A DNA stretch of 33,742 nucleotides from Candidatus Calescibacteriota bacterium (GTDB lineage Bacteria > CAIJMQ01 > JAADFP01): the NCBI GenBank assembly GCA_021162785.1, contig JAGGYA010000009.1, positions 1 through 33,742 of the forward strand, in the 5' to 3' direction. The notes beneath the pieces are model-generated. The model saw only the letters and a program-made list of their open reading frames with translations. It was not told the DNA's origin and ran no database searches. Positions within the stretch are counted from its first letter, which is position 1. Each line of letters opens with the position of its first letter. Positions 1 to 33,742 of the stretch are shown piece by piece. The position numbers were made by a program, and so were the translations under genes.

Positions 1-60
1 ATACAGGAAAAAGAACAAGAGGCACCAAAGGAAATGGGGGTGAAGGATGATGGACAATAG
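1..60 (+). CDS. C-terminal end of an unknown protein (partial)
   Basis: Frame 1 is open from the window edge for 19 codons and ends in TAG at 58-60. The residues are highly charged (Glu, Lys, Gln), typical of a soluble protein tail. The next gene starts inside it (ATG at 47 or 50), an overlap typical of operons, and that gene's ribosome-binding GGGGGTGA lies within this tail. Function cannot be judged from 19 residues. Confidence 0.4.
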   Translation: MQEKEQEAPKEMGVKDDGQ

Positions 61-271
61 GAATGAACTAAAAACCGTGTCCTTAAAACTTGCAGAGGCC
101 ATTCTGTTACATAGAGGTGAAATATCTTTGGAAGAATTGAAGGCTTTGCCATTCATAGACGAGGAAGATTCAGAATTATTGGCAAGATATCTCTCGAGCA
201 AATTTAACTTAAGAAGATATATACGGAAATTCAAAAATGAAGAATGGGAGGAAGTTCTTTCAATGAAATGA
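47..271 (+). CDS. Small hypothetical protein, 74 aa, in first visible cassette
   Basis: I do not recognise this 74-residue protein. It has no signal peptide or membrane segment, is rich in Glu, Leu and Lys, and looks all-helical: an amphipathic helix near residues 8-22 and a Leu/Glu-rich second half. A GGGGGTGA ribosome-binding site precedes two adjacent ATG codons (47 and 50); either could be the start. The reading frame overlaps the end of the preceding partial gene, so the two are probably co-transcribed. The gene ends 15 bases before the first attC-like palindrome, which is where a cassette gene should end. Calling it a real gene rests on the RBS, the overlap and the position. Confidence 0.55.
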   Translation: MMDNRNELKTVSLKLAEAILLHRGEISLEELKALPFIDEEDSELLARYLSSKFNLRRYIRKFKNEEWEEVLSMK

Positions 272-285
272 TCATTATCGGCGAG

Positions 286-426
286 TCGCACAACAGGCGG
301 GTATGCGGCTCGCTCACTCCGCTCACTTCGCCCAAATGCTACCGCCGAGTTTATATTTTTCCAAAATATTACCTAACATTGATGGGAGAAGGTGGCACTT
401 CGCATACCCGCCAAACGTTAGGCGAA
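286..426 (+). repeat. attC-like site 1
   Basis: The left arm has TCGCACAAC (286-294) and the right arm GTTAGGCGA (417-425); these pair at seven of nine positions. Inside them, GGCGGGTATGCG (296-307) and CGCATACCCGCC (401-412) are perfectly complementary over 12 bp. GTTAGGC fits the attC R' consensus GTTRRRY exactly. The span from R'' to R' is about 136 bp, within the known attC range. The loop contains GGCTCGCTCAC and CGCCCAAAT, both shared with site 3. A second, weaker pairing of ACCTAAC (371-377) with GTTAGGC is also possible. Confidence 0.65.
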
Positions 427-476
427 ATTGTCTGCCGTCCTATGAGACATCAAGACAAAGAGTGTAGAGGGAAACC

Positions 477-1538
477 ATGATAAAATCACAAGAAGAAAAA
501 ATAAAAGAAGAAGTTAAACAAAAATATAGAACAAAAGTAACTTTTGATTTAATTGAGAACTTTCTTGAGAAACAATCCCAATTTAGTTCAATCAAGAAAA
601 TTTCTTTTGAAAAGGAATTAAAAGAAAAAACTAAAGATATTTTTGCTAAGGAAAGAGAACTCGGCATAATAGCGATTAGCCTTTGCAGGCTAAAAAATCA
701 ATATCTCTTTCTAAATCGAGTAATAGAAACAAAACTTTTTTATTTGATGCAGTCAATGATTTTTGGCTTAAACAATGACAACCATCTACTTCTTGCCTTA
801 TCTTCCAGATCACTTATCGAACATGTAGCATCCCTTGTCTATCTGATTGAATGGACGCGTAAAATCTTAGAAAAAACGAAAGGAAGCACAGAATATAAAT
901 CAATAAATGAAAATCTCAAGGAACTTTACACTATCTATAGAAAAATATTTTATGGAACCCGGTTTTTTAAGAATGAAGGATTGGTAGAAGCCATGAATGT
1001 ACTAACTTTAATTGATAAATATTTGTCTTCAGAAATTAGAGACATTAGAAAATATTATGATTATCTTTCTGATTTTGTTCATCCTAATTTTGGTAGCAAT
1101 GTGTTGGTTTCAAGTGGCGCGTTAGGAGAAGGTATCATAGATCCTCCTATTGAAGAGAAAAAAGAAATAGTTGAAAATATTCTTCGGATAACGGGCATCA
1201 TTATTAAATATCTTAATATTAAAGTATGGGAGTTTGCCTTATTAGGTATAATGATCGATAATTATCTCCAAAAAGCGCTCCATCCACAGACTACACTATC
1301 AACGCTTTTTGTTGAACCGCCACTTGAATATATAGGTGATGGGTCAACTAAAGAAACAGCTATATTTTTCACTAAGGCTACTACAAAAATGGAGCATATT
1401 ATGATGCAATACGAATTTATGCGACAAAAGAGGATTAAATCAACCATGCGATATATAGGAGCCTTAGAGGATGATTATATATATGATGTTCATAAAACCT
1501 CAAGAGGAGAAGTATGGTTCAAAGTTCCAAAAGAGTAA
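477..1538 (+). CDS. HEPN/DUF5677-like hypothetical protein
   Basis: This 353-aa soluble protein has no signal peptide. The first 60 residues are very Lys/Glu-rich and probably helical. The middle resembles DUF5677/HEPN-like helical proteins: a segment around residues 110-122 with RSLIEH followed by hydrophobics, then a Tyr-rich helix ending in LSDFVHPNFGS around residues 202-212, where the HPN matches the His motif typical of that group. HEPN proteins are often RNases or RNA-binding factors in toxin, abortive-infection or stress systems; that role is known of the superfamily and inferred here. The ATG at 477 follows GAGGG. The gene fills a single cassette between attC-like sites 1 and 2. It could equally be a cargo gene without defence function. 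Confidence 0.7.
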   Translation: MIKSQEEKIKEEVKQKYRTKVTFDLIENFLEKQSQFSSIKKISFEKELKEKTKDIFAKERELGIIAISLCRLKNQYLFLNRVIETKLFYLMQSMIFGLNNDNHLLLALSSRSLIEHVASLVYLIEWTRKILEKTKGSTEYKSINENLKELYTIYRKIFYGTRFFKNEGLVEAMNVLTLIDKYLSSEIRDIRKYYDYLSDFVHPNFGSNVLVSSGALGEGIIDPPIEEKKEIVENILRITGIIIKYLNIKVWEFALLGIMIDNYLQKALHPQTTLSTLFVEPPLEYIGDGSTKETAIFFTKATTKMEHIMMQYEFMRQKRIKSTMRYIGALEDDYIYDVHKTSRGEVWFKVPKE

Positions 1539-1633
1539 TGATTATAAAATTAATAAGACAAATAGAAGGTATTGACGGTGACAGTCGGCAGGCAACTCTT
1601 CGCAATCCTCCGGTTGCTCGGTGCTCTCGCCTC

Positions 1634-1724
1634 CACTTAACAAGTGTATATCCCACTTCGCTACCGCTCCGTCCAAATTCTTCGCTTCGCTTGGAACCTC
1701 GGATATGTCCCCGAACGTTAAGTG
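1634..1724 (+). repeat. attC-like site 2
   Basis: CACTTAAC (1634-1641) and GTTAAGTG (1717-1724) are perfect 8-bp complements and fit R'' (RYYYAAC) and R' (GTTRRRY). Inner boxes ATATCC (1648-1653) and GGATAT (1701-1706) also pair, with a few unpaired bases between R and L boxes as in attC sites. Total length is 91 bp. Outside the core, CGGCAGGCA near 1585-1593 pairs with TGCCCGCCG (1728-1736) at eight of nine positions, which lengthens the hairpin to about 150 bp. This is the best attC match of the three. Confidence 0.7.
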
Positions 1725-1791
1725 AAATGCCCGCCGTTGCCTTGGAAAGATTTAAAATATCAAAAGTCATTAACTATTATAGGAGACGAAA

Positions 1792-2535
1792 ATGGGAGAA
1801 AAATATAGGAAAATGAAGGAAATTACTCACAAGGATTATCTGAAATTTATCAAAGATAAAACATCTGTAATAATCGAAGATGTTGAAATAAAACTCCAAA
1901 AGAAGTGGAACATAAAGTCTTATGGTCCTCCAGAGGAGTATACTTCAGAACGCACAACTGTTTGGAGTTTTCCTGACCGCGGGGATTGGGCAACTCATAA
2001 AGGAAATTATAGAGGGAACTGGTCTCCATACATTCCAAGAAATCTTATTTTAAAATATACCCAGAAAGGCGATTGGGTTCTTGATCAGATGATGGGAAGC
2101 GGTACAACCTTGGTTGAAGCAAAACTGCTAGAAAGAAACGCCATCGGTGTGGATATAAATCTCGATGCTGTTATGGTGGCACAAGACCGTTTAAATTTCT
2201 CATATAACTCGCTTTTCTCTGAATACAAAGAGCCAATAATAAAAACATATTGGGGTGATGCGAGAAATCTTGATAAAATTGATGATGAAAGTATCGACCT
2301 TATAGCGACTCATCCACCTTATGCCAGTATAATTTCATATACAAAAAACAAAAAGCTTGGTGATGACCTATCACAGCTACCATTTGAGGAATATTTAAAA
2401 GAAATGCGAAAAGTGGCAGATGAATCATTCAGGGTTTTAAAACCAGGGAAAATTTGTGCAATTTTAATAGGTGATACAAGAAAACACAAGCATTATGTAC
2501 CTATTGCGTTTAGGGTTATAAGGTGGTGCGCATGA
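1792..2535 (+). CDS. DNA methyltransferase (N4-C or N6-A type), C-terminally truncated
   Basis: A 247-aa SAM-dependent DNA amino-methyltransferase. A motif X-like segment (about residues 71-86, [14 protein letters not shown]) comes first, then motif [12 protein letters not shown] (96-106, SAM binding), an acidic DIN after strand 2 (121-123), and the catalytic motif IV THPPY (173-177). In this motif order the target-recognition part should follow motif IV. Here the protein ends soon after, at AFRV then five residues and TGA, so part of the C-terminus is probably missing. The stop overlaps the ATG of the next gene (ATGA). TAGGAGA precedes the ATG. It may be inactive or depend on another specificity part. 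It lies in the same cassette as a DpnII-type nuclease fragment. Confidence 0.8.
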
Positions 2536-3497
2536 AAACACCAAATTATTTCCTTATATCTGTTTCAAATCGTAAAAATCTTGAATTATGTATGAAATAT
2601 GCATTAGCAGGATTTACTAACAGTATAAATGGCTTATGGACATATTTTGATATAGCAGAGGGGGATTATATTTCTTTTCTTTATGGAGCAAGGGTGAGAA
2701 ACCTGTATAAAGTCATTAAAAAAGTAGCTTACAAGAATGCAGAAAATCTTCCACCTTGGCCACCGGTGACTTTTAGGATGTCAGGAAATACCTATTACTT
2801 CCCTTTTAGACTATTCCTAAAACAAGAAAGAGAATTTGATGAACCTATGGTTAGACCAGAATTCTCTTATGTTGCTGAAAATTTACTATTAAGAGGTGGT
2901 TATAGAAAAACACATTTTCAAGCAGATACAATAACTTTTTATAATGTATCTGAAATGGGTAAGCCATTTGATGGTAAAACTGACTCGCTTGACTTAAAGG
3001 CTGAAACTTTTGAGCCTGAAATAACATTCCGACGAGAACTCCAAAATATTCCAGAAATATTTTACTTCAAAGAGCTAATACTTCAGTCACTCCTAAGAAA
3101 AAAGATTCGTGATTTGATATTTAATGAAATCTTAGATCATTTTAATATTGATAATAAACCCGATGAATTTGAAATATTGGGAGAAAAAGCGCTTCCTGAA
3201 GGGTTTGTTGATATATTTATTAAATTAAAACATCCAACAGGTAGGAACAAATATATATTAGTTGAGATTAAAACAGGTAGAGCTCAAAAAAGAGATATAG
3301 TCCAATTAAAAAATTATTTGAGAGAATTTAACGATGAGGCGGCCGGAGGAGTGCTAATTGCCAGAGATTTTCCTAAACATTTGCCAGATGAATCTAAAGT
3401 TTTACCAGTGAAATATAATTTTAGTCAATTGAATGAGGATTCTAAATTTACTTATAAAGAGTTACTCAATCTATTACATTTGGAGGTGATTACATGA
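2532..3497 (+). CDS. EVE/PUA-like domain fused to PD-(D/E)XK nuclease-like domain
   Basis: A 321-aa protein with two parts. Residues 1-100 ([12 protein letters not shown], then a Trp-containing segment, GDYISFLYG at 44-52 and PWPPVTFR at 75-82) resemble EVE/PUA-fold readers that bind modified bases. Residues 170-265 have a PD-(D/E)XK core: VD (D227), then VEIK (E245, K247), and a downstream QLKNYL (Q258). That combination suggests a modification-dependent or modification-sensing nuclease; the domain calls are by eye. The ATG at 2532 follows AGGTGG by five bases and overlaps the methyltransferase stop; an in-frame GTG at 2523 is a less likely start. The gene ends ATGA-coupled to the next small gene. 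Confidence 0.6.
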
Positions 3498-3739
3498 AAA
3501 AACGGTTGTTCCTTTTTCTCACGCCAGATGGGGTTACATATTCCTCGCCCAGAAAAATATATCCTGACGTTGATAACTTTCAAATATTAGGAGATAGTGA
3601 AGGTATTGATGAAGAAGAAGCTTTCGAGTCCTTTCTTCGTGAGAATAAATGGGTCTTAGATACCGATTTTAAAGAAATAATTTGTATAGAGGTGAGGATG
3701 AAAATTTCCCAAGGAAAAAGATTTGTTCTAAAGAGGTAA
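3494..3739 (+). CDS. Small conserved-looking hypothetical protein, 81 aa
   Basis: An 81-residue protein that starts with [12 protein letters not shown] and has an acidic middle with a helix ([14 protein letters not shown]), then a beta-like end ([16 protein letters not shown]). It is too hydrophilic for a membrane protein. I cannot name a family. GGAGGTGAT lies seven bases before the ATG, and the ATG overlaps the stop of the EVE/nuclease gene (ATGA), so the two are translated together. The short beta-helix layout resembles small partner or immunity proteins, but that is only an impression. Confidence 0.6.
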
Positions 3740-4383
3740 TAATAATATTTCTCATAGCAGAAAGAGTTAAAAATGGAAGGATTGATATCTTCGATCCGGA
3801 ACTGGAGCAATTCCTGATCTTTGAATTCAAACGCTCGAAAGTTAATAAAAATACAATCCCTCTCATCATAGAATTTTGCATTAAAACAGGAATTATGGAC
3901 TTATTCCAAGAAGTTAAAGATATACATGATTATCTCGTTGGTGTTGAAGTAGGCATAGACACGAACGCCAGAAAAAATAGAAGTGGAGAGATTTTTGAAA
4001 GGATGTGTCAGAAAAAGATTGAACGATTAATTGGAAAGAATTACAATATTGTAAACAATGATCCAGACTTCTCGTTATATCCCATAATCACAAAAGGAAG
4101 GAGTAAAGGGAAAACACACGATATTGTAATTTACAAGGACAATAAACCCGTCCTCATTGTTGAGTGTAATTTCTATAATGTAACTGGAAGTAAACCTATT
4201 TCAATAGCAGAGAGTTACATCGAAATGTACAGGATAGCAAAACAGCATAGAGTTGAATTTTTATGGGTAACAGACGGTCCCGCATGGCATAAAATGAGAG
4301 AGCCTCTAATTAGAAGCATGAAAGAAATAGACTGGATTCTTAACTTTAGAATGTTAAATCTCATTGGGGGGATCTTAAAATGA
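3682..4383 (+). pseudogene. DpnII-type restriction endonuclease, N-terminally truncated
   Basis: From about residue 20 the protein matches the DpnII/MboI family: FLIAERV, then GVEVGIDTNARKNRSG near the middle, HDIVIYKDNKPVLIVECNFY with the acidic residue and Glu-x-Asn of the active site, GSK, and VEFLWVTDGPAWH near the end. The family is usually close to 290 aa; here about 70-80 N-terminal residues are missing. The only upstream start is TTG at 3682, inside the 81-aa gene, and the first 17 or so residues are just that gene read in another frame. The join at about 3727-3740 therefore looks like a recombination junction. No ATG occurs before the conserved part. The product is probably inactive, unless rescued by frameshifting or a rare start. 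Confidence 0.65.
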
Positions 4384-4441
4384 TTGAGATCTACCGCGAC
4401 GGCGGGCACTCTGCGGTGCTTCGCACCTTGGTCTTCGGGTC

Positions 4442-4526
4442 TGCTAACAAGAGGATAAGTGGCTCGCTCACACTCGCCCAAATCCCGACTATCGTCCGGA
4501 CTTCGCATATCCCCGGAATGTTATAT
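4442..4526 (+). repeat. attC-like site 3 (end of array)
   Basis: TGCTAACAAGAGGATA on the left (4442-4457) and TATCCCCGGAATGTTATAT on the right (4508-4526) form an imperfect palindrome: TAAC pairs with GTTA, and GGATA with TATCC. The AACAAG start and AATGTTAT end are typical of attC sites, though R' (GTTATAT) departs from GTTRRRY. The loop shares GGCTCGCTCAC and CGCCCAAAT with site 1. Upstream, ACGGCGGGCA (4399-4408) is the exact complement of TGCCCGCCGT beside site 2, but no matching right arm remains here. It follows the DpnII fragment by about 60 bp. Confidence 0.55.
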
Positions 4527-4656
4527 GGAAAATGCAAAAAGCCCATATCTTCATAAATACCAAAATTCCCGGCCCTCAAACTTTCGGTTTTTTATAAAAT
4601 TCAAAATCAAGATACCTGTAATCTTTTTCATCCTGATTCCCCAAACAAACCTGCTT

Positions 4657-4758
4657 TTATAGGGTATAACCACAAATTATAACCCTATCTTCTTTAATCA
4701 ACTTCTCTAAGATTGAAGCCTCTGTTGTGTTTCCTTTTCCAAATATCCCTTGTTTCAT
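4657..4758 (-). pseudogene. Short remnant, possibly of a group I-intron-type PD-(D/E)XK nuclease family
   Basis: A 33-codon minus-strand frame starts with ATG and runs through GIFGKGNTTEASILEKLI before a TAA. The G-N-T-T-E-A followed by a leucine-rich helix resembles the N-terminus of small PD-(D/E)XK proteins of the type found in group I introns and mobile DNA. Further minus-strand coding-like pieces continue to about 4585 but in other frames, so the gene appears broken. The 4527-4834 stretch has no other recognisable gene. This identification is weak. Confidence 0.25.
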
Positions 4759-4789
4759 AAATTTTTCCCTCTCACTTTCCCCACAATTC

Positions 4790-4818
4790 TTGAAGCTTCC
4801 TCTTATTAAAAGTAAAAT
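4790..4818 (+). promoter_or_regulatory. sigma70-type promoter of tRNA-Ser
   Basis: TTGAAG (4790-4795), a 17-bp spacer and TAAAAT (4813-4818) place the start of transcription near 4825, about ten bases before the tRNA. Confidence 0.55.
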
Positions 4819-4834
4819 AAATAAAGAAATTGGT

Positions 4835-4924
4835 GGAGGGATGGCCGAGCGGTCGAAGGCGGGTGACTTGAAATCACCTGTCCGGCGGTAAGCCGGACCG
4901 GGGGTTCGAATCCCTCTCCCTCCG
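4835..4924 (+). tRNA. tRNA-Ser (TGA anticodon)
   Basis: A 90-nt class II tRNA. The acceptor stem GGAGGGA (4835-4841) pairs with TCCCTCC (4917-4923), with G as discriminator. The anticodon stem GGTGA/TCACC (4862-4866, 4874-4878) encloses CTTGAAA, giving anticodon TGA at 4869-4871. A long variable arm (about 4880-4898, stem TCCGGC/GCCGGA) is typical of tRNA-Ser. The T loop is TTCGAAT (4905-4911). CCA is not encoded. No strong terminator separates it from the next gene 27 bp downstream. Confidence 0.97.
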
Positions 4925-4951
4925 CTAATTTTTTAAAAGGGAGGAGGAATA

Positions 4952-5266
4952 ATGAGAGCAAGTAGGAAGAGATACTGGATTTTAAAGAGTATTGGGGTAG
5001 CCTCCGTTTTCAAAATGTTTGGAGGGACTTTTTTTCAATTTGGACTGATAGTGGGGCTGATCCTTTCACTGCTCTTCCCTGAAGAGCTTTATCTTCCAAT
5101 AATTGGCACAATCCCCTCAGGAATTATTGGTGCGTTCCTTTATGCAGTATTTTGGGGTCTTGCAGTAGGACTTATTGCAGGCCTTCTCGGAGCTATTTAC
5201 AATATTTTTGCTTTGCTCTTTGGTGGTATCGTTTTAGCGGTGGAAGAAAAGGAGATAAGGGAATGA
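4952..5266 (+). CDS. Small inner-membrane protein (DUF3566-like layout)
   Basis: A 104-aa membrane protein. A basic N-terminus (MRASRKRYWILKS) is followed by hydrophobic segments at about residues 18-42 and 60-98, the latter Gly/Ala-rich and long enough for one or two helices, and a charged tail EEKEIRE. The layout resembles DUF3566-type small membrane proteins, but I cannot confirm the family. GGGAGGAGG precedes the ATG by five bases. The stop overlaps the start of the CsgG-family gene (ATGA), so the two are translationally coupled and may work together at the envelope. Confidence 0.75.
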   Translation: MRASRKRYWILKSIGVASVFKMFGGTFFQFGLIVGLILSLLFPEELYLPIIGTIPSGIIGAFLYAVFWGLAVGLIAGLLGAIYNIFALLFGGIVLAVEEKEIRE

Positions 5267-6153
5267 AAAGAATCTTTTTACTCACATTTGTTTTACTTCT
5301 TACCTTCACTTTTTTGGGAGAAGAGCGAATACTTAAAAAAGTAATTGCAGTAATGGAGTTGGAGAATAAAACAGGCTGGAGGGGGAGAGAACTTGGAGAA
5401 GGACTGACTGAGATGCTCATCACTTCCCTTCAGGAGACGGGAAGGTTCATCATTGTGGAAAGAAAAGCATTGAAGGATATACTCCAGGAACAGAAACTGG
5501 GAGAAGAAAAAAGACTCACTCCCCAAACTGCTCCCAAGAGGGGTAGGCTCCTGGGTGCCCAGATACTGGTAAGAGGTGCTATCACCGAATTTGAGCAGAA
5601 AAAGGGTGGAGGTGGGATTGGTTTAATGTACAAAGGTATTGGAATTGGTGGTGGGAAGTTGAGAGCCCATGTAGCATTGGATATTCGCCTTTACGATACC
5701 GCAACAGGTGAAATCATTAGCTCAAAAAGAGCAGAAGCTGAAGCTGTAAGTAAGGGATTGGCAGGAGGAGTGAGTATTGAAGGGATAACCATTGGCGGAG
5801 CAGAATTTGAGAAGACCCCTTTGGGAAAAGCAGCAAGGGAAGCCATAGAGAAAGCAGTGGAATATATCGTTGAGGAAATGGAAAAACAACCCTGGGTGAG
5901 TAGAATAATAAAAGTTAAGGATAATCTGGTTTACATGGTTGGGGGTGAGGATATGGGGATAAAAGAGGGGGATATTTTCTATGTATATTCTCTTGGTGAA
6001 GAACTTATAGATCCAGCCACAGGTCTATCCTTAGGCAGGGAAGAGGAGAAGGTGGGGAAGATCCGGGTGAAAGAAGTAAAGGAAAAGTATTCCAAGGCGG
6101 AGATTATAGAGGGGAAGGGATTTAAATCAGGGGACCTAATCCGGGATCGATAA
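5263..6153 (+). CDS. CsgG/HfaB-family exported protein
   Basis: A 296-aa secreted protein with a signal peptide at residues 1-18 (MKRIFLLTFVLLLTFTFL). There is no lipobox cysteine, unlike E. coli CsgG. The mature part begins with the family's core: VIAVMELENKTG, LGEGLTEMLITSL, GRFIIVERKALKDILQEQKLG, then a Gly-rich stretch and VALDIRLYDTATGEIISS. After the CsgG domain (to about residue 210) comes a 75-residue beta-rich domain (WVSRIIKVKDNLVYMVGG to the end) seen as a C-terminal add-on in many curli-assembly-like proteins of uncultured bacteria. No other curli genes are nearby, so curli secretion itself is not implied. The start at 5263 fits the signal peptide and ATGA overlap. Its 3' end overlaps convergent pabC by 18 bp. 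Confidence 0.8.
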   Translation: MKRIFLLTFVLLLTFTFLGEERILKKVIAVMELENKTGWRGRELGEGLTEMLITSLQETGRFIIVERKALKDILQEQKLGEEKRLTPQTAPKRGRLLGAQILVRGAITEFEQKKGGGGIGLMYKGIGIGGGKLRAHVALDIRLYDTATGEIISSKRAEAEAVSKGLAGGVSIEGITIGGAEFEKTPLGKAAREAIEKAVEYIVEEMEKQPWVSRIIKVKDNLVYMVGGEDMGIKEGDIFYVYSLGEELIDPATGLSLGREEEKVGKIRVKEVKEKYSKAEIIEGKGFKSGDLIRDR

Positions 6154-6942
6154 TCTTTCCACTCTCAGAAACTTCTCCTTTAAGAAGAGAGTTAAAGGGA
6201 AATTATTGTTTTTAAAGAACTTTTCCACTTCCCTGCAGGGCATAACCCCAGCCAAAGAGGAGGTAAAGAAGATCTCCTCACATTGTTTCAAATCCTCAAG
6301 ATGAAGTTTTGCCTCTTTCACCTTAATCCCTTCTCTTTCAGCGATTTCCAGAACCTTCTTCCTTACTATACCGGGTAAAGCACCACTTTCTACCGGTGGG
6401 GTCAGGAGTATGCCATTTTTAACAATGAAAATATTGGAATAAGCTCCCTCAGCCACTTCCCCCCGGGTATTGAGAAGTATGGCTTCATCGTAACCTTTCT
6501 CCTCTGCTTCTCTCCTGGCCAGGCGGTTTTCATAGAAATTCATCACCTTGTGACGGGTAAGAGGCGAGAATTCATTTCTCCGGAAAGAAGAGATAATTGC
6601 ACGGAAAGCATCTCTGTCTCCATAAGGCAGGGAAGGTTTCACACTGAGATATAGAGAAATAGGGGTGAGGTAAAAATGGAGGACACCTTCCCGGATGCTG
6701 TTCCTTTTAATGAGTTCTTTCACTGCTTCCTTTACTTCCTCCTTTTCGAAACGCAAGGGAATAGAGAGTCTCAAAGCAGAAGAGGAGAGTCTTTCCCAGT
6801 GTTCTTCAAGAAAACAGGGTCCACCATCGATTACTTTAATAGTTTCGAAAAGGCCTTCTCCATAAAGGAAGGCAGGGTCCTCTACAAAAACCCTGATTTC
6901 CTCATATGGATGGAATTTCCCGTTCCACCAGATTTTTCTCAT
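6136..6942 (-). CDS. pabC: Aminodeoxychorismate lyase (class IV PLP enzyme)
   Basis: A 268-aa fold-type IV PLP enzyme that converts 4-amino-4-deoxychorismate to p-aminobenzoate and pyruvate in folate synthesis. Seen: LYGEGLFETIKV near residues 27-37, the PLP lysine K132 in RHKVMNFYENRLARREA, EGAYSNIF at 165-172 and GALPGIVRKKVLE. D-amino-acid or branched-chain aminotransferases share this fold, but the gene overlaps pabB by about 40 bp, which favours PabC. I chose ATG at 6942 because GAGGTG lies eight bases upstream; a TTG at 6957 is possible. It stops at TAG and overlaps the convergent CsgG-family gene. Confidence 0.85.
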   Translation of the reverse strand: MRKIWWNGKFHPYEEIRVFVEDPAFLYGEGLFETIKVIDGGPCFLEEHWERLSSSALRLSIPLRFEKEEVKEAVKELIKRNSIREGVLHFYLTPISLYLSVKPSLPYGDRDAFRAIISSFRRNEFSPLTRHKVMNFYENRLARREAEEKGYDEAILLNTRGEVAEGAYSNIFIVKNGILLTPPVESGALPGIVRKKVLEIAEREGIKVKEAKLHLEDLKQCEEIFFTSSLAGVMPCREVEKFFKNNNFPLTLFLKEKFLRVERLSIPD

Positions 6943-8275
6943 CCTTAAGCACCTCAAAAGTTCTCATTATCCCCAGCCCCTTATCCAGTGTCTCCTGATA
7001 TTCCTTTTCTGGAGATGAGTCAGCTACAATTCCCCCTCCCACCTGGAAATAGGCATAACCCTCTTTGAAAATGATTGTTCTTATAGCAATGTTGAAATCC
7101 ATTCTCCCATGAAAACTTATGTAACCTATGGAACCTGTGTAAACACTCCTTCGTGTGGGTTCAAGCTCTTCTATAATCTGCATGGCTCTTATCTTGGGTG
7201 CACCAGTTATGGAACCCCCAGGGAAACAGGCACGAAGGATATCCAGAGGGGTCAGTTCTTTCTTCACTTCCCCTTCGATTGTTGCCACAGTATGGAAAAC
7301 AGTGGGATGAGCTTCAATTTCCCTCAGGCTTTTTACCCGAACAGTGCCTTTTTTGCTTATCTTTCCCAGGTCATTTCTTTCCAGATCCACAATCATCACC
7401 AGTTCTGCCTTATCCTTTTCGCTTTCTTCCAGTTCTCTCTTGAAGAACTCATCTTCTTCTTTATTTCTCCCCCGGGGACGGGTCCCCTTAATGGGACGGG
7501 TTTGAATAACATTGTTTTCCAGATAAAGGAATCTTTCCGGGGAGCAGGATACCACGGTTAGGGGTGGGAAGTTAAGATAGGCGGAGAAGAAAGAAGGGTT
7601 GATGCGGGAAAGCAGAAGGAAGTAGAGTAAGGGAGAGTAAGAGCATTTGATGGAGAATCTCTGGGATAGATTTACCTGGTAAATATCTCCCTGTCTGATA
7701 TATTCCTTTGCTCTCCGAATGGCTTCCATATACCCTTCCTTCGTGAAGTTGCTTTTAAAATCTCCCAATTTCCCTTGAGGAGATATCCACTTCTCTTTAC
7801 TTAATGCTTCCCATAAGAATTCTTTTTCCCTTTCCTCCCTGTAAATTACCCAGGCTTTTTTCTCAATATGATCCCATACAATCACATTCTCGTAGAATCC
7901 CAGAAGGATATCCGGCAGGTTAAGATCATCCAGAGATAAGGAAGGGATATCTTCCAGTATAAGTCCCGCATCATAAGCAAAGTATCCCACCATTCCCTGG
8001 ATGAAAGGAAGGGGAGAGAAAGAAGGTAAGGAATTTTCCCGGTAAATTCTGCTGAGGAACTGGAAGGGGTCACCACCTCTCCTCTCCCCATTCCACCAAA
8101 ACTCCCATCCCTTGCTGGAAAAGACTCTGCTGGGATGCCATCCACCTATGGAATATCTTCCCCATTGTGGATGAAACATGCTTGAATGAAGAAGAAAAGA
8201 GAAGGGGATATCACCCAGTTTGAAGATAAAGTAAAGAGGATTAATCTCGTAAGGGAAATCTTCTATTTTTCTCAC
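6902..8275 (-). CDS. pabB: Aminodeoxychorismate synthase component I
   Basis: A 457-aa chorismate-binding enzyme that aminates chorismate to aminodeoxychorismate for folate synthesis. Key features: an N-terminal GRYSI segment, GYFAYDAG at 97-104, DIYQVNLSQRF at 197-207 and PIKGTRPRG at 261-269. The Lys at 263 is the PabB-type residue; TrpE has Ala there, so this is not anthranilate synthase. The C-terminus has DLERNDLGKI, PGGSITGAPKIRAM and GSIGYISFHGRMDFNIAIRT. A GTG start at 8275 is needed to include the N-terminal domain; there is no clear Shine-Dalgarno. No glutaminase (pabA) is in the window, so it must be elsewhere or shared. It overlaps pabC downstream. Confidence 0.93.
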   Translation of the reverse strand: MRKIEDFPYEINPLYFIFKLGDIPFSFLLHSSMFHPQWGRYSIGGWHPSRVFSSKGWEFWWNGERRGGDPFQFLSRIYRENSLPSFSPLPFIQGMVGYFAYDAGLILEDIPSLSLDDLNLPDILLGFYENVIVWDHIEKKAWVIYREEREKEFLWEALSKEKWISPQGKLGDFKSNFTKEGYMEAIRRAKEYIRQGDIYQVNLSQRFSIKCSYSPLLYFLLLSRINPSFFSAYLNFPPLTVVSCSPERFLYLENNVIQTRPIKGTRPRGRNKEEDEFFKRELEESEKDKAELVMIVDLERNDLGKISKKGTVRVKSLREIEAHPTVFHTVATIEGEVKKELTPLDILRACFPGGSITGAPKIRAMQIIEELEPTRRSVYTGSIGYISFHGRMDFNIAIRTIIFKEGYAYFQVGGGIVADSSPEKEYQETLDKGLGIMRTFEVLKDEKNLVEREIPSI

Positions 8276-8293
8276 AGGAGGAAGAGGAAAAAA

Positions 8294-9649
8294 TCACCAC
8301 CTGTAGCGAGCCTGATAGAGTATTTTTTCTTCCTTATCCGGTTTTACTCTTACCTTGAAACTTGCGGTTTTTGCATCCAACTTTTCCCAGGGATGAGTGG
8401 AAGTTAGTATTTCCCACTCTCCCCAGAATCTTTCCTTTACCTCTATTTCCACAGGTTCCTTTTTATGATTCCTTAAAGAAATTTCCACTTTAATCTCCCA
8501 TGCCCGTGCCCCTACCTTTTTCCTTTCCACCACCTTCCTTTCCCCCACCAGGTCAAAGGCTTTCCCCACGAAGAGTTTTATCTCCTCATCTTTTGGGGTA
8601 TGATCAATTTTATCCTCACCAATAAATTCCATTCCCCCTTCCCTTTCCTTGTAAATTCTCACTTTCCCCTTAGGAAGAGGCATACCCATGTTATAAGAAG
8701 ATGAATTCTTAAAATTCACATAAACCGCTACCTTTTTTGGATCCCGGGCTGCATCGTATTCATAGTACTTCTTGAAGGGGACTTCATGAGCCTCCATAAG
8801 TGAAATCTGTTTGATTTCCCTGTCCCGAATATCTGTGGTTCTCTTAAGGCTGTAAAGATGGTATTCAAAGAAAGGTTTTTCCTCAAATTGAGGTGGTGCA
8901 GCTTCAACCGCCTTTGCAAACATCTCCCGGTAAATGGGAGGTTTCTTCTCCACCCGGTGCACTTCCCCAGCAATGAGATTTACTTTAGCATTGAAATAGC
9001 TTGCTCCTGACCGATTTTCTATGGTTACCCACCCTTTCCAGTCGATGAACTTTTCATCCTTATCCAGAACACACACATAATCCGCCCTCCAGTTAATCCC
9101 CTTGGTGATATAGGAGACTACTGCTGTCACCTTACCCTTATTCTGGCTGTCAATCAGCCACACCAGCGTAGGTTGGATCATAAGCCCTTCGGGTAGAGAA
9201 GGGAATTCTATACTCCTGAGATCCTCCCTCCTTACCATCACCAGACGGCCCTTCTCCTTTTCCAGCACAAGGTAAACCTTTTCAAAATTCAAGAGTTTCC
9301 CCTCAATAACTTCTTCATTCTTAACCATCACTTTAATCTTTTTCCCCAGATACTTTTCCAGAATCTTATCCGGACGGACAAGGTCAAACTGGTAATTCTG
9401 TTCAAGGAGATACACAGGAAACTTAACTTCCGGTGTTTGAAACAGCACACTCTCCGGTTCAAGGAGAGAAGGAACCTCACTGAACTCCACACGATTGATC
9501 CCTTTCTTTAAGGGAATAACTCTTACATCCTTAACCAGGGCAAAATTCTGATTGTAGATGCTTAAAGAAACTTCCTTTTGAGTTAATCCAGAAAGAGAAG
9601 AAACTCTAATCAAAAAGAGAAGTAGAAGTATCAGACGAAAAATTCTCAT
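8294..9649 (-). CDS. DUF4139 domain protein, exported
   Basis: A 451-aa exported protein with a signal peptide (MRIFRLILLLLFLIRVSS) followed by a mucoidy-inhibitor/DUF4139-like architecture: beta-rich N-terminal part (VSLSIYNQNFALVKDVRVIPLKKG), a short middle segment, then WRADYVCVLDKDEKFIDWKGWVTIENRSGASYFNAKVNLIAGE, the typical DUF4139 signature, and a C-terminal beta region with KEPVEIEVKERFWGEWEI. The function of DUF4139 proteins is unknown; many are envelope proteins. I chose ATG 9649 over an upstream start at 9691 because only the former gives a normal signal peptide and avoids overlap with the protease gene. It is followed 18 bp later by pabB, an unexpected partner. Confidence 0.82.
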   Translation of the reverse strand: MRIFRLILLLLFLIRVSSLSGLTQKEVSLSIYNQNFALVKDVRVIPLKKGINRVEFSEVPSLLEPESVLFQTPEVKFPVYLLEQNYQFDLVRPDKILEKYLGKKIKVMVKNEEVIEGKLLNFEKVYLVLEKEKGRLVMVRREDLRSIEFPSLPEGLMIQPTLVWLIDSQNKGKVTAVVSYITKGINWRADYVCVLDKDEKFIDWKGWVTIENRSGASYFNAKVNLIAGEVHRVEKKPPIYREMFAKAVEAAPPQFEEKPFFEYHLYSLKRTTDIRDREIKQISLMEAHEVPFKKYYEYDAARDPKKVAVYVNFKNSSSYNMGMPLPKGKVRIYKEREGGMEFIGEDKIDHTPKDEEIKLFVGKAFDLVGERKVVERKKVGARAWEIKVEISLRNHKKEPVEIEVKERFWGEWEILTSTHPWEKLDAKTASFKVRVKPDKEEKILYQARYRW

Positions 9650-9656
9650 CAGACTA

Positions 9657-10283
9657 TTATAACAGGAATTTAGTAAAAAGGATAAATTCAAGATTCCCTA
9701 TGGAATGAAAGATTATGGGAGCGAGAAGGGAACCTGACTTCTCCCTCAGGAAGGCAAAAACTATTCCTCCCAAGAAAGGAAGTAAAAGTGAAATCCCACT
9801 CCAGAAATGGAAGATGGCAAAGATCAGTGAAGAGAGAAGAATCCCCCAGCTTACTCCCCATCTTTCTTTTAAAAAGGGATAAAGAACCCCTCTGAAAACA
9901 ATTTCCTCCACCACCACAGGAAGAAGAAGGAGAATAATAATCTCAGAAAAGGAGACTTCTGGAAGAGGGAATTTAAGGAATTGTTTGAGTTCTGGATAGG
10001 GAAGGAAGTGGATGATGGAGAGAAAGAAAAATAAGACTAACGATGTTCCCACTCCCCATCCAGCTCCCCTCAAGTTTCTCCCTTCTCCCCATACCCACTT
10101 CCATTTCTCTCTTACAAAAAAGAAGAGAACAAAGAGATCCACCCCCCTTAAGGAAAGAGTAACTCTAAGTGGATGAGCAGTAAAAAATTCCTTCCCAATA
10201 TAGACACCTACCAGCTCAATCCCTATGAGTAAGAGAAAAAGAAAAAGGATTTCTTTAAGTTCCCACTGAAATTCTCTTTCCAT
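9657..10283 (-). CDS. CPBP-family intramembrane metalloprotease
   Basis: A 208-aa multi-pass membrane protein with the three motifs of CPBP (CAAX/Rce1-type, formerly Abi) proteases: EEIVFRG at 126-132, a conserved His in FAIFHFW (H159), and FHSIGN at 192-197 (H193, N197). Hydrophobic segments lie near residues 11-30, 47-57, 78-95, 113-125, 145-160 and 163-178. Family members cleave membrane or prenylated substrates; some act in bacteriocin immunity. The true substrate is unknown. ATG 10283 was chosen as the first ATG giving a compact N-terminus; an upstream start at 10319 is possible. It overlaps the end of the preceding membrane-protein gene by 29 bp. Confidence 0.85.
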   Translation of the reverse strand: MEREFQWELKEILFLFLLLIGIELVGVYIGKEFFTAHPLRVTLSLRGVDLFVLFFFVREKWKWVWGEGRNLRGAGWGVGTSLVLFFFLSIIHFLPYPELKQFLKFPLPEVSFSEIIILLLLPVVVEEIVFRGVLYPFLKERWGVSWGILLSSLIFAIFHFWSGISLLLPFLGGIVFAFLREKSGSLLAPIIFHSIGNLEFILFTKFLL

Positions 10284-11328
10284 CCCATCCACGCTTTTTA
10301 AGCTCTTTCCAGACCACAAGTCTGGGGAACCACCTCATCTCCATTCTAAGATATTCTTTTAAATAAGATGTGCTTCCTTCAAGGGATGATAGTTTTTCAA
10401 TGGCTTTCAGGGATAAAAAGACTTTTTCTCTCAGTGCTTTAGCTATAAGCTCCTCTGGTGAGGAAGGAAGGGGAGGTGCGCTTCTTAAAGGCAGAAAGAG
10501 AGTTAAAAGCGAAAGATTGAGAAGGAAAGTAAGGTAAAACTTGAGCCTTTTTCTTCCCCAGTAACGGATGGGGAAACTGAGAAGCGAGACCACCAGCAAC
10601 AGGAAATAAAGGGGGAAAAAGAGGAAAAGGGAAAGGGAGAGTAGGGTTCTCAGTATTTTGAGATAAAAGGGCATCCTCAGAAGAGCTTCCCTCTCCCTTT
10701 TGGAAAGAGGAAATTTGAAGAAGGCATCTATCCCTTTCCTCCTCCCTTCCACAACCAGAATTCCTTCCCTTTTAGCCCACTGCATAAACTCCTGAGGGAC
10801 ATTTCCTGATACACCTACAACTTTTATTTCTTTCTCCCAGAAATCTTTTATCCCTTCCGCTGCCAGAGGAGAGTAAAGGTAATACCAGTTAGTGATTTCT
10901 TGACCAAGAAAGGAAGGGAAAAGGAACTTCTCCCTTGCCACCCTAAAGAAATCCGGAAACTCTTTCAGTTTACCCGATAAATGGAGTAAGGGGAGGGGAA
11001 AGAGAAGGAGGAGAGAAGTTAGCCAGAGAAGGAGTTTCTTATCCTTCATCCCCTTAACCACAATCCAGATTACCCATATCAGTGTTCCCAGTAGAAGCCC
11101 CAGGGTAAGAGAATAAAAGAAGGAGGAATTAAAAATATAGAAATGTCCAATCCCCCTCAAAACCAGCCCATCCATTATAGGCTCAAAACCCTTCTCTTTC
11201 ACAATATCCATCTTGAAAGTAAAGTGGGCAAGGCACTTCTCAAGATAAATATGAAAGAAAGGGGTAAGAAAGAAAATAATAATTGCCACCAGACTCCACC
11301 ATTTATCCAGAACCTTTGTCCACCTCAT
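10255..11328 (-). CDS. Multi-pass membrane protein of unknown function
   Basis: A 357-aa protein I do not recognise. Hydrophobic segments lie near residues 12-30, 75-95, 105-120, 230-255 and 265-285. A soluble, probably extracytoplasmic loop of about 100 residues sits between the third and fourth (KLKEFPDFFRVAREK through DAFFKFPLSKRERE). The cytoplasmic tail is basic (KELKKRGWDGKR). ATG at 11328 was preferred over a TTG at 11346; GAGGT lies 12 bases upstream. It is the first gene of a compact minus-strand cluster ending in pabC, with small gaps or overlaps throughout, so it is probably co-transcribed. The CPBP protease directly downstream may be its partner. Confidence 0.75.
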   Translation of the reverse strand: MRWTKVLDKWWSLVAIIIFFLTPFFHIYLEKCLAHFTFKMDIVKEKGFEPIMDGLVLRGIGHFYIFNSSFFYSLTLGLLLGTLIWVIWIVVKGMKDKKLLLWLTSLLLLFPLPLLHLSGKLKEFPDFFRVAREKFLFPSFLGQEITNWYYLYSPLAAEGIKDFWEKEIKVVGVSGNVPQEFMQWAKREGILVVEGRRKGIDAFFKFPLSKREREALLRMPFYLKILRTLLSLSLFLFFPLYFLLLVVSLLSFPIRYWGRKRLKFYLTFLLNLSLLTLFLPLRSAPPLPSSPEELIAKALREKVFLSLKAIEKLSSLEGSTSYLKEYLRMEMRWFPRLVVWKELKKRGWDGKRISVGT

Positions 11329-11379
11329 CCTATGAGTATACCTCAAAAATGATGAGTTTCCCTTAGTTTATCTCCATCT

Positions 11380-11408
11380 TTGTTATCACTGCTCTTTTTG
11401 GGTATAAT
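11380..11408 (+). promoter_or_regulatory. sigma70-type promoter for the repeat-protein gene
   Basis: TTGTTA (11380-11385), a 17-bp spacer and a perfect TATAAT (11403-11408) sit in the divergent intergenic region. The transcript would start near 11415 and have a leader of about 50 nt, with AGGGAGG before the ATG at 11467. Confidence 0.7.
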
Positions 11409-11466
11409 TAAAAGTGGAGTTGGGTAGGTTTCTTTTCTATTCAGCTTCATCTAAGGGAGGGAAAAA

Positions 11467-13044
11467 ATGTGTGTTAGATTGGAAAGAGGGGTAATTTTTA
11501 TATTTTTACTCCTTACTGCTTCTTTTACCTTCGCCCAGCCACAATTCAACTGGGGAAGTGAAGGTGTGATTGTCTCTGCTGAGTCAGAATGGGAAGTATT
11601 TCCTCAGCTTGTCTCGGATAATCATGGAGGAGCTATAATCGTCTGGATGAAGCAGGTAGAGGAAGGAATATTTGACATTTATGCCCAAAGAATCGACACT
11701 AATGGGAATCTTTGCTGGGATGAGAGTGTGGCTATCTGCACTGCAGTTAATAATCAGAGTATTGAACCACCTCCTCCGGATGAATTCACCTATCCCATAC
11801 ACTCCATAATCCCGGATGGTGAAGAAGGAGCCATAATTGTCTGGATGGACTATAGAAACGGTCCAGAACAAGGTGATATTTATGCCCAGAGAGTTGATAG
11901 TCAGGGTAACATTCTCTGGGGAGATAATGGCGTTCCGGTATGCACTGCAGATGGAGACCAGATTTATCCTCAAATTGTTCCTGATACGCATGGAGGAGCA
12001 ATAATTGTCTGGCTTGATTACAGAAATAACCCTGATGAAGGTGATATATACGCCCAGAGGATTAATTCTCACGGTGAAAGGGTCTGGGGAGAAGACCTTC
12101 CCATTTGCACAGCAAACGGAGACCAGGGTTATCCTCAAATAATTCCTGACGGTGAAGGAGGAGCAATAATAACCTGGCATGATCCAAGAGATGGGACCTG
12201 GGACATTTATGCCCAGAGGATAACCGCTGGAGGAGATATATTGTGGGGTGAAAATGGGAAATGCATCTGTGCAGGGTATGATGAACAGCCAAACAATGGT
12301 TGCTGGTATCCCGTGATTGCTCCCTATCCAGGTGGTGGTGCAGTAATTGCCTGGTATGACAACCGTCGTGCTGTAGAATCAGGTTTTGATCTGGACTGGG
12401 ATGTATTTGTCCAGAGAGTGGATGAGAATGGTAATCTCCTATGGGATGAAGGTATCCCCATCACTTATGAAACCGGCCGTCAGGAAGATGCGCGTGTCTA
12501 TGTGGATGCAGAGGGTAATACCTATATCTTCTGGGTAAGCGATCCAACAGAAGAAGCAGGTGGTGACGATGATGAGGCTAATGATTACTTTGATCTCTAT
12601 GTCCAGAAACTCGATGCAGAAGGTAACAAACTCTGGGGAGAAAATGGTATTCCCCTATGCACTGCTCCCCTTGAACAATCACTTCTGGATGCTGTGTTGG
12701 TACCTTCGGGAGGTGTGGTAGCAGTATGGGCAGATGGGAGGAATGGTGTACCACTTATTTATGGTCAATGGCTTTCTTCTGCTGGTACCTCACTATGGGG
12801 AACAAATGGTTATCCTCTGGAGCCCTTAGAAGGTGTGAGTGGATTCCCACGAATAATAACTGCTTCCCCTCAGGTTATAATCACCTGGATGCATTCTCCT
12901 ACGGTTCCTGAAGGAGATAATCCTCCGGAAGATCTTAATATCCATGCCCAGAAGATAACCCTTGTCCCTCCCTCTGAAGAAGAAGAGGAAGGTGGAGGTG
13001 GCGGGGGAGATGGGGGTTGTTTCATACACTTGCTGAAGCTATAA
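11467..13044 (+). CDS. Secreted eight-repeat, propeller-like protein with truncated CFI-box tail
   Basis: A 525-aa exported protein with a signal peptide (residues 1-23, ending FAQ). The body is about eight repeats of 45-60 residues, each running roughly YPQIIPDGEGGAIIxW, then D-x-R, then DIYAQR, a G-N, LWGE and ICTA. The first four are close copies and the last four diverge. Eight WD-like beta repeats suggest a beta-propeller. A Glu/Gly-rich linker follows, then GDGGCFI and five residues before the stop. GGCFI is the start of the CFI-box C-terminal domain (GGCFIATAA type), so the tail looks truncated. Its promoter is at 11380-11408. It is probably an extracellular or surface protein; ligand unknown. 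Confidence 0.8.
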   Translation: MCVRLERGVIFIFLLLTASFTFAQPQFNWGSEGVIVSAESEWEVFPQLVSDNHGGAIIVWMKQVEEGIFDIYAQRIDTNGNLCWDESVAICTAVNNQSIEPPPPDEFTYPIHSIIPDGEEGAIIVWMDYRNGPEQGDIYAQRVDSQGNILWGDNGVPVCTADGDQIYPQIVPDTHGGAIIVWLDYRNNPDEGDIYAQRINSHGERVWGEDLPICTANGDQGYPQIIPDGEGGAIITWHDPRDGTWDIYAQRITAGGDILWGENGKCICAGYDEQPNNGCWYPVIAPYPGGGAVIAWYDNRRAVESGFDLDWDVFVQRVDENGNLLWDEGIPITYETGRQEDARVYVDAEGNTYIFWVSDPTEEAGGDDDEANDYFDLYVQKLDAEGNKLWGENGIPLCTAPLEQSLLDAVLVPSGGVVAVWADGRNGVPLIYGQWLSSAGTSLWGTNGYPLEPLEGVSGFPRIITASPQVIITWMHSPTVPEGDNPPEDLNIHAQKITLVPPSEEEEEGGGGGGDGGCFIHLLKL

Positions 13045-13121
13045 ATCCCCAATACTTCCACTTTCACACTCTTAGAGTTAAAATCATAGAATATTGTTTT
13101 GCTGAAAGAAGGAGGTAAAAA

Positions 13122-15059
13122 ATGGAGAAGGAAGTGTTTCGTCTTGACCCACTGGAAGGAGAAATTCCCTATCCTGGAGAAGAGGAAATAAGTAAATGGT
13201 TAAGGGCACTTGTCCGAGGAGAGATTTCCATTTCCTTTGCACCAGGCCGGTCAGTTATAAAACCCTCTGATCCTCTGGTTGTAGGACAGACCTATGATTT
13301 TGAATTCATCTACTATCCAGAAGAGGTTGAACTTAAGGAAGGTTGTGAAATAAAGTTTTCCATTCCCCGCACCTGGACTCAACCCAAATTCAAAGAGGGG
13401 GAACCTGGTTATGTGAAAGCAATTACCTCCTCTGGAGCAAAAACAGAAATTTACCTCACTCAGAATGAAAATCTCACCTGGTGGGTGAATGTGAGAATTG
13501 TAGAAGGTCTTGTCCCCCCAGATGGTTTTGTAAAGATTGAGTATAGAAATGTAACCATTCAGCGTTTCCCCCAGAAAGAATGGATCAACTGGAGGAATTC
13601 CTTAAGGGTTATCCTGGACTTTAAAGGAGAGAGAAATTACAGGGAATTCAAAGTGGTGAAGTCAGAAAAACAGATAAAGCCTGTGATTATTTCTTCTCCT
13701 CCTGCCAGGTTTCTTGTTGCCTGTCATCCAGTGGTAAAACCTGGTGAGAAGCTCCTTTTAAGATTCTCCACCCTGGACATCTACAACAATCCTGCCTATC
13801 CTCCCCCTGAAGGAAGAATATTCGTGGCGGAAGTAACCGACCCTTATAAGCCTATAGCTATGAAGTATCTGAAGAGAGAAGAAAATGGAAGAGGCAGGAT
13901 AGAACTTAAAGCACCGGAAGAAGAAAAAATATGGAGAATTTCTCTTTCCAATATAAAGACCACACTTATTGGATTTGCCCCTCCCATAGTGGTTACCAGC
14001 AGGAAGGAAAGATTCAATGTTTACTTTGGTGATACCCATGCAAAAACTGGTTTAACCGATGGCCTGGGGACACCTGAGGAATACTTCACCTATGCCAGAG
14101 ATCATGCTCTACTTGATTTCGCTGCCATTGCTGACCACAATTGCACAGAAGCAAGTTACATAGAAGGCCCTTTCTACACAGAACTGCCCGATGAAGCTTT
14201 TGAAAAAATAAAGGAAGCCTGTGAAAAGTTCAATGAGCCAGGAAGATTTGTTACTTTACATGGATTTGAACAAAACCTAATTGAAGGATACCCTGGTCAC
14301 AGAAACATCTACTTCCGTGGTATTCCAGATAAAATCTTTCGGGGAAGAACACTGGAAGAACTCTACGCCTACCTGGAAGGGAAGGAAGCTCTGGTAATAC
14401 CCCATCACACGGTCATCTGGGGTAGTCGCCCCCATCTGGATAATCCAAAATATGAGAGAGTCCTTGAAATCTACTCCCAGCATTGTTCTTCAGAAATAAA
14501 AGGTTCCCCAATTAACAATCCTCAAACTCTTAAAAATAAAGCGGAGACAGGTATGAGTGCTCAGGAAATACTGGCAAAAGGTTATCGGGTGGGATTTATT
14601 GCCAGTTCCGATAACCATCACGGTGCTCCAGGAGTCCATGCCTATCCTTCCCGATTCACCAATCTCACCTATCATGGAGGACTGGCTGCAGTAATTGCTC
14701 CTGAACTCACTCGTGAGGCCATCTTTGATGCTCTCTATGAAAGAAGATGTTATGCTACCACAGGAGTGAGGATCTATCTGGATTTCAGAATCAATGGGGA
14801 GTTGATGGGTTCAGAATTGAAGGTTGAGAAAGGAGAAAAAATAATATTGGAAGTCTTTGCCCTGGGAACATCCCCCATTGCTAAAGTGGAAGTATTGAAA
14901 AACAATCGAGTAATCTCAGTCTTCCCCAACGGAGTATCTGACCAGATAGAATTTACCCTGGAGGATAAAGTAAATCAAAATTCCTTCTACTATATCCGGC
15001 TCACTCAGGTAGATAGAAATATGGCCTGGTCAAGTCCCATCTGGGTGGATATAAAATAA
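13122..15059 (+). CDS. DUF3604 (PHP-superfamily-like) protein
   Basis: A 645-aa protein. The first 300 residues are beta-sandwich-like and unrecognised. The rest matches DUF3604: FGDTHAKTG near residues 302-310, DFAAIADHN near 333-341, IPHHTVIWG near 424-432 and FIASSDNHHGAPG near 490-502. The spaced His and Asp residues are those expected of a PHP-type metal centre, so it may be a hydrolase or phosphoesterase; the substrate is unknown. The C-terminal 95 residues form another beta domain. There is no signal peptide, so it is probably cytoplasmic. AAGGAGGT is optimally spaced before the ATG. It starts 77 bp after the repeat-protein gene and may be in the same transcript. It converges with the lipoprotein gene; no clear terminator hairpin lies in the 32-bp gap. 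Confidence 0.88.
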   Translation: MEKEVFRLDPLEGEIPYPGEEEISKWLRALVRGEISISFAPGRSVIKPSDPLVVGQTYDFEFIYYPEEVELKEGCEIKFSIPRTWTQPKFKEGEPGYVKAITSSGAKTEIYLTQNENLTWWVNVRIVEGLVPPDGFVKIEYRNVTIQRFPQKEWINWRNSLRVILDFKGERNYREFKVVKSEKQIKPVIISSPPARFLVACHPVVKPGEKLLLRFSTLDIYNNPAYPPPEGRIFVAEVTDPYKPIAMKYLKREENGRGRIELKAPEEEKIWRISLSNIKTTLIGFAPPIVVTSRKERFNVYFGDTHAKTGLTDGLGTPEEYFTYARDHALLDFAAIADHNCTEASYIEGPFYTELPDEAFEKIKEACEKFNEPGRFVTLHGFEQNLIEGYPGHRNIYFRGIPDKIFRGRTLEELYAYLEGKEALVIPHHTVIWGSRPHLDNPKYERVLEIYSQHCSSEIKGSPINNPQTLKNKAETGMSAQEILAKGYRVGFIASSDNHHGAPGVHAYPSRFTNLTYHGGLAAVIAPELTREAIFDALYERRCYATTGVRIYLDFRINGELMGSELKVEKGEKIILEVFALGTSPIAKVEVLKNNRVISVFPNGVSDQIEFTLEDKVNQNSFYYIRLTQVDRNMAWSSPIWVDIK

Positions 15060-15091
15060 ATTTGCCAGATTTTAATGCTCCTCTATTCTTC

Positions 15092-15529
15092 TCAGAAAAG
15101 GAAGTTGTCTCCTTTTATATCCAGAATTCTATATTTACCATTGACCTTCTTCAAAAGAACCTCCGCTTCCCCTTTTGCTTTCTTTACCTTCCCCTTTTTA
15201 TCCTGATACACCTTCCTCCATTTCAACTTCACCGAGTACATATCCTCCTTTTTAAGCACTTGATTTATGGTAAAGTCAACATCCAGAACACTCTCAGGTA
15301 ACTTTTCCCTTTCATATCTGGCAATGGTCTCCTGGATATCTTTCAGGTAGTCCTGAGAAAAATGGGAGAAAACCTTGCTGTAATCCTTGCTTTTCATACC
15401 CTCCTTTAAACTATTCAACTCCTTCCTTATCTCCTCCCTCTCCCCTCTTTCAATATTCCCTCCTGTCTTGCATCCAGAGAGGAGAAGAAGAATTACCAAT
15501 ACACCCGCCAGAATTTTCCCAATTCTCAT
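15092..15529 (-). CDS. Small lipoprotein with NTF2-like domain
   Basis: A 145-aa lipoprotein: a basic start, a hydrophobic stretch and the lipobox LLSGC, so Cys20 would be acylated and the protein membrane-anchored. After a charged linker the rest has the helix-then-curved-sheet pattern of NTF2-like folds: LNSLKEGMKSKDYSKVFSHFS, then strands VDFTINQVLKKEDMYSVKLKW and EVLLKKVNGKYRILDI. No catalytic residues are evident. It is the last gene of a four-gene operon, three bases after the 1150-aa gene, with GGAGATGA before its ATG inside that gene's end. The same fold at the C-terminus of the preceding protein suggests that they interact or arose by duplication. Confidence 0.78.
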   Translation of the reverse strand: MRIGKILAGVLVILLLLSGCKTGGNIERGEREEIRKELNSLKEGMKSKDYSKVFSHFSQDYLKDIQETIARYEREKLPESVLDVDFTINQVLKKEDMYSVKLKWRKVYQDKKGKVKKAKGEAEVLLKKVNGKYRILDIKGDNFLF

Positions 15530-15532
15530 CTT

Positions 15533-18500
15533 TCATCTCCTCCAGAAAGCACCTTCTAAGGTTTTCAAAATTTTAAAACTTCCTCCCTCTTTCCCCACAA
15601 TCTCCACCACCTTGTAAGATTCCCGATGCACCAAGTTCTGAGAGTAAATATAACCCTTTATTTCATTGGTGTAGGTAACCCTGTATCTCCCCTTCCCCTG
15701 GGGTTCAACTTTGAGATTGCTTATCTTGTAATTTATCCTGTCAAACATATCAAAACTCTCAGAAAGCGTCTCCTCTACATCATCCACGGTTGTCCCGTCG
15801 TATGCCTCCCAGTCATCGGAAAGGAGATTTAGCAAAGCTCCCAGATTCTTTGACTCATAATAGTAGGCAAAGGAATGGTAGAGATTTTTGATCTTAAACA
15901 CCGCCCTTTCCGTTTCCGATTTCTCCTTTATTTCCTCAAACAATCTATCTGCCCATCCCTTCAGGTTCACCAGTTCATCCATTAACTTCTCCACCTTTGA
16001 AGAGTTATACTTATTCAGGAAATTCTCCACCTTATCCATAAGATGATCAATTTTCATTATGAACTTCTCAATCATCTCCATGGCCCTATCCAGTGAAAGA
16101 TTCTGAAGAGAACCTTCAAGTTTTCTCTTCTCCTCTTTTAATCCTTTCACAAGCGGGCTGATTCGAGCGATGAGTTCTTCCTCCTTTTCTTCCCTTTCAA
16201 ACTCCTGGAATTTTTCATTTATCTTTTCCCCAATTTTCTTCACCATTTCCTTGATACTCTGGTATAAAGGGTAGGGGAAATCCTCTTTAAAGAGAGGAGT
16301 AATCTTATTTACATAATCTGCCCAGAGATTCCCCAGTCTACTCCGATTTTTGGCTTCATCCACTTTTTTCAGAAAATCCTGAAGATAAGAGAGTTTCTCA
16401 TTTAAAACCTTCTTGAGTTGGGGTGCAAGAGAAGAAAGGAATTTTAATGCCTTCTCTTTAATCTCCTTAAGAAGAGAGCTTTCTGTCTTCAACGCTTTAA
16501 AGTAACTATCCACTTCAAGTATAGACTTCCAGTTATTCTCCAAATTCTTGCTTAAACTTTCCAGCTCCCGGTATTTAGAACCTGCCTCAGCAAGTTTTGA
16601 GAAATACTTCTTTTCTTTAAGATAAATCTTCACCATATCCTTTGTTTCATTCCTCACCTTGTTGATAATCTCATCTAAAACAAAAGGAGGATAGAGAGGT
16701 TGATCATCCAGAGCCAGCCGGTAAGAGAAAAATTCCTCCACCAGACTCTTAGCTTCCCCTTTAAGAACCACATGTCGCTGATAAGCAGTAAGGGAGTTAT
16801 ATCTTCTAACCTTCTCCAGGAAAGATGCTTCCGCTTTAAGAGGCCCCACGATATTTTCTATAGAATCAAGCAGAGAAATGAACTCTTCCATACTCTTTTC
16901 CACCTGGTAAATTTCCCAGTCTTCATGTGTTTTCTTCCACCAGACAATTCGGTCTTTAAGGCTTTCCAGCCGTTTGAGTTTCTCTATATTGGGTTGGAGC
17001 TTTTTAATTCGTGGGAGATTCTTCTTGCACCAGGCATAGAGCTGGGAAGGATAAATACCGTTGTAAAGAGAATAAAGATACCTCTCATTCTCATATAGTC
17101 TTTCCCATTGAGCCCCATAAAGATCCCAGAAACTTGCCATTCCCCTCCTTTCTTCAAGAAAAGAAACAGGTGGCCCCCAGAAATTACCGAACTTCTTTAC
17201 CCAGACAGTTCTAAGCCTTTCCTCGGGAGCATTCCAGATTCTCTGTTCATAAAAAGCCACAGCTTCTTCAATGAATTCAAAGGAAGTGTCCATACTTAGA
17301 ATTCCCACATTACTTTCTAAAACTTTAAGAGCATTTTCTCTCCATTTATCCATCACTAAGGAGAGACTATCCTGCGTTACCTGAATAATATCCTGAATCT
17401 CCAAACACAGATTGTAGGCTTTCTCTGCTATCTCAAATCTTTCACACTCTTCTCCCTCTCCATACTTTTTCTCAAATTTTTTAAGCTCAGCCATCCTCTC
17501 ATTGTATTTCCTTACATAATCCTTAAGAATCTCCTCAATCTTCTCATCCAGCTTCTTGTAATTAAGATCGTAGCTTTCAATAATTTCTTCCTTTTTCTTT
17601 TTCAGTTCTTCCAGATCATCCTCGTGCCTTTCTCGAAAAGCCTTCTTCCATTCTTCCCACTGTTTCCTCCTTGGTTCCGCTATTTGCTCATACTTTTTCT
17701 TTATCTCCTTATATTTTTGAAAATAATCCTCCTCACTTGGTTCCTTCCCCATTTCTCTCATTTTCTCTATATATTCTGAGTAGCTCCCCAGATAAATCTT
17801 CTCCTCTTCTGTAGGATGGGGGGCAATCCCATACTTGGGATAAAACTTCTTAAAAATCTCATCGTAAGCATTCTCGAAAGCCTTAAAAGTAATCCTCCCC
17901 TTCTTTAAATCCTCAAGATTTTTCTCATACTCTCTTATCAGCATCTCCTTGTAAGCTACAGTTTTAGGCCAGGGATCCCTTCCAGCCAGTTCTTCCATTT
18001 CCTTCCGTTTCTCCTCAGCAAGCCTCCTCAGTTCCTCCTCTTCTCTCTTCTTCCTTTCCTCTTCCAGTTTCTTGAGATACTCCTTATATTCCTGGGTGGG
18101 TTCCAGTTCTATGCTAAACTTCTTGTAAACCATTGACATTACCTTATTTGCAAGTGGAATATCCTGAGCATTAAGCTTTACAGATCCAGCCTTAAAAAAC
18201 TTTTTCCTGTAGGGAGTGTAAGCAAATTCGTATTCTTCTCCCTCCCTGAGCCTCTTCACTTTAAAAACCAGCACACTACCTCTTCTTTCCCCTATTTTCT
18301 TCCCATTCTTCTTTATCTCCAGAACCACATCTTCATACTCACCAGTCTCTTTATCCGTAAAAGAAAAAATACATGTTGCATATAGCCGGACATTCATTAT
18401 CCTCCGGGCTCTTTTCCTGAGTCTTTCAAATGCCCTTTTCTGCTTTTCTTCCTTTCTCAAGAAATCAATAAGCGCATTTTCAATTTGTTCTTTACGAGAA

Positions 18501-18985
18501 GCCCAGGTAAAAAAGACATGTGACAGGAACCCCTGATCCTCACCAAGAGCCAAAGTAACATTCTCATATAACGCATCCTTATCCCCGGCAAGAATTTTCT
18601 TCTTCACACCAGGAGGGAGAGATCGGTAAATCTCAATCATCTTCTCAAACACTGCCTGATCAAGTTTTTTCTGATAGTAATTTATGAGGTAATACTCCAG
18701 CTTTCCTGCGGTGAGAATCACACTCGCTTTCCCCAGAATGTCAGATATCTTATCTTCAATCTTACTCTGGGCTGCTATGGCCATTGCTCCATCATAATCT
18801 CCGTTATAAATCGCCACCAGAATATCCTTTATTGTTTTTAAATCACCTATTCCCGGAAGCAAACCAGCCAGATCCTCCATAAACTGTTTTTCCACCTCAG
18901 GAGAAACAAAAAGATCCTGCCCCAAAAGATAGGGTAAGAAAATAAGGAGGAATAAGAAAACAAAAAGGCCTCTTGACTTAATCAT
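15533..18985 (-). CDS. Large exported coiled-coil protein with C-terminal NTF2-like domain
   Basis: A 1150-aa protein with a signal peptide (about residues 1-22, ending LLGQ). An N-terminal helical region leads into a beta-rich segment around residues 195-275 (RLYATCIFSFTDKETGEYEDV). Long, very charged coiled-coil stretches follow, strongest near residues 300-340 (KKLEEERKKREEEEL) and in the 430-520 and 800-1020 regions. The C-terminal 115 residues (KIKNLYHSFAYYYESKNLGALLNLLSDDW onward) look NTF2-like. It is probably periplasmic, perhaps a long spacer or adaptor between membranes. I know no named family. It starts six bases after the stop of the 425-aa gene and is third in the operon. Confidence 0.75.
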   Translation of the reverse strand: MIKSRGLFVFLFLLIFLPYLLGQDLFVSPEVEKQFMEDLAGLLPGIGDLKTIKDILVAIYNGDYDGAMAIAAQSKIEDKISDILGKASVILTAGKLEYYLINYYQKKLDQAVFEKMIEIYRSLPPGVKKKILAGDKDALYENVTLALGEDQGFLSHVFFTWASRKEQIENALIDFLRKEEKQKRAFERLRKRARRIMNVRLYATCIFSFTDKETGEYEDVVLEIKKNGKKIGERRGSVLVFKVKRLREGEEYEFAYTPYRKKFFKAGSVKLNAQDIPLANKVMSMVYKKFSIELEPTQEYKEYLKKLEEERKKREEEELRRLAEEKRKEMEELAGRDPWPKTVAYKEMLIREYEKNLEDLKKGRITFKAFENAYDEIFKKFYPKYGIAPHPTEEEKIYLGSYSEYIEKMREMGKEPSEEDYFQKYKEIKKKYEQIAEPRRKQWEEWKKAFRERHEDDLEELKKKKEEIIESYDLNYKKLDEKIEEILKDYVRKYNERMAELKKFEKKYGEGEECERFEIAEKAYNLCLEIQDIIQVTQDSLSLVMDKWRENALKVLESNVGILSMDTSFEFIEEAVAFYEQRIWNAPEERLRTVWVKKFGNFWGPPVSFLEERRGMASFWDLYGAQWERLYENERYLYSLYNGIYPSQLYAWCKKNLPRIKKLQPNIEKLKRLESLKDRIVWWKKTHEDWEIYQVEKSMEEFISLLDSIENIVGPLKAEASFLEKVRRYNSLTAYQRHVVLKGEAKSLVEEFFSYRLALDDQPLYPPFVLDEIINKVRNETKDMVKIYLKEKKYFSKLAEAGSKYRELESLSKNLENNWKSILEVDSYFKALKTESSLLKEIKEKALKFLSSLAPQLKKVLNEKLSYLQDFLKKVDEAKNRSRLGNLWADYVNKITPLFKEDFPYPLYQSIKEMVKKIGEKINEKFQEFEREEKEEELIARISPLVKGLKEEKRKLEGSLQNLSLDRAMEMIEKFIMKIDHLMDKVENFLNKYNSSKVEKLMDELVNLKGWADRLFEEIKEKSETERAVFKIKNLYHSFAYYYESKNLGALLNLLSDDWEAYDGTTVDDVEETLSESFDMFDRINYKISNLKVEPQGKGRYRVTYTNEIKGYIYSQNLVHRESYKVVEIVGKEGGSFKILKTLEGAFWRR

Positions 18986-18991
18986 CCCACA

Positions 18992-20269
18992 TTAATGAGC
19001 AAACTGGCGAGTGTCACTGATATAGTATTCGATCGTGAGTTCACCGTTAACTGCAAGAATTTTAAACTTCACATACTTCCCATCATCCGTCCAAACACAG
19101 AAACATTCTCCCACAGAGACTGGCCATACCTCAGGTTCATAACCTGACTCAGGTGCCTCTTTAATATCCTCAAGATTCGTATAGGGCACCCTTTGAATAC
19201 CATGAGGTGGCCCACCACCCCAATAGAGAATACCAGGCCAGGCTACATAACTTATATCAATGGAAGGATCCCCTGCTGGATGCTTTGTCTCCGTGGAGAA
19301 ATCAAATCCCTCATCCTCTGCCAGGGTCACCTCAGCATACTCAAACCCCCCACCTTCCATTTCTTCCATCGTATCCTCCACAGTCCCCTCCAGCTCCACC
19401 GTGGTAGCATTCCCTTCCTCATCCACCATAATCACATCATCTCCCACTGCATCCTCATACACCGAAGTAGCTACCTCTCCCGTTTCTGAAACGCCAAAGA
19501 TTAAGGGCGCTGACATCTCCACCAGCTTTATCCCATCCCTTTCCTGAGCAAAAAGCATGCTTGAAGATGAAGAATCCTGTAAGATTTTTCCCGTCTTAAC
19601 ACTGGTCATTCTCCTCTGGAAATCAAAGGCCAGTTCAAACTCCTTCCCTTTTCTTACAACCCTTCTCACATGCGCATTTATACGAATATTGTCAAAGAAA
19701 CGAAAATCCTTCTCCAGCCCATCTTCTAAAGCATTGAGATCCCCGTAGAAATCCTCCGACACATACCGCATAAACTCTGAAAAATTCTCGTTCATATAGG
19801 CTTCCAGCATCTTCCGGAACACTTTTATAACCTCTGCCTTGGTAGCAGAAGGCTTATAAAAAATGGTCATTTCCCACTCCTCAGGATCACTCTTCCTCCC
19901 CGCTGTGTCTACAGCATAAACAAGGAAATGATACTCACGATTTTCTTCAGGTTTAAACTCATAATAAAAACTCCCTTCCTTAACCTTTGCCTCCACCCAG
20001 TTCTCTCCACCATCAAAACTTATCTTAACCTTCCCTATCTCCCCTTTGGAGACTTCCGCTTTCCCCCATATTTTCAAAGCCCCTCCTTCCAGGTCCTCTG
20101 GATTGATAATCAACTCCTCTTCCACATCTTCCGCATTTATTTTTCCCAGATAAAGAGAAGTAATCCTTGGCCCCTCTGCCCTTTTCCCAAACTTCCACCA
20201 CTGAGCATCTATAGAGAAACAAAACATAAGGATGAGTATACTCAATAAAATAAGACTTCTCATCCCCAT
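18992..20269 (-). CDS. Exported Ig/FN3-like plus NTF2-like protein
   Basis: A 425-aa exported protein with a signal peptide (about residues 1-22). Three regions follow: a beta-sandwich domain at about 30-135 with WGKAEVSKGEIGKVKISFDGGENW and YHFLVYAVDTAGRKSDPE, typical of Ig/FN3-like modules; an NTF2-like domain at about 140-265 (VIKVFRKMLEAYMNENFSEFMRYVSEDFYG); and an acidic linker before a C-terminal beta domain that includes GECFCVWTDDGKYVKFKIL. No catalytic motif is seen. GGAGGAG stands five bases before the ATG. It is second in the operon, 12 bp after the outer-membrane barrel gene, which suggests a periplasmic partner of that barrel. Confidence 0.75.
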   Translation of the reverse strand: MGMRSLILLSILILMFCFSIDAQWWKFGKRAEGPRITSLYLGKINAEDVEEELIINPEDLEGGALKIWGKAEVSKGEIGKVKISFDGGENWVEAKVKEGSFYYEFKPEENREYHFLVYAVDTAGRKSDPEEWEMTIFYKPSATKAEVIKVFRKMLEAYMNENFSEFMRYVSEDFYGDLNALEDGLEKDFRFFDNIRINAHVRRVVRKGKEFELAFDFQRRMTSVKTGKILQDSSSSSMLFAQERDGIKLVEMSAPLIFGVSETGEVATSVYEDAVGDDVIMVDEEGNATTVELEGTVEDTMEEMEGGGFEYAEVTLAEDEGFDFSTETKHPAGDPSIDISYVAWPGILYWGGGPPHGIQRVPYTNLEDIKEAPESGYEPEVWPVSVGECFCVWTDDGKYVKFKILAVNGELTIEYYISDTRQFAH

Positions 20270-20281
20270 GATTCTCCTCCT

Positions 20282-21871
20282 TTAAAAACTCTTTTTAAAA
20301 GAAATCTTGAAAAGATTTTCAATATAATCTGAGGAAGACTCACTGAAATGATAGTCATTATGGGAATAATCAAACTTAATCTGGAAATCCTTTATCCTGG
20401 GAGGCACATAAACCACATAGGTATGAACCCTCTTCCGGTCAGAATCAATCCCTCCCGTAGTATCTACCTCTCCAAGTTCCAGATTTAAACCTCCCATCCA
20501 GCACTTCCCATACCGGAAATTAAGTCCTGTCCGATAACTCTGGGTTAAAGTATCCACATCCCCTTTTTCATAGTGCGCATCATCGTAAGAAACTTCAAAG
20601 TAAGGTTTAAGAGTCAACTCTTCCTTAATCCTCCTCCTCGTATTAACCATAAAACTGTAAAAAACCTTATCCGAATCACTTTCTCCCACCCGGTCATTCT
20701 TGAAGAGCCACTCCACCTTACCCCGGAAATTCACCTTCCCAAACCGGTCACTCAACCCCAGCTTAATCCTTTCCGTATACCACTTCACACTCTCATCTCT
20801 TGCCTTAACCTCCCTCAACCTGTAAGCAATGGTAGTGGACTGCCTCTTCCTCTGGAAGAAAAGCCCCTTAACCCGTGTGCCCACCTCCCCCACCTGAGTT
20901 ACCGTGGTAGTTGTCTTTTGATTATCCAGATTATCCCTGTACCACTCATAATTCATATAAAACTTCCACTTCCTTGAAACCCTCCAGTCAAACTTATTTT
21001 TGAACCTCTCCCTGTCCGGGGTGTAAGCTCCTCCCAGGGTCATGAATTCAGGATCCGTCTTCTCAAACTGGAACCTCCAGCTAAGATTTCGGTTAAATCT
21101 CTTATACACCCTCAACTTATTGCTTAACCCCTTCAAAGTATCATCATCCCCATCCAGAACAAACTTCCGGGTATAGGAAGAAGCATGTTCCCCTTCGAGG
21201 TCAAATCCACCCAAAAGCCATTTCCAGTTCAAACTCACCACATTTTGTTTGTAAGCATCCTCAGTTCCCCGGTTATCATCATCTTTATCATCCACAATCT
21301 CAACAAAATTAAGCCCCACTTCATTACTTTCTCTCTTCCACCCCAACCGCAAACCACCCCCTTTCCTCTCCATAGGTTCCCCCTCCACCTCCTTATAAAG
21401 ATACTCCCACTGGGGAGCAAAATAACCTGCAAAAGTTTCTAAGAAAAATCCCCCTTCCTCATCCCACTTGTGGGAATACCCCAATCCCTTAACTGCCCGG
21501 TTTATCGTATACTGGGAGAAATTGGCAAAATAATCACCTACCGTAATCTCATCAAGTTTACTCTTTGCAATGAACTTAAGACTCTCCACTGAAGACTTCT
21601 CCCGGTCTATATTCCGGGAGTCCGTCCACCTCAAAAGAGTGTTGAAATTATAATCCCACGCCGAAGACATCTTCCCCTGACTGAAAATCTCCACTTCCTG
21701 CAGGTAATGGGAGTACTTCTCATAAATACTGTTTTCCTTCCCAGGTCCCTTAATCTCATTGTAATAAAACTCTGTAAGAAGATTCACTCTCACTTCACCT
21801 GCCTGAAGATAATAAGGAAGGAAGAAAAACAAAAAGATGGAGATAAACTTCATTATTCTACTCTTCTCCAT
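20282..21871 (-). CDS. Outer-membrane beta-barrel protein
   Basis: A 529-aa protein with a signal peptide (about residues 1-25, ending LQAG). The mature part is a long series of alternating hydrophobic/polar strands rich in Tyr, Trp and charged turns (SLKFIAKSKLDEITVGDYFANF, FRFQFEKTDP-type strands, SYRTGLNFRYGKCW) and it ends in Phe (FKISFKKSF), the usual signal for outer-membrane insertion. Size suggests about 20 or more strands. It may be a porin-like channel; substrate unknown. GGGAGGG precedes the ATG. It is the first gene of the four-gene operon driven by the promoter at 21939-21967. Confidence 0.82.
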   Translation of the reverse strand: MEKSRIMKFISIFLFFFLPYYLQAGEVRVNLLTEFYYNEIKGPGKENSIYEKYSHYLQEVEIFSQGKMSSAWDYNFNTLLRWTDSRNIDREKSSVESLKFIAKSKLDEITVGDYFANFSQYTINRAVKGLGYSHKWDEEGGFFLETFAGYFAPQWEYLYKEVEGEPMERKGGGLRLGWKRESNEVGLNFVEIVDDKDDDNRGTEDAYKQNVVSLNWKWLLGGFDLEGEHASSYTRKFVLDGDDDTLKGLSNKLRVYKRFNRNLSWRFQFEKTDPEFMTLGGAYTPDRERFKNKFDWRVSRKWKFYMNYEWYRDNLDNQKTTTTVTQVGEVGTRVKGLFFQRKRQSTTIAYRLREVKARDESVKWYTERIKLGLSDRFGKVNFRGKVEWLFKNDRVGESDSDKVFYSFMVNTRRRIKEELTLKPYFEVSYDDAHYEKGDVDTLTQSYRTGLNFRYGKCWMGGLNLELGEVDTTGGIDSDRKRVHTYVVYVPPRIKDFQIKFDYSHNDYHFSESSSDYIENLFKISFKKSF

Positions 21872-21938
21872 CTCAACCCTCCCTTATTTATTTTCTTCAA
21901 CTTTACCCTTAAGACTTAATTGTTATTTATGAAATTTA

Positions 21939-21967
21939 ATTTTAAGCCTTTCCCCCCAGATTTTCAA
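21939..21967 (-). promoter_or_regulatory. sigma70-type promoter of the barrel/NTF2 operon
   Basis: On the minus strand TTGAAA (21962-21967) and TAAAAT (21939-21944) are separated by 17 bp. Transcription should start near 21932, leaving a leader of about 60 nt before the barrel gene. Confidence 0.65.
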
Positions 21968-22033
21968 CTGCACAACCATCCACTTCGGCCTCAAATCATT
22001 CCTCCCCTTACCCCAATCCAGAAAACCCTTATA

Positions 22034-22042
22034 TGCTATAAT
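22034..22042 (+). promoter_or_regulatory. Extended -10 promoter for a leaderless transcript
   Basis: TGCTATAAT (22034-22042) is an extended -10 element. The ATG at 22049 begins seven bases after its end, where transcription should start. No good -35 is present, and no Shine-Dalgarno precedes the ATG. Confidence 0.55.
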
Positions 22043-22048
22043 TCCTGG

Positions 22049-22594
22049 ATGGAAAAATTACCACAAGAATTTGCCCGATTAAAAGATATAGAAAATCCCT
22101 TATTCAAAAAACTCTACTTCCTGGGAATCCTTACCAAATACCTGGAAAGAAAAAATATAAAACCCATAATAGTTGGAGGATATGCAGTAGAGTTTTACAC
22201 ACTCGGCTCCTATTCCACAGGTGATATTGATATAGTAACCGAAGACTACCATGAAATAACCAACACCTTGCAAAATTGGGGTTTCCACAAAATAGGAAGA
22301 ATTTGGGTAAATCCTCACTTGGATATAGAAATAGATATAGTGGGGGAGACATTAGCAGGAGATTATTCAAAAATCTCACAAGTAGAAGTAGAGGGCCTCA
22401 AAGTATATCTCATTGGTATTGAAGACTTAATAATAGATAGACTCAACGCATGGGTATGGTGGAAATCTGAAGAAGATAAACAGTGGGCTAAACAGCTCTG
22501 GAAATTGCACCAGGGAGAAATAGATAAAGATTACCTGAAAAAAAGAGCAAAAGAGGAAAATATCGTTAAAGCCCTGGAGGAGTTAGAAAAATGA
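22049..22594 (+). CDS. Nucleotidyltransferase-like protein (DUF6036/AbiEii type)
   Basis: A 181-aa protein of the nucleotidyltransferase superfamily. PIIVGGYAVEFYTLGSYSTGDIDIV (about residues 42-66) has the GG, then S-x-D-x-D, the metal-binding pattern of the fold. A later D within LDIEIDIVG supplies the third acidic position. Such small proteins often act as toxins or antitoxins in accessory regions, or modify tRNA or proteins; the target here is unknown. Start 22049 is the first base expected in the mRNA, so translation is leaderless. The start of the next gene overlaps its stop (ATGA). Confidence 0.75.
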   Translation: MEKLPQEFARLKDIENPLFKKLYFLGILTKYLERKNIKPIIVGGYAVEFYTLGSYSTGDIDIVTEDYHEITNTLQNWGFHKIGRIWVNPHLDIEIDIVGETLAGDYSKISQVEVEGLKVYLIGIEDLIIDRLNAWVWWKSEEDKQWAKQLWKLHQGEIDKDYLKKRAKEENIVKALEELEK

Positions 22595-22818
22595 GGAAAT
22601 ACAACTTAAGAGAATACTTAAAACAAAACACCCCAATTTTTGCAATTAAAAGAGCAGAGTCCAACCGCCCCCGCACCTTGCGAAGAAAACCTCGCCCACC
22701 TCAAGAATGGGAAGTTTTCCTCCTTCTCACCAGAACCCGCTGGGAAAAATGGGAAAAAGAAGGAAAAATCAAAAAACTCGGTAAAAGAAAATACAGAATA
22801 ACCCTTCAACCCTCCTAA
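22591..22818 (+). CDS. Small basic partner protein, 75 aa
   Basis: A 75-residue, very basic protein (many Arg, Lys) with RPRTLRRKPRPPQEW in the middle and a Lys-rich end. It has no membrane segment. It may bind nucleic acid or the acidic partner. It overlaps the nucleotidyltransferase stop by ATGA, so the two are made together, as in a toxin-antitoxin-like pair. No family recognised. Confidence 0.5.
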   Translation: MRKYNLREYLKQNTPIFAIKRAESNRPRTLRRKPRPPQEWEVFLLLTRTRWEKWEKEGKIKKLGKRKYRITLQPS

Positions 22819-22923
22819 TAAAACTCAAACCCCTGAAAACCTCATTCCCTAAACCCCAGCAAAAATCTTTCAAATCACAAGATAAAATAAACCCTCCTTC
22901 AAAAATACTAAGATAATTTCCCG

Positions 22924-22947
22924 ATTTGGTATAAAATGATACCAAAT
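22924..22947 (+). promoter_or_regulatory. Inverted-repeat operator over the -10 of an HTH remnant
   Basis: ATTTGGTAT and ATACCAAAT form a perfect 9-bp inverted repeat with a 6-bp centre. It overlaps a TATAAA -10 element, and the ATG at 22948 begins right after it. It would suit autorepression by the DNA-binding protein encoded downstream. Confidence 0.5.
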
Positions 22948-23216
22948 ATGGAAACTATCACCAAAGAAAAAGCTATAAAAATTCTCCTAAGGAATATCAA
23001 CACTTATATATGCTATCAAAAAGAACTGCTACTAATGATTTGGAGAAAATCGTGCAGAAAGGGATATTTGAGAAAATTGGAACCAGGGGTAAAGGGAGAT
23101 TCTATACAATCAAAAGGGCAATAATTGGGCAAAAGAGTAAGGAATTCTCACCTGAATTCCCACCAAAAAGCACACGATTTATTTTCAAAAATCTCAGAAA
23201 AACAAAGCCAATTTAG
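22948..23216 (+). pseudogene. Frameshifted winged-helix (Fic/AlbA-type C-terminal HTH) gene
   Basis: The first frame reads METITKEKAIKILLRNINTY, the first helices of a winged helix. The conserved part continues in another frame: MLSKRTATNDLEKIVQKGIF, then GTRGKGRFYTIKR. The second is the hallmark of the C-terminal HTH of Fic-domain and AlbA_2 ATP-binding proteins. A shift at about 23005-23015 is needed to join them. Only the HTH part is present; the catalytic domain is absent. The gene is therefore both truncated and frameshifted, although the operator upstream is intact. A single-base sequencing error could explain the shift but not the missing domain. Confidence 0.6.
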
Positions 23217-23232
23217 TCTCCTTAAGGAAGAA

Positions 23233-23248
23233 AGCATTTTAAAATGCT
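23233..23248. repeat. 16-bp perfect palindrome
   Basis: AGCATTTTAAAATGCT is perfectly self-complementary. It lies between gene remnants in a stretch (23217-23429) with no intact gene. It may be an operator or chance AT-rich symmetry. Confidence 0.35.
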
Positions 23249-23320
23249 ATAAAGAAAGACTATTTTGAGATTCCTCAAGGGTGGAAAGATTTAGCAGAAG
23301 AAAATTACGAACAAATCTAA
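23243..23320 (+). pseudogene. Short C-terminal coding remnant
   Basis: A frame ending in TAA at 23318-23320 encodes KKDYFEIPQGWKDLAEENY, which looks like real protein. There is no start codon or upstream continuation. I cannot assign a family; it is probably the tail of a deleted gene. Confidence 0.25.
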
Positions 23321-23429
23321 AAAACAAAATAAATCTCAAGCAAATCCCTCTTTTTAATGATGAATTGCCAAAATAACTTGCATTTCTAAAATTTTTATTG
23401 TAAGCTTTACTACCGAGGGGGATAGAACT

Positions 23430-23657
23430 ATGAAAACAGCGGTAACAAAAAGGGGACAGACAGTAATCCCTGCTCCACTCAGAAAAAAATATGGAATAAA
23501 CCAAAACACCTGGCTTCAATGGCTGGATACAGGAGAAGGAATAAAAGTAGAGCCAATTCCCAGGGATGTAATCACCGCTTTAAGGGGAATGGGAAAAGGA
23601 AAAAAGCTTGTAGAAAGAATCATAAAAGAGAGAAAATTTGATGCTGAAAGAGAGTGA
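23430..23657 (+). CDS. VapB/AbrB-type antitoxin
   Basis: A 75-aa AbrB/MazE/SpoVT-like DNA-binding protein. TAVTKRGQTVIPAPLRKKYGI at the start is the swapped-hairpin signature. The C-terminal half is charged and would bind a toxin. GAGGGGGAT precedes the ATG. The adjacent toxin gene, overlapping its end by 17 bp, is only a PIN-domain stub. VapB proteins normally repress their own operon and neutralise VapC; here the antitoxin seems to be orphaned. Confidence 0.85.
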   Translation: MKTAVTKRGQTVIPAPLRKKYGINQNTWLQWLDTGEGIKVEPIPRDVITALRGMGKGKKLVERIIKERKFDAERE

Positions 23658-23706
23658 ACAGAAATATCTTCTTGATACCTCTGCTCTTCTCACCCTTATA
23701 GAATAG
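23641..23706 (+). pseudogene. Truncated VapC PIN-domain toxin
   Basis: ATG at 23641 starts MLKESEQKYLLDTSALLTLIE, the first strand and catalytic Asp of a PIN-domain RNase (LLDTSAL). An in-frame TAG at 23704-23706 follows. Beyond the stop, residues no longer resemble a PIN domain (the remaining 100 or so residues are missing), and the promoter of the ATPase gene begins within 60 bp. It is therefore a deleted remnant and cannot act as an RNase. It overlaps the VapB end by 17 bp, the usual operon layout. Confidence 0.7.
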
Positions 23707-23760
23707 GAAGAAATAACTTCCAAACCCACCACACCTCAAATTTCCTTACTAAATTTCGCA

Positions 23761-23793
23761 TTGACACCAAAATTAGTAATGCTAAAATTAGTA
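23761..23793 (+). promoter_or_regulatory. Promoter with direct-repeat operator for the DUF4143 ATPase
   Basis: TTGACA (23761-23766), a 16-bp spacer and TAAAAT (23783-23788) make a strong promoter. Two copies of AAAATTAGTA (23769-23778 and 23784-23793), 15 bp apart, overlap the spacer and -10 and look like a repressor site. The ATG at 23797 starts nine bases after the -10, so the mRNA is nearly leaderless. Confidence 0.6.
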
Positions 23794-23796
23794 TAG

Positions 23797-25095
23797 ATGC
23801 CAAAAATGGAAAGATTGATAGAAAGAGACCTTTTCCCGGAGATTTTTCATCATCTTTTTCAGCCCGAAATAACCCTCCTTGTAGGAGCAAGACAGGTGGG
23901 AAAAACCGTTCTTTTAAGAATGTTAAAGGATGCCTTAATAAAAAAAGGAATTCCAGAAACCAACCTCCTTTACTTCAACCTGGATATAATCTCAGACTGG
24001 GAATTTTTTCAGGATCAACGGAAATTCATCCAATTCCTGCAAGAGCGTTCCAGCAAAGGGAAAATCTTTGTATTCGTGGATGAAGCCCAACGAGTCCCTG
24101 ACAGCGCGAGATTTTTCAAAGGAGTTTATGATTCCAATCTTAATGTTAAACTTGTCCTTACAGGTTCAGCCTCCTTAGAATTAAAAACCAGATTCAAAGA
24201 ATCCTTAACCGGAAGAAAAAGAATTTTCCATCTTCACTCCTTCTCTTTTAAAGAATATCTCAAAGCAAAAGACCCTACCCTGATCGAAACATTAGACTCT
24301 TCTTCTCCCTCCTCACTTACCCAGAAAAAATTCCTCACCCTATTAGAAGAATACTGTAGATGGGGTGGCTACCCCCGAGTAGTATTCTCTGAAGATTCTG
24401 AAGAAAAAATCCATCTACTCACCGAAATATATACAAGTTACATTGATAAAGACATTGTAGGATTTCTTCAGATAAAAAACAGATTAGCATTCTCCCGATT
24501 AGTCAAATTACTCTCTGCACAAATTGGTCAACTCGTTAATATTACTGAACTCTCCAGTTCTTTAAACCTTGACAGGGGAACCGTAGAAAGATACCTTCAC
24601 GCACTTCAAGAAACTTACATCATCACACCCCTCTATCCTTACTTCAGCAACCCTCGGCAAGAAATAGTCAAACAATACAAAATATATTTCAATGACATGG
24701 GATTAAGAAATTATGCCCTGGAGAATTCCTCTCCTTTCCCTGAAAGATTTGATAAGGGGCAGGTATTAGAAAACACAGTTTTCAGAGAAATACTACTTTC
24801 CCTTACCCATTTTCAAAAAATCAGATTCTGGAAGACCAAAGCAGGAGCAGAAGTAGACTTTCTGCTTATCCAGGGTGAGGAAATACTCCCCATAGAAGTT
24901 AAAACCACTCTCAAAAAACCTCAAATATCCAAAAGTCTACGCAATTTCATCCAGAAATATTCACCTCCCGAAGCCTGGATGGTAAATCTCACAATTACCC
25001 ACGAAAAAATAACAATAGACCAAACTGAGATCCTCTTCCTTCACCCTTACCAGCTTTCGCCCTTTCTGAAGTCAAGGAGAAAAAAATACCCATAA
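23797..25095 (+). CDS. AAA ATPase with C-terminal DUF4143 nuclease-like domain
   Basis: A 432-aa ATPase. Walker A GARQVGKT is at 30-37, Walker B FVFVDEA at 91-97, and LVLTGSASLEL follows as the sensor region. LTGRKRIFHLHSFSFKEYL is the typical AAA_14 motif. The C-terminal DUF4143 part has VENTVFREI, FWKTKAGAEVDFLL and ILPIEVK, a PD-(D/E)XK-like core. A middle HTH-like segment (NITELSSSLNLDRGTVERYLHAL) suggests DNA binding. Such proteins are common in bacteria and archaea and their function is not settled. The ATG lies next to the promoter, so there is no ribosome-binding site. Vestiges of a second copy of its start lie at 29770-29840. Confidence 0.9.
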   Translation: MPKMERLIERDLFPEIFHHLFQPEITLLVGARQVGKTVLLRMLKDALIKKGIPETNLLYFNLDIISDWEFFQDQRKFIQFLQERSSKGKIFVFVDEAQRVPDSARFFKGVYDSNLNVKLVLTGSASLELKTRFKESLTGRKRIFHLHSFSFKEYLKAKDPTLIETLDSSSPSSLTQKKFLTLLEEYCRWGGYPRVVFSEDSEEKIHLLTEIYTSYIDKDIVGFLQIKNRLAFSRLVKLLSAQIGQLVNITELSSSLNLDRGTVERYLHALQETYIITPLYPYFSNPRQEIVKQYKIYFNDMGLRNYALENSSPFPERFDKGQVLENTVFREILLSLTHFQKIRFWKTKAGAEVDFLLIQGEEILPIEVKTTLKKPQISKSLRNFIQKYSPPEAWMVNLTITHEKITIDQTEILFLHPYQLSPFLKSRRKKYP

Positions 25096-25128
25096 AGAAA
25101 GAGAAGAGAAACCCTGCAATACCCTTCT

Positions 25129-25449
25129 CTAAAATCCTTGACCCCTATAAGCGACATCCCCTACTAAGGGTAAATTTTTTACTAAAAGAGCCACTTGCAA
25201 CTCTGGCCTTCTGGGAGCTTCACGGAAAATTATGACGGAAGGAACTCTCTCTTTCTGAAATGCTAAGATAGTGCCAAAATCTGTATCCGCAGATATCAAA
25301 ATCCTTTCTTCTTTTTTAGCCAATTCCAGAATCTCTTCGTCTGAAGCCCTCTGCATTCCGTAATCTCGAATATGTTTGGCATCATAACCTTTTTCGAGTA
25401 ATCTTTTGGCAACTTGGGGAGAAAGAGCATTGTCAATGAGAAACTTCAT
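25129..25449 (-). CDS. DUF5615 PIN-like toxin
   Basis: A 106-aa PIN-like protein: KFLIDNALSPQVAKRLLEKGYDAKHIRDYGM, then EEILELAKKEERILISADTDFG. The Asp residues in LIDN and SADTDFG are the presumed metal-binding acids. DUF5615 genes are usually paired with a DUF433 antitoxin directly upstream, as here. The ATG at 25449 overlaps the stop of that gene (ATGA). The toxin appears intact while its antitoxin has a nonsense codon, which is unusual. Confidence 0.88.
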   Translation of the reverse strand: MKFLIDNALSPQVAKRLLEKGYDAKHIRDYGMQRASDEEILELAKKEERILISADTDFGTILAFQKERVPSVIIFREAPRRPELQVALLVKNLPLVGDVAYRGQGF

Positions 25450-25676
25450 CCTGACTTTATCAAGGGAATCTCTCGCTCCTTCACTACCTCTGCTGCATAA
25501 AGGAGAGCCTCTTTGATATCCTCAGGTTCCAGGTCAGGATATGCTTCAAGAATCTCCTATACCTTCATTCCTTCTGCCACCATGCCTACGATTGTAGCTA
25601 CCGGTATTCTTAAACCCCGGATACAGGGAACTCCTCCCATTTGCTTAGGATTTGTAGTAATACGGGTAAATTTCAT
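25446..25676 (-). pseudogene. DUF433 antitoxin with an in-frame TAG
   Basis: The frame reads MKFTRITTNPKQMGGVPCIRGLRIPVATIVGMV, then a TAG at codon 40 (25557-25559), then EILEAYPDLEPEDIKEALLYAAEVV to the stop. All of it matches DUF433 (GVPCIRGLRIPV, EILEAYPDL), so one base changed a sense codon, probably GAG or AAG, to TAG. Without suppression only the first 39 residues are made. GAGGTG precedes the ATG. TAG reassignment is unlikely because pabC ends with TAG. A sequencing error is possible. Confidence 0.75.
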
Positions 25677-25692
25677 CTTTTTCACCTCGTAA

Positions 25693-25703
25693 GGTATTAT
25701 ACC
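25693..25703 (-). promoter_or_regulatory. -10 within a GGTATTATACC palindrome
   Basis: On the minus strand TATAAT (25696-25701) lies inside the perfect palindrome GGTATAATACC, 17 bp before the DUF433 start codon. It is probably the antitoxin promoter with an autorepressor site. The -35 is weak. The half-site GGTAT is shared with the operator at 22924-22947. Confidence 0.5.
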
Positions 25704-25750
25704 ATTTTTGATTACCTCCCAATCCTTCTTTCTTAAAGGCTATTCTCACC

Positions 25751-25780
25751 TTGACCCACCCTCGCAAAATCCCCTATAAT
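25751..25780 (+). promoter_or_regulatory. Strong promoter for a leaderless nuclease-like gene
   Basis: TTGACC (25751-25756), an 18-bp spacer and TATAAT (25775-25780). Transcription should start about 25786-25788, at the ATG at 25788. The earlier ATG at 25779 overlaps the -10 and cannot be in the mRNA. Confidence 0.65.
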
Positions 25781-25787
25781 GAAAAAA

Positions 25788-26741
25788 ATGAAACTCCTCC
25801 TCAAAGACGGGATAAAATATCTCCCCTACAACTACTCATCTGAAGATGAACTTATTAACTTCATCCTTGAACACCCCGAAGAAATTTTTGGAGAAGATAC
25901 TATCTTTTTCCCTGGCAAGAAAATTAAGGCAAAATCAGGAATAGGTGCAATTCCCGATGGCTTCCTTCTGTCTTTAAAAGATAAAAAATGGTATATATTT
26001 GAAGCGGAACTAAGCACACATCCACTCGATAAACATATAATCCCGCAAATTATTAACTTTACAGCTGCTCTTTCCTCCGAGTCTACCCGGAATAAACTCT
26101 CAGAGTTTTTCTTTCAGGAGATCCAGAAAAATCCAGACCTGAGAATTAAATTTGAAAAACTTGGTATTACTCAGGAGAAATTTAAATTCATTGCAGATTT
26201 TCTAAAACAACCACCCAAAATTTTAATTGTTATAGACCAAATCACACCACATCTGGAAGAAATCATAAAAAAACTACCATTCCCGTGCGAAGTTCGGGAA
26301 TTTAAAACCTTCCATCGTGAAAATACCGGCCCTGAAGTCCACATCCATTTGGTTGATACTCTTTATGAAATTGAAGGAGTGAAAGAACAACCATCTCCTC
26401 CTTTGCCCTTTACCTCCCCTAAGGTGGAAATTACTGTAACATCTCCAAGTTTTAGGAAATACGGATATATTCCCGTGAGTAAACAAGTAAGAAGTTTCTT
26501 CCCGGGTTATAAAATTCCTTTTGTTCTTGAGACAGATATAGGGGTACTTAAAGCCTGGGTAACTGGTGCACCCAAGGGAACTAAAATTGGAGACCCAAAC
26601 AAAGGCCAGGTTATAATGGGAGGTCTAAAAAATTGGTACCGCGCTCATCCAGAAGTTACCATAGGCACAAAACTCATAATCACTGAAATCAAACCCAAGG
26701 AAAGATACAGGTTAGAAGTGGGCCGGGAAGAAAAAGGGTGA
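25788..26741 (+). CDS. Two-domain PD-(D/E)XK-like protein
   Basis: A 317-aa protein. Residues 45-90 hold GIGAIPDGFLLSL, then KWYIFEAELSTHPLDKHIIPQI, the PD...ExE pattern (D57, E72, E74) of PD-(D/E)XK-like nucleases; helices follow to about 200. The C-terminal 95 residues (YIPVSKQVRSFFPGYKIPFVLETDIG to the end) form a separate, beta-rich domain with GTKIGDP and GGLKNWYRAHP that I do not recognise; it could be a DNA-binding module. The start at 25788 is deduced from the promoter. It might be an orphan restriction-like enzyme; the recognised target is unknown. Confidence 0.6.
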   Translation: MKLLLKDGIKYLPYNYSSEDELINFILEHPEEIFGEDTIFFPGKKIKAKSGIGAIPDGFLLSLKDKKWYIFEAELSTHPLDKHIIPQIINFTAALSSESTRNKLSEFFFQEIQKNPDLRIKFEKLGITQEKFKFIADFLKQPPKILIVIDQITPHLEEIIKKLPFPCEVREFKTFHRENTGPEVHIHLVDTLYEIEGVKEQPSPPLPFTSPKVEITVTSPSFRKYGYIPVSKQVRSFFPGYKIPFVLETDIGVLKAWVTGAPKGTKIGDPNKGQVIMGGLKNWYRAHPEVTIGTKLIITEIKPKERYRLEVGREEKG

Positions 26742-26768
26742 GGAATTAATGTAAAAAGGGGTGTAAAG

Positions 26769-26918
26769 TGACAGGCGGAGTCTGTAAAAGAGTTACCAAG
26801 CATTCTCATTTATGCAGCATGGAATTCAATAGCTTGGGAAAGACCCTGGAGAAGTTTTGAGAAACTGGGTGTGACCGTAAAAAAAAGAATGGGTGAACCT
26901 CCCATAAGATTGTATTGA
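26769..26918 (+). pseudogene. Short coding remnant
   Basis: An open frame after a stop, without a start codon, encodes LPSILIYAAWNSIAWERPWR, then GVTVKKRMGEPPIRLY and a TGA. Composition is protein-like but the family is unknown. It is probably the tail of a deleted gene. The rest of 26919-27107 holds the putative terminator and promoter below. Confidence 0.3.
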
Positions 26919-26974
26919 AGGGGTCTTTTAAATCAAAATTAACTCCTCAAATATTAATTAATTACTTTATCAAC

Positions 26975-27012
26975 CTTCCGGCTCTTGTCACAAGAAGGCA
27001 GGAAGACTTTTT
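26975..27012 (+). terminator. Possible intrinsic terminator
   Basis: CTTCC (26975-26979) and GGAAG (27001-27005) flank an inner stem TCTTGT/ACAAGA with a 1-nt loop, followed by TTTTT at 27008-27012. The stem has an internal bulge. It could end transcription of the PD-(D/E)XK-like gene. Confidence 0.35.
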
Positions 27013-27038
27013 AAACAATATTGTAATTTTTTGTTTTA

Positions 27039-27068
27039 TTGAAAATAAAAAATCTGGAGGTTTATAAT
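27039..27068 (+). promoter_or_regulatory. Promoter for the GHKL-ATPase gene pair
   Basis: TTGAAA (27039-27044), an 18-bp spacer and TATAAT (27063-27068). Expected start near 27075, giving a leader of about 33 nt before the GTG at 27108. Confidence 0.55.
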
Positions 27069-27107
27069 TAGTAAAGAAGAGGAAATATTCATTTAAGAGA
27101 AAAAGAG

Positions 27108-27740
27108 GTGGAGAAAGAGAATAAAAGCAGGAAAGTTTCACAGATTAAAGATTACTCAAAATTCAATATTGATGAATTATTCATTTATGCACTCTACCAT
27201 CTCATCCAGCGGAAGAAAAATTGGTCAATAGAGGACTTAATAGCAGAATGTTTTCAGTTGTTCCCCAAGAAATTTGGAATGCATCTTTACCCTCAATGGC
27301 CCGATTCCCGTCGAGTCGAAAAAAGTTGGAGAAGGTGTAGAAGCGACAAAAAGTGGTTAATTGGGAAGCCCGGTAGTGGCTTTAAATTGACTCCGATAGG
27401 TGAAAAAATCGCAAGAGAGATAGAAAGGAAACTTTTCCAACATAAGAAAGTCGCAAAGAAAGAAAGTTACAGGCGACCAAGAGATAGAGAAGATGCATTA
27501 ATAAAACACATTCGCCAAAATCCAGTTTTTAAGAGATATCAAGAGAACCCTAAAGAATTCACCCTTAATGAGATGGAATTTAGATTCCTTTTAAATACAA
27601 CAATGGAGACACCTCCGGAAGTAGTTAAAGAAAATTTTCAATATTGTTTGGGAATTGCAAAAACTGTAGAGGATCGGGAAGTAGAAACGTTCTTAATAAG
27701 GTGTGGAGAGTTTATGAAGGAGGTGATAAAGGGTGAGTGA
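27108..27740 (+). CDS. Partner protein of GHKL ATPase, 210 aa
   Basis: I do not recognise this 210-aa soluble protein. Residues 20-95 contain a winged-helix-like pattern (INDELFIYALYHLIQ-type helix, WSIEDLIAECFQLFP, KSWRRCRSDKKWLIGKPGSGFKLTPIGEKIAREIE), which ends like a classical wHTH wing. A basic linker follows (KKVAKKESYRRPRD), then a helical C-terminal domain. It could bind DNA and regulate or target the ATPase. It starts with GTG at 27108; the promoter is at 27039-27068. It overlaps the ATPase gene by 8 bp, with GGAGGTGAT for the latter in its end, so the two proteins very likely act together. Confidence 0.65.
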   Translation: MEKENKSRKVSQIKDYSKFNIDELFIYALYHLIQRKKNWSIEDLIAECFQLFPKKFGMHLYPQWPDSRRVEKSWRRCRSDKKWLIGKPGSGFKLTPIGEKIAREIERKLFQHKKVAKKESYRRPRDREDALIKHIRQNPVFKRYQENPKEFTLNEMEFRFLLNTTMETPPEVVKENFQYCLGIAKTVEDREVETFLIRCGEFMKEVIKGE

Positions 27741-29616
27741 ATTCTCTTTGCCTCCTGAGGGTCATGAAGGAAAGTTGGAGGTGGTTCATCGGGTAATCAA
27801 GCATTCTGCAGACCTAACTATAAGATCACCTCTTGAAGCAATTGTGGAACTCGTAACCAATAGTGATGACAGTTATAAGAGGTTAGAAGCAAAAGGTATA
27901 AAGGTTAAGGGAGATATACACATTAGGATTAGAAGAAAAAAGAATGGAAAATGTGAATTCATACAAGTAATAGATCATGCAGAAGGAATGGATTCCTCCA
28001 CCCTTTATCGAGCCTTGAGATTTGGTGGCGCAACGAGTGGATTATTAGAAGGACAGAGTGTGAGAGGATTCTTTGGCCGAGGCCTTAAAGAAGCTATTAT
28101 TGGGCTGGGTAAAGGGACAATTGCAACTTACAAAGATGGAAAAGAATCCGCCGTAGAAATCTGGTGGGAGAAAGGAGAAGCAAAATTTAAAGTCCTTACT
28201 CGTGAAAGACCTACAAATATGCCAAATGGTACATCCGTATTCATTGAAGTTCATAAAGAGGTATCGCTCCCTACCTTTAAAACTCTGCGACGGATGATCG
28301 AAAACCATTATTCTTTACGAAAAATCTGTGAAAATCCTCACAGAAAAGTTAAGTTTACAATGGAGGGATTTGGAGCACTGAAAGCTCGAAGTGGAGAAGG
28401 TGGAAGGACCGAATTTCTCTCTTTTATACCACCTTCAAGCGTATTAAAAAAGGCGGGAAAATTTACACTTTCAAAGGCTGGAGAAATTACTATAAAAATT
28501 TATGAATCAAAGGAAAAGCTGAATTTCTCTCCATCTGACCCTTCTTCTTTAGCAGGGATTGTTATTACTACGGAAGGAATCCCCTTGGATTTGCAACTGT
28601 TTGGATTCGACAGTGATGAAACTGCTTATTATTTTTGGGGAGAACTCGATTGGCCCTTATTGGGAGAATTACTTAGGCAGGATGATCCCTCTCTTTTGAA
28701 CCCACATCGTTGTGGAATCAATTGGCGACATCAAATATGTCAGGAAGTTTATCAGGCGGTTCACACAATATTGAAAAAATTAGTGGAAGCCAAAAGTAAA
28801 GAATTAGAAGCAAAAGAGGAAATATCTCCTGCTCATCAACAAAAGATACACAAAATCTGTAGAATGTTAAACAAACTTGCAAGAAAAGAGCTTTCGATAT
28901 CTGAAGAAGGAGATTCATTAAAGGAGGAAGAGGAGGCAAGTATTGAAAGCCTTACTATTCGCCCCGAAATCGGATATGGGAGACCAAGTGTACCCCGCCA
29001 ATTTACAGTATATCTTCCAAAAGAAATTTGTAAAGGAAAGAATCCTCCTATCGTAAAGATTGAAGTAGATTCTCAAGATAATGTCATAGTCAAACCCAAG
29101 TCTGTAACTTTGTATACCCATCCTAAATATGTGTCCTTGTTGTACGGAAGTTTCGAAGTGACTGGTTTTCACGAAGGGGACGAAGCCTATGTTTACGCAA
29201 AATGGAAAAATCTCGAGGATATGGCCCATTTTCTGGTTAAAAAATCCGAAAGTAGCAGGAAAAGAGGTAAATTAAGCGGAATACGGAAGGGGTTGTTTAA
29301 AAACATTACTCGTGATTACACTCCTAATCCACAGCAGAGAGTGGGGTTAGTGGATGGTGAAATCAAGATATATATGAATTTCCCGTGTATAAAGAATTAC
29401 TTGGGACCCAAGTTAGAAAAAATAGAAGAACCACGTGGAAGCGTACTCTTTGCTGAATTAATTTGTGAAGCCTTTTGCAAATTTATCGCACGTAGGCGTT
29501 TAGATCTGGGTTTGGAACCCTCAGGTCCATCCCCTATAGATGCATTCAACAGTGTTTATAACCGCCTTTTGAGAAATTATTACAGTGTAATCCACCGCAC
29601 AGTAGTGTCTGGATGA
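27733..29616 (+). CDS. GHKL (Hsp90/MORC-like) ATPase
   Basis: A 627-aa protein with an N-terminal GHKL ATP-binding domain. N box: EAIVELVTNSDDS (E39, N43). G1: DHAEGMD (81-87). G2: VRGFFGRGLKEAI (110-122). G3: NGTSVFIEV near 165-175. That set is the mark of Hsp90, MutL, GyrB and MORC-type ATPases. The rest (about 250-627) has no family I know and ends with helices. In accessory DNA such ATPases are often antiviral. It starts with GTG at 27733, five bases after GGAGGTGAT, and overlaps the 210-aa gene. MutL and GyrB are excluded by the different C-terminal half. Confidence 0.8.
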   Translation: MSEFSLPPEGHEGKLEVVHRVIKHSADLTIRSPLEAIVELVTNSDDSYKRLEAKGIKVKGDIHIRIRRKKNGKCEFIQVIDHAEGMDSSTLYRALRFGGATSGLLEGQSVRGFFGRGLKEAIIGLGKGTIATYKDGKESAVEIWWEKGEAKFKVLTRERPTNMPNGTSVFIEVHKEVSLPTFKTLRRMIENHYSLRKICENPHRKVKFTMEGFGALKARSGEGGRTEFLSFIPPSSVLKKAGKFTLSKAGEITIKIYESKEKLNFSPSDPSSLAGIVITTEGIPLDLQLFGFDSDETAYYFWGELDWPLLGELLRQDDPSLLNPHRCGINWRHQICQEVYQAVHTILKKLVEAKSKELEAKEEISPAHQQKIHKICRMLNKLARKELSISEEGDSLKEEEEASIESLTIRPEIGYGRPSVPRQFTVYLPKEICKGKNPPIVKIEVDSQDNVIVKPKSVTLYTHPKYVSLLYGSFEVTGFHEGDEAYVYAKWKNLEDMAHFLVKKSESSRKRGKLSGIRKGLFKNITRDYTPNPQQRVGLVDGEIKIYMNFPCIKNYLGPKLEKIEEPRGSVLFAELICEAFCKFIARRRLDLGLEPSGPSPIDAFNSVYNRLLRNYYSVIHRTVVSG

Positions 29617-29624
29617 GATATTTT

Positions 29625-29661
29625 TTTCCGAAATTTCTTAAAGTGAAATTTTTTTCGGAAA
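29625..29661 (+). terminator. Possible terminator hairpin
   Basis: TTTCCGAAA (29625-29633) and TTTCGGAAA (29653-29661) pair perfectly over 9 bp around a 19-nt loop, just after the GHKL stop. No long T tract follows the second arm, so termination by it is uncertain. Confidence 0.4.
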
Positions 29662-29767
29662 GAGATATGGTTTTATTTATGTTTTTTCACTACGAACTTT
29701 TCCTTCTTCTCTAAACCCTTACCCTACTCTCGTAAACTCCCTTCTACTCTAAGTCCCCTATGGCTAC

Positions 29768-29840
29768 AGAAATAGTAATGCTAAAATTAGTATAGAGGTT
29801 AAAAATGGGAAGAGTGAGAGAGAATTTTTTTGGAATTTGA
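29768..29840 (+). pseudogene. Vestige of a second DUF4143 ATPase promoter and start
   Basis: AATAGTAATGCTAAAATTAGTATAG-type DNA here repeats the promoter/start region at 23771-23796 almost exactly, including TAATGCTAAAATTAGTATAG. The aligned start codon reads AGG instead of ATG. The next codons still align (AAA-ATG-GGA-AGA-GTG versus AAA-ATG-GAA-AGA-TTG) before similarity fades. The gene body is gone. Nothing else recognisable lies in 29662-29903. Confidence 0.5.
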
Positions 29841-29903
29841 AAGAGAAGCTTTGAGTGTAGAGCTAATAGAATTGAAAATTCGAAGGTTTAATTGTTATGG
29901 TAA

Positions 29904-30113
29904 TTGGAGACTATAGAGTCAGATTTGAAAGCGAAGAAGAAAATTTTTGAAATTATGAACTCTGTCATGGAAATTAAACCTTTGAGGAATTCTTCCTCAA
30001 TCCATAAAGACAACCCTAAAATAATAAGAGTGAACAGAGAGAAGCTAAATCATTATCCTCCCTATTTGGATAGCCTGGGAGAGAATTTTTCTGAATTAGG
30101 TGAAAAATTTTAA
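29904..30113 (+). CDS. Small hypothetical upstream of cyclase-like gene
   Basis: A 69-codon frame that begins at TTG 29904 (ATG at 29955 is an alternative) and ends one base before the next ATG. The N-terminus is a Lys-rich helix (DLKAKKKIFEIMNSVMEI). No family. The close spacing to the cyclase-like gene suggests co-translation, but the start is weak and it could be a leader region. Confidence 0.35.
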   Translation: METIESDLKAKKKIFEIMNSVMEIKPLRNSSSIHKDNPKIIRVNREKLNHYPPYLDSLGENFSELGEKF

Positions 30114-30114
30114 G

Positions 30115-30945
30115 ATGTTGAAAATGAGGGAAGATCTTTATATAGTGTGTTACTTGGACGTTTGGGGTTACCGGGGGATAGTCAAAAAAATTTCGGGTGA
30201 CAAAAAGATAATAAAAGAAGTTGGAGATATCTTTAGAGGCATTACTCGTATACTTAACCAGCTCAAGACAGTCTCTAAAGAAGGTAAATATTCGGAAACA
30301 GAGAAACAGCTTTTGCAAAAAATAAGATTTACTTTCTTCTCAGATTCTTTTCTTTTCGCTCTCCCCTTGTTTGGATTACGCTATCCTAATATGGAGATTT
30401 CCGAGAAGGAACAGATTCTGGAGTGTATCACTGCCTATCTTAGAATAATTTCTGCATTTTGTTGGATTTTTATGGGGAAATTATGTCTATTAAGAGGGGG
30501 AATAGCCGTAGGACAATATTATGAAAAAATTTTTAATTCACCCCCAGCGCTTTTCATTATAAGTGAAGCATGGATTGAGGCGGTGGAGTTAGAGAAAAAA
30601 GCGAACTTCCCGCGTATAGTTTTAGGAAATAGTGTAATTGAGTTCCTTAAAGAAATAAATGAAGGAACACTTCCGCCTTGTGTTAGTTGGTTCCTTTGTC
30701 GGTTAACTCCTTCTGATTATTATTTCTTGGATATTTATAAGGACTTTACCTTCCTGGAGAAAGAAAAAGCCTTTCAGATTCTGAAAGATATAAAAAGACT
30801 TATTGAAACTCTTCTCGAACACTACGCTAAGGACTTTGAGAAGTTAGGAAAATTGTACTGGTTTGCTAGATATCATAACCAAAAAGTTAAAGAAATAAAT
30901 TTTCCTGAATTGTGTATTCCTGGCTTTTATATACCCATCGAGTAA
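30115..30945 (+). CDS. Nucleotide cyclase-like (class III-like) protein
   Basis: A 276-aa protein whose motif order resembles class III nucleotidyl cyclases: YLDVWGYRGIV at 13-23 (D15, as the first metal Asp), FTFFSDSFLF at 72-81 (D77, as the second metal Asp), LLRGGIAVGQ at 125-134 (the R-x-GI...G strand), and EAVELEKKANFPRIV at 155-169, equivalent to the region after the fourth strand. The spacing and small size fit a single cyclase domain. Whether the active site is complete is unclear. If active it would make a cyclic nucleotide or a derivative, as in signalling defence systems. AGGTGA lies about 11 bases before the ATG. An in-frame GTG at 30100 is an alternative start. Confidence 0.55.
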   Translation: MLKMREDLYIVCYLDVWGYRGIVKKISGDKKIIKEVGDIFRGITRILNQLKTVSKEGKYSETEKQLLQKIRFTFFSDSFLFALPLFGLRYPNMEISEKEQILECITAYLRIISAFCWIFMGKLCLLRGGIAVGQYYEKIFNSPPALFIISEAWIEAVELEKKANFPRIVLGNSVIEFLKEINEGTLPPCVSWFLCRLTPSDYYFLDIYKDFTFLEKEKAFQILKDIKRLIETLLEHYAKDFEKLGKLYWFARYHNQKVKEINFPELCIPGFYIPIE

Positions 30946-31023
30946 GAAATCCAGAGTATAAAATAGGCTTGAGGATCTTTGCATGTGGGTGGCTTTTTAA
31001 GTTCTGCATGTTGAAGATTTTAT

Positions 31024-31185
31024 TCACTTCCTCAACTTCTCAATGATCAACTCATAAAGAGGCTTTCCTTCCTCAATTGCTTGAATTTTTAACTTTTTCC
31101 ACAGATCCTCAGGCATAGTGATTGTGGTTTTTATCATTTTTTCTTTCTTTTCTTCTTTGGTTTTTTCCTTCTTTTTTTCTTTCAT
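31024..31185 (-). CDS. Small ribbon-helix-helix (CopG/Arc-like) protein, 53 aa
   Basis: A 53-aa minus-strand gene. After a Lys/Glu-only stretch (residues 2-16) it has MIKTTITMPEDLWKKLKIQA, then EGKPLYELIIEKL: a ribbon strand and two helices typical of RHH DNA-binding proteins, often antitoxins or plasmid-type regulators. GGGGGTGA stands six bases before the ATG. No toxin is adjacent; downstream sequence has none. The stop is TGA at 31024-31026. It has an unusually long, G-poor (on the plus strand) upstream region. Confidence 0.65.
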   Translation of the reverse strand: MKEKKKEKTKEEKKEKMIKTTITMPEDLWKKLKIQAIEEGKPLYELIIEKLRK

Positions 31186-31209
31186 TTTTTCACCCCCTTA
31201 TTTTTCAGT

Positions 31210-31440
31210 TTTGGTTATTAAATTCAGTAATATACCCTATCACTGCTCATTTAATTAATTCACTTAACTCTATATATAACTACATAACACATCGCTTAAC
31301 TAATTTATTCATTTCTATTCTATACACTCAACTTAATTATCATACTAACTGTTCTATTCACTACATTACTATTATACTACTATGCTAGTTTACATACTAT
31401 CATAACTATTTAACTATATCAACTATTCAACATTTAAACT
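31210..31440. other. Non-coding low-G tract (AT-rich, TAACTA/ACTAT-rich)
   Basis: About 215 bases hold only about six G on the plus strand. TAACTA, ACTAT and ATAACTA recur at irregular spacing; the minus strand reads as repeated ATAGTT. There is no coding frame of note and no strong hairpin. It lies upstream of both the RHH gene (minus) and the 391-aa gene (plus). It could be an unstructured leader, a DNA-unwinding element, or a degenerate tandem array. The strand asymmetry is much stronger than in the flanks. Confidence 0.5.
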
Positions 31441-31452
31441 TTTCCCTCCCTC

Positions 31453-31481
31453 TTGACTTTTTTCCGTAAATATGGTATATA
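31453..31481 (+). promoter_or_regulatory. Promoter for the 391-aa gene
   Basis: TTGACT (31453-31458), 17-bp spacer, TATATA (31476-31481). The leader of about 60 nt ends with AAGGAGGT at the ideal distance from the ATG at 31549. Confidence 0.55.
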
Positions 31482-31548
31482 TAGGGTGATGGGTTCAAAC
31501 GGCGAAATAGCGGGAATTTAAGGGTGTCAAAAAGAAGGAGGTAAAAAA

Positions 31549-32724
31549 ATGGCGAATCAAGATATTCTGCATAGACTTTGGATTGAGGGAAAAATGCCGA
31601 TGAAAGAAGTGTCCTTGAGGGAAATTGGTTATTTTGCAGAAAGAAATAAAAGTAAACTGCGGTCCAAAAGAGGCCAAGTTACACAGAGTGGGCTTAACTA
31701 TGCAGTGTTAAAATTTATTTTAGAATACTGTTCTCCCTCTAATTGGCCACCTTCTCTTTGGACAGAATTTGAAAGAGCTAAACATCCTTATAAAGGTAAT
31801 TATGCTATCTGGCAGAAGTACCCTAATTTAAAAGTTAATATTAAGGAACAACCAAATAAAGGAGTTACTAATATTACTGGCATAGATATTTTTACCGTAG
31901 AAAATATACTTCAAACCATTGAGAAAGAAGAAAAGCGAGACGGAAGCTATACCTTTTCTACTTCTCACCAAATTTCAAAAGAAGAATTTTTGGATCAGCC
32001 GATGAGAAAATTCGCAGAGTATATCGTAGATATTGTGGAGAGAAATACTATTTCAGGACGAAGGGGATGGACAGAACAGTTAAAGGCTTATGATTGGCCA
32101 CCTCATAAAGGGGATGTAGAAGCAGGAGTAAAAGTGAGGAGAAATTTTAGTTATTTAGTCAATTGTGCCTTAGAAGCAGAGGGAAGAGGTAAAGAGCTTT
32201 TTAGAGTGGGAATTTGTAACGCAGTGGCAGGATGGGCAGGTCTCAAGGCAGTGGCGCAAGAAGAGTGTTACCAGATTTTTTCTACCATTAATTATTTAAA
32301 ACATCTTCCAGATGATGCTCCCATTGACTGTAGTCAAATATATGGGAGGAGAATAGCGTTGTCTTCTAAATTATATTGCTTTAGTGATTTAAAGAAATGG
32401 ACAATCTACGACTCACGGGTAGCATTTTCTCTTTCACAATTTGTTTCTAAGTTTCGAGAAGACCATAAAGATATTTTTGATGAGATTTGGGAGAATATAA
32501 AATTCCCAATTCCACCAACTCGAATGCAACGATATCATCCTTTAAACGTGCCTTGGAAAGAAGGAGAAGCTTCTCTTTGGTTTGTGAGGGCAAGTTTACT
32601 TCTTAGGGAAATCGCGAACATCTTAAACTCCCGTGGGACAAAATTACCTGAGGAAATTGTTCCTTTCTCTAAAACTTGGGAAGTTTATCTTGTTGAGATG
32701 GTATTTTTTACTCTTGGAGCCTAA
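31549..32724 (+). CDS. Hypothetical protein, 391 aa
   Basis: I do not recognise this soluble 391-aa protein. Residues 271-297 (SSKLYCFSDLKKWTIYDSRVAFSL) resemble the 'SK-x-x-x-F...I-x-DSRVA' segment common in DUF-type proteins of mobile elements and defence islands, where Asp-Ser-Arg is conserved. Trp-rich segments near 64-92 and 174-190 suggest binding surfaces. It has no membrane or signal segments. It has its own promoter and a strong ribosome-binding site, and is followed 36 bp later by the CFI-box gene, so the two are probably an operon. Confidence 0.7.
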   Translation: MANQDILHRLWIEGKMPMKEVSLREIGYFAERNKSKLRSKRGQVTQSGLNYAVLKFILEYCSPSNWPPSLWTEFERAKHPYKGNYAIWQKYPNLKVNIKEQPNKGVTNITGIDIFTVENILQTIEKEEKRDGSYTFSTSHQISKEEFLDQPMRKFAEYIVDIVERNTISGRRGWTEQLKAYDWPPHKGDVEAGVKVRRNFSYLVNCALEAEGRGKELFRVGICNAVAGWAGLKAVAQEECYQIFSTINYLKHLPDDAPIDCSQIYGRRIALSSKLYCFSDLKKWTIYDSRVAFSLSQFVSKFREDHKDIFDEIWENIKFPIPPTRMQRYHPLNVPWKEGEASLWFVRASLLLREIANILNSRGTKLPEEIVPFSKTWEVYLVEMVFFTLGA

Positions 32725-32760
32725 TAAAGGGGTGAGGATATATGAGAAAGGGAGGGAGAT

Positions 32761-33345
32761 ATGATAGAGAAACATGGGGGTGAAGTTCGTTTATCTCATT
32801 CTTTTGAAGAAGTATGGAGCCTTCTTAAAGCGAAAGGGCCTGTGAAATTAGCTACTTCCACAGGAAAAGAATTTACCGCGGAAGCAGGAATTACTAAGGA
32901 CGGGCGAAAAGTTATAAGGTTCTTTCAGGCAGGGCGAGAATACGCAAGAGCTTATGAATGTTGTTGGGGCCATTACTACAACTGTAATAGAACCCGATTT
33001 GGGATGTATGCAAAAGCTTTAGATGCATGGATGGGAGAAAGTGGGCCATCTGTGATGGCTTCATCACAGGGTGAAGGCAGACAAAGGACACAAGGCTGCT
33101 TTATTGCTACAGCAGTTTTCGATACCGAGCAATCTTCAGAAGTGGAAATTTTATGTAGGTTTAGAGATACCGTTCTTCTGCGGAATATTTACGGTAGAGT
33201 TTTTGTAAAGTTTTATTATGTTTTCTCCCCACCTGTAGCCCAGATTTTAAGGAAAAACAATGCTTTAAAGAAGGTAGTGAGAAAATTGGTAAGAATAGGG
33301 AGTGTTATATGTAGTAAATTCGTGGATAATACAAATGCATTGTGA
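32761..33345 (+). CDS. CFI-box-CTERM domain protein
   Basis: A 194-aa protein. The first 90 residues have TKDGRKVIRFFQAGREYARAYECCWGHYYNCNRTRFGMY (C67, C68, C75), a cysteine/histidine cluster that may bind metal. A low-complexity linker leads to QGCFIATAVFDTEQSSEVEILCRFRDTVLL, then GRVFVKFYYVFSPPVAQILRKN: a full CFI-box C-terminal domain. Its function is unknown; it is found at the ends of many proteins. There is no signal peptide. GGAGGGAG precedes the ATG. Together with the 391-aa gene it may form one functional unit. Confidence 0.75.
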   Translation: MIEKHGGEVRLSHSFEEVWSLLKAKGPVKLATSTGKEFTAEAGITKDGRKVIRFFQAGREYARAYECCWGHYYNCNRTRFGMYAKALDAWMGESGPSVMASSQGEGRQRTQGCFIATAVFDTEQSSEVEILCRFRDTVLLRNIYGRVFVKFYYVFSPPVAQILRKNNALKKVVRKLVRIGSVICSKFVDNTNAL

Positions 33346-33442
33346 TTTTGGTTTTTATTTAAATTAAAGGGAGTAGATTAATTTTTCGACACCCGGATTT
33401 GAGTGTTGCATTTTTGGGAGCGTTAATCTTTGGTTGAGAAAC

Positions 33443-33742
33443 ATGAACAAGTTCGGTGATTTGAAAAGCTTTAAAAAATTTAATTGGATGTATCGGGAGA
33501 TCAAAAGATGGGAAAAATTTGCCTACTCAGGGGTATTTAGAATAATAGTAGCTTTCCTACTATTAATTACCTATCTTTCTTCATTGTATAAAAAAAATTA
33601 TCCTTTCCCGAGATCTACTCTTCTGGACCTTCAGTACAGTGATGCAGAGTTTTATGGCACTCGGAGCTCTTTTAGGAATGGTAGCAGTCTTCAGACTTCA
33701 AGTTATTAATAGCAGAAAGGAAAAAATTGTAGCAGAATGGAA
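33443..33742 (+). CDS. Membrane protein, frameshifted at an A8 run, runs off the window
   Basis: Frame 1 from ATG 33443 gives a basic N-terminus (MNKFGDLKSFKKFNWMYREIKRWEK) and a hydrophobic helix (VFRIIVAFLLLITYLSSLY). After A8 at 33590-33597 frame 1 degenerates and stops at 33707-33709, but frame +1 continues as IILSRDLLFWTFSTVMQSF, then a second hydrophobic helix with MALGALLGMVAVFRLQVI, and a charged end, open to the edge. A7 instead of A8 would join the two. It is either a real frameshift, slippage at poly-A, or a sequencing error. The product would be a two-helix membrane protein. It follows the CFI-box gene by about 100 bp. Confidence 0.5.

Follow-up and report, generated by a model that had tools for sequence, protein, structure and literature searches.

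A probable gene-cassette array with attC-like folded sites, from a site family linked to a XerA-like recombinase in Archaea and Bacteria

By comparing three folded palindromes at the left end of a 33,742-nucleotide stretch of DNA (the window) with related sites in other genomes, we arrive at the reading that the window is probably the tail of a gene-cassette array, belonging to a capture system that resembles an integron but lacks a canonical IntI. The window is the entire contig C23 of a 949-kb genome that is 64% complete, and the array runs from the left edge of this contig and stops before a tRNA-Ser gene. In this genome the capture system has apparently decayed. We also lean, with less assurance, towards a second integron-type capture system in Archaea and Bacteria, in which a XerA-like recombinase would act on folded single-stranded sites without the I2 helix and which is possibly a sister or precursor of IntI.

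The initial annotation had reported three attC-like palindromes following plus-strand genes, with AAC near the left end, GTT near the right end and complementary inner boxes. This observation is confirmed: the sites are related palindromes that fold, and all three lie nearly exactly where they had been placed (Table 1). Using a covariance model (R2) trained on site 3 and three archaeal sites, with sites 1 and 2 excluded, we recovered sites 1 and 2 to within two bases of their initial coordinates, at E values of 5.6e-10 and 4.2e-8 for the 949 kb searched; the top score outside the family in this genome was 12.9 bits. Folds were computed for all sites, and the arms of site 1 are a perfect 12 bp. 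Of the loop words said to be common to the sites, GGCTCGCTCAC is confined to sites 1 and 3 across the 949-kb genome and CGCCCAAAT has just three occurrences there; site 2 has a variant, CGTCCAAAT. Taken singly, site 1 has a fold z of −3.49, while sites 2 and 3 are weak (−0.18 and 0.34), so that significance rests on the family and its covariation rather than on any single fold. A home-made AAC/GTT scanner was discarded, as it detected classical attCs but, of the window sites, picked up site 1 alone, and gave hits equally often in shuffled window sequence.

Table 1. Features of the array in the window. The strand given for sites 1 to 3 is the strand modelled; cassette boundaries are inferred from the GTTA register common to the sites and the attI-like elements.
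Feature	Position	Strand	Remarks
73-aa ORF ahead of site 1	50-271	+	No family match; probably the last gene of a cassette cut by the left end of the contig
Site 1, attC-like folded site	286-426	-	AAC 292-294, GTTA 417-420; R2 45.5 bits, outside training set
Cassette 1 (putative)	418-1717	+	Runs between the G^TT positions of sites 1 and 2; start GTTAGGCGAAAT
Cassette 1 gene, 353 aa	477-1538	+	Matches no known family
Site 2, attC-like folded site	1633-1726	-	AAC 1640-1642, GTTA 1717-1720; R2 39.3 bits, outside training set
Cassette 2 (putative)	1718-4520	+	Start GTTAAGTGAAAT; same register as cassette 1
DNA methyltransferase (N6/N4 type)	1792-2535	+	PF01555 2.2e-25; PADLOC MTase_II 6.7e-67
Weak PD-(D/E)XK / NucS_C-like protein	2523-3497	+	PF01939 7e-5, under its cut-off
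DpnII-type restriction endonuclease	3682-4383	+	PF04556 1.2e-50, profile 66-272 of 278
Site 3, attC-like folded site	4440-4529	-	GTTA 4520-4523; R2 95.5 bits, but a training member
tRNA-Ser(TGA)	4835-4925	+	First feature right of the array; ordinary chromosomal genes beyond

Cassette 2 carries restriction-modification genes, as judged by Pfam and PADLOC matches, and its ends are complementary when read by eye (TGCCCGCCGT at 1727-1736 versus ACGGCGGGCA at 4397-4406). Its DpnII-type endonuclease may be without its N-terminus, because the first ~65 profile positions are unmatched. A scan of viral contigs with the 353-aa protein of cassette 1 gave no match, and the window cassette genes do not recur in the fetched loci except for generic methyltransferase similarity. 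To the right of the array, where a CsgG gene has 56-58% identity in four class relatives, gene order is not conserved in class relatives and an empty site is therefore unreadable there. Farther along the window and distant from any site, the ORF at 23797-25095 resembles by eye an AAA ATPase, that at 25129-25449 a small toxin-like protein and that at 27733-29616 a GHKL-type ATPase; the last of these has no PADLOC or NCBIfam match.

The window sites are spaced 1.3 and 2.8 kb apart, against a CALIN criterion of two or more attCs separated by under 4 kb with no IntI, but they are not attCs by a classical attC model (R1), home-built from 21 attCs adjoining real IntI genes and distinct from the IntegronFinder/HattCI model. 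R1 detects held-out attCs. On the window sites it gave 8.7–11.3 bits with E >1 (8.7 for site 2), its best window match being a sub-stretch of site 1 and site 3 being absent from the list; run genome-wide it found no match in this genome, and archaeal sites scored under noise. The IntI model TIGR02249 gave only sub-cut-off, Xer-like matches as its best in this genome, whose 64% completeness means that absence is no proof, and no IntI above the cut-off was found in six class relatives (G001-G006) or in four genomes reached via the first related sites. PF00589 finds two recombinases in this genome, a XerC on contig C5 and a 136-aa fragment on contig C9. The proposed integron cassette array thus holds for its cassette-boundary behaviour and integron-like layout, but not, by R1 and TIGR02249, for attC in the classical sense or for an intI gene. 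Since a different tyrosine recombinase and an attI-like element seem to replace IntI and attI, we describe it as an integron-like array and not a canonical integron. As to the phrase 'candidate-phylum-like', the lineage is thinly sampled, only six same-class genomes being present among the 145 relatives searched.

The sites form part of a distinct attC-like family, unlike ordinary attC, and R2 in turn has no match on classical attCs. A loop-word scan of 84,980 genomes returned 26 matches, four of which resemble site 3 well beyond the pattern; these are from Methanophagales (ANME-1), Thermoplasmata, the Methanoperedenaceae genome GB37 and one bacterium, where the copy is degenerate. The remaining 22 look like chance and were dropped. 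Site 3 is the window site closest to the archaeal ones, with whole-site matches in all three of these archaeal groups. By R2 this genome has 5 sites, the ANME-1 genome 15 and the Thermoplasmata 3, and a further 38 lie around a single GB37 contig. Sites were present in 25 of the 150 genomes of the GB37 search, and bacterial carriers are G002, G003, G007, G027, G033 and, weakly, G050. Viral contigs scanned with the loop words yielded one chance match in phage coding DNA, and within this genome a repeat cluster at the end of contig C18 (a coding repeat) and loop-word matches on C25 (unrelated) were likewise rejected. Two further family sites lie near both ends of contig C26 of this genome: the left one (77-161, L050) is directly upstream of a uvrA-like gene, and the right one (62930-63019; L061 2930-3019) has, by eye, ~55 bases upstream of the AAC box in common with site 3. 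Among the genes ahead of 42 sites are restriction endonucleases, methyltransferases and matches to Avs2, HEPN, ParE, OLD/Gabija-type and Cmr3 models, joined by a peroxidase and by numerous unknowns.

Two tyrosine recombinases are found close to sites in GB37. One recombinase clade is represented, by members or fragments, in nine loci (L182, L189, L248, L249, L250, L255, L256, L258 and L265), each time 0.5 to ~4 kb upstream of the nearest site and co-directional with it. With membership set at ≥50% identity to the GB37 protein, a cut-off chosen post hoc from the list, clade and sites co-occur over the 150 genomes (sites in 8 of 13 clade carriers, Fisher p=1.5e-4); host XerA and sites show no association over the same genomes (p=0.23). 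No clade member was found in 17 of the 25 site-bearing genomes. The GB37 protein passes the XerA model NF040815 (242.1 bits, cut-off 220) and does not pass the IntI model, TIGR02249 matching it in two pieces, 5-179 (the best stretch) and 234-314. Alignment places no IntI-specific insert (I2 / patch region) anywhere in the clade. The GB37 recombinase also shows an HTH and, at its N-terminus, a weak HARP-like match, and an intact bacterial member of 370 aa is encoded in G050. The C9 fragment of this genome lacks both termini and shares 75% identity with the GB37 recombinase; its NF040815 score of 94.3 bits is below the cut-off, as would be expected at a length of 136 aa. In the tree it is sister to the GB37 protein (support 100/99), and the clade forms one group apart from IntI and distinct from host XerA. 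The clade plus one host XerA would be sister to IntI, with support of only 91-93, which is not strong, and an arbitrary root.

Behind 22 recombinase copies we find one or two palindromes of the form GTATATRCGAAC-nnn-GTTCGGATAT, followed by GTT[AG]NNN and then the first gene; 17 of these elements were aligned by script and the other five, including that on C9, were read by eye. Both window cassettes begin in the GTT register of this element. By analogy, the palindromic element adjoining the recombinase gene would be the attI counterpart at which cassettes start. Contig C9 (1-1630, L002) carries the truncated recombinase, attI-like palindromes, a HinP1I-type endonuclease gene whose reading frame is interrupted close to the end of the gene, and another gene that runs off the contig. 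C9 and the window would be parts of one array; joining C9, C23 and C26 into one array from their contig edges is a guess. Counting against our preferred reading are the dispersal of most GB37 sites, the many site-bearing genomes in which no clade member was seen, and the recombinase of this genome, which is on another contig than the window and is incomplete at both termini, although an intact recombinase may lie in the missing third of the genome.

A canonical CALIN would be an unlikely alternative. Here the window would hold divergent ordinary attC cassettes, with IntI lost, unassembled or supplied in trans from another host, and with the XerA-like recombinase incidental. AAC/GTT boxes and terminal hairpins do belong to attC, as do an unpaired spacer and an extrahelical base on the minus strand (PMC2727003), CALINs are commoner than complete integrons and archaeal ones are known (PMC9668308). 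However, R1 is blind to these sites and R2 to classical attCs, none of the four site-bearing genomes tested has an IntI over the cut-off, and it is a patch-less recombinase with its own attI-like element that is linked to the sites. The archaeal genome G150, which bears the site family, does have a recombinase with the IntI-specific insert (L252 3449-4360, C-terminus apparently damaged), which speaks for a CALIN, but no R2 site lies near this gene.

The integron-like reading also gains from a cassette common to two archaea. The first cassette behind the attI-like element in GB37 (L189) is 91% identical to one in ANME-1 (L107), and the homology opens at the GTTA behind the attI-like element and stops at the GTTA of the next site; upstream of the first GTTA, likeness is confined to the attI-like palindromes. 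These limits are consistent with recombination at G^TT. Between the two copies the 3' site has diverged in its interior, with compensated stems, as though the site, apart from its gene, had undergone exchange or homogenisation; a simple cassette model does not predict this difference. To the left of the shared cassette, L107 has an attI-like element without a recombinase gene directly upstream.

Most GB37 sites are dispersed on both strands rather than in arrays, as MITE- or REP-like palindromes would be if spread by a transposase or hairpin-recognising enzyme and merely intergenic. We nevertheless rejected this reading, which is highly improbable given that a whole gene has moved along with its site, that the GTTA register is common to the sites and the recombinase-linked attI-like elements, and that orientation relative to the upstream gene is strict. 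A co-directional gene precedes the site in 51 of 60 cases (p=3e-8; ORFs taken from a simple script rather than from a gene finder), and downstream genes are mixed in orientation. Although scattered in other genomes, the palindromes are thus tied to gene 3' ends, as the initial annotation had supposed, and not unrelated to them.

Covariation supports the fold of the family. Over 63 aligned sites the score was 0.424, versus 0.174 when shuffled and also far above slid controls, and double-changed cells numbered 260 versus 81 in shuffles; the alignment was fitted to R2, a bias toward the structure, but this difference is hard to explain as a mere artefact of such fitting. The family has the attC architecture of AAC/GTT R boxes, an L stem, an extrahelical base on the R''-L'' arm, an unpaired spacer and a variable tip, but departs from attC in having one extrahelical position, not two or three, and a spacer of 5/1 nt. 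Of the 63 sites, 32 have an extrahelical base on the R''-L'' arm and a single one has it on the opposite arm, and wobble pairs favour the minus strand (GT 93 versus AC 57 on the modelled strand), also among the best-scoring sites. In attC, extrahelical bases and the unpaired spacer direct strand choice (PMC2727003). Transcription terminators or mRNA 3'-end structures would suit a conserved fold just behind gene 3' ends, but were rejected as very unlikely, because the wobble and bulge asymmetry favours the non-transcribed strand, a recombinase and attI-like element are linked to the sites, and no Rfam family matches them (a tRNA was the sole Rfam match in the window).

In the integron-like system that we favour, each cassette would comprise one gene or a small operon, restriction-modification genes being among those here, and would have a GTTANNNGAAAT start and, at its 3' end, a recombination site. 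In the minus strand this site would fold to a stem that has AAC/GTT at its ends and two hairpins at its tip. The XerA-like tyrosine recombinase without the IntI-specific insert, encoded upstream on the same strand, would be the catalyst, joining the site adjoining its own gene (palindromes ending GTT) to folded cassette sites. Exchange would take place at G^TT, and cassettes would be stacked behind the recombinase gene. Single-strand recombination, the exact cut and catalysis by this enzyme are all inferred from sequence.

Integron integrases are thought to owe single-strand recombination to an I2 helix gained by a Xer-like ancestor, with intermediates unknown (PMC7790495). If our reading is true, the XerA-like, patch-less recombinase that goes with these attC-like folded sites would represent either such an intermediate or a solution reached independently, and a pool of cassettes that is rich in restriction and other defence genes and crosses the archaea-bacteria divide may escape standard integron searches. 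The system could help to test integron origins, and the candidate recombinase is testable at the bench. Its novelty is provisional and rests on the open-access literature, in which we found no description of it.

Like bacterial integrons and CALINs (IntI, attI, attC), the present system has a 3' folded site with AAC/GTT ends and a minus-strand extrahelical base, an attI-like entry site adjoining a tyrosine recombinase gene, and cassettes in one orientation. It differs in that the recombinase is without the IntI-specific insert, scores as XerA and points the same way as its cassettes, and in having a palindromic attI-like element and an asymmetric unpaired spacer (5 versus 1 nt); moreover, the site models do not cross-match and many sites are dispersed. 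With archaeal integrons (PMC9668308) it shares archaeal hosts, an attI downstream of the integrase gene, mostly integrase-less arrays and cross-domain exchange, but their integrases carry the IntI-specific domain, which the recombinase here does not. Their 539 attCs may include members of the present family. Modules of the pdif type use short dif-like sites, whereas those here are structured palindromes of ~90 nt located 3' of genes, and the clade of the linked recombinase stands apart from host XerA. Such Xer-driven modules (pdif, Acinetobacter, PMC7399989; archaeal XerA) are nevertheless a precedent for cassette-like movement without IntI, and the recombinase linked to our sites passes the XerA model NF040815.

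Follow-up and report, generated by a model that had tools for sequence, protein, structure and literature searches.

A short glycine-linked CFI tail on secreted bacterial proteins and a membrane protein-CPBP protease gene pair that may process it

A secreted propeller protein of a Candidatus Calescibacteriota bacterium ends in a glycine-rich linker and the eight residues CFIHLLKL, and ends of this kind recur on unrelated secreted proteins of other bacteria. The short tail is Gly-rich, reads C-F-I-x-x-L and is followed by a stop codon usually 7–10 residues after the Cys. On balance we favour the reading that GG-CFIHLLKL is complete as it stands, a short C-terminal signal for sorting or processing that resembles a CaaX box on an exported protein, and that it is probably handled by a membrane protein (MP) and a CPBP protease encoded next to the propeller gene. 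The co-occurrence of tail and MP-CPBP rests on about three lineages, uncorrected for shared ancestry. The window, that is the whole stretch of DNA analysed, comprises the 33,742 nt of contig JAGGYA010000009.1 (C23) of assembly GCA_021162785.1, which amounts to 949 kb and is 64 % complete.

The propeller gene (11467–13044, plus strand) is one closed ORF of 525 aa, stop included, with an ATG start and a purine-rich ribosome-binding site upstream in the sequence. By eye, the N-terminus is a predicted Sec-type signal peptide (approximately 11467–11535, plus strand; MCVRLERGVIFIFLLLTASFTFA), and residues 4–22 form a helix in the structure model. Eight repeats are counted by the motif [YFH]xQ[RKW]; their mean pairwise alignment score of 70.9 so far exceeds that of shuffled sequences (13.5, SD 1.1; maximum of 200, 17.4) that they are not due to chance. 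The motif count, the scores and the signal peptide bear out the sequence-only reading of a secreted protein with eight degenerating propeller repeats. Its distinction between units 1–4, said to be alike, and diverged units 5–8 also stands (41–57 % identity among the former, 22–45 % in pairs with any of the latter), although an extra stretch lies before unit 2.

The structure model (pLDDT 78, pTM 0.81; alignment of only three rows) is all-beta except for the signal helix and a few short helices, and residues 504–525 are unordered. Its best Foldseek matches in the PDB are enzymes that we take to be beta-propellers (E ~1e-8; TM-scores 0.3–0.6 among the first five matches). Structure prediction, proposed earlier as the check on an eight-bladed propeller, agrees with the fold through the all-beta model and the propeller matches, but none of these templates confirms eight blades; the predicted blade count follows from the repeats. 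No PDB entry was matched by the sequence itself. An NCBIfam scan gave sub-threshold matches only, two of them to propeller families and none to the CFI-box, and the protein lies below the cut-offs of the SBBP/LipL53-type and TIGR04275 propeller families (TIGR04275, 38.3 against 85 bits; NF047494, 30.1 against 400). No homologue was found in six genomes of the same class. Two of the closest homologues, both encoded in genome G045 (39 % and 31 % identical overall), stop after the last blade with no CFI at the end. Related propellers at loci L007 (G007), L004 and L019 (both G031) run on into PNPFNP-type C-terminal domains, which by eye we take to resemble type IX secretion domains; NCBIfam reports no such domain for L007, which is cut at the locus end.

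The propeller protein terminates in ...EEEEEGGGGGGDGGCFIHLLKL. A Glu/Gly-rich linker (EEEEEGGGGGGDGG; 12976–13017, plus strand), read from the sequence and unordered in the model, leads into the short tail CFIHLLKL (13018–13041, plus strand), eight residues from Cys to stop. The tail reads GDGGCFIHLLKL and is followed by TAA, so that, much as first described, the protein stops just past GGCFI, five residues further on. A Gly-rich linker and then C-F-I close to the C-terminus (12976–13041) is also the arrangement of CFI-box-CTERM, and the normal CFI-box length of about 70 residues assumed at the outset agrees with the 69 positions of its model (NCBIfam NF041770, cut-off 40 bits). The propeller protein has no match to NF041770 at E≤1, and its tail lacks the core FRDxxLL..G..FV..YY..SP..A; a related core is present in the neighbouring MP. 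Searching the whole assembly in six frames for CFI-boxes at E≤10 gave two matches, a full CFI-box at the end of another protein (33097–33291) and a weak one at 10846–10950 (minus strand), and no CFI-box remnant past 13018 in any frame. Behind the CFI another frame runs on for about 30 codons, stopping short of the next gene; a frameshifted CFI-box was considered and rejected, since the six-frame search finds no CFI-box in this open frame. The first match, the only full CFI-box found in the assembly (33094–33342, plus strand), is a contrast case, as it ends a 194-aa protein without evident signal peptide. This gene lies near the contig edge, and a similar 128-aa CFI-box protein is encoded in G001 (L133, 5365–5751); both proteins may be cytoplasmic, with a role unlike that of secreted CFI-box proteins.

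Downstream of the propeller gene, after 77 bases, lies a gene for a CehA/McbA-DUF3604 metallohydrolase (13122–15059, plus strand) with no evident role in a tail system. In the window Rfam yields a single match at gathering threshold, a tRNA gene (4835–4924, plus strand). About 1.2 kb (22594–23797) hold no ORF of 100 aa; the AT skew is 0.27 over 22001–24000, and no direct repeats of at least 18 bases were found in 22500–23900.

The short tail recurs. GCFI places were searched in the window's genome (G000) and six relatives and kept if the upstream frame was open for more than 40 codons; all 12 places in G000 and all 15 in G001 were read, 15 of 21 in G002, and only part of those in G003–G006. 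Three further short Gly-rich ends appeared, CFIHLLWRDTRKRWWF in the window's genome and CFISILGRRYFRRR and CFISTLGQGWMRWFR in G002, a member of the same family. They end an Ig/PKD-like protein read as 1919 aa, a protein of 2201 aa and a C25 peptidase, the two long ones being of surface type. When 84,980 species genomes were scanned, the pattern GGGGCFI[ST-like]x[L/F-like], no stop required, matched 40 times, with about 6 expected by chance on our own arithmetic for uniform base composition. Thirty-five are protein ends (upstream frame reaching the locus edge in three), 34 in Deltaproteobacteria, including Desulfosarcina, Desulfamplus and Desulfatitalea, and one in G002. The stop falls within 10 residues of the Cys in 31 of these 35 and at exactly 8 in 19. 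The other five matches look like chance (one Bacillus, two Akkermansia, a Bathyarchaeote and a Phycisphaerales), and their genomes were named as controls ahead of the MP test. Across all loci 46 distinct short ends are listed, with a modal length of 8 (18/46); this list still includes the chance matches L163 and L169 and probably one spurious frame, L331 (minus strand). Leucine at tail position 6 is partly imposed by the scan pattern, and it occupies that position in 8 of 12 tails found without demanding it in the class of genome G307. Every tail search had CFI, and with it the Cys, fixed in its pattern. The strict tail pattern, applied to 386 genomes, matched in five, the real tails being only two places in G002; G000 and G307 escaped it, since it calls for an S/T-like residue behind CFI and then L/F.

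Proteins bearing the tail are diverse. A crude signal-peptide rule is passed by 22 of 28 ORFs, a set that includes two chance matches (one pass, one fail). Among the domains of eight tail proteins chosen by eye are C25 (two), C10, trypsin, cyclophilin and subtilase. Choice-of-anchor domains are placed beside varying anchors, as the name implies; choice-of-anchor U (NF041766) precedes the tail in four of the five tail proteins among six proteins scanned, those four having been picked for looking like it. This domain stands next to the tail, is not the signal itself and is absent from the window's propeller. The search for other secreted proteins ending close after GGCFI, suggested with the original observation, thus succeeded on unrelated proteins in several bacterial lineages.

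Desulfosarcina alkanivorans has a complete genome, of whose 46 GCFI places, all read, one is a short tail, CFISALSN. Five further Gly-rich CFI ends of this genome have longer tails (L191, L216, L217, L220, L234), of which L191, L216 and L217 resemble a Cys signature, hydrophobic helix and basic residues. At locus L160 two neighbouring genes (1073–4696 and 4827–6737, both plus strand) encode secreted proteins whose ends are the short tail CFISTLAHGL and the intermediate CFIETVGYGSRP, which looks like the first part of a CFI-box. No CFI-box above cut-off was found in D. alkanivorans or in two other short-tail genomes (0/3).

Upstream of the propeller gene, across a 120-base intergenic region (11347–11466, from the ORF positions), lies a divergent operon of two genes. 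The first encodes MP (10255–11346, minus strand; 363 aa from TTG, with an alternative start possible near 11328), and the second, overlapping its end, a predicted CPBP/Rce1-like glutamic intramembrane protease (9657–10319, minus strand) with EEIVFR, FAIFH and HSIGN. The CPBP scores 74.7 bits against PF02517 (cut-off 22.4), with EExxxR, FxxxH and HxxxN all present. The NCBIfam equivalogs considered were MrtS, MrtJ, MrtX, MrtC, MrtP, MrtA and MroQ; the window's CPBP is below every cut-off shown (58.7 against 130 bits for MrtS, 45 against 75 for MrtJ, 35.5 against 195 for MrtC), and the best E-values of 21 other CPBPs imply the same for them. All 22 CPBPs of one alignment (A4) keep the three motifs, of which only FxxxH and HxxxN are independent observations because EExxxR served to pick the proteins. 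Judged by model and sequence, MP has N-terminal membrane helices followed by a core and further membrane helices; most members then have HEAT-like repeats. Foldseek gave no fold match for MP in the PDB (best E 0.85; model pLDDT 69), the PDB sequence matches listed for MP fall in the HEAT repeats, and the CPBP sequence had no PDB match. Weak CFI-box matches in G001, G002, Desulfosarcina and Desulfosudis proved to be the same MP-CPBP gene pair. Across 22 pairs, MP distances correlate with CPBP distances (r 0.94, permutation p 0.0005), which genes inherited as a pair would lead one to expect.

The weak CFI-box match next to the propeller gene is MP itself: residues 133–167 (10846–10950, minus strand) match CFI-box positions 18–52 by profile. 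Profile-profile alignment of CFI-box and MP covers 36 ungapped columns (probability 91 %, P 1e-6), and 14 of 25 MPs match NF041770 at E≤0.01. R23, L27, G33, Y40, Y41 and A48 of the CFI-box correspond to R138, L142, G148, Y155, Y156 and A163 of MP, and these six columns are conserved to at least 94 % in both alignments. The MP profile also found the full CFI-box in genome G348 unprompted. One group has the core fused to CFI and the other has it within a separate protein, so that core and CFI peptide may act together. It is conceivable, if somewhat short of probable, that the CFI-box is a substrate-fused copy of the peptide-handling core of a dedicated sorting machine, the core being supplied either in cis or in trans, by MP with a CaaX-type protease, in which case the substrates would be reduced to a short, extracytoplasmic, CaaX-like CFIxxL tail.

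The distribution of MP largely follows that of the tail. A profile of MP was found in 34 of 44 genomes, namely 31 of the 32 short-tail genomes of the scan and G000–G002, and in none of the five controls or of four same-class relatives with CFI-boxes. G074 is a second copy of G002, and G060, G061 and G002 had contributed to the profile; leaving these out gives 28/29. Fisher's exact test on 30/31 against 0/5 gives 1.6e-5, with shared ancestry ignored and controls drawn from other phyla. A CPBP gene is adjacent to MP in 26 of 27 genomes, the exception being L258; this count takes 30 of the 34 MP loci, less the duplicate and two cut loci (L271, L273), and becomes 21/22 without the five genomes that had defined the pair. 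CPBP lies upstream of MP in L252 and L261. A search of 386 genomes (327 genera) with a larger MP profile matched in 69, of which four were counted as having MP: only in G000–G002 and G307 is the match full-length or nearly so. The core match in G348 is the full CFI-box noted above, and the remaining matches listed fall in the HEAT part, none starting before profile position 328.

G307, picked by MP alone, then showed three short tails, 11 of its 12 GGCFI places having been read. Among the nine genomes examined in its class, MP is present in five, with CPBP adjacent in 5/5; short tails occur in all five and in none of the four MP-negative genomes, where none of 13 GGCFI places, all read, is a tail. 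Besides G307, tails make up 2 of 5 GGCFI places in G423, 1 of 4 read (of 6) in G424, 2 of 4 (of 5) in G425 and 4 of 4 (of 5) in G426. Three candidates in MP-negative genomes with GGCFI and a nearby stop (L348, L349, L359) were rejected as tails, with fewer than 30 open codons upstream. Three of the MP-negative genomes of this class have full CFI-boxes and one has neither; counted over both classes, 7 of the 8 same-class relatives that lack MP carry full CFI-boxes. Neither of the two GGCFI places in G348 is a tail. Being small, the G307 class is presumably not the class of the Desulfobacterales.

Two genomes break the pairing. G001 has MP and no short tail among 15 GCFI places, and G073 has many tails, with MP not found. 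No tail genes were found near MP in 20 other genomes (~307 kb), so that adjacency is seen only in this window; two matches to the tail pattern near MP lie in frames of 70 and 75 aa and are taken to be spurious. The CPBPs beside MP in the G307 class read EDxxF[IV] or EDxxxI in place of EExxxR in 5/5 cases, with HxxxN kept. They lie at L274 (815–1513), L340 (815–1537), L341 (788–1507) and L343 (746–1510) on the minus strand and at L342 (2976–3707) on the plus strand, each with EDxxx[IV], and this replacement makes their activity uncertain.

The original observation had left two accounts of the short end, a CFI-box cut to its conserved Cys pentapeptide or a short form that is itself a processing signal. 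The first does not survive, as no remnant exists in any frame and the short form recurs at narrow lengths on unrelated proteins; the second, still as a putative signal, gains from this recurrence, the C-terminal position, choice-of-anchor U and the co-occurrence with MP-CPBP. That mutation truncated the CFI-box of the propeller in this genome is accordingly very improbable. GGCFI does agree with the start of a CFI-box, and genuine truncations occur elsewhere, as L372 (G429) illustrates, where the CFI-box ends after 33 residues (CFIATAACGTPLAEEVIWLSRFLDDVLAKRNRQ). Yet nothing of a CFI-box follows 13018 in any frame, unrelated proteins share the short form within a narrow range of lengths, two of the closest propeller homologues have no CFI-box, and the three short-tail genomes examined have none above cut-off.

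More serious, though still unlikely, is that the tail is a real C-terminal signal with another reader, such as type II secretion or a disulfide or thioester formed through the Cys, and that MP-CPBP is shared by lineage only. The separation of tail genes from MP-CPBP in 20 other genomes, the exceptions G001 and G073 and a window tail too short to span a membrane all fit such a reader. Against it, the pairing holds in about three lineages and divides the members of two classes, those of the G307 class cleanly and those of the window's class with G001 as the exception, and MP is tied to the CFI peptide by sequence because it has the CFI-box core. A further alternative, which we hold to be less likely again, is that CFIxxL is left uncleaved and either docks on MP or another receptor or marks proteins for turnover by a periplasmic protease. 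A short, hydrophobic, Gly-linked end is plausible as a docking or degradation tag, and all five G307-class CPBPs depart from EExxxR; on the other hand, the 22 CPBPs of alignment A4 keep FxxxH and HxxxN (EExxxR being the selection criterion), and a degradation tag on so many kinds of secreted enzyme would make little sense.

Under the favoured reading of a signal handled by MP and CPBP, the propeller would be exported by Sec, as its sequence supports, and its tail captured by MP (with CPBP) at the outer face of the inner membrane. By analogy with Rce1 and myxosortase, the tail Cys would then be modified, most likely with lipid, and the CPBP protease would cut just past it, as Rce1 does on the CaaX box and as is proposed for MrtX on MYXO-CTERM. 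The protein would thereafter be held at the membrane or cell surface through its modified C-terminal Cys and flexible Gly linker. CFI-box proteins would carry the core in cis with the CFI peptide, and short-tail proteins would use the MP core in trans.

CaaX proteins are cytoplasmic, their last four residues being C-a-a-X, and Rce1 cleaves them at a prenylated Cys. Like the CaaX box, the short tail has a Cys followed by two hydrophobic residues close to the very C-terminus, and its candidate protease belongs to the Rce1 family; the differences are that the protein is exported, to judge by its signal peptide, and that the tail is usually 7–10 residues long (8 here) rather than 4. With CFI-box-CTERM (NF041770) the tail shares the Gly-rich stretch and C-F-I at the protein end, and the CFI-box core (positions about 18–53) is common to MP, the candidate partner of the short tail. 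In contrast, the CFI-box has about 70 residues against 8 in the window tail, the propeller does not match its model, and CFI-boxes mark MP-negative relatives rather than the short-tail genomes tested, although the window's own genome has one.

The nearest kind, as far as the sequences indicate, is the myxosortase group, to which the putative short-tail system is akin but from which it is distinct. In PMC11980579, the CPBP protease MrtX is paired with exported MYXO-CTERM proteins whose signal has an invariant Cys, and MrtJ forms a two-gene neighbourhood with a single target. Both systems combine a CPBP-family protease with exported Cys-signal proteins, and the MrtJ gene arrangement is comparable to the window's; MrtJ/JDVT-CTERM and MrtS/Synerg-CTERM, by their NCBIfam names, are related pairs. 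The window tail also has a Cys (CFI being fixed in the tail searches), and the presence of CPBP appears to track the tail through MP with an adjacent CPBP, except in G001 and G073. Hydrophobic-helix ends like those of MYXO-CTERM follow Gly-CFI in Desulfosarcina, e.g. at L191 and L217. Unlike MYXO-CTERM, the window tail of 8 residues has no transmembrane helix, no arginine-rich end and one basic residue; unlike myxosortase systems, the operon has the extra membrane protein MP and a CPBP below the NCBIfam cut-offs. The absence of a membrane helix, the extra protein and the CFI-box link set the short-tail system apart. We know of no invariant Cys in the GlyGly-CTERM signal. GlyGly-CTERM (PMC3237569, PMC6219818) resembles the short tail as a Gly-rich C-terminal signal of exported proteins, many targets being served by one membrane protease, rhombosortase, and differs in that this is a serine rhomboid protease and that the signal includes a hydrophobic region. 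None of the NCBIfam or Pfam models listed describes the short tail or the MP-CPBP operon, and the matches listed from the open-access literature contain nothing on the short tail, the CFI-box or the operon.

The short tail seems to be a hitherto undescribed tag that marks proteins for cell-surface processing. If the proposal is true, a new C-terminal sorting signal would be recognised in sulfate reducers and other lineages, together with a candidate protease and partner protein; to our knowledge it would be the shortest Cys-containing signal of this kind. As the MP-CPBP operon consists of two small genes, the idea is directly testable. It would account for the ending common to many unrelated secreted enzymes and surface proteins of these lineages, and would give a first lead to the role of the CFI-box, a C-terminal domain to which, as far as we know, no role has been assigned.

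Follow-up and report, generated by a model that had tools for sequence, protein, structure and literature searches.

Results

Three exported partners share an operon with a predicted outer-membrane barrel

The window, by which we mean the whole 33,742-nucleotide stretch analysed here (contig JAGGYA010000009.1 of a Candidatus Calescibacteriota bacterium), carries a head-to-tail run of four genes, called as open reading frames:

20282-21871 (-): gene 1, predicted barrel, 529 aa, exported
18992-20269 (-): gene 2, Ig/NTF2 protein, 425 aa, exported
19445-19855 (-): NTF2-like domain of the Ig protein, approximately aa 139-275 (HMM of relatives only, E 1e-26)
15533-18985 (-): gene 3, long helical/NTF2 protein, 1150 aa, exported
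15536-15925 (-): C-terminal NTF2-like domain of the 1150-aa protein (hhalign against the relatives' NTF2 profile)
15092-15529 (-): gene 4, predicted lipoprotein, 145 aa, NTF2-like throughout its mature part (HMM E 1e-9, AlphaFold, Foldseek)
21939-21967 (-): candidate promoter upstream of the operon, TTGAAA-17-TAAAAT, a consensus match only

The first-pass annotation had set these genes 3-12 bp apart, and all four reading frames lie where it placed them, with gaps of 12, 6 and 3 bp in order from barrel to lipoprotein. RBS-like sequences precede genes 1, 2 and 4 (AGGGAGG, AAAGGAGG and GGAGGAG, respectively); that of gene 3 is poor. The proteins have signal-peptide-like N-termini, and the last gene encodes an LSGC lipobox with its Cys at position 20. 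Genes for a DUF3604 protein and a nucleotidyltransferase, both on the opposite strand, flank the run. The candidate promoter (21967-21939) is a single sigma-70-like match at 10 of 12 positions and the best in the region. Sigma-70-like matches in the region total 13, equal to the expectation from shuffled sequence (12.1), so the "strong promoter" of the first-pass annotation keeps its place as the best regional candidate while its strength is unproven.

Elsewhere in the window are a CsgG-family protein (5152-6153 (+), approximately 9 kb from the operon; PF03783, E 2.7e-44; an outer-membrane secretion lipoprotein family) and a restriction-modification cluster (1792-4383 (+)) comprising an N6_N4 DNA methylase, a possible endonuclease-like protein and a DpnII-family endonuclease.

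The 529-aa protein has the hallmarks of an outer-membrane beta-barrel

The product of gene 1 combines a signal-peptide-like N-terminus, alternating amphipathic strands and a C-terminal Phe, together with a conserved GDxxxxFSxYT...G motif. Its amphipathic alternation yields 25 peaks against 17.5 +/- 2.7 in shuffles, a value reached by 2 of 500 shuffles; two barrel relatives also exceed their shuffles, and the helical 1150-aa protein falls below its own. Within the barrel alignment, two distant members match the barrel domain of the S-layer protein SlpA (SlpA_C, PF21620), one of them (in genome G024) above the curated cut-off; this member also has a sub-threshold match to Porin_4. From the alternation, the C-terminal Phe and these distant Pfam beta-barrel matches, we predict an outer-membrane beta-barrel, in agreement with the first-pass annotation. 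A sequence search found no relative of the barrel in the PDB, and the AlphaFold model built from the single sequence has a pLDDT of 29.5, too low for use.

The likeness to SlpA is confined to those two distant members: the window barrel does not match SlpA_C, and no SlpA-like N-terminal part was recognised. SlpA-type tethers combine SLH, coiled coil and SlpA_C in one chain, and neither SLH nor SlpA_C was matched in the window proteins.

Three partners carry homologous NTF2-like domains

The 425-aa protein consists of an Ig-like domain (Big_6, E 0.0074), an NTF2-like domain and a C-terminal beta-rich domain, and it has matches in 34 of 386 genomes. The 1150-aa protein has a charged body, largely helical by composition, that ends in an NTF2-like domain. 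The lipoprotein has only remote counterparts (pairwise E 6e-5 at best).

For a non-circular test of these domains, we used a profile of 14 relatives from which the window sequences were excluded. It recovers the Ig protein (E 1e-26) and the lipoprotein (E 1e-9), both far from every shuffle, and gives no significant match to the 1150-aa protein. Aligned as a pair with the long protein of the distant genome G372, the 1150-aa protein matches the relatives' NTF2 profile by hhalign (probability 92%, E 7e-7). When the PDB was searched with a profile of the three window domains, de novo NTF2 proteins ranked first, as they did with a four-row profile and with an 18-row profile, which also returned MecA/PBP5-type penicillin-binding proteins and a ketosteroid isomerase. 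The AlphaFold model of the lipoprotein, for which the three window domains served as alignment, has the order H-H-H-E-E-E-E with a pLDDT of about 90 in the NTF2 part, and Foldseek matches it to NTF2, ketosteroid isomerase and CaMKII hub folds (probability 1.00). The cone-like alpha+beta fold of the superfamily, in which three helices precede a curved mixed beta sheet, is thus found in the lipoprotein by model and in the other two by homology. The domains inferred in the first-pass annotation are real: profiles, profile comparison and the lipoprotein model all came out NTF2-like, and all three partners carry homologous copies.

These domains share their fold and weak sequence similarity with the NTF2-like superfamily (SnoaL, DUF4440, MecA N-terminal domain, CaMKII hub). 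Individual members of the set match DUF4440 (7.8e-5), SnoaL_3 (8.8e-5) and Cds6_C (3e-4). Unlike the named families, however, they are tied to an outer-membrane barrel and fall below the Pfam thresholds: none of the four window proteins passes a curated cut-off, and the window NTF2 domains have only sub-threshold matches to SnoaL.

The NTF2 fold commonly has a ligand pocket, which raises the prospect of an uptake system: the barrel, as a porin, would admit a small molecule that the NTF2 domains then bind in the periplasm. The closest solved folds, among them ketosteroid isomerase and designed ligand-binding NTF2 proteins, fit such a role, as do weak matches of barrel relatives to Porin_4. Yet no polar pocket or catalytic residue is invariant across the 18-domain alignment, binding proteins seldom have long Ig, PKD, TPR or helical bodies, and the pair has no conserved transporter gene as a neighbour. 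We consider uptake distinctly improbable.

Two observations concern other parts of the partners. The beta-rich domain of the Ig protein (approximately aa 310-410; 18992-19340 (-)) has no Pfam name and reappears, in the absence of NTF2, in a number of other genomes (loci L051, L052 and L053 are examples). The N-terminus of the 1150-aa protein gave weak matches, which we judged to be chance, to a C-terminal processing protease-like ORF of class relatives, and its N-terminal similarity to the G372 long protein was not convincing.

Barrel and NTF2 recur together, and sometimes fused, in distant phyla

We surveyed 386 wider genomes and seven genomes of the window's phylum. The barrel profile (A3) finds relatives in 17 of the 386. 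In G372, the barrel, the Ig/NTF2 protein and a long NTF2 protein stand in the same order as in the window (barrel E 1.4e-35; Ig/NTF2 E 8.6e-44 and 1.8e-42; C-terminus of the long protein E 3.9e-21); the long protein there has 1957 aa, with PKD/TPR and a C-terminal NTF2 domain. The barrel adjoins an Ig/NTF2 gene in three further genomes (G174, G390, G393) and occurs with NTF2 proteins in G262, G275, G074 (two loci), G215 and G024 (two loci). Several of these are lipoproteins, and those of G074 and G024 adjoin the barrel as in the window. In G035, G317 and G182, a single ORF encodes the barrel and then an NTF2 domain, directly after the last strand.

A count of the places found with the barrel-only profile, seeds left out, gives 19 loci. 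Of these, 10 have an NTF2 domain within approximately 4 kb on the same contig, and one more is cut by a contig end. With approximately 75 NTF2 places spread over the 386 genomes, each a few Mb in size, we estimate that chance would supply approximately 0.01. Several relatives' loci stop at contig ends. No NTF2 neighbour was found beside the weaker barrel matches in G189, G078, G341, G021 and G142. Queries for the phylum of G372, G174, G074 and G024 each gave a separate set of genomes, and the loci therefore span at least five phyla.

The synteny check proposed in the first-pass annotation thus finds conservation across phyla, barrel-NTF2 gene fusions included. As a claim about four genes it holds in part: the barrel/NTF2 core is conserved, and the third gene, long and with a C-terminal NTF2 domain, is shared with G372, but the full set was found nowhere except in the window genome. 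The conserved core is therefore barrel plus NTF2.

NTF2 domains of the window and G372 are closer to their counterparts (32% identity for the Ig protein, 37% for the long protein) than the window's domains are to each other. Because the domains pair off across the two operons, the NTF2 duplication predates the operon split. The copies have travelled or been kept together, patchy though the distribution is. Among the seven genomes of the window's phylum, only the window's own (a MAG, 64% complete) has the barrel; barrel and Ig-protein relatives were otherwise represented there by one NTF2 domain in G006. Further genome-contig and viral-contig scans found no relatives, and plasmid tblastn found none.

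The G006 domain lies in a 2243-aa FN3 protein, away from any barrel. It and a case in G100 would suit a reading in which surface proteins use NTF2 as a generic mobile domain and the operon merely co-regulates envelope proteins that form no direct complex. Such a reading sits poorly with the fusions and with adjacency in several phyla, which came from barrel-only searches, and we give it little credence. At L014 (382-6987 (-)), in a genome of the same family, an FN3-rich surface-like protein of 2201-2243 aa contains this NTF2 type, and no barrel adjoins it.

Discussion

Recurrence of barrel and NTF2 in unrelated phyla, sometimes as one chain, points to a real and undescribed cell-envelope system. 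The first-pass annotation knew of no named system with this set; in keeping with this, neither Pfam nor NCBIfam yielded a family for the barrel, and we found no description of such a system in the open-access literature searched. Gene order, a common NTF2 domain, conserved adjacency and gene fusion can be read directly from the genomes. The barrel structure, physical contact, the periplasmic side, the scaffold or conduit role and the function are inferred.

Both chain ends of outer-membrane barrels are normally on the periplasmic side. For this reason an NTF2 domain after the last strand should be periplasmic, and since lipoproteins encoded beside the barrel fit the same place, NTF2 may serve as a docking module. 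Our favoured reading, which we hold tentatively and at slightly less than an even chance, is an envelope operon built on a conserved two-part core: an outer-membrane barrel, with NTF2-like domains docked at its periplasmic face. In the window genome the barrel would be served by three NTF2 proteins: the lipoprotein as the form held at the membrane, the Ig-containing protein in the periplasm or at the surface, and the 1150-aa helical protein as an arm that could span the periplasm. The four proteins could then make one barrel-centred scaffold or conduit with NTF2 as the common docking module and the Ig, helical, PKD and TPR bodies as variable arms; barrel, spacer and lipoprotein may together form a trans-envelope complex.

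Alternatively, the barrel could export its NTF2 partners to the surface, with NTF2 acting as a targeting or retention signal, similar to the C-terminal domains of type IX secretion or the partner domains of two-partner secretion. Partners in relatives do carry surface-type domains (invasin/Big_1, PKD), a YadA-head protein is encoded next door, and NTF2 is C-terminal in the long proteins of both the window and G372. It is internal in the Ig protein, however, and it is also fused to the barrel and forms small lipoproteins without cargo. No known translocon domain was found, and neither the window barrel nor its relatives have a Pfam match to POTRA or to an Omp85-type barrel of the two-partner secretion or BamA-like kind. 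We regard export as unlikely, if less so than uptake or co-regulation.

The docking reading has partial parallels. LptD-LptE and BAM are outer-membrane barrels with dedicated lipoprotein partners, and the window pair may work in a comparable way; it has no family match to either, and its partner fold is NTF2-like. Periplasmic NTF2-like proteins of the VirB8 type belong to an envelope machine, type IV secretion. The exported NTF2-like fold is the shared feature, and the lipoprotein has a non-significant match to NCBIfam TrsH/TraH (E 0.12); no other type IV secretion gene was recognised among the window proteins scanned.

Taken across genomes, the loci may represent a new barrel family with NTF2 as its dedicated periplasmic docking module, present as lipoproteins, as fusions and within long proteins of Ig, TPR or helical type, and patchily distributed over at least five phyla; we put this, too, just short of evens. 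If true, a pairing of barrel and partner would be established for the outer membranes of poorly known phyla, and proteins that currently lack annotation would gain functions open to test. With barrel and NTF2 fused in one gene, the assignment of partners can be tested directly.

Other genes occur around related loci. A sigma-factor-like gene and a subtilase-like protein lie downstream of one barrel and Ig/NTF2 pair (L103, 3110-6577 (+)), and a subtilase-like ORF lies near another (L102). In several genomes, FecR domains are found in neighbours of the barrel or in NTF2-associated loci, at L094 (2760-5378 (-)), L095 (8436-10910 (+)) and L045 (12837-13766 (-)).
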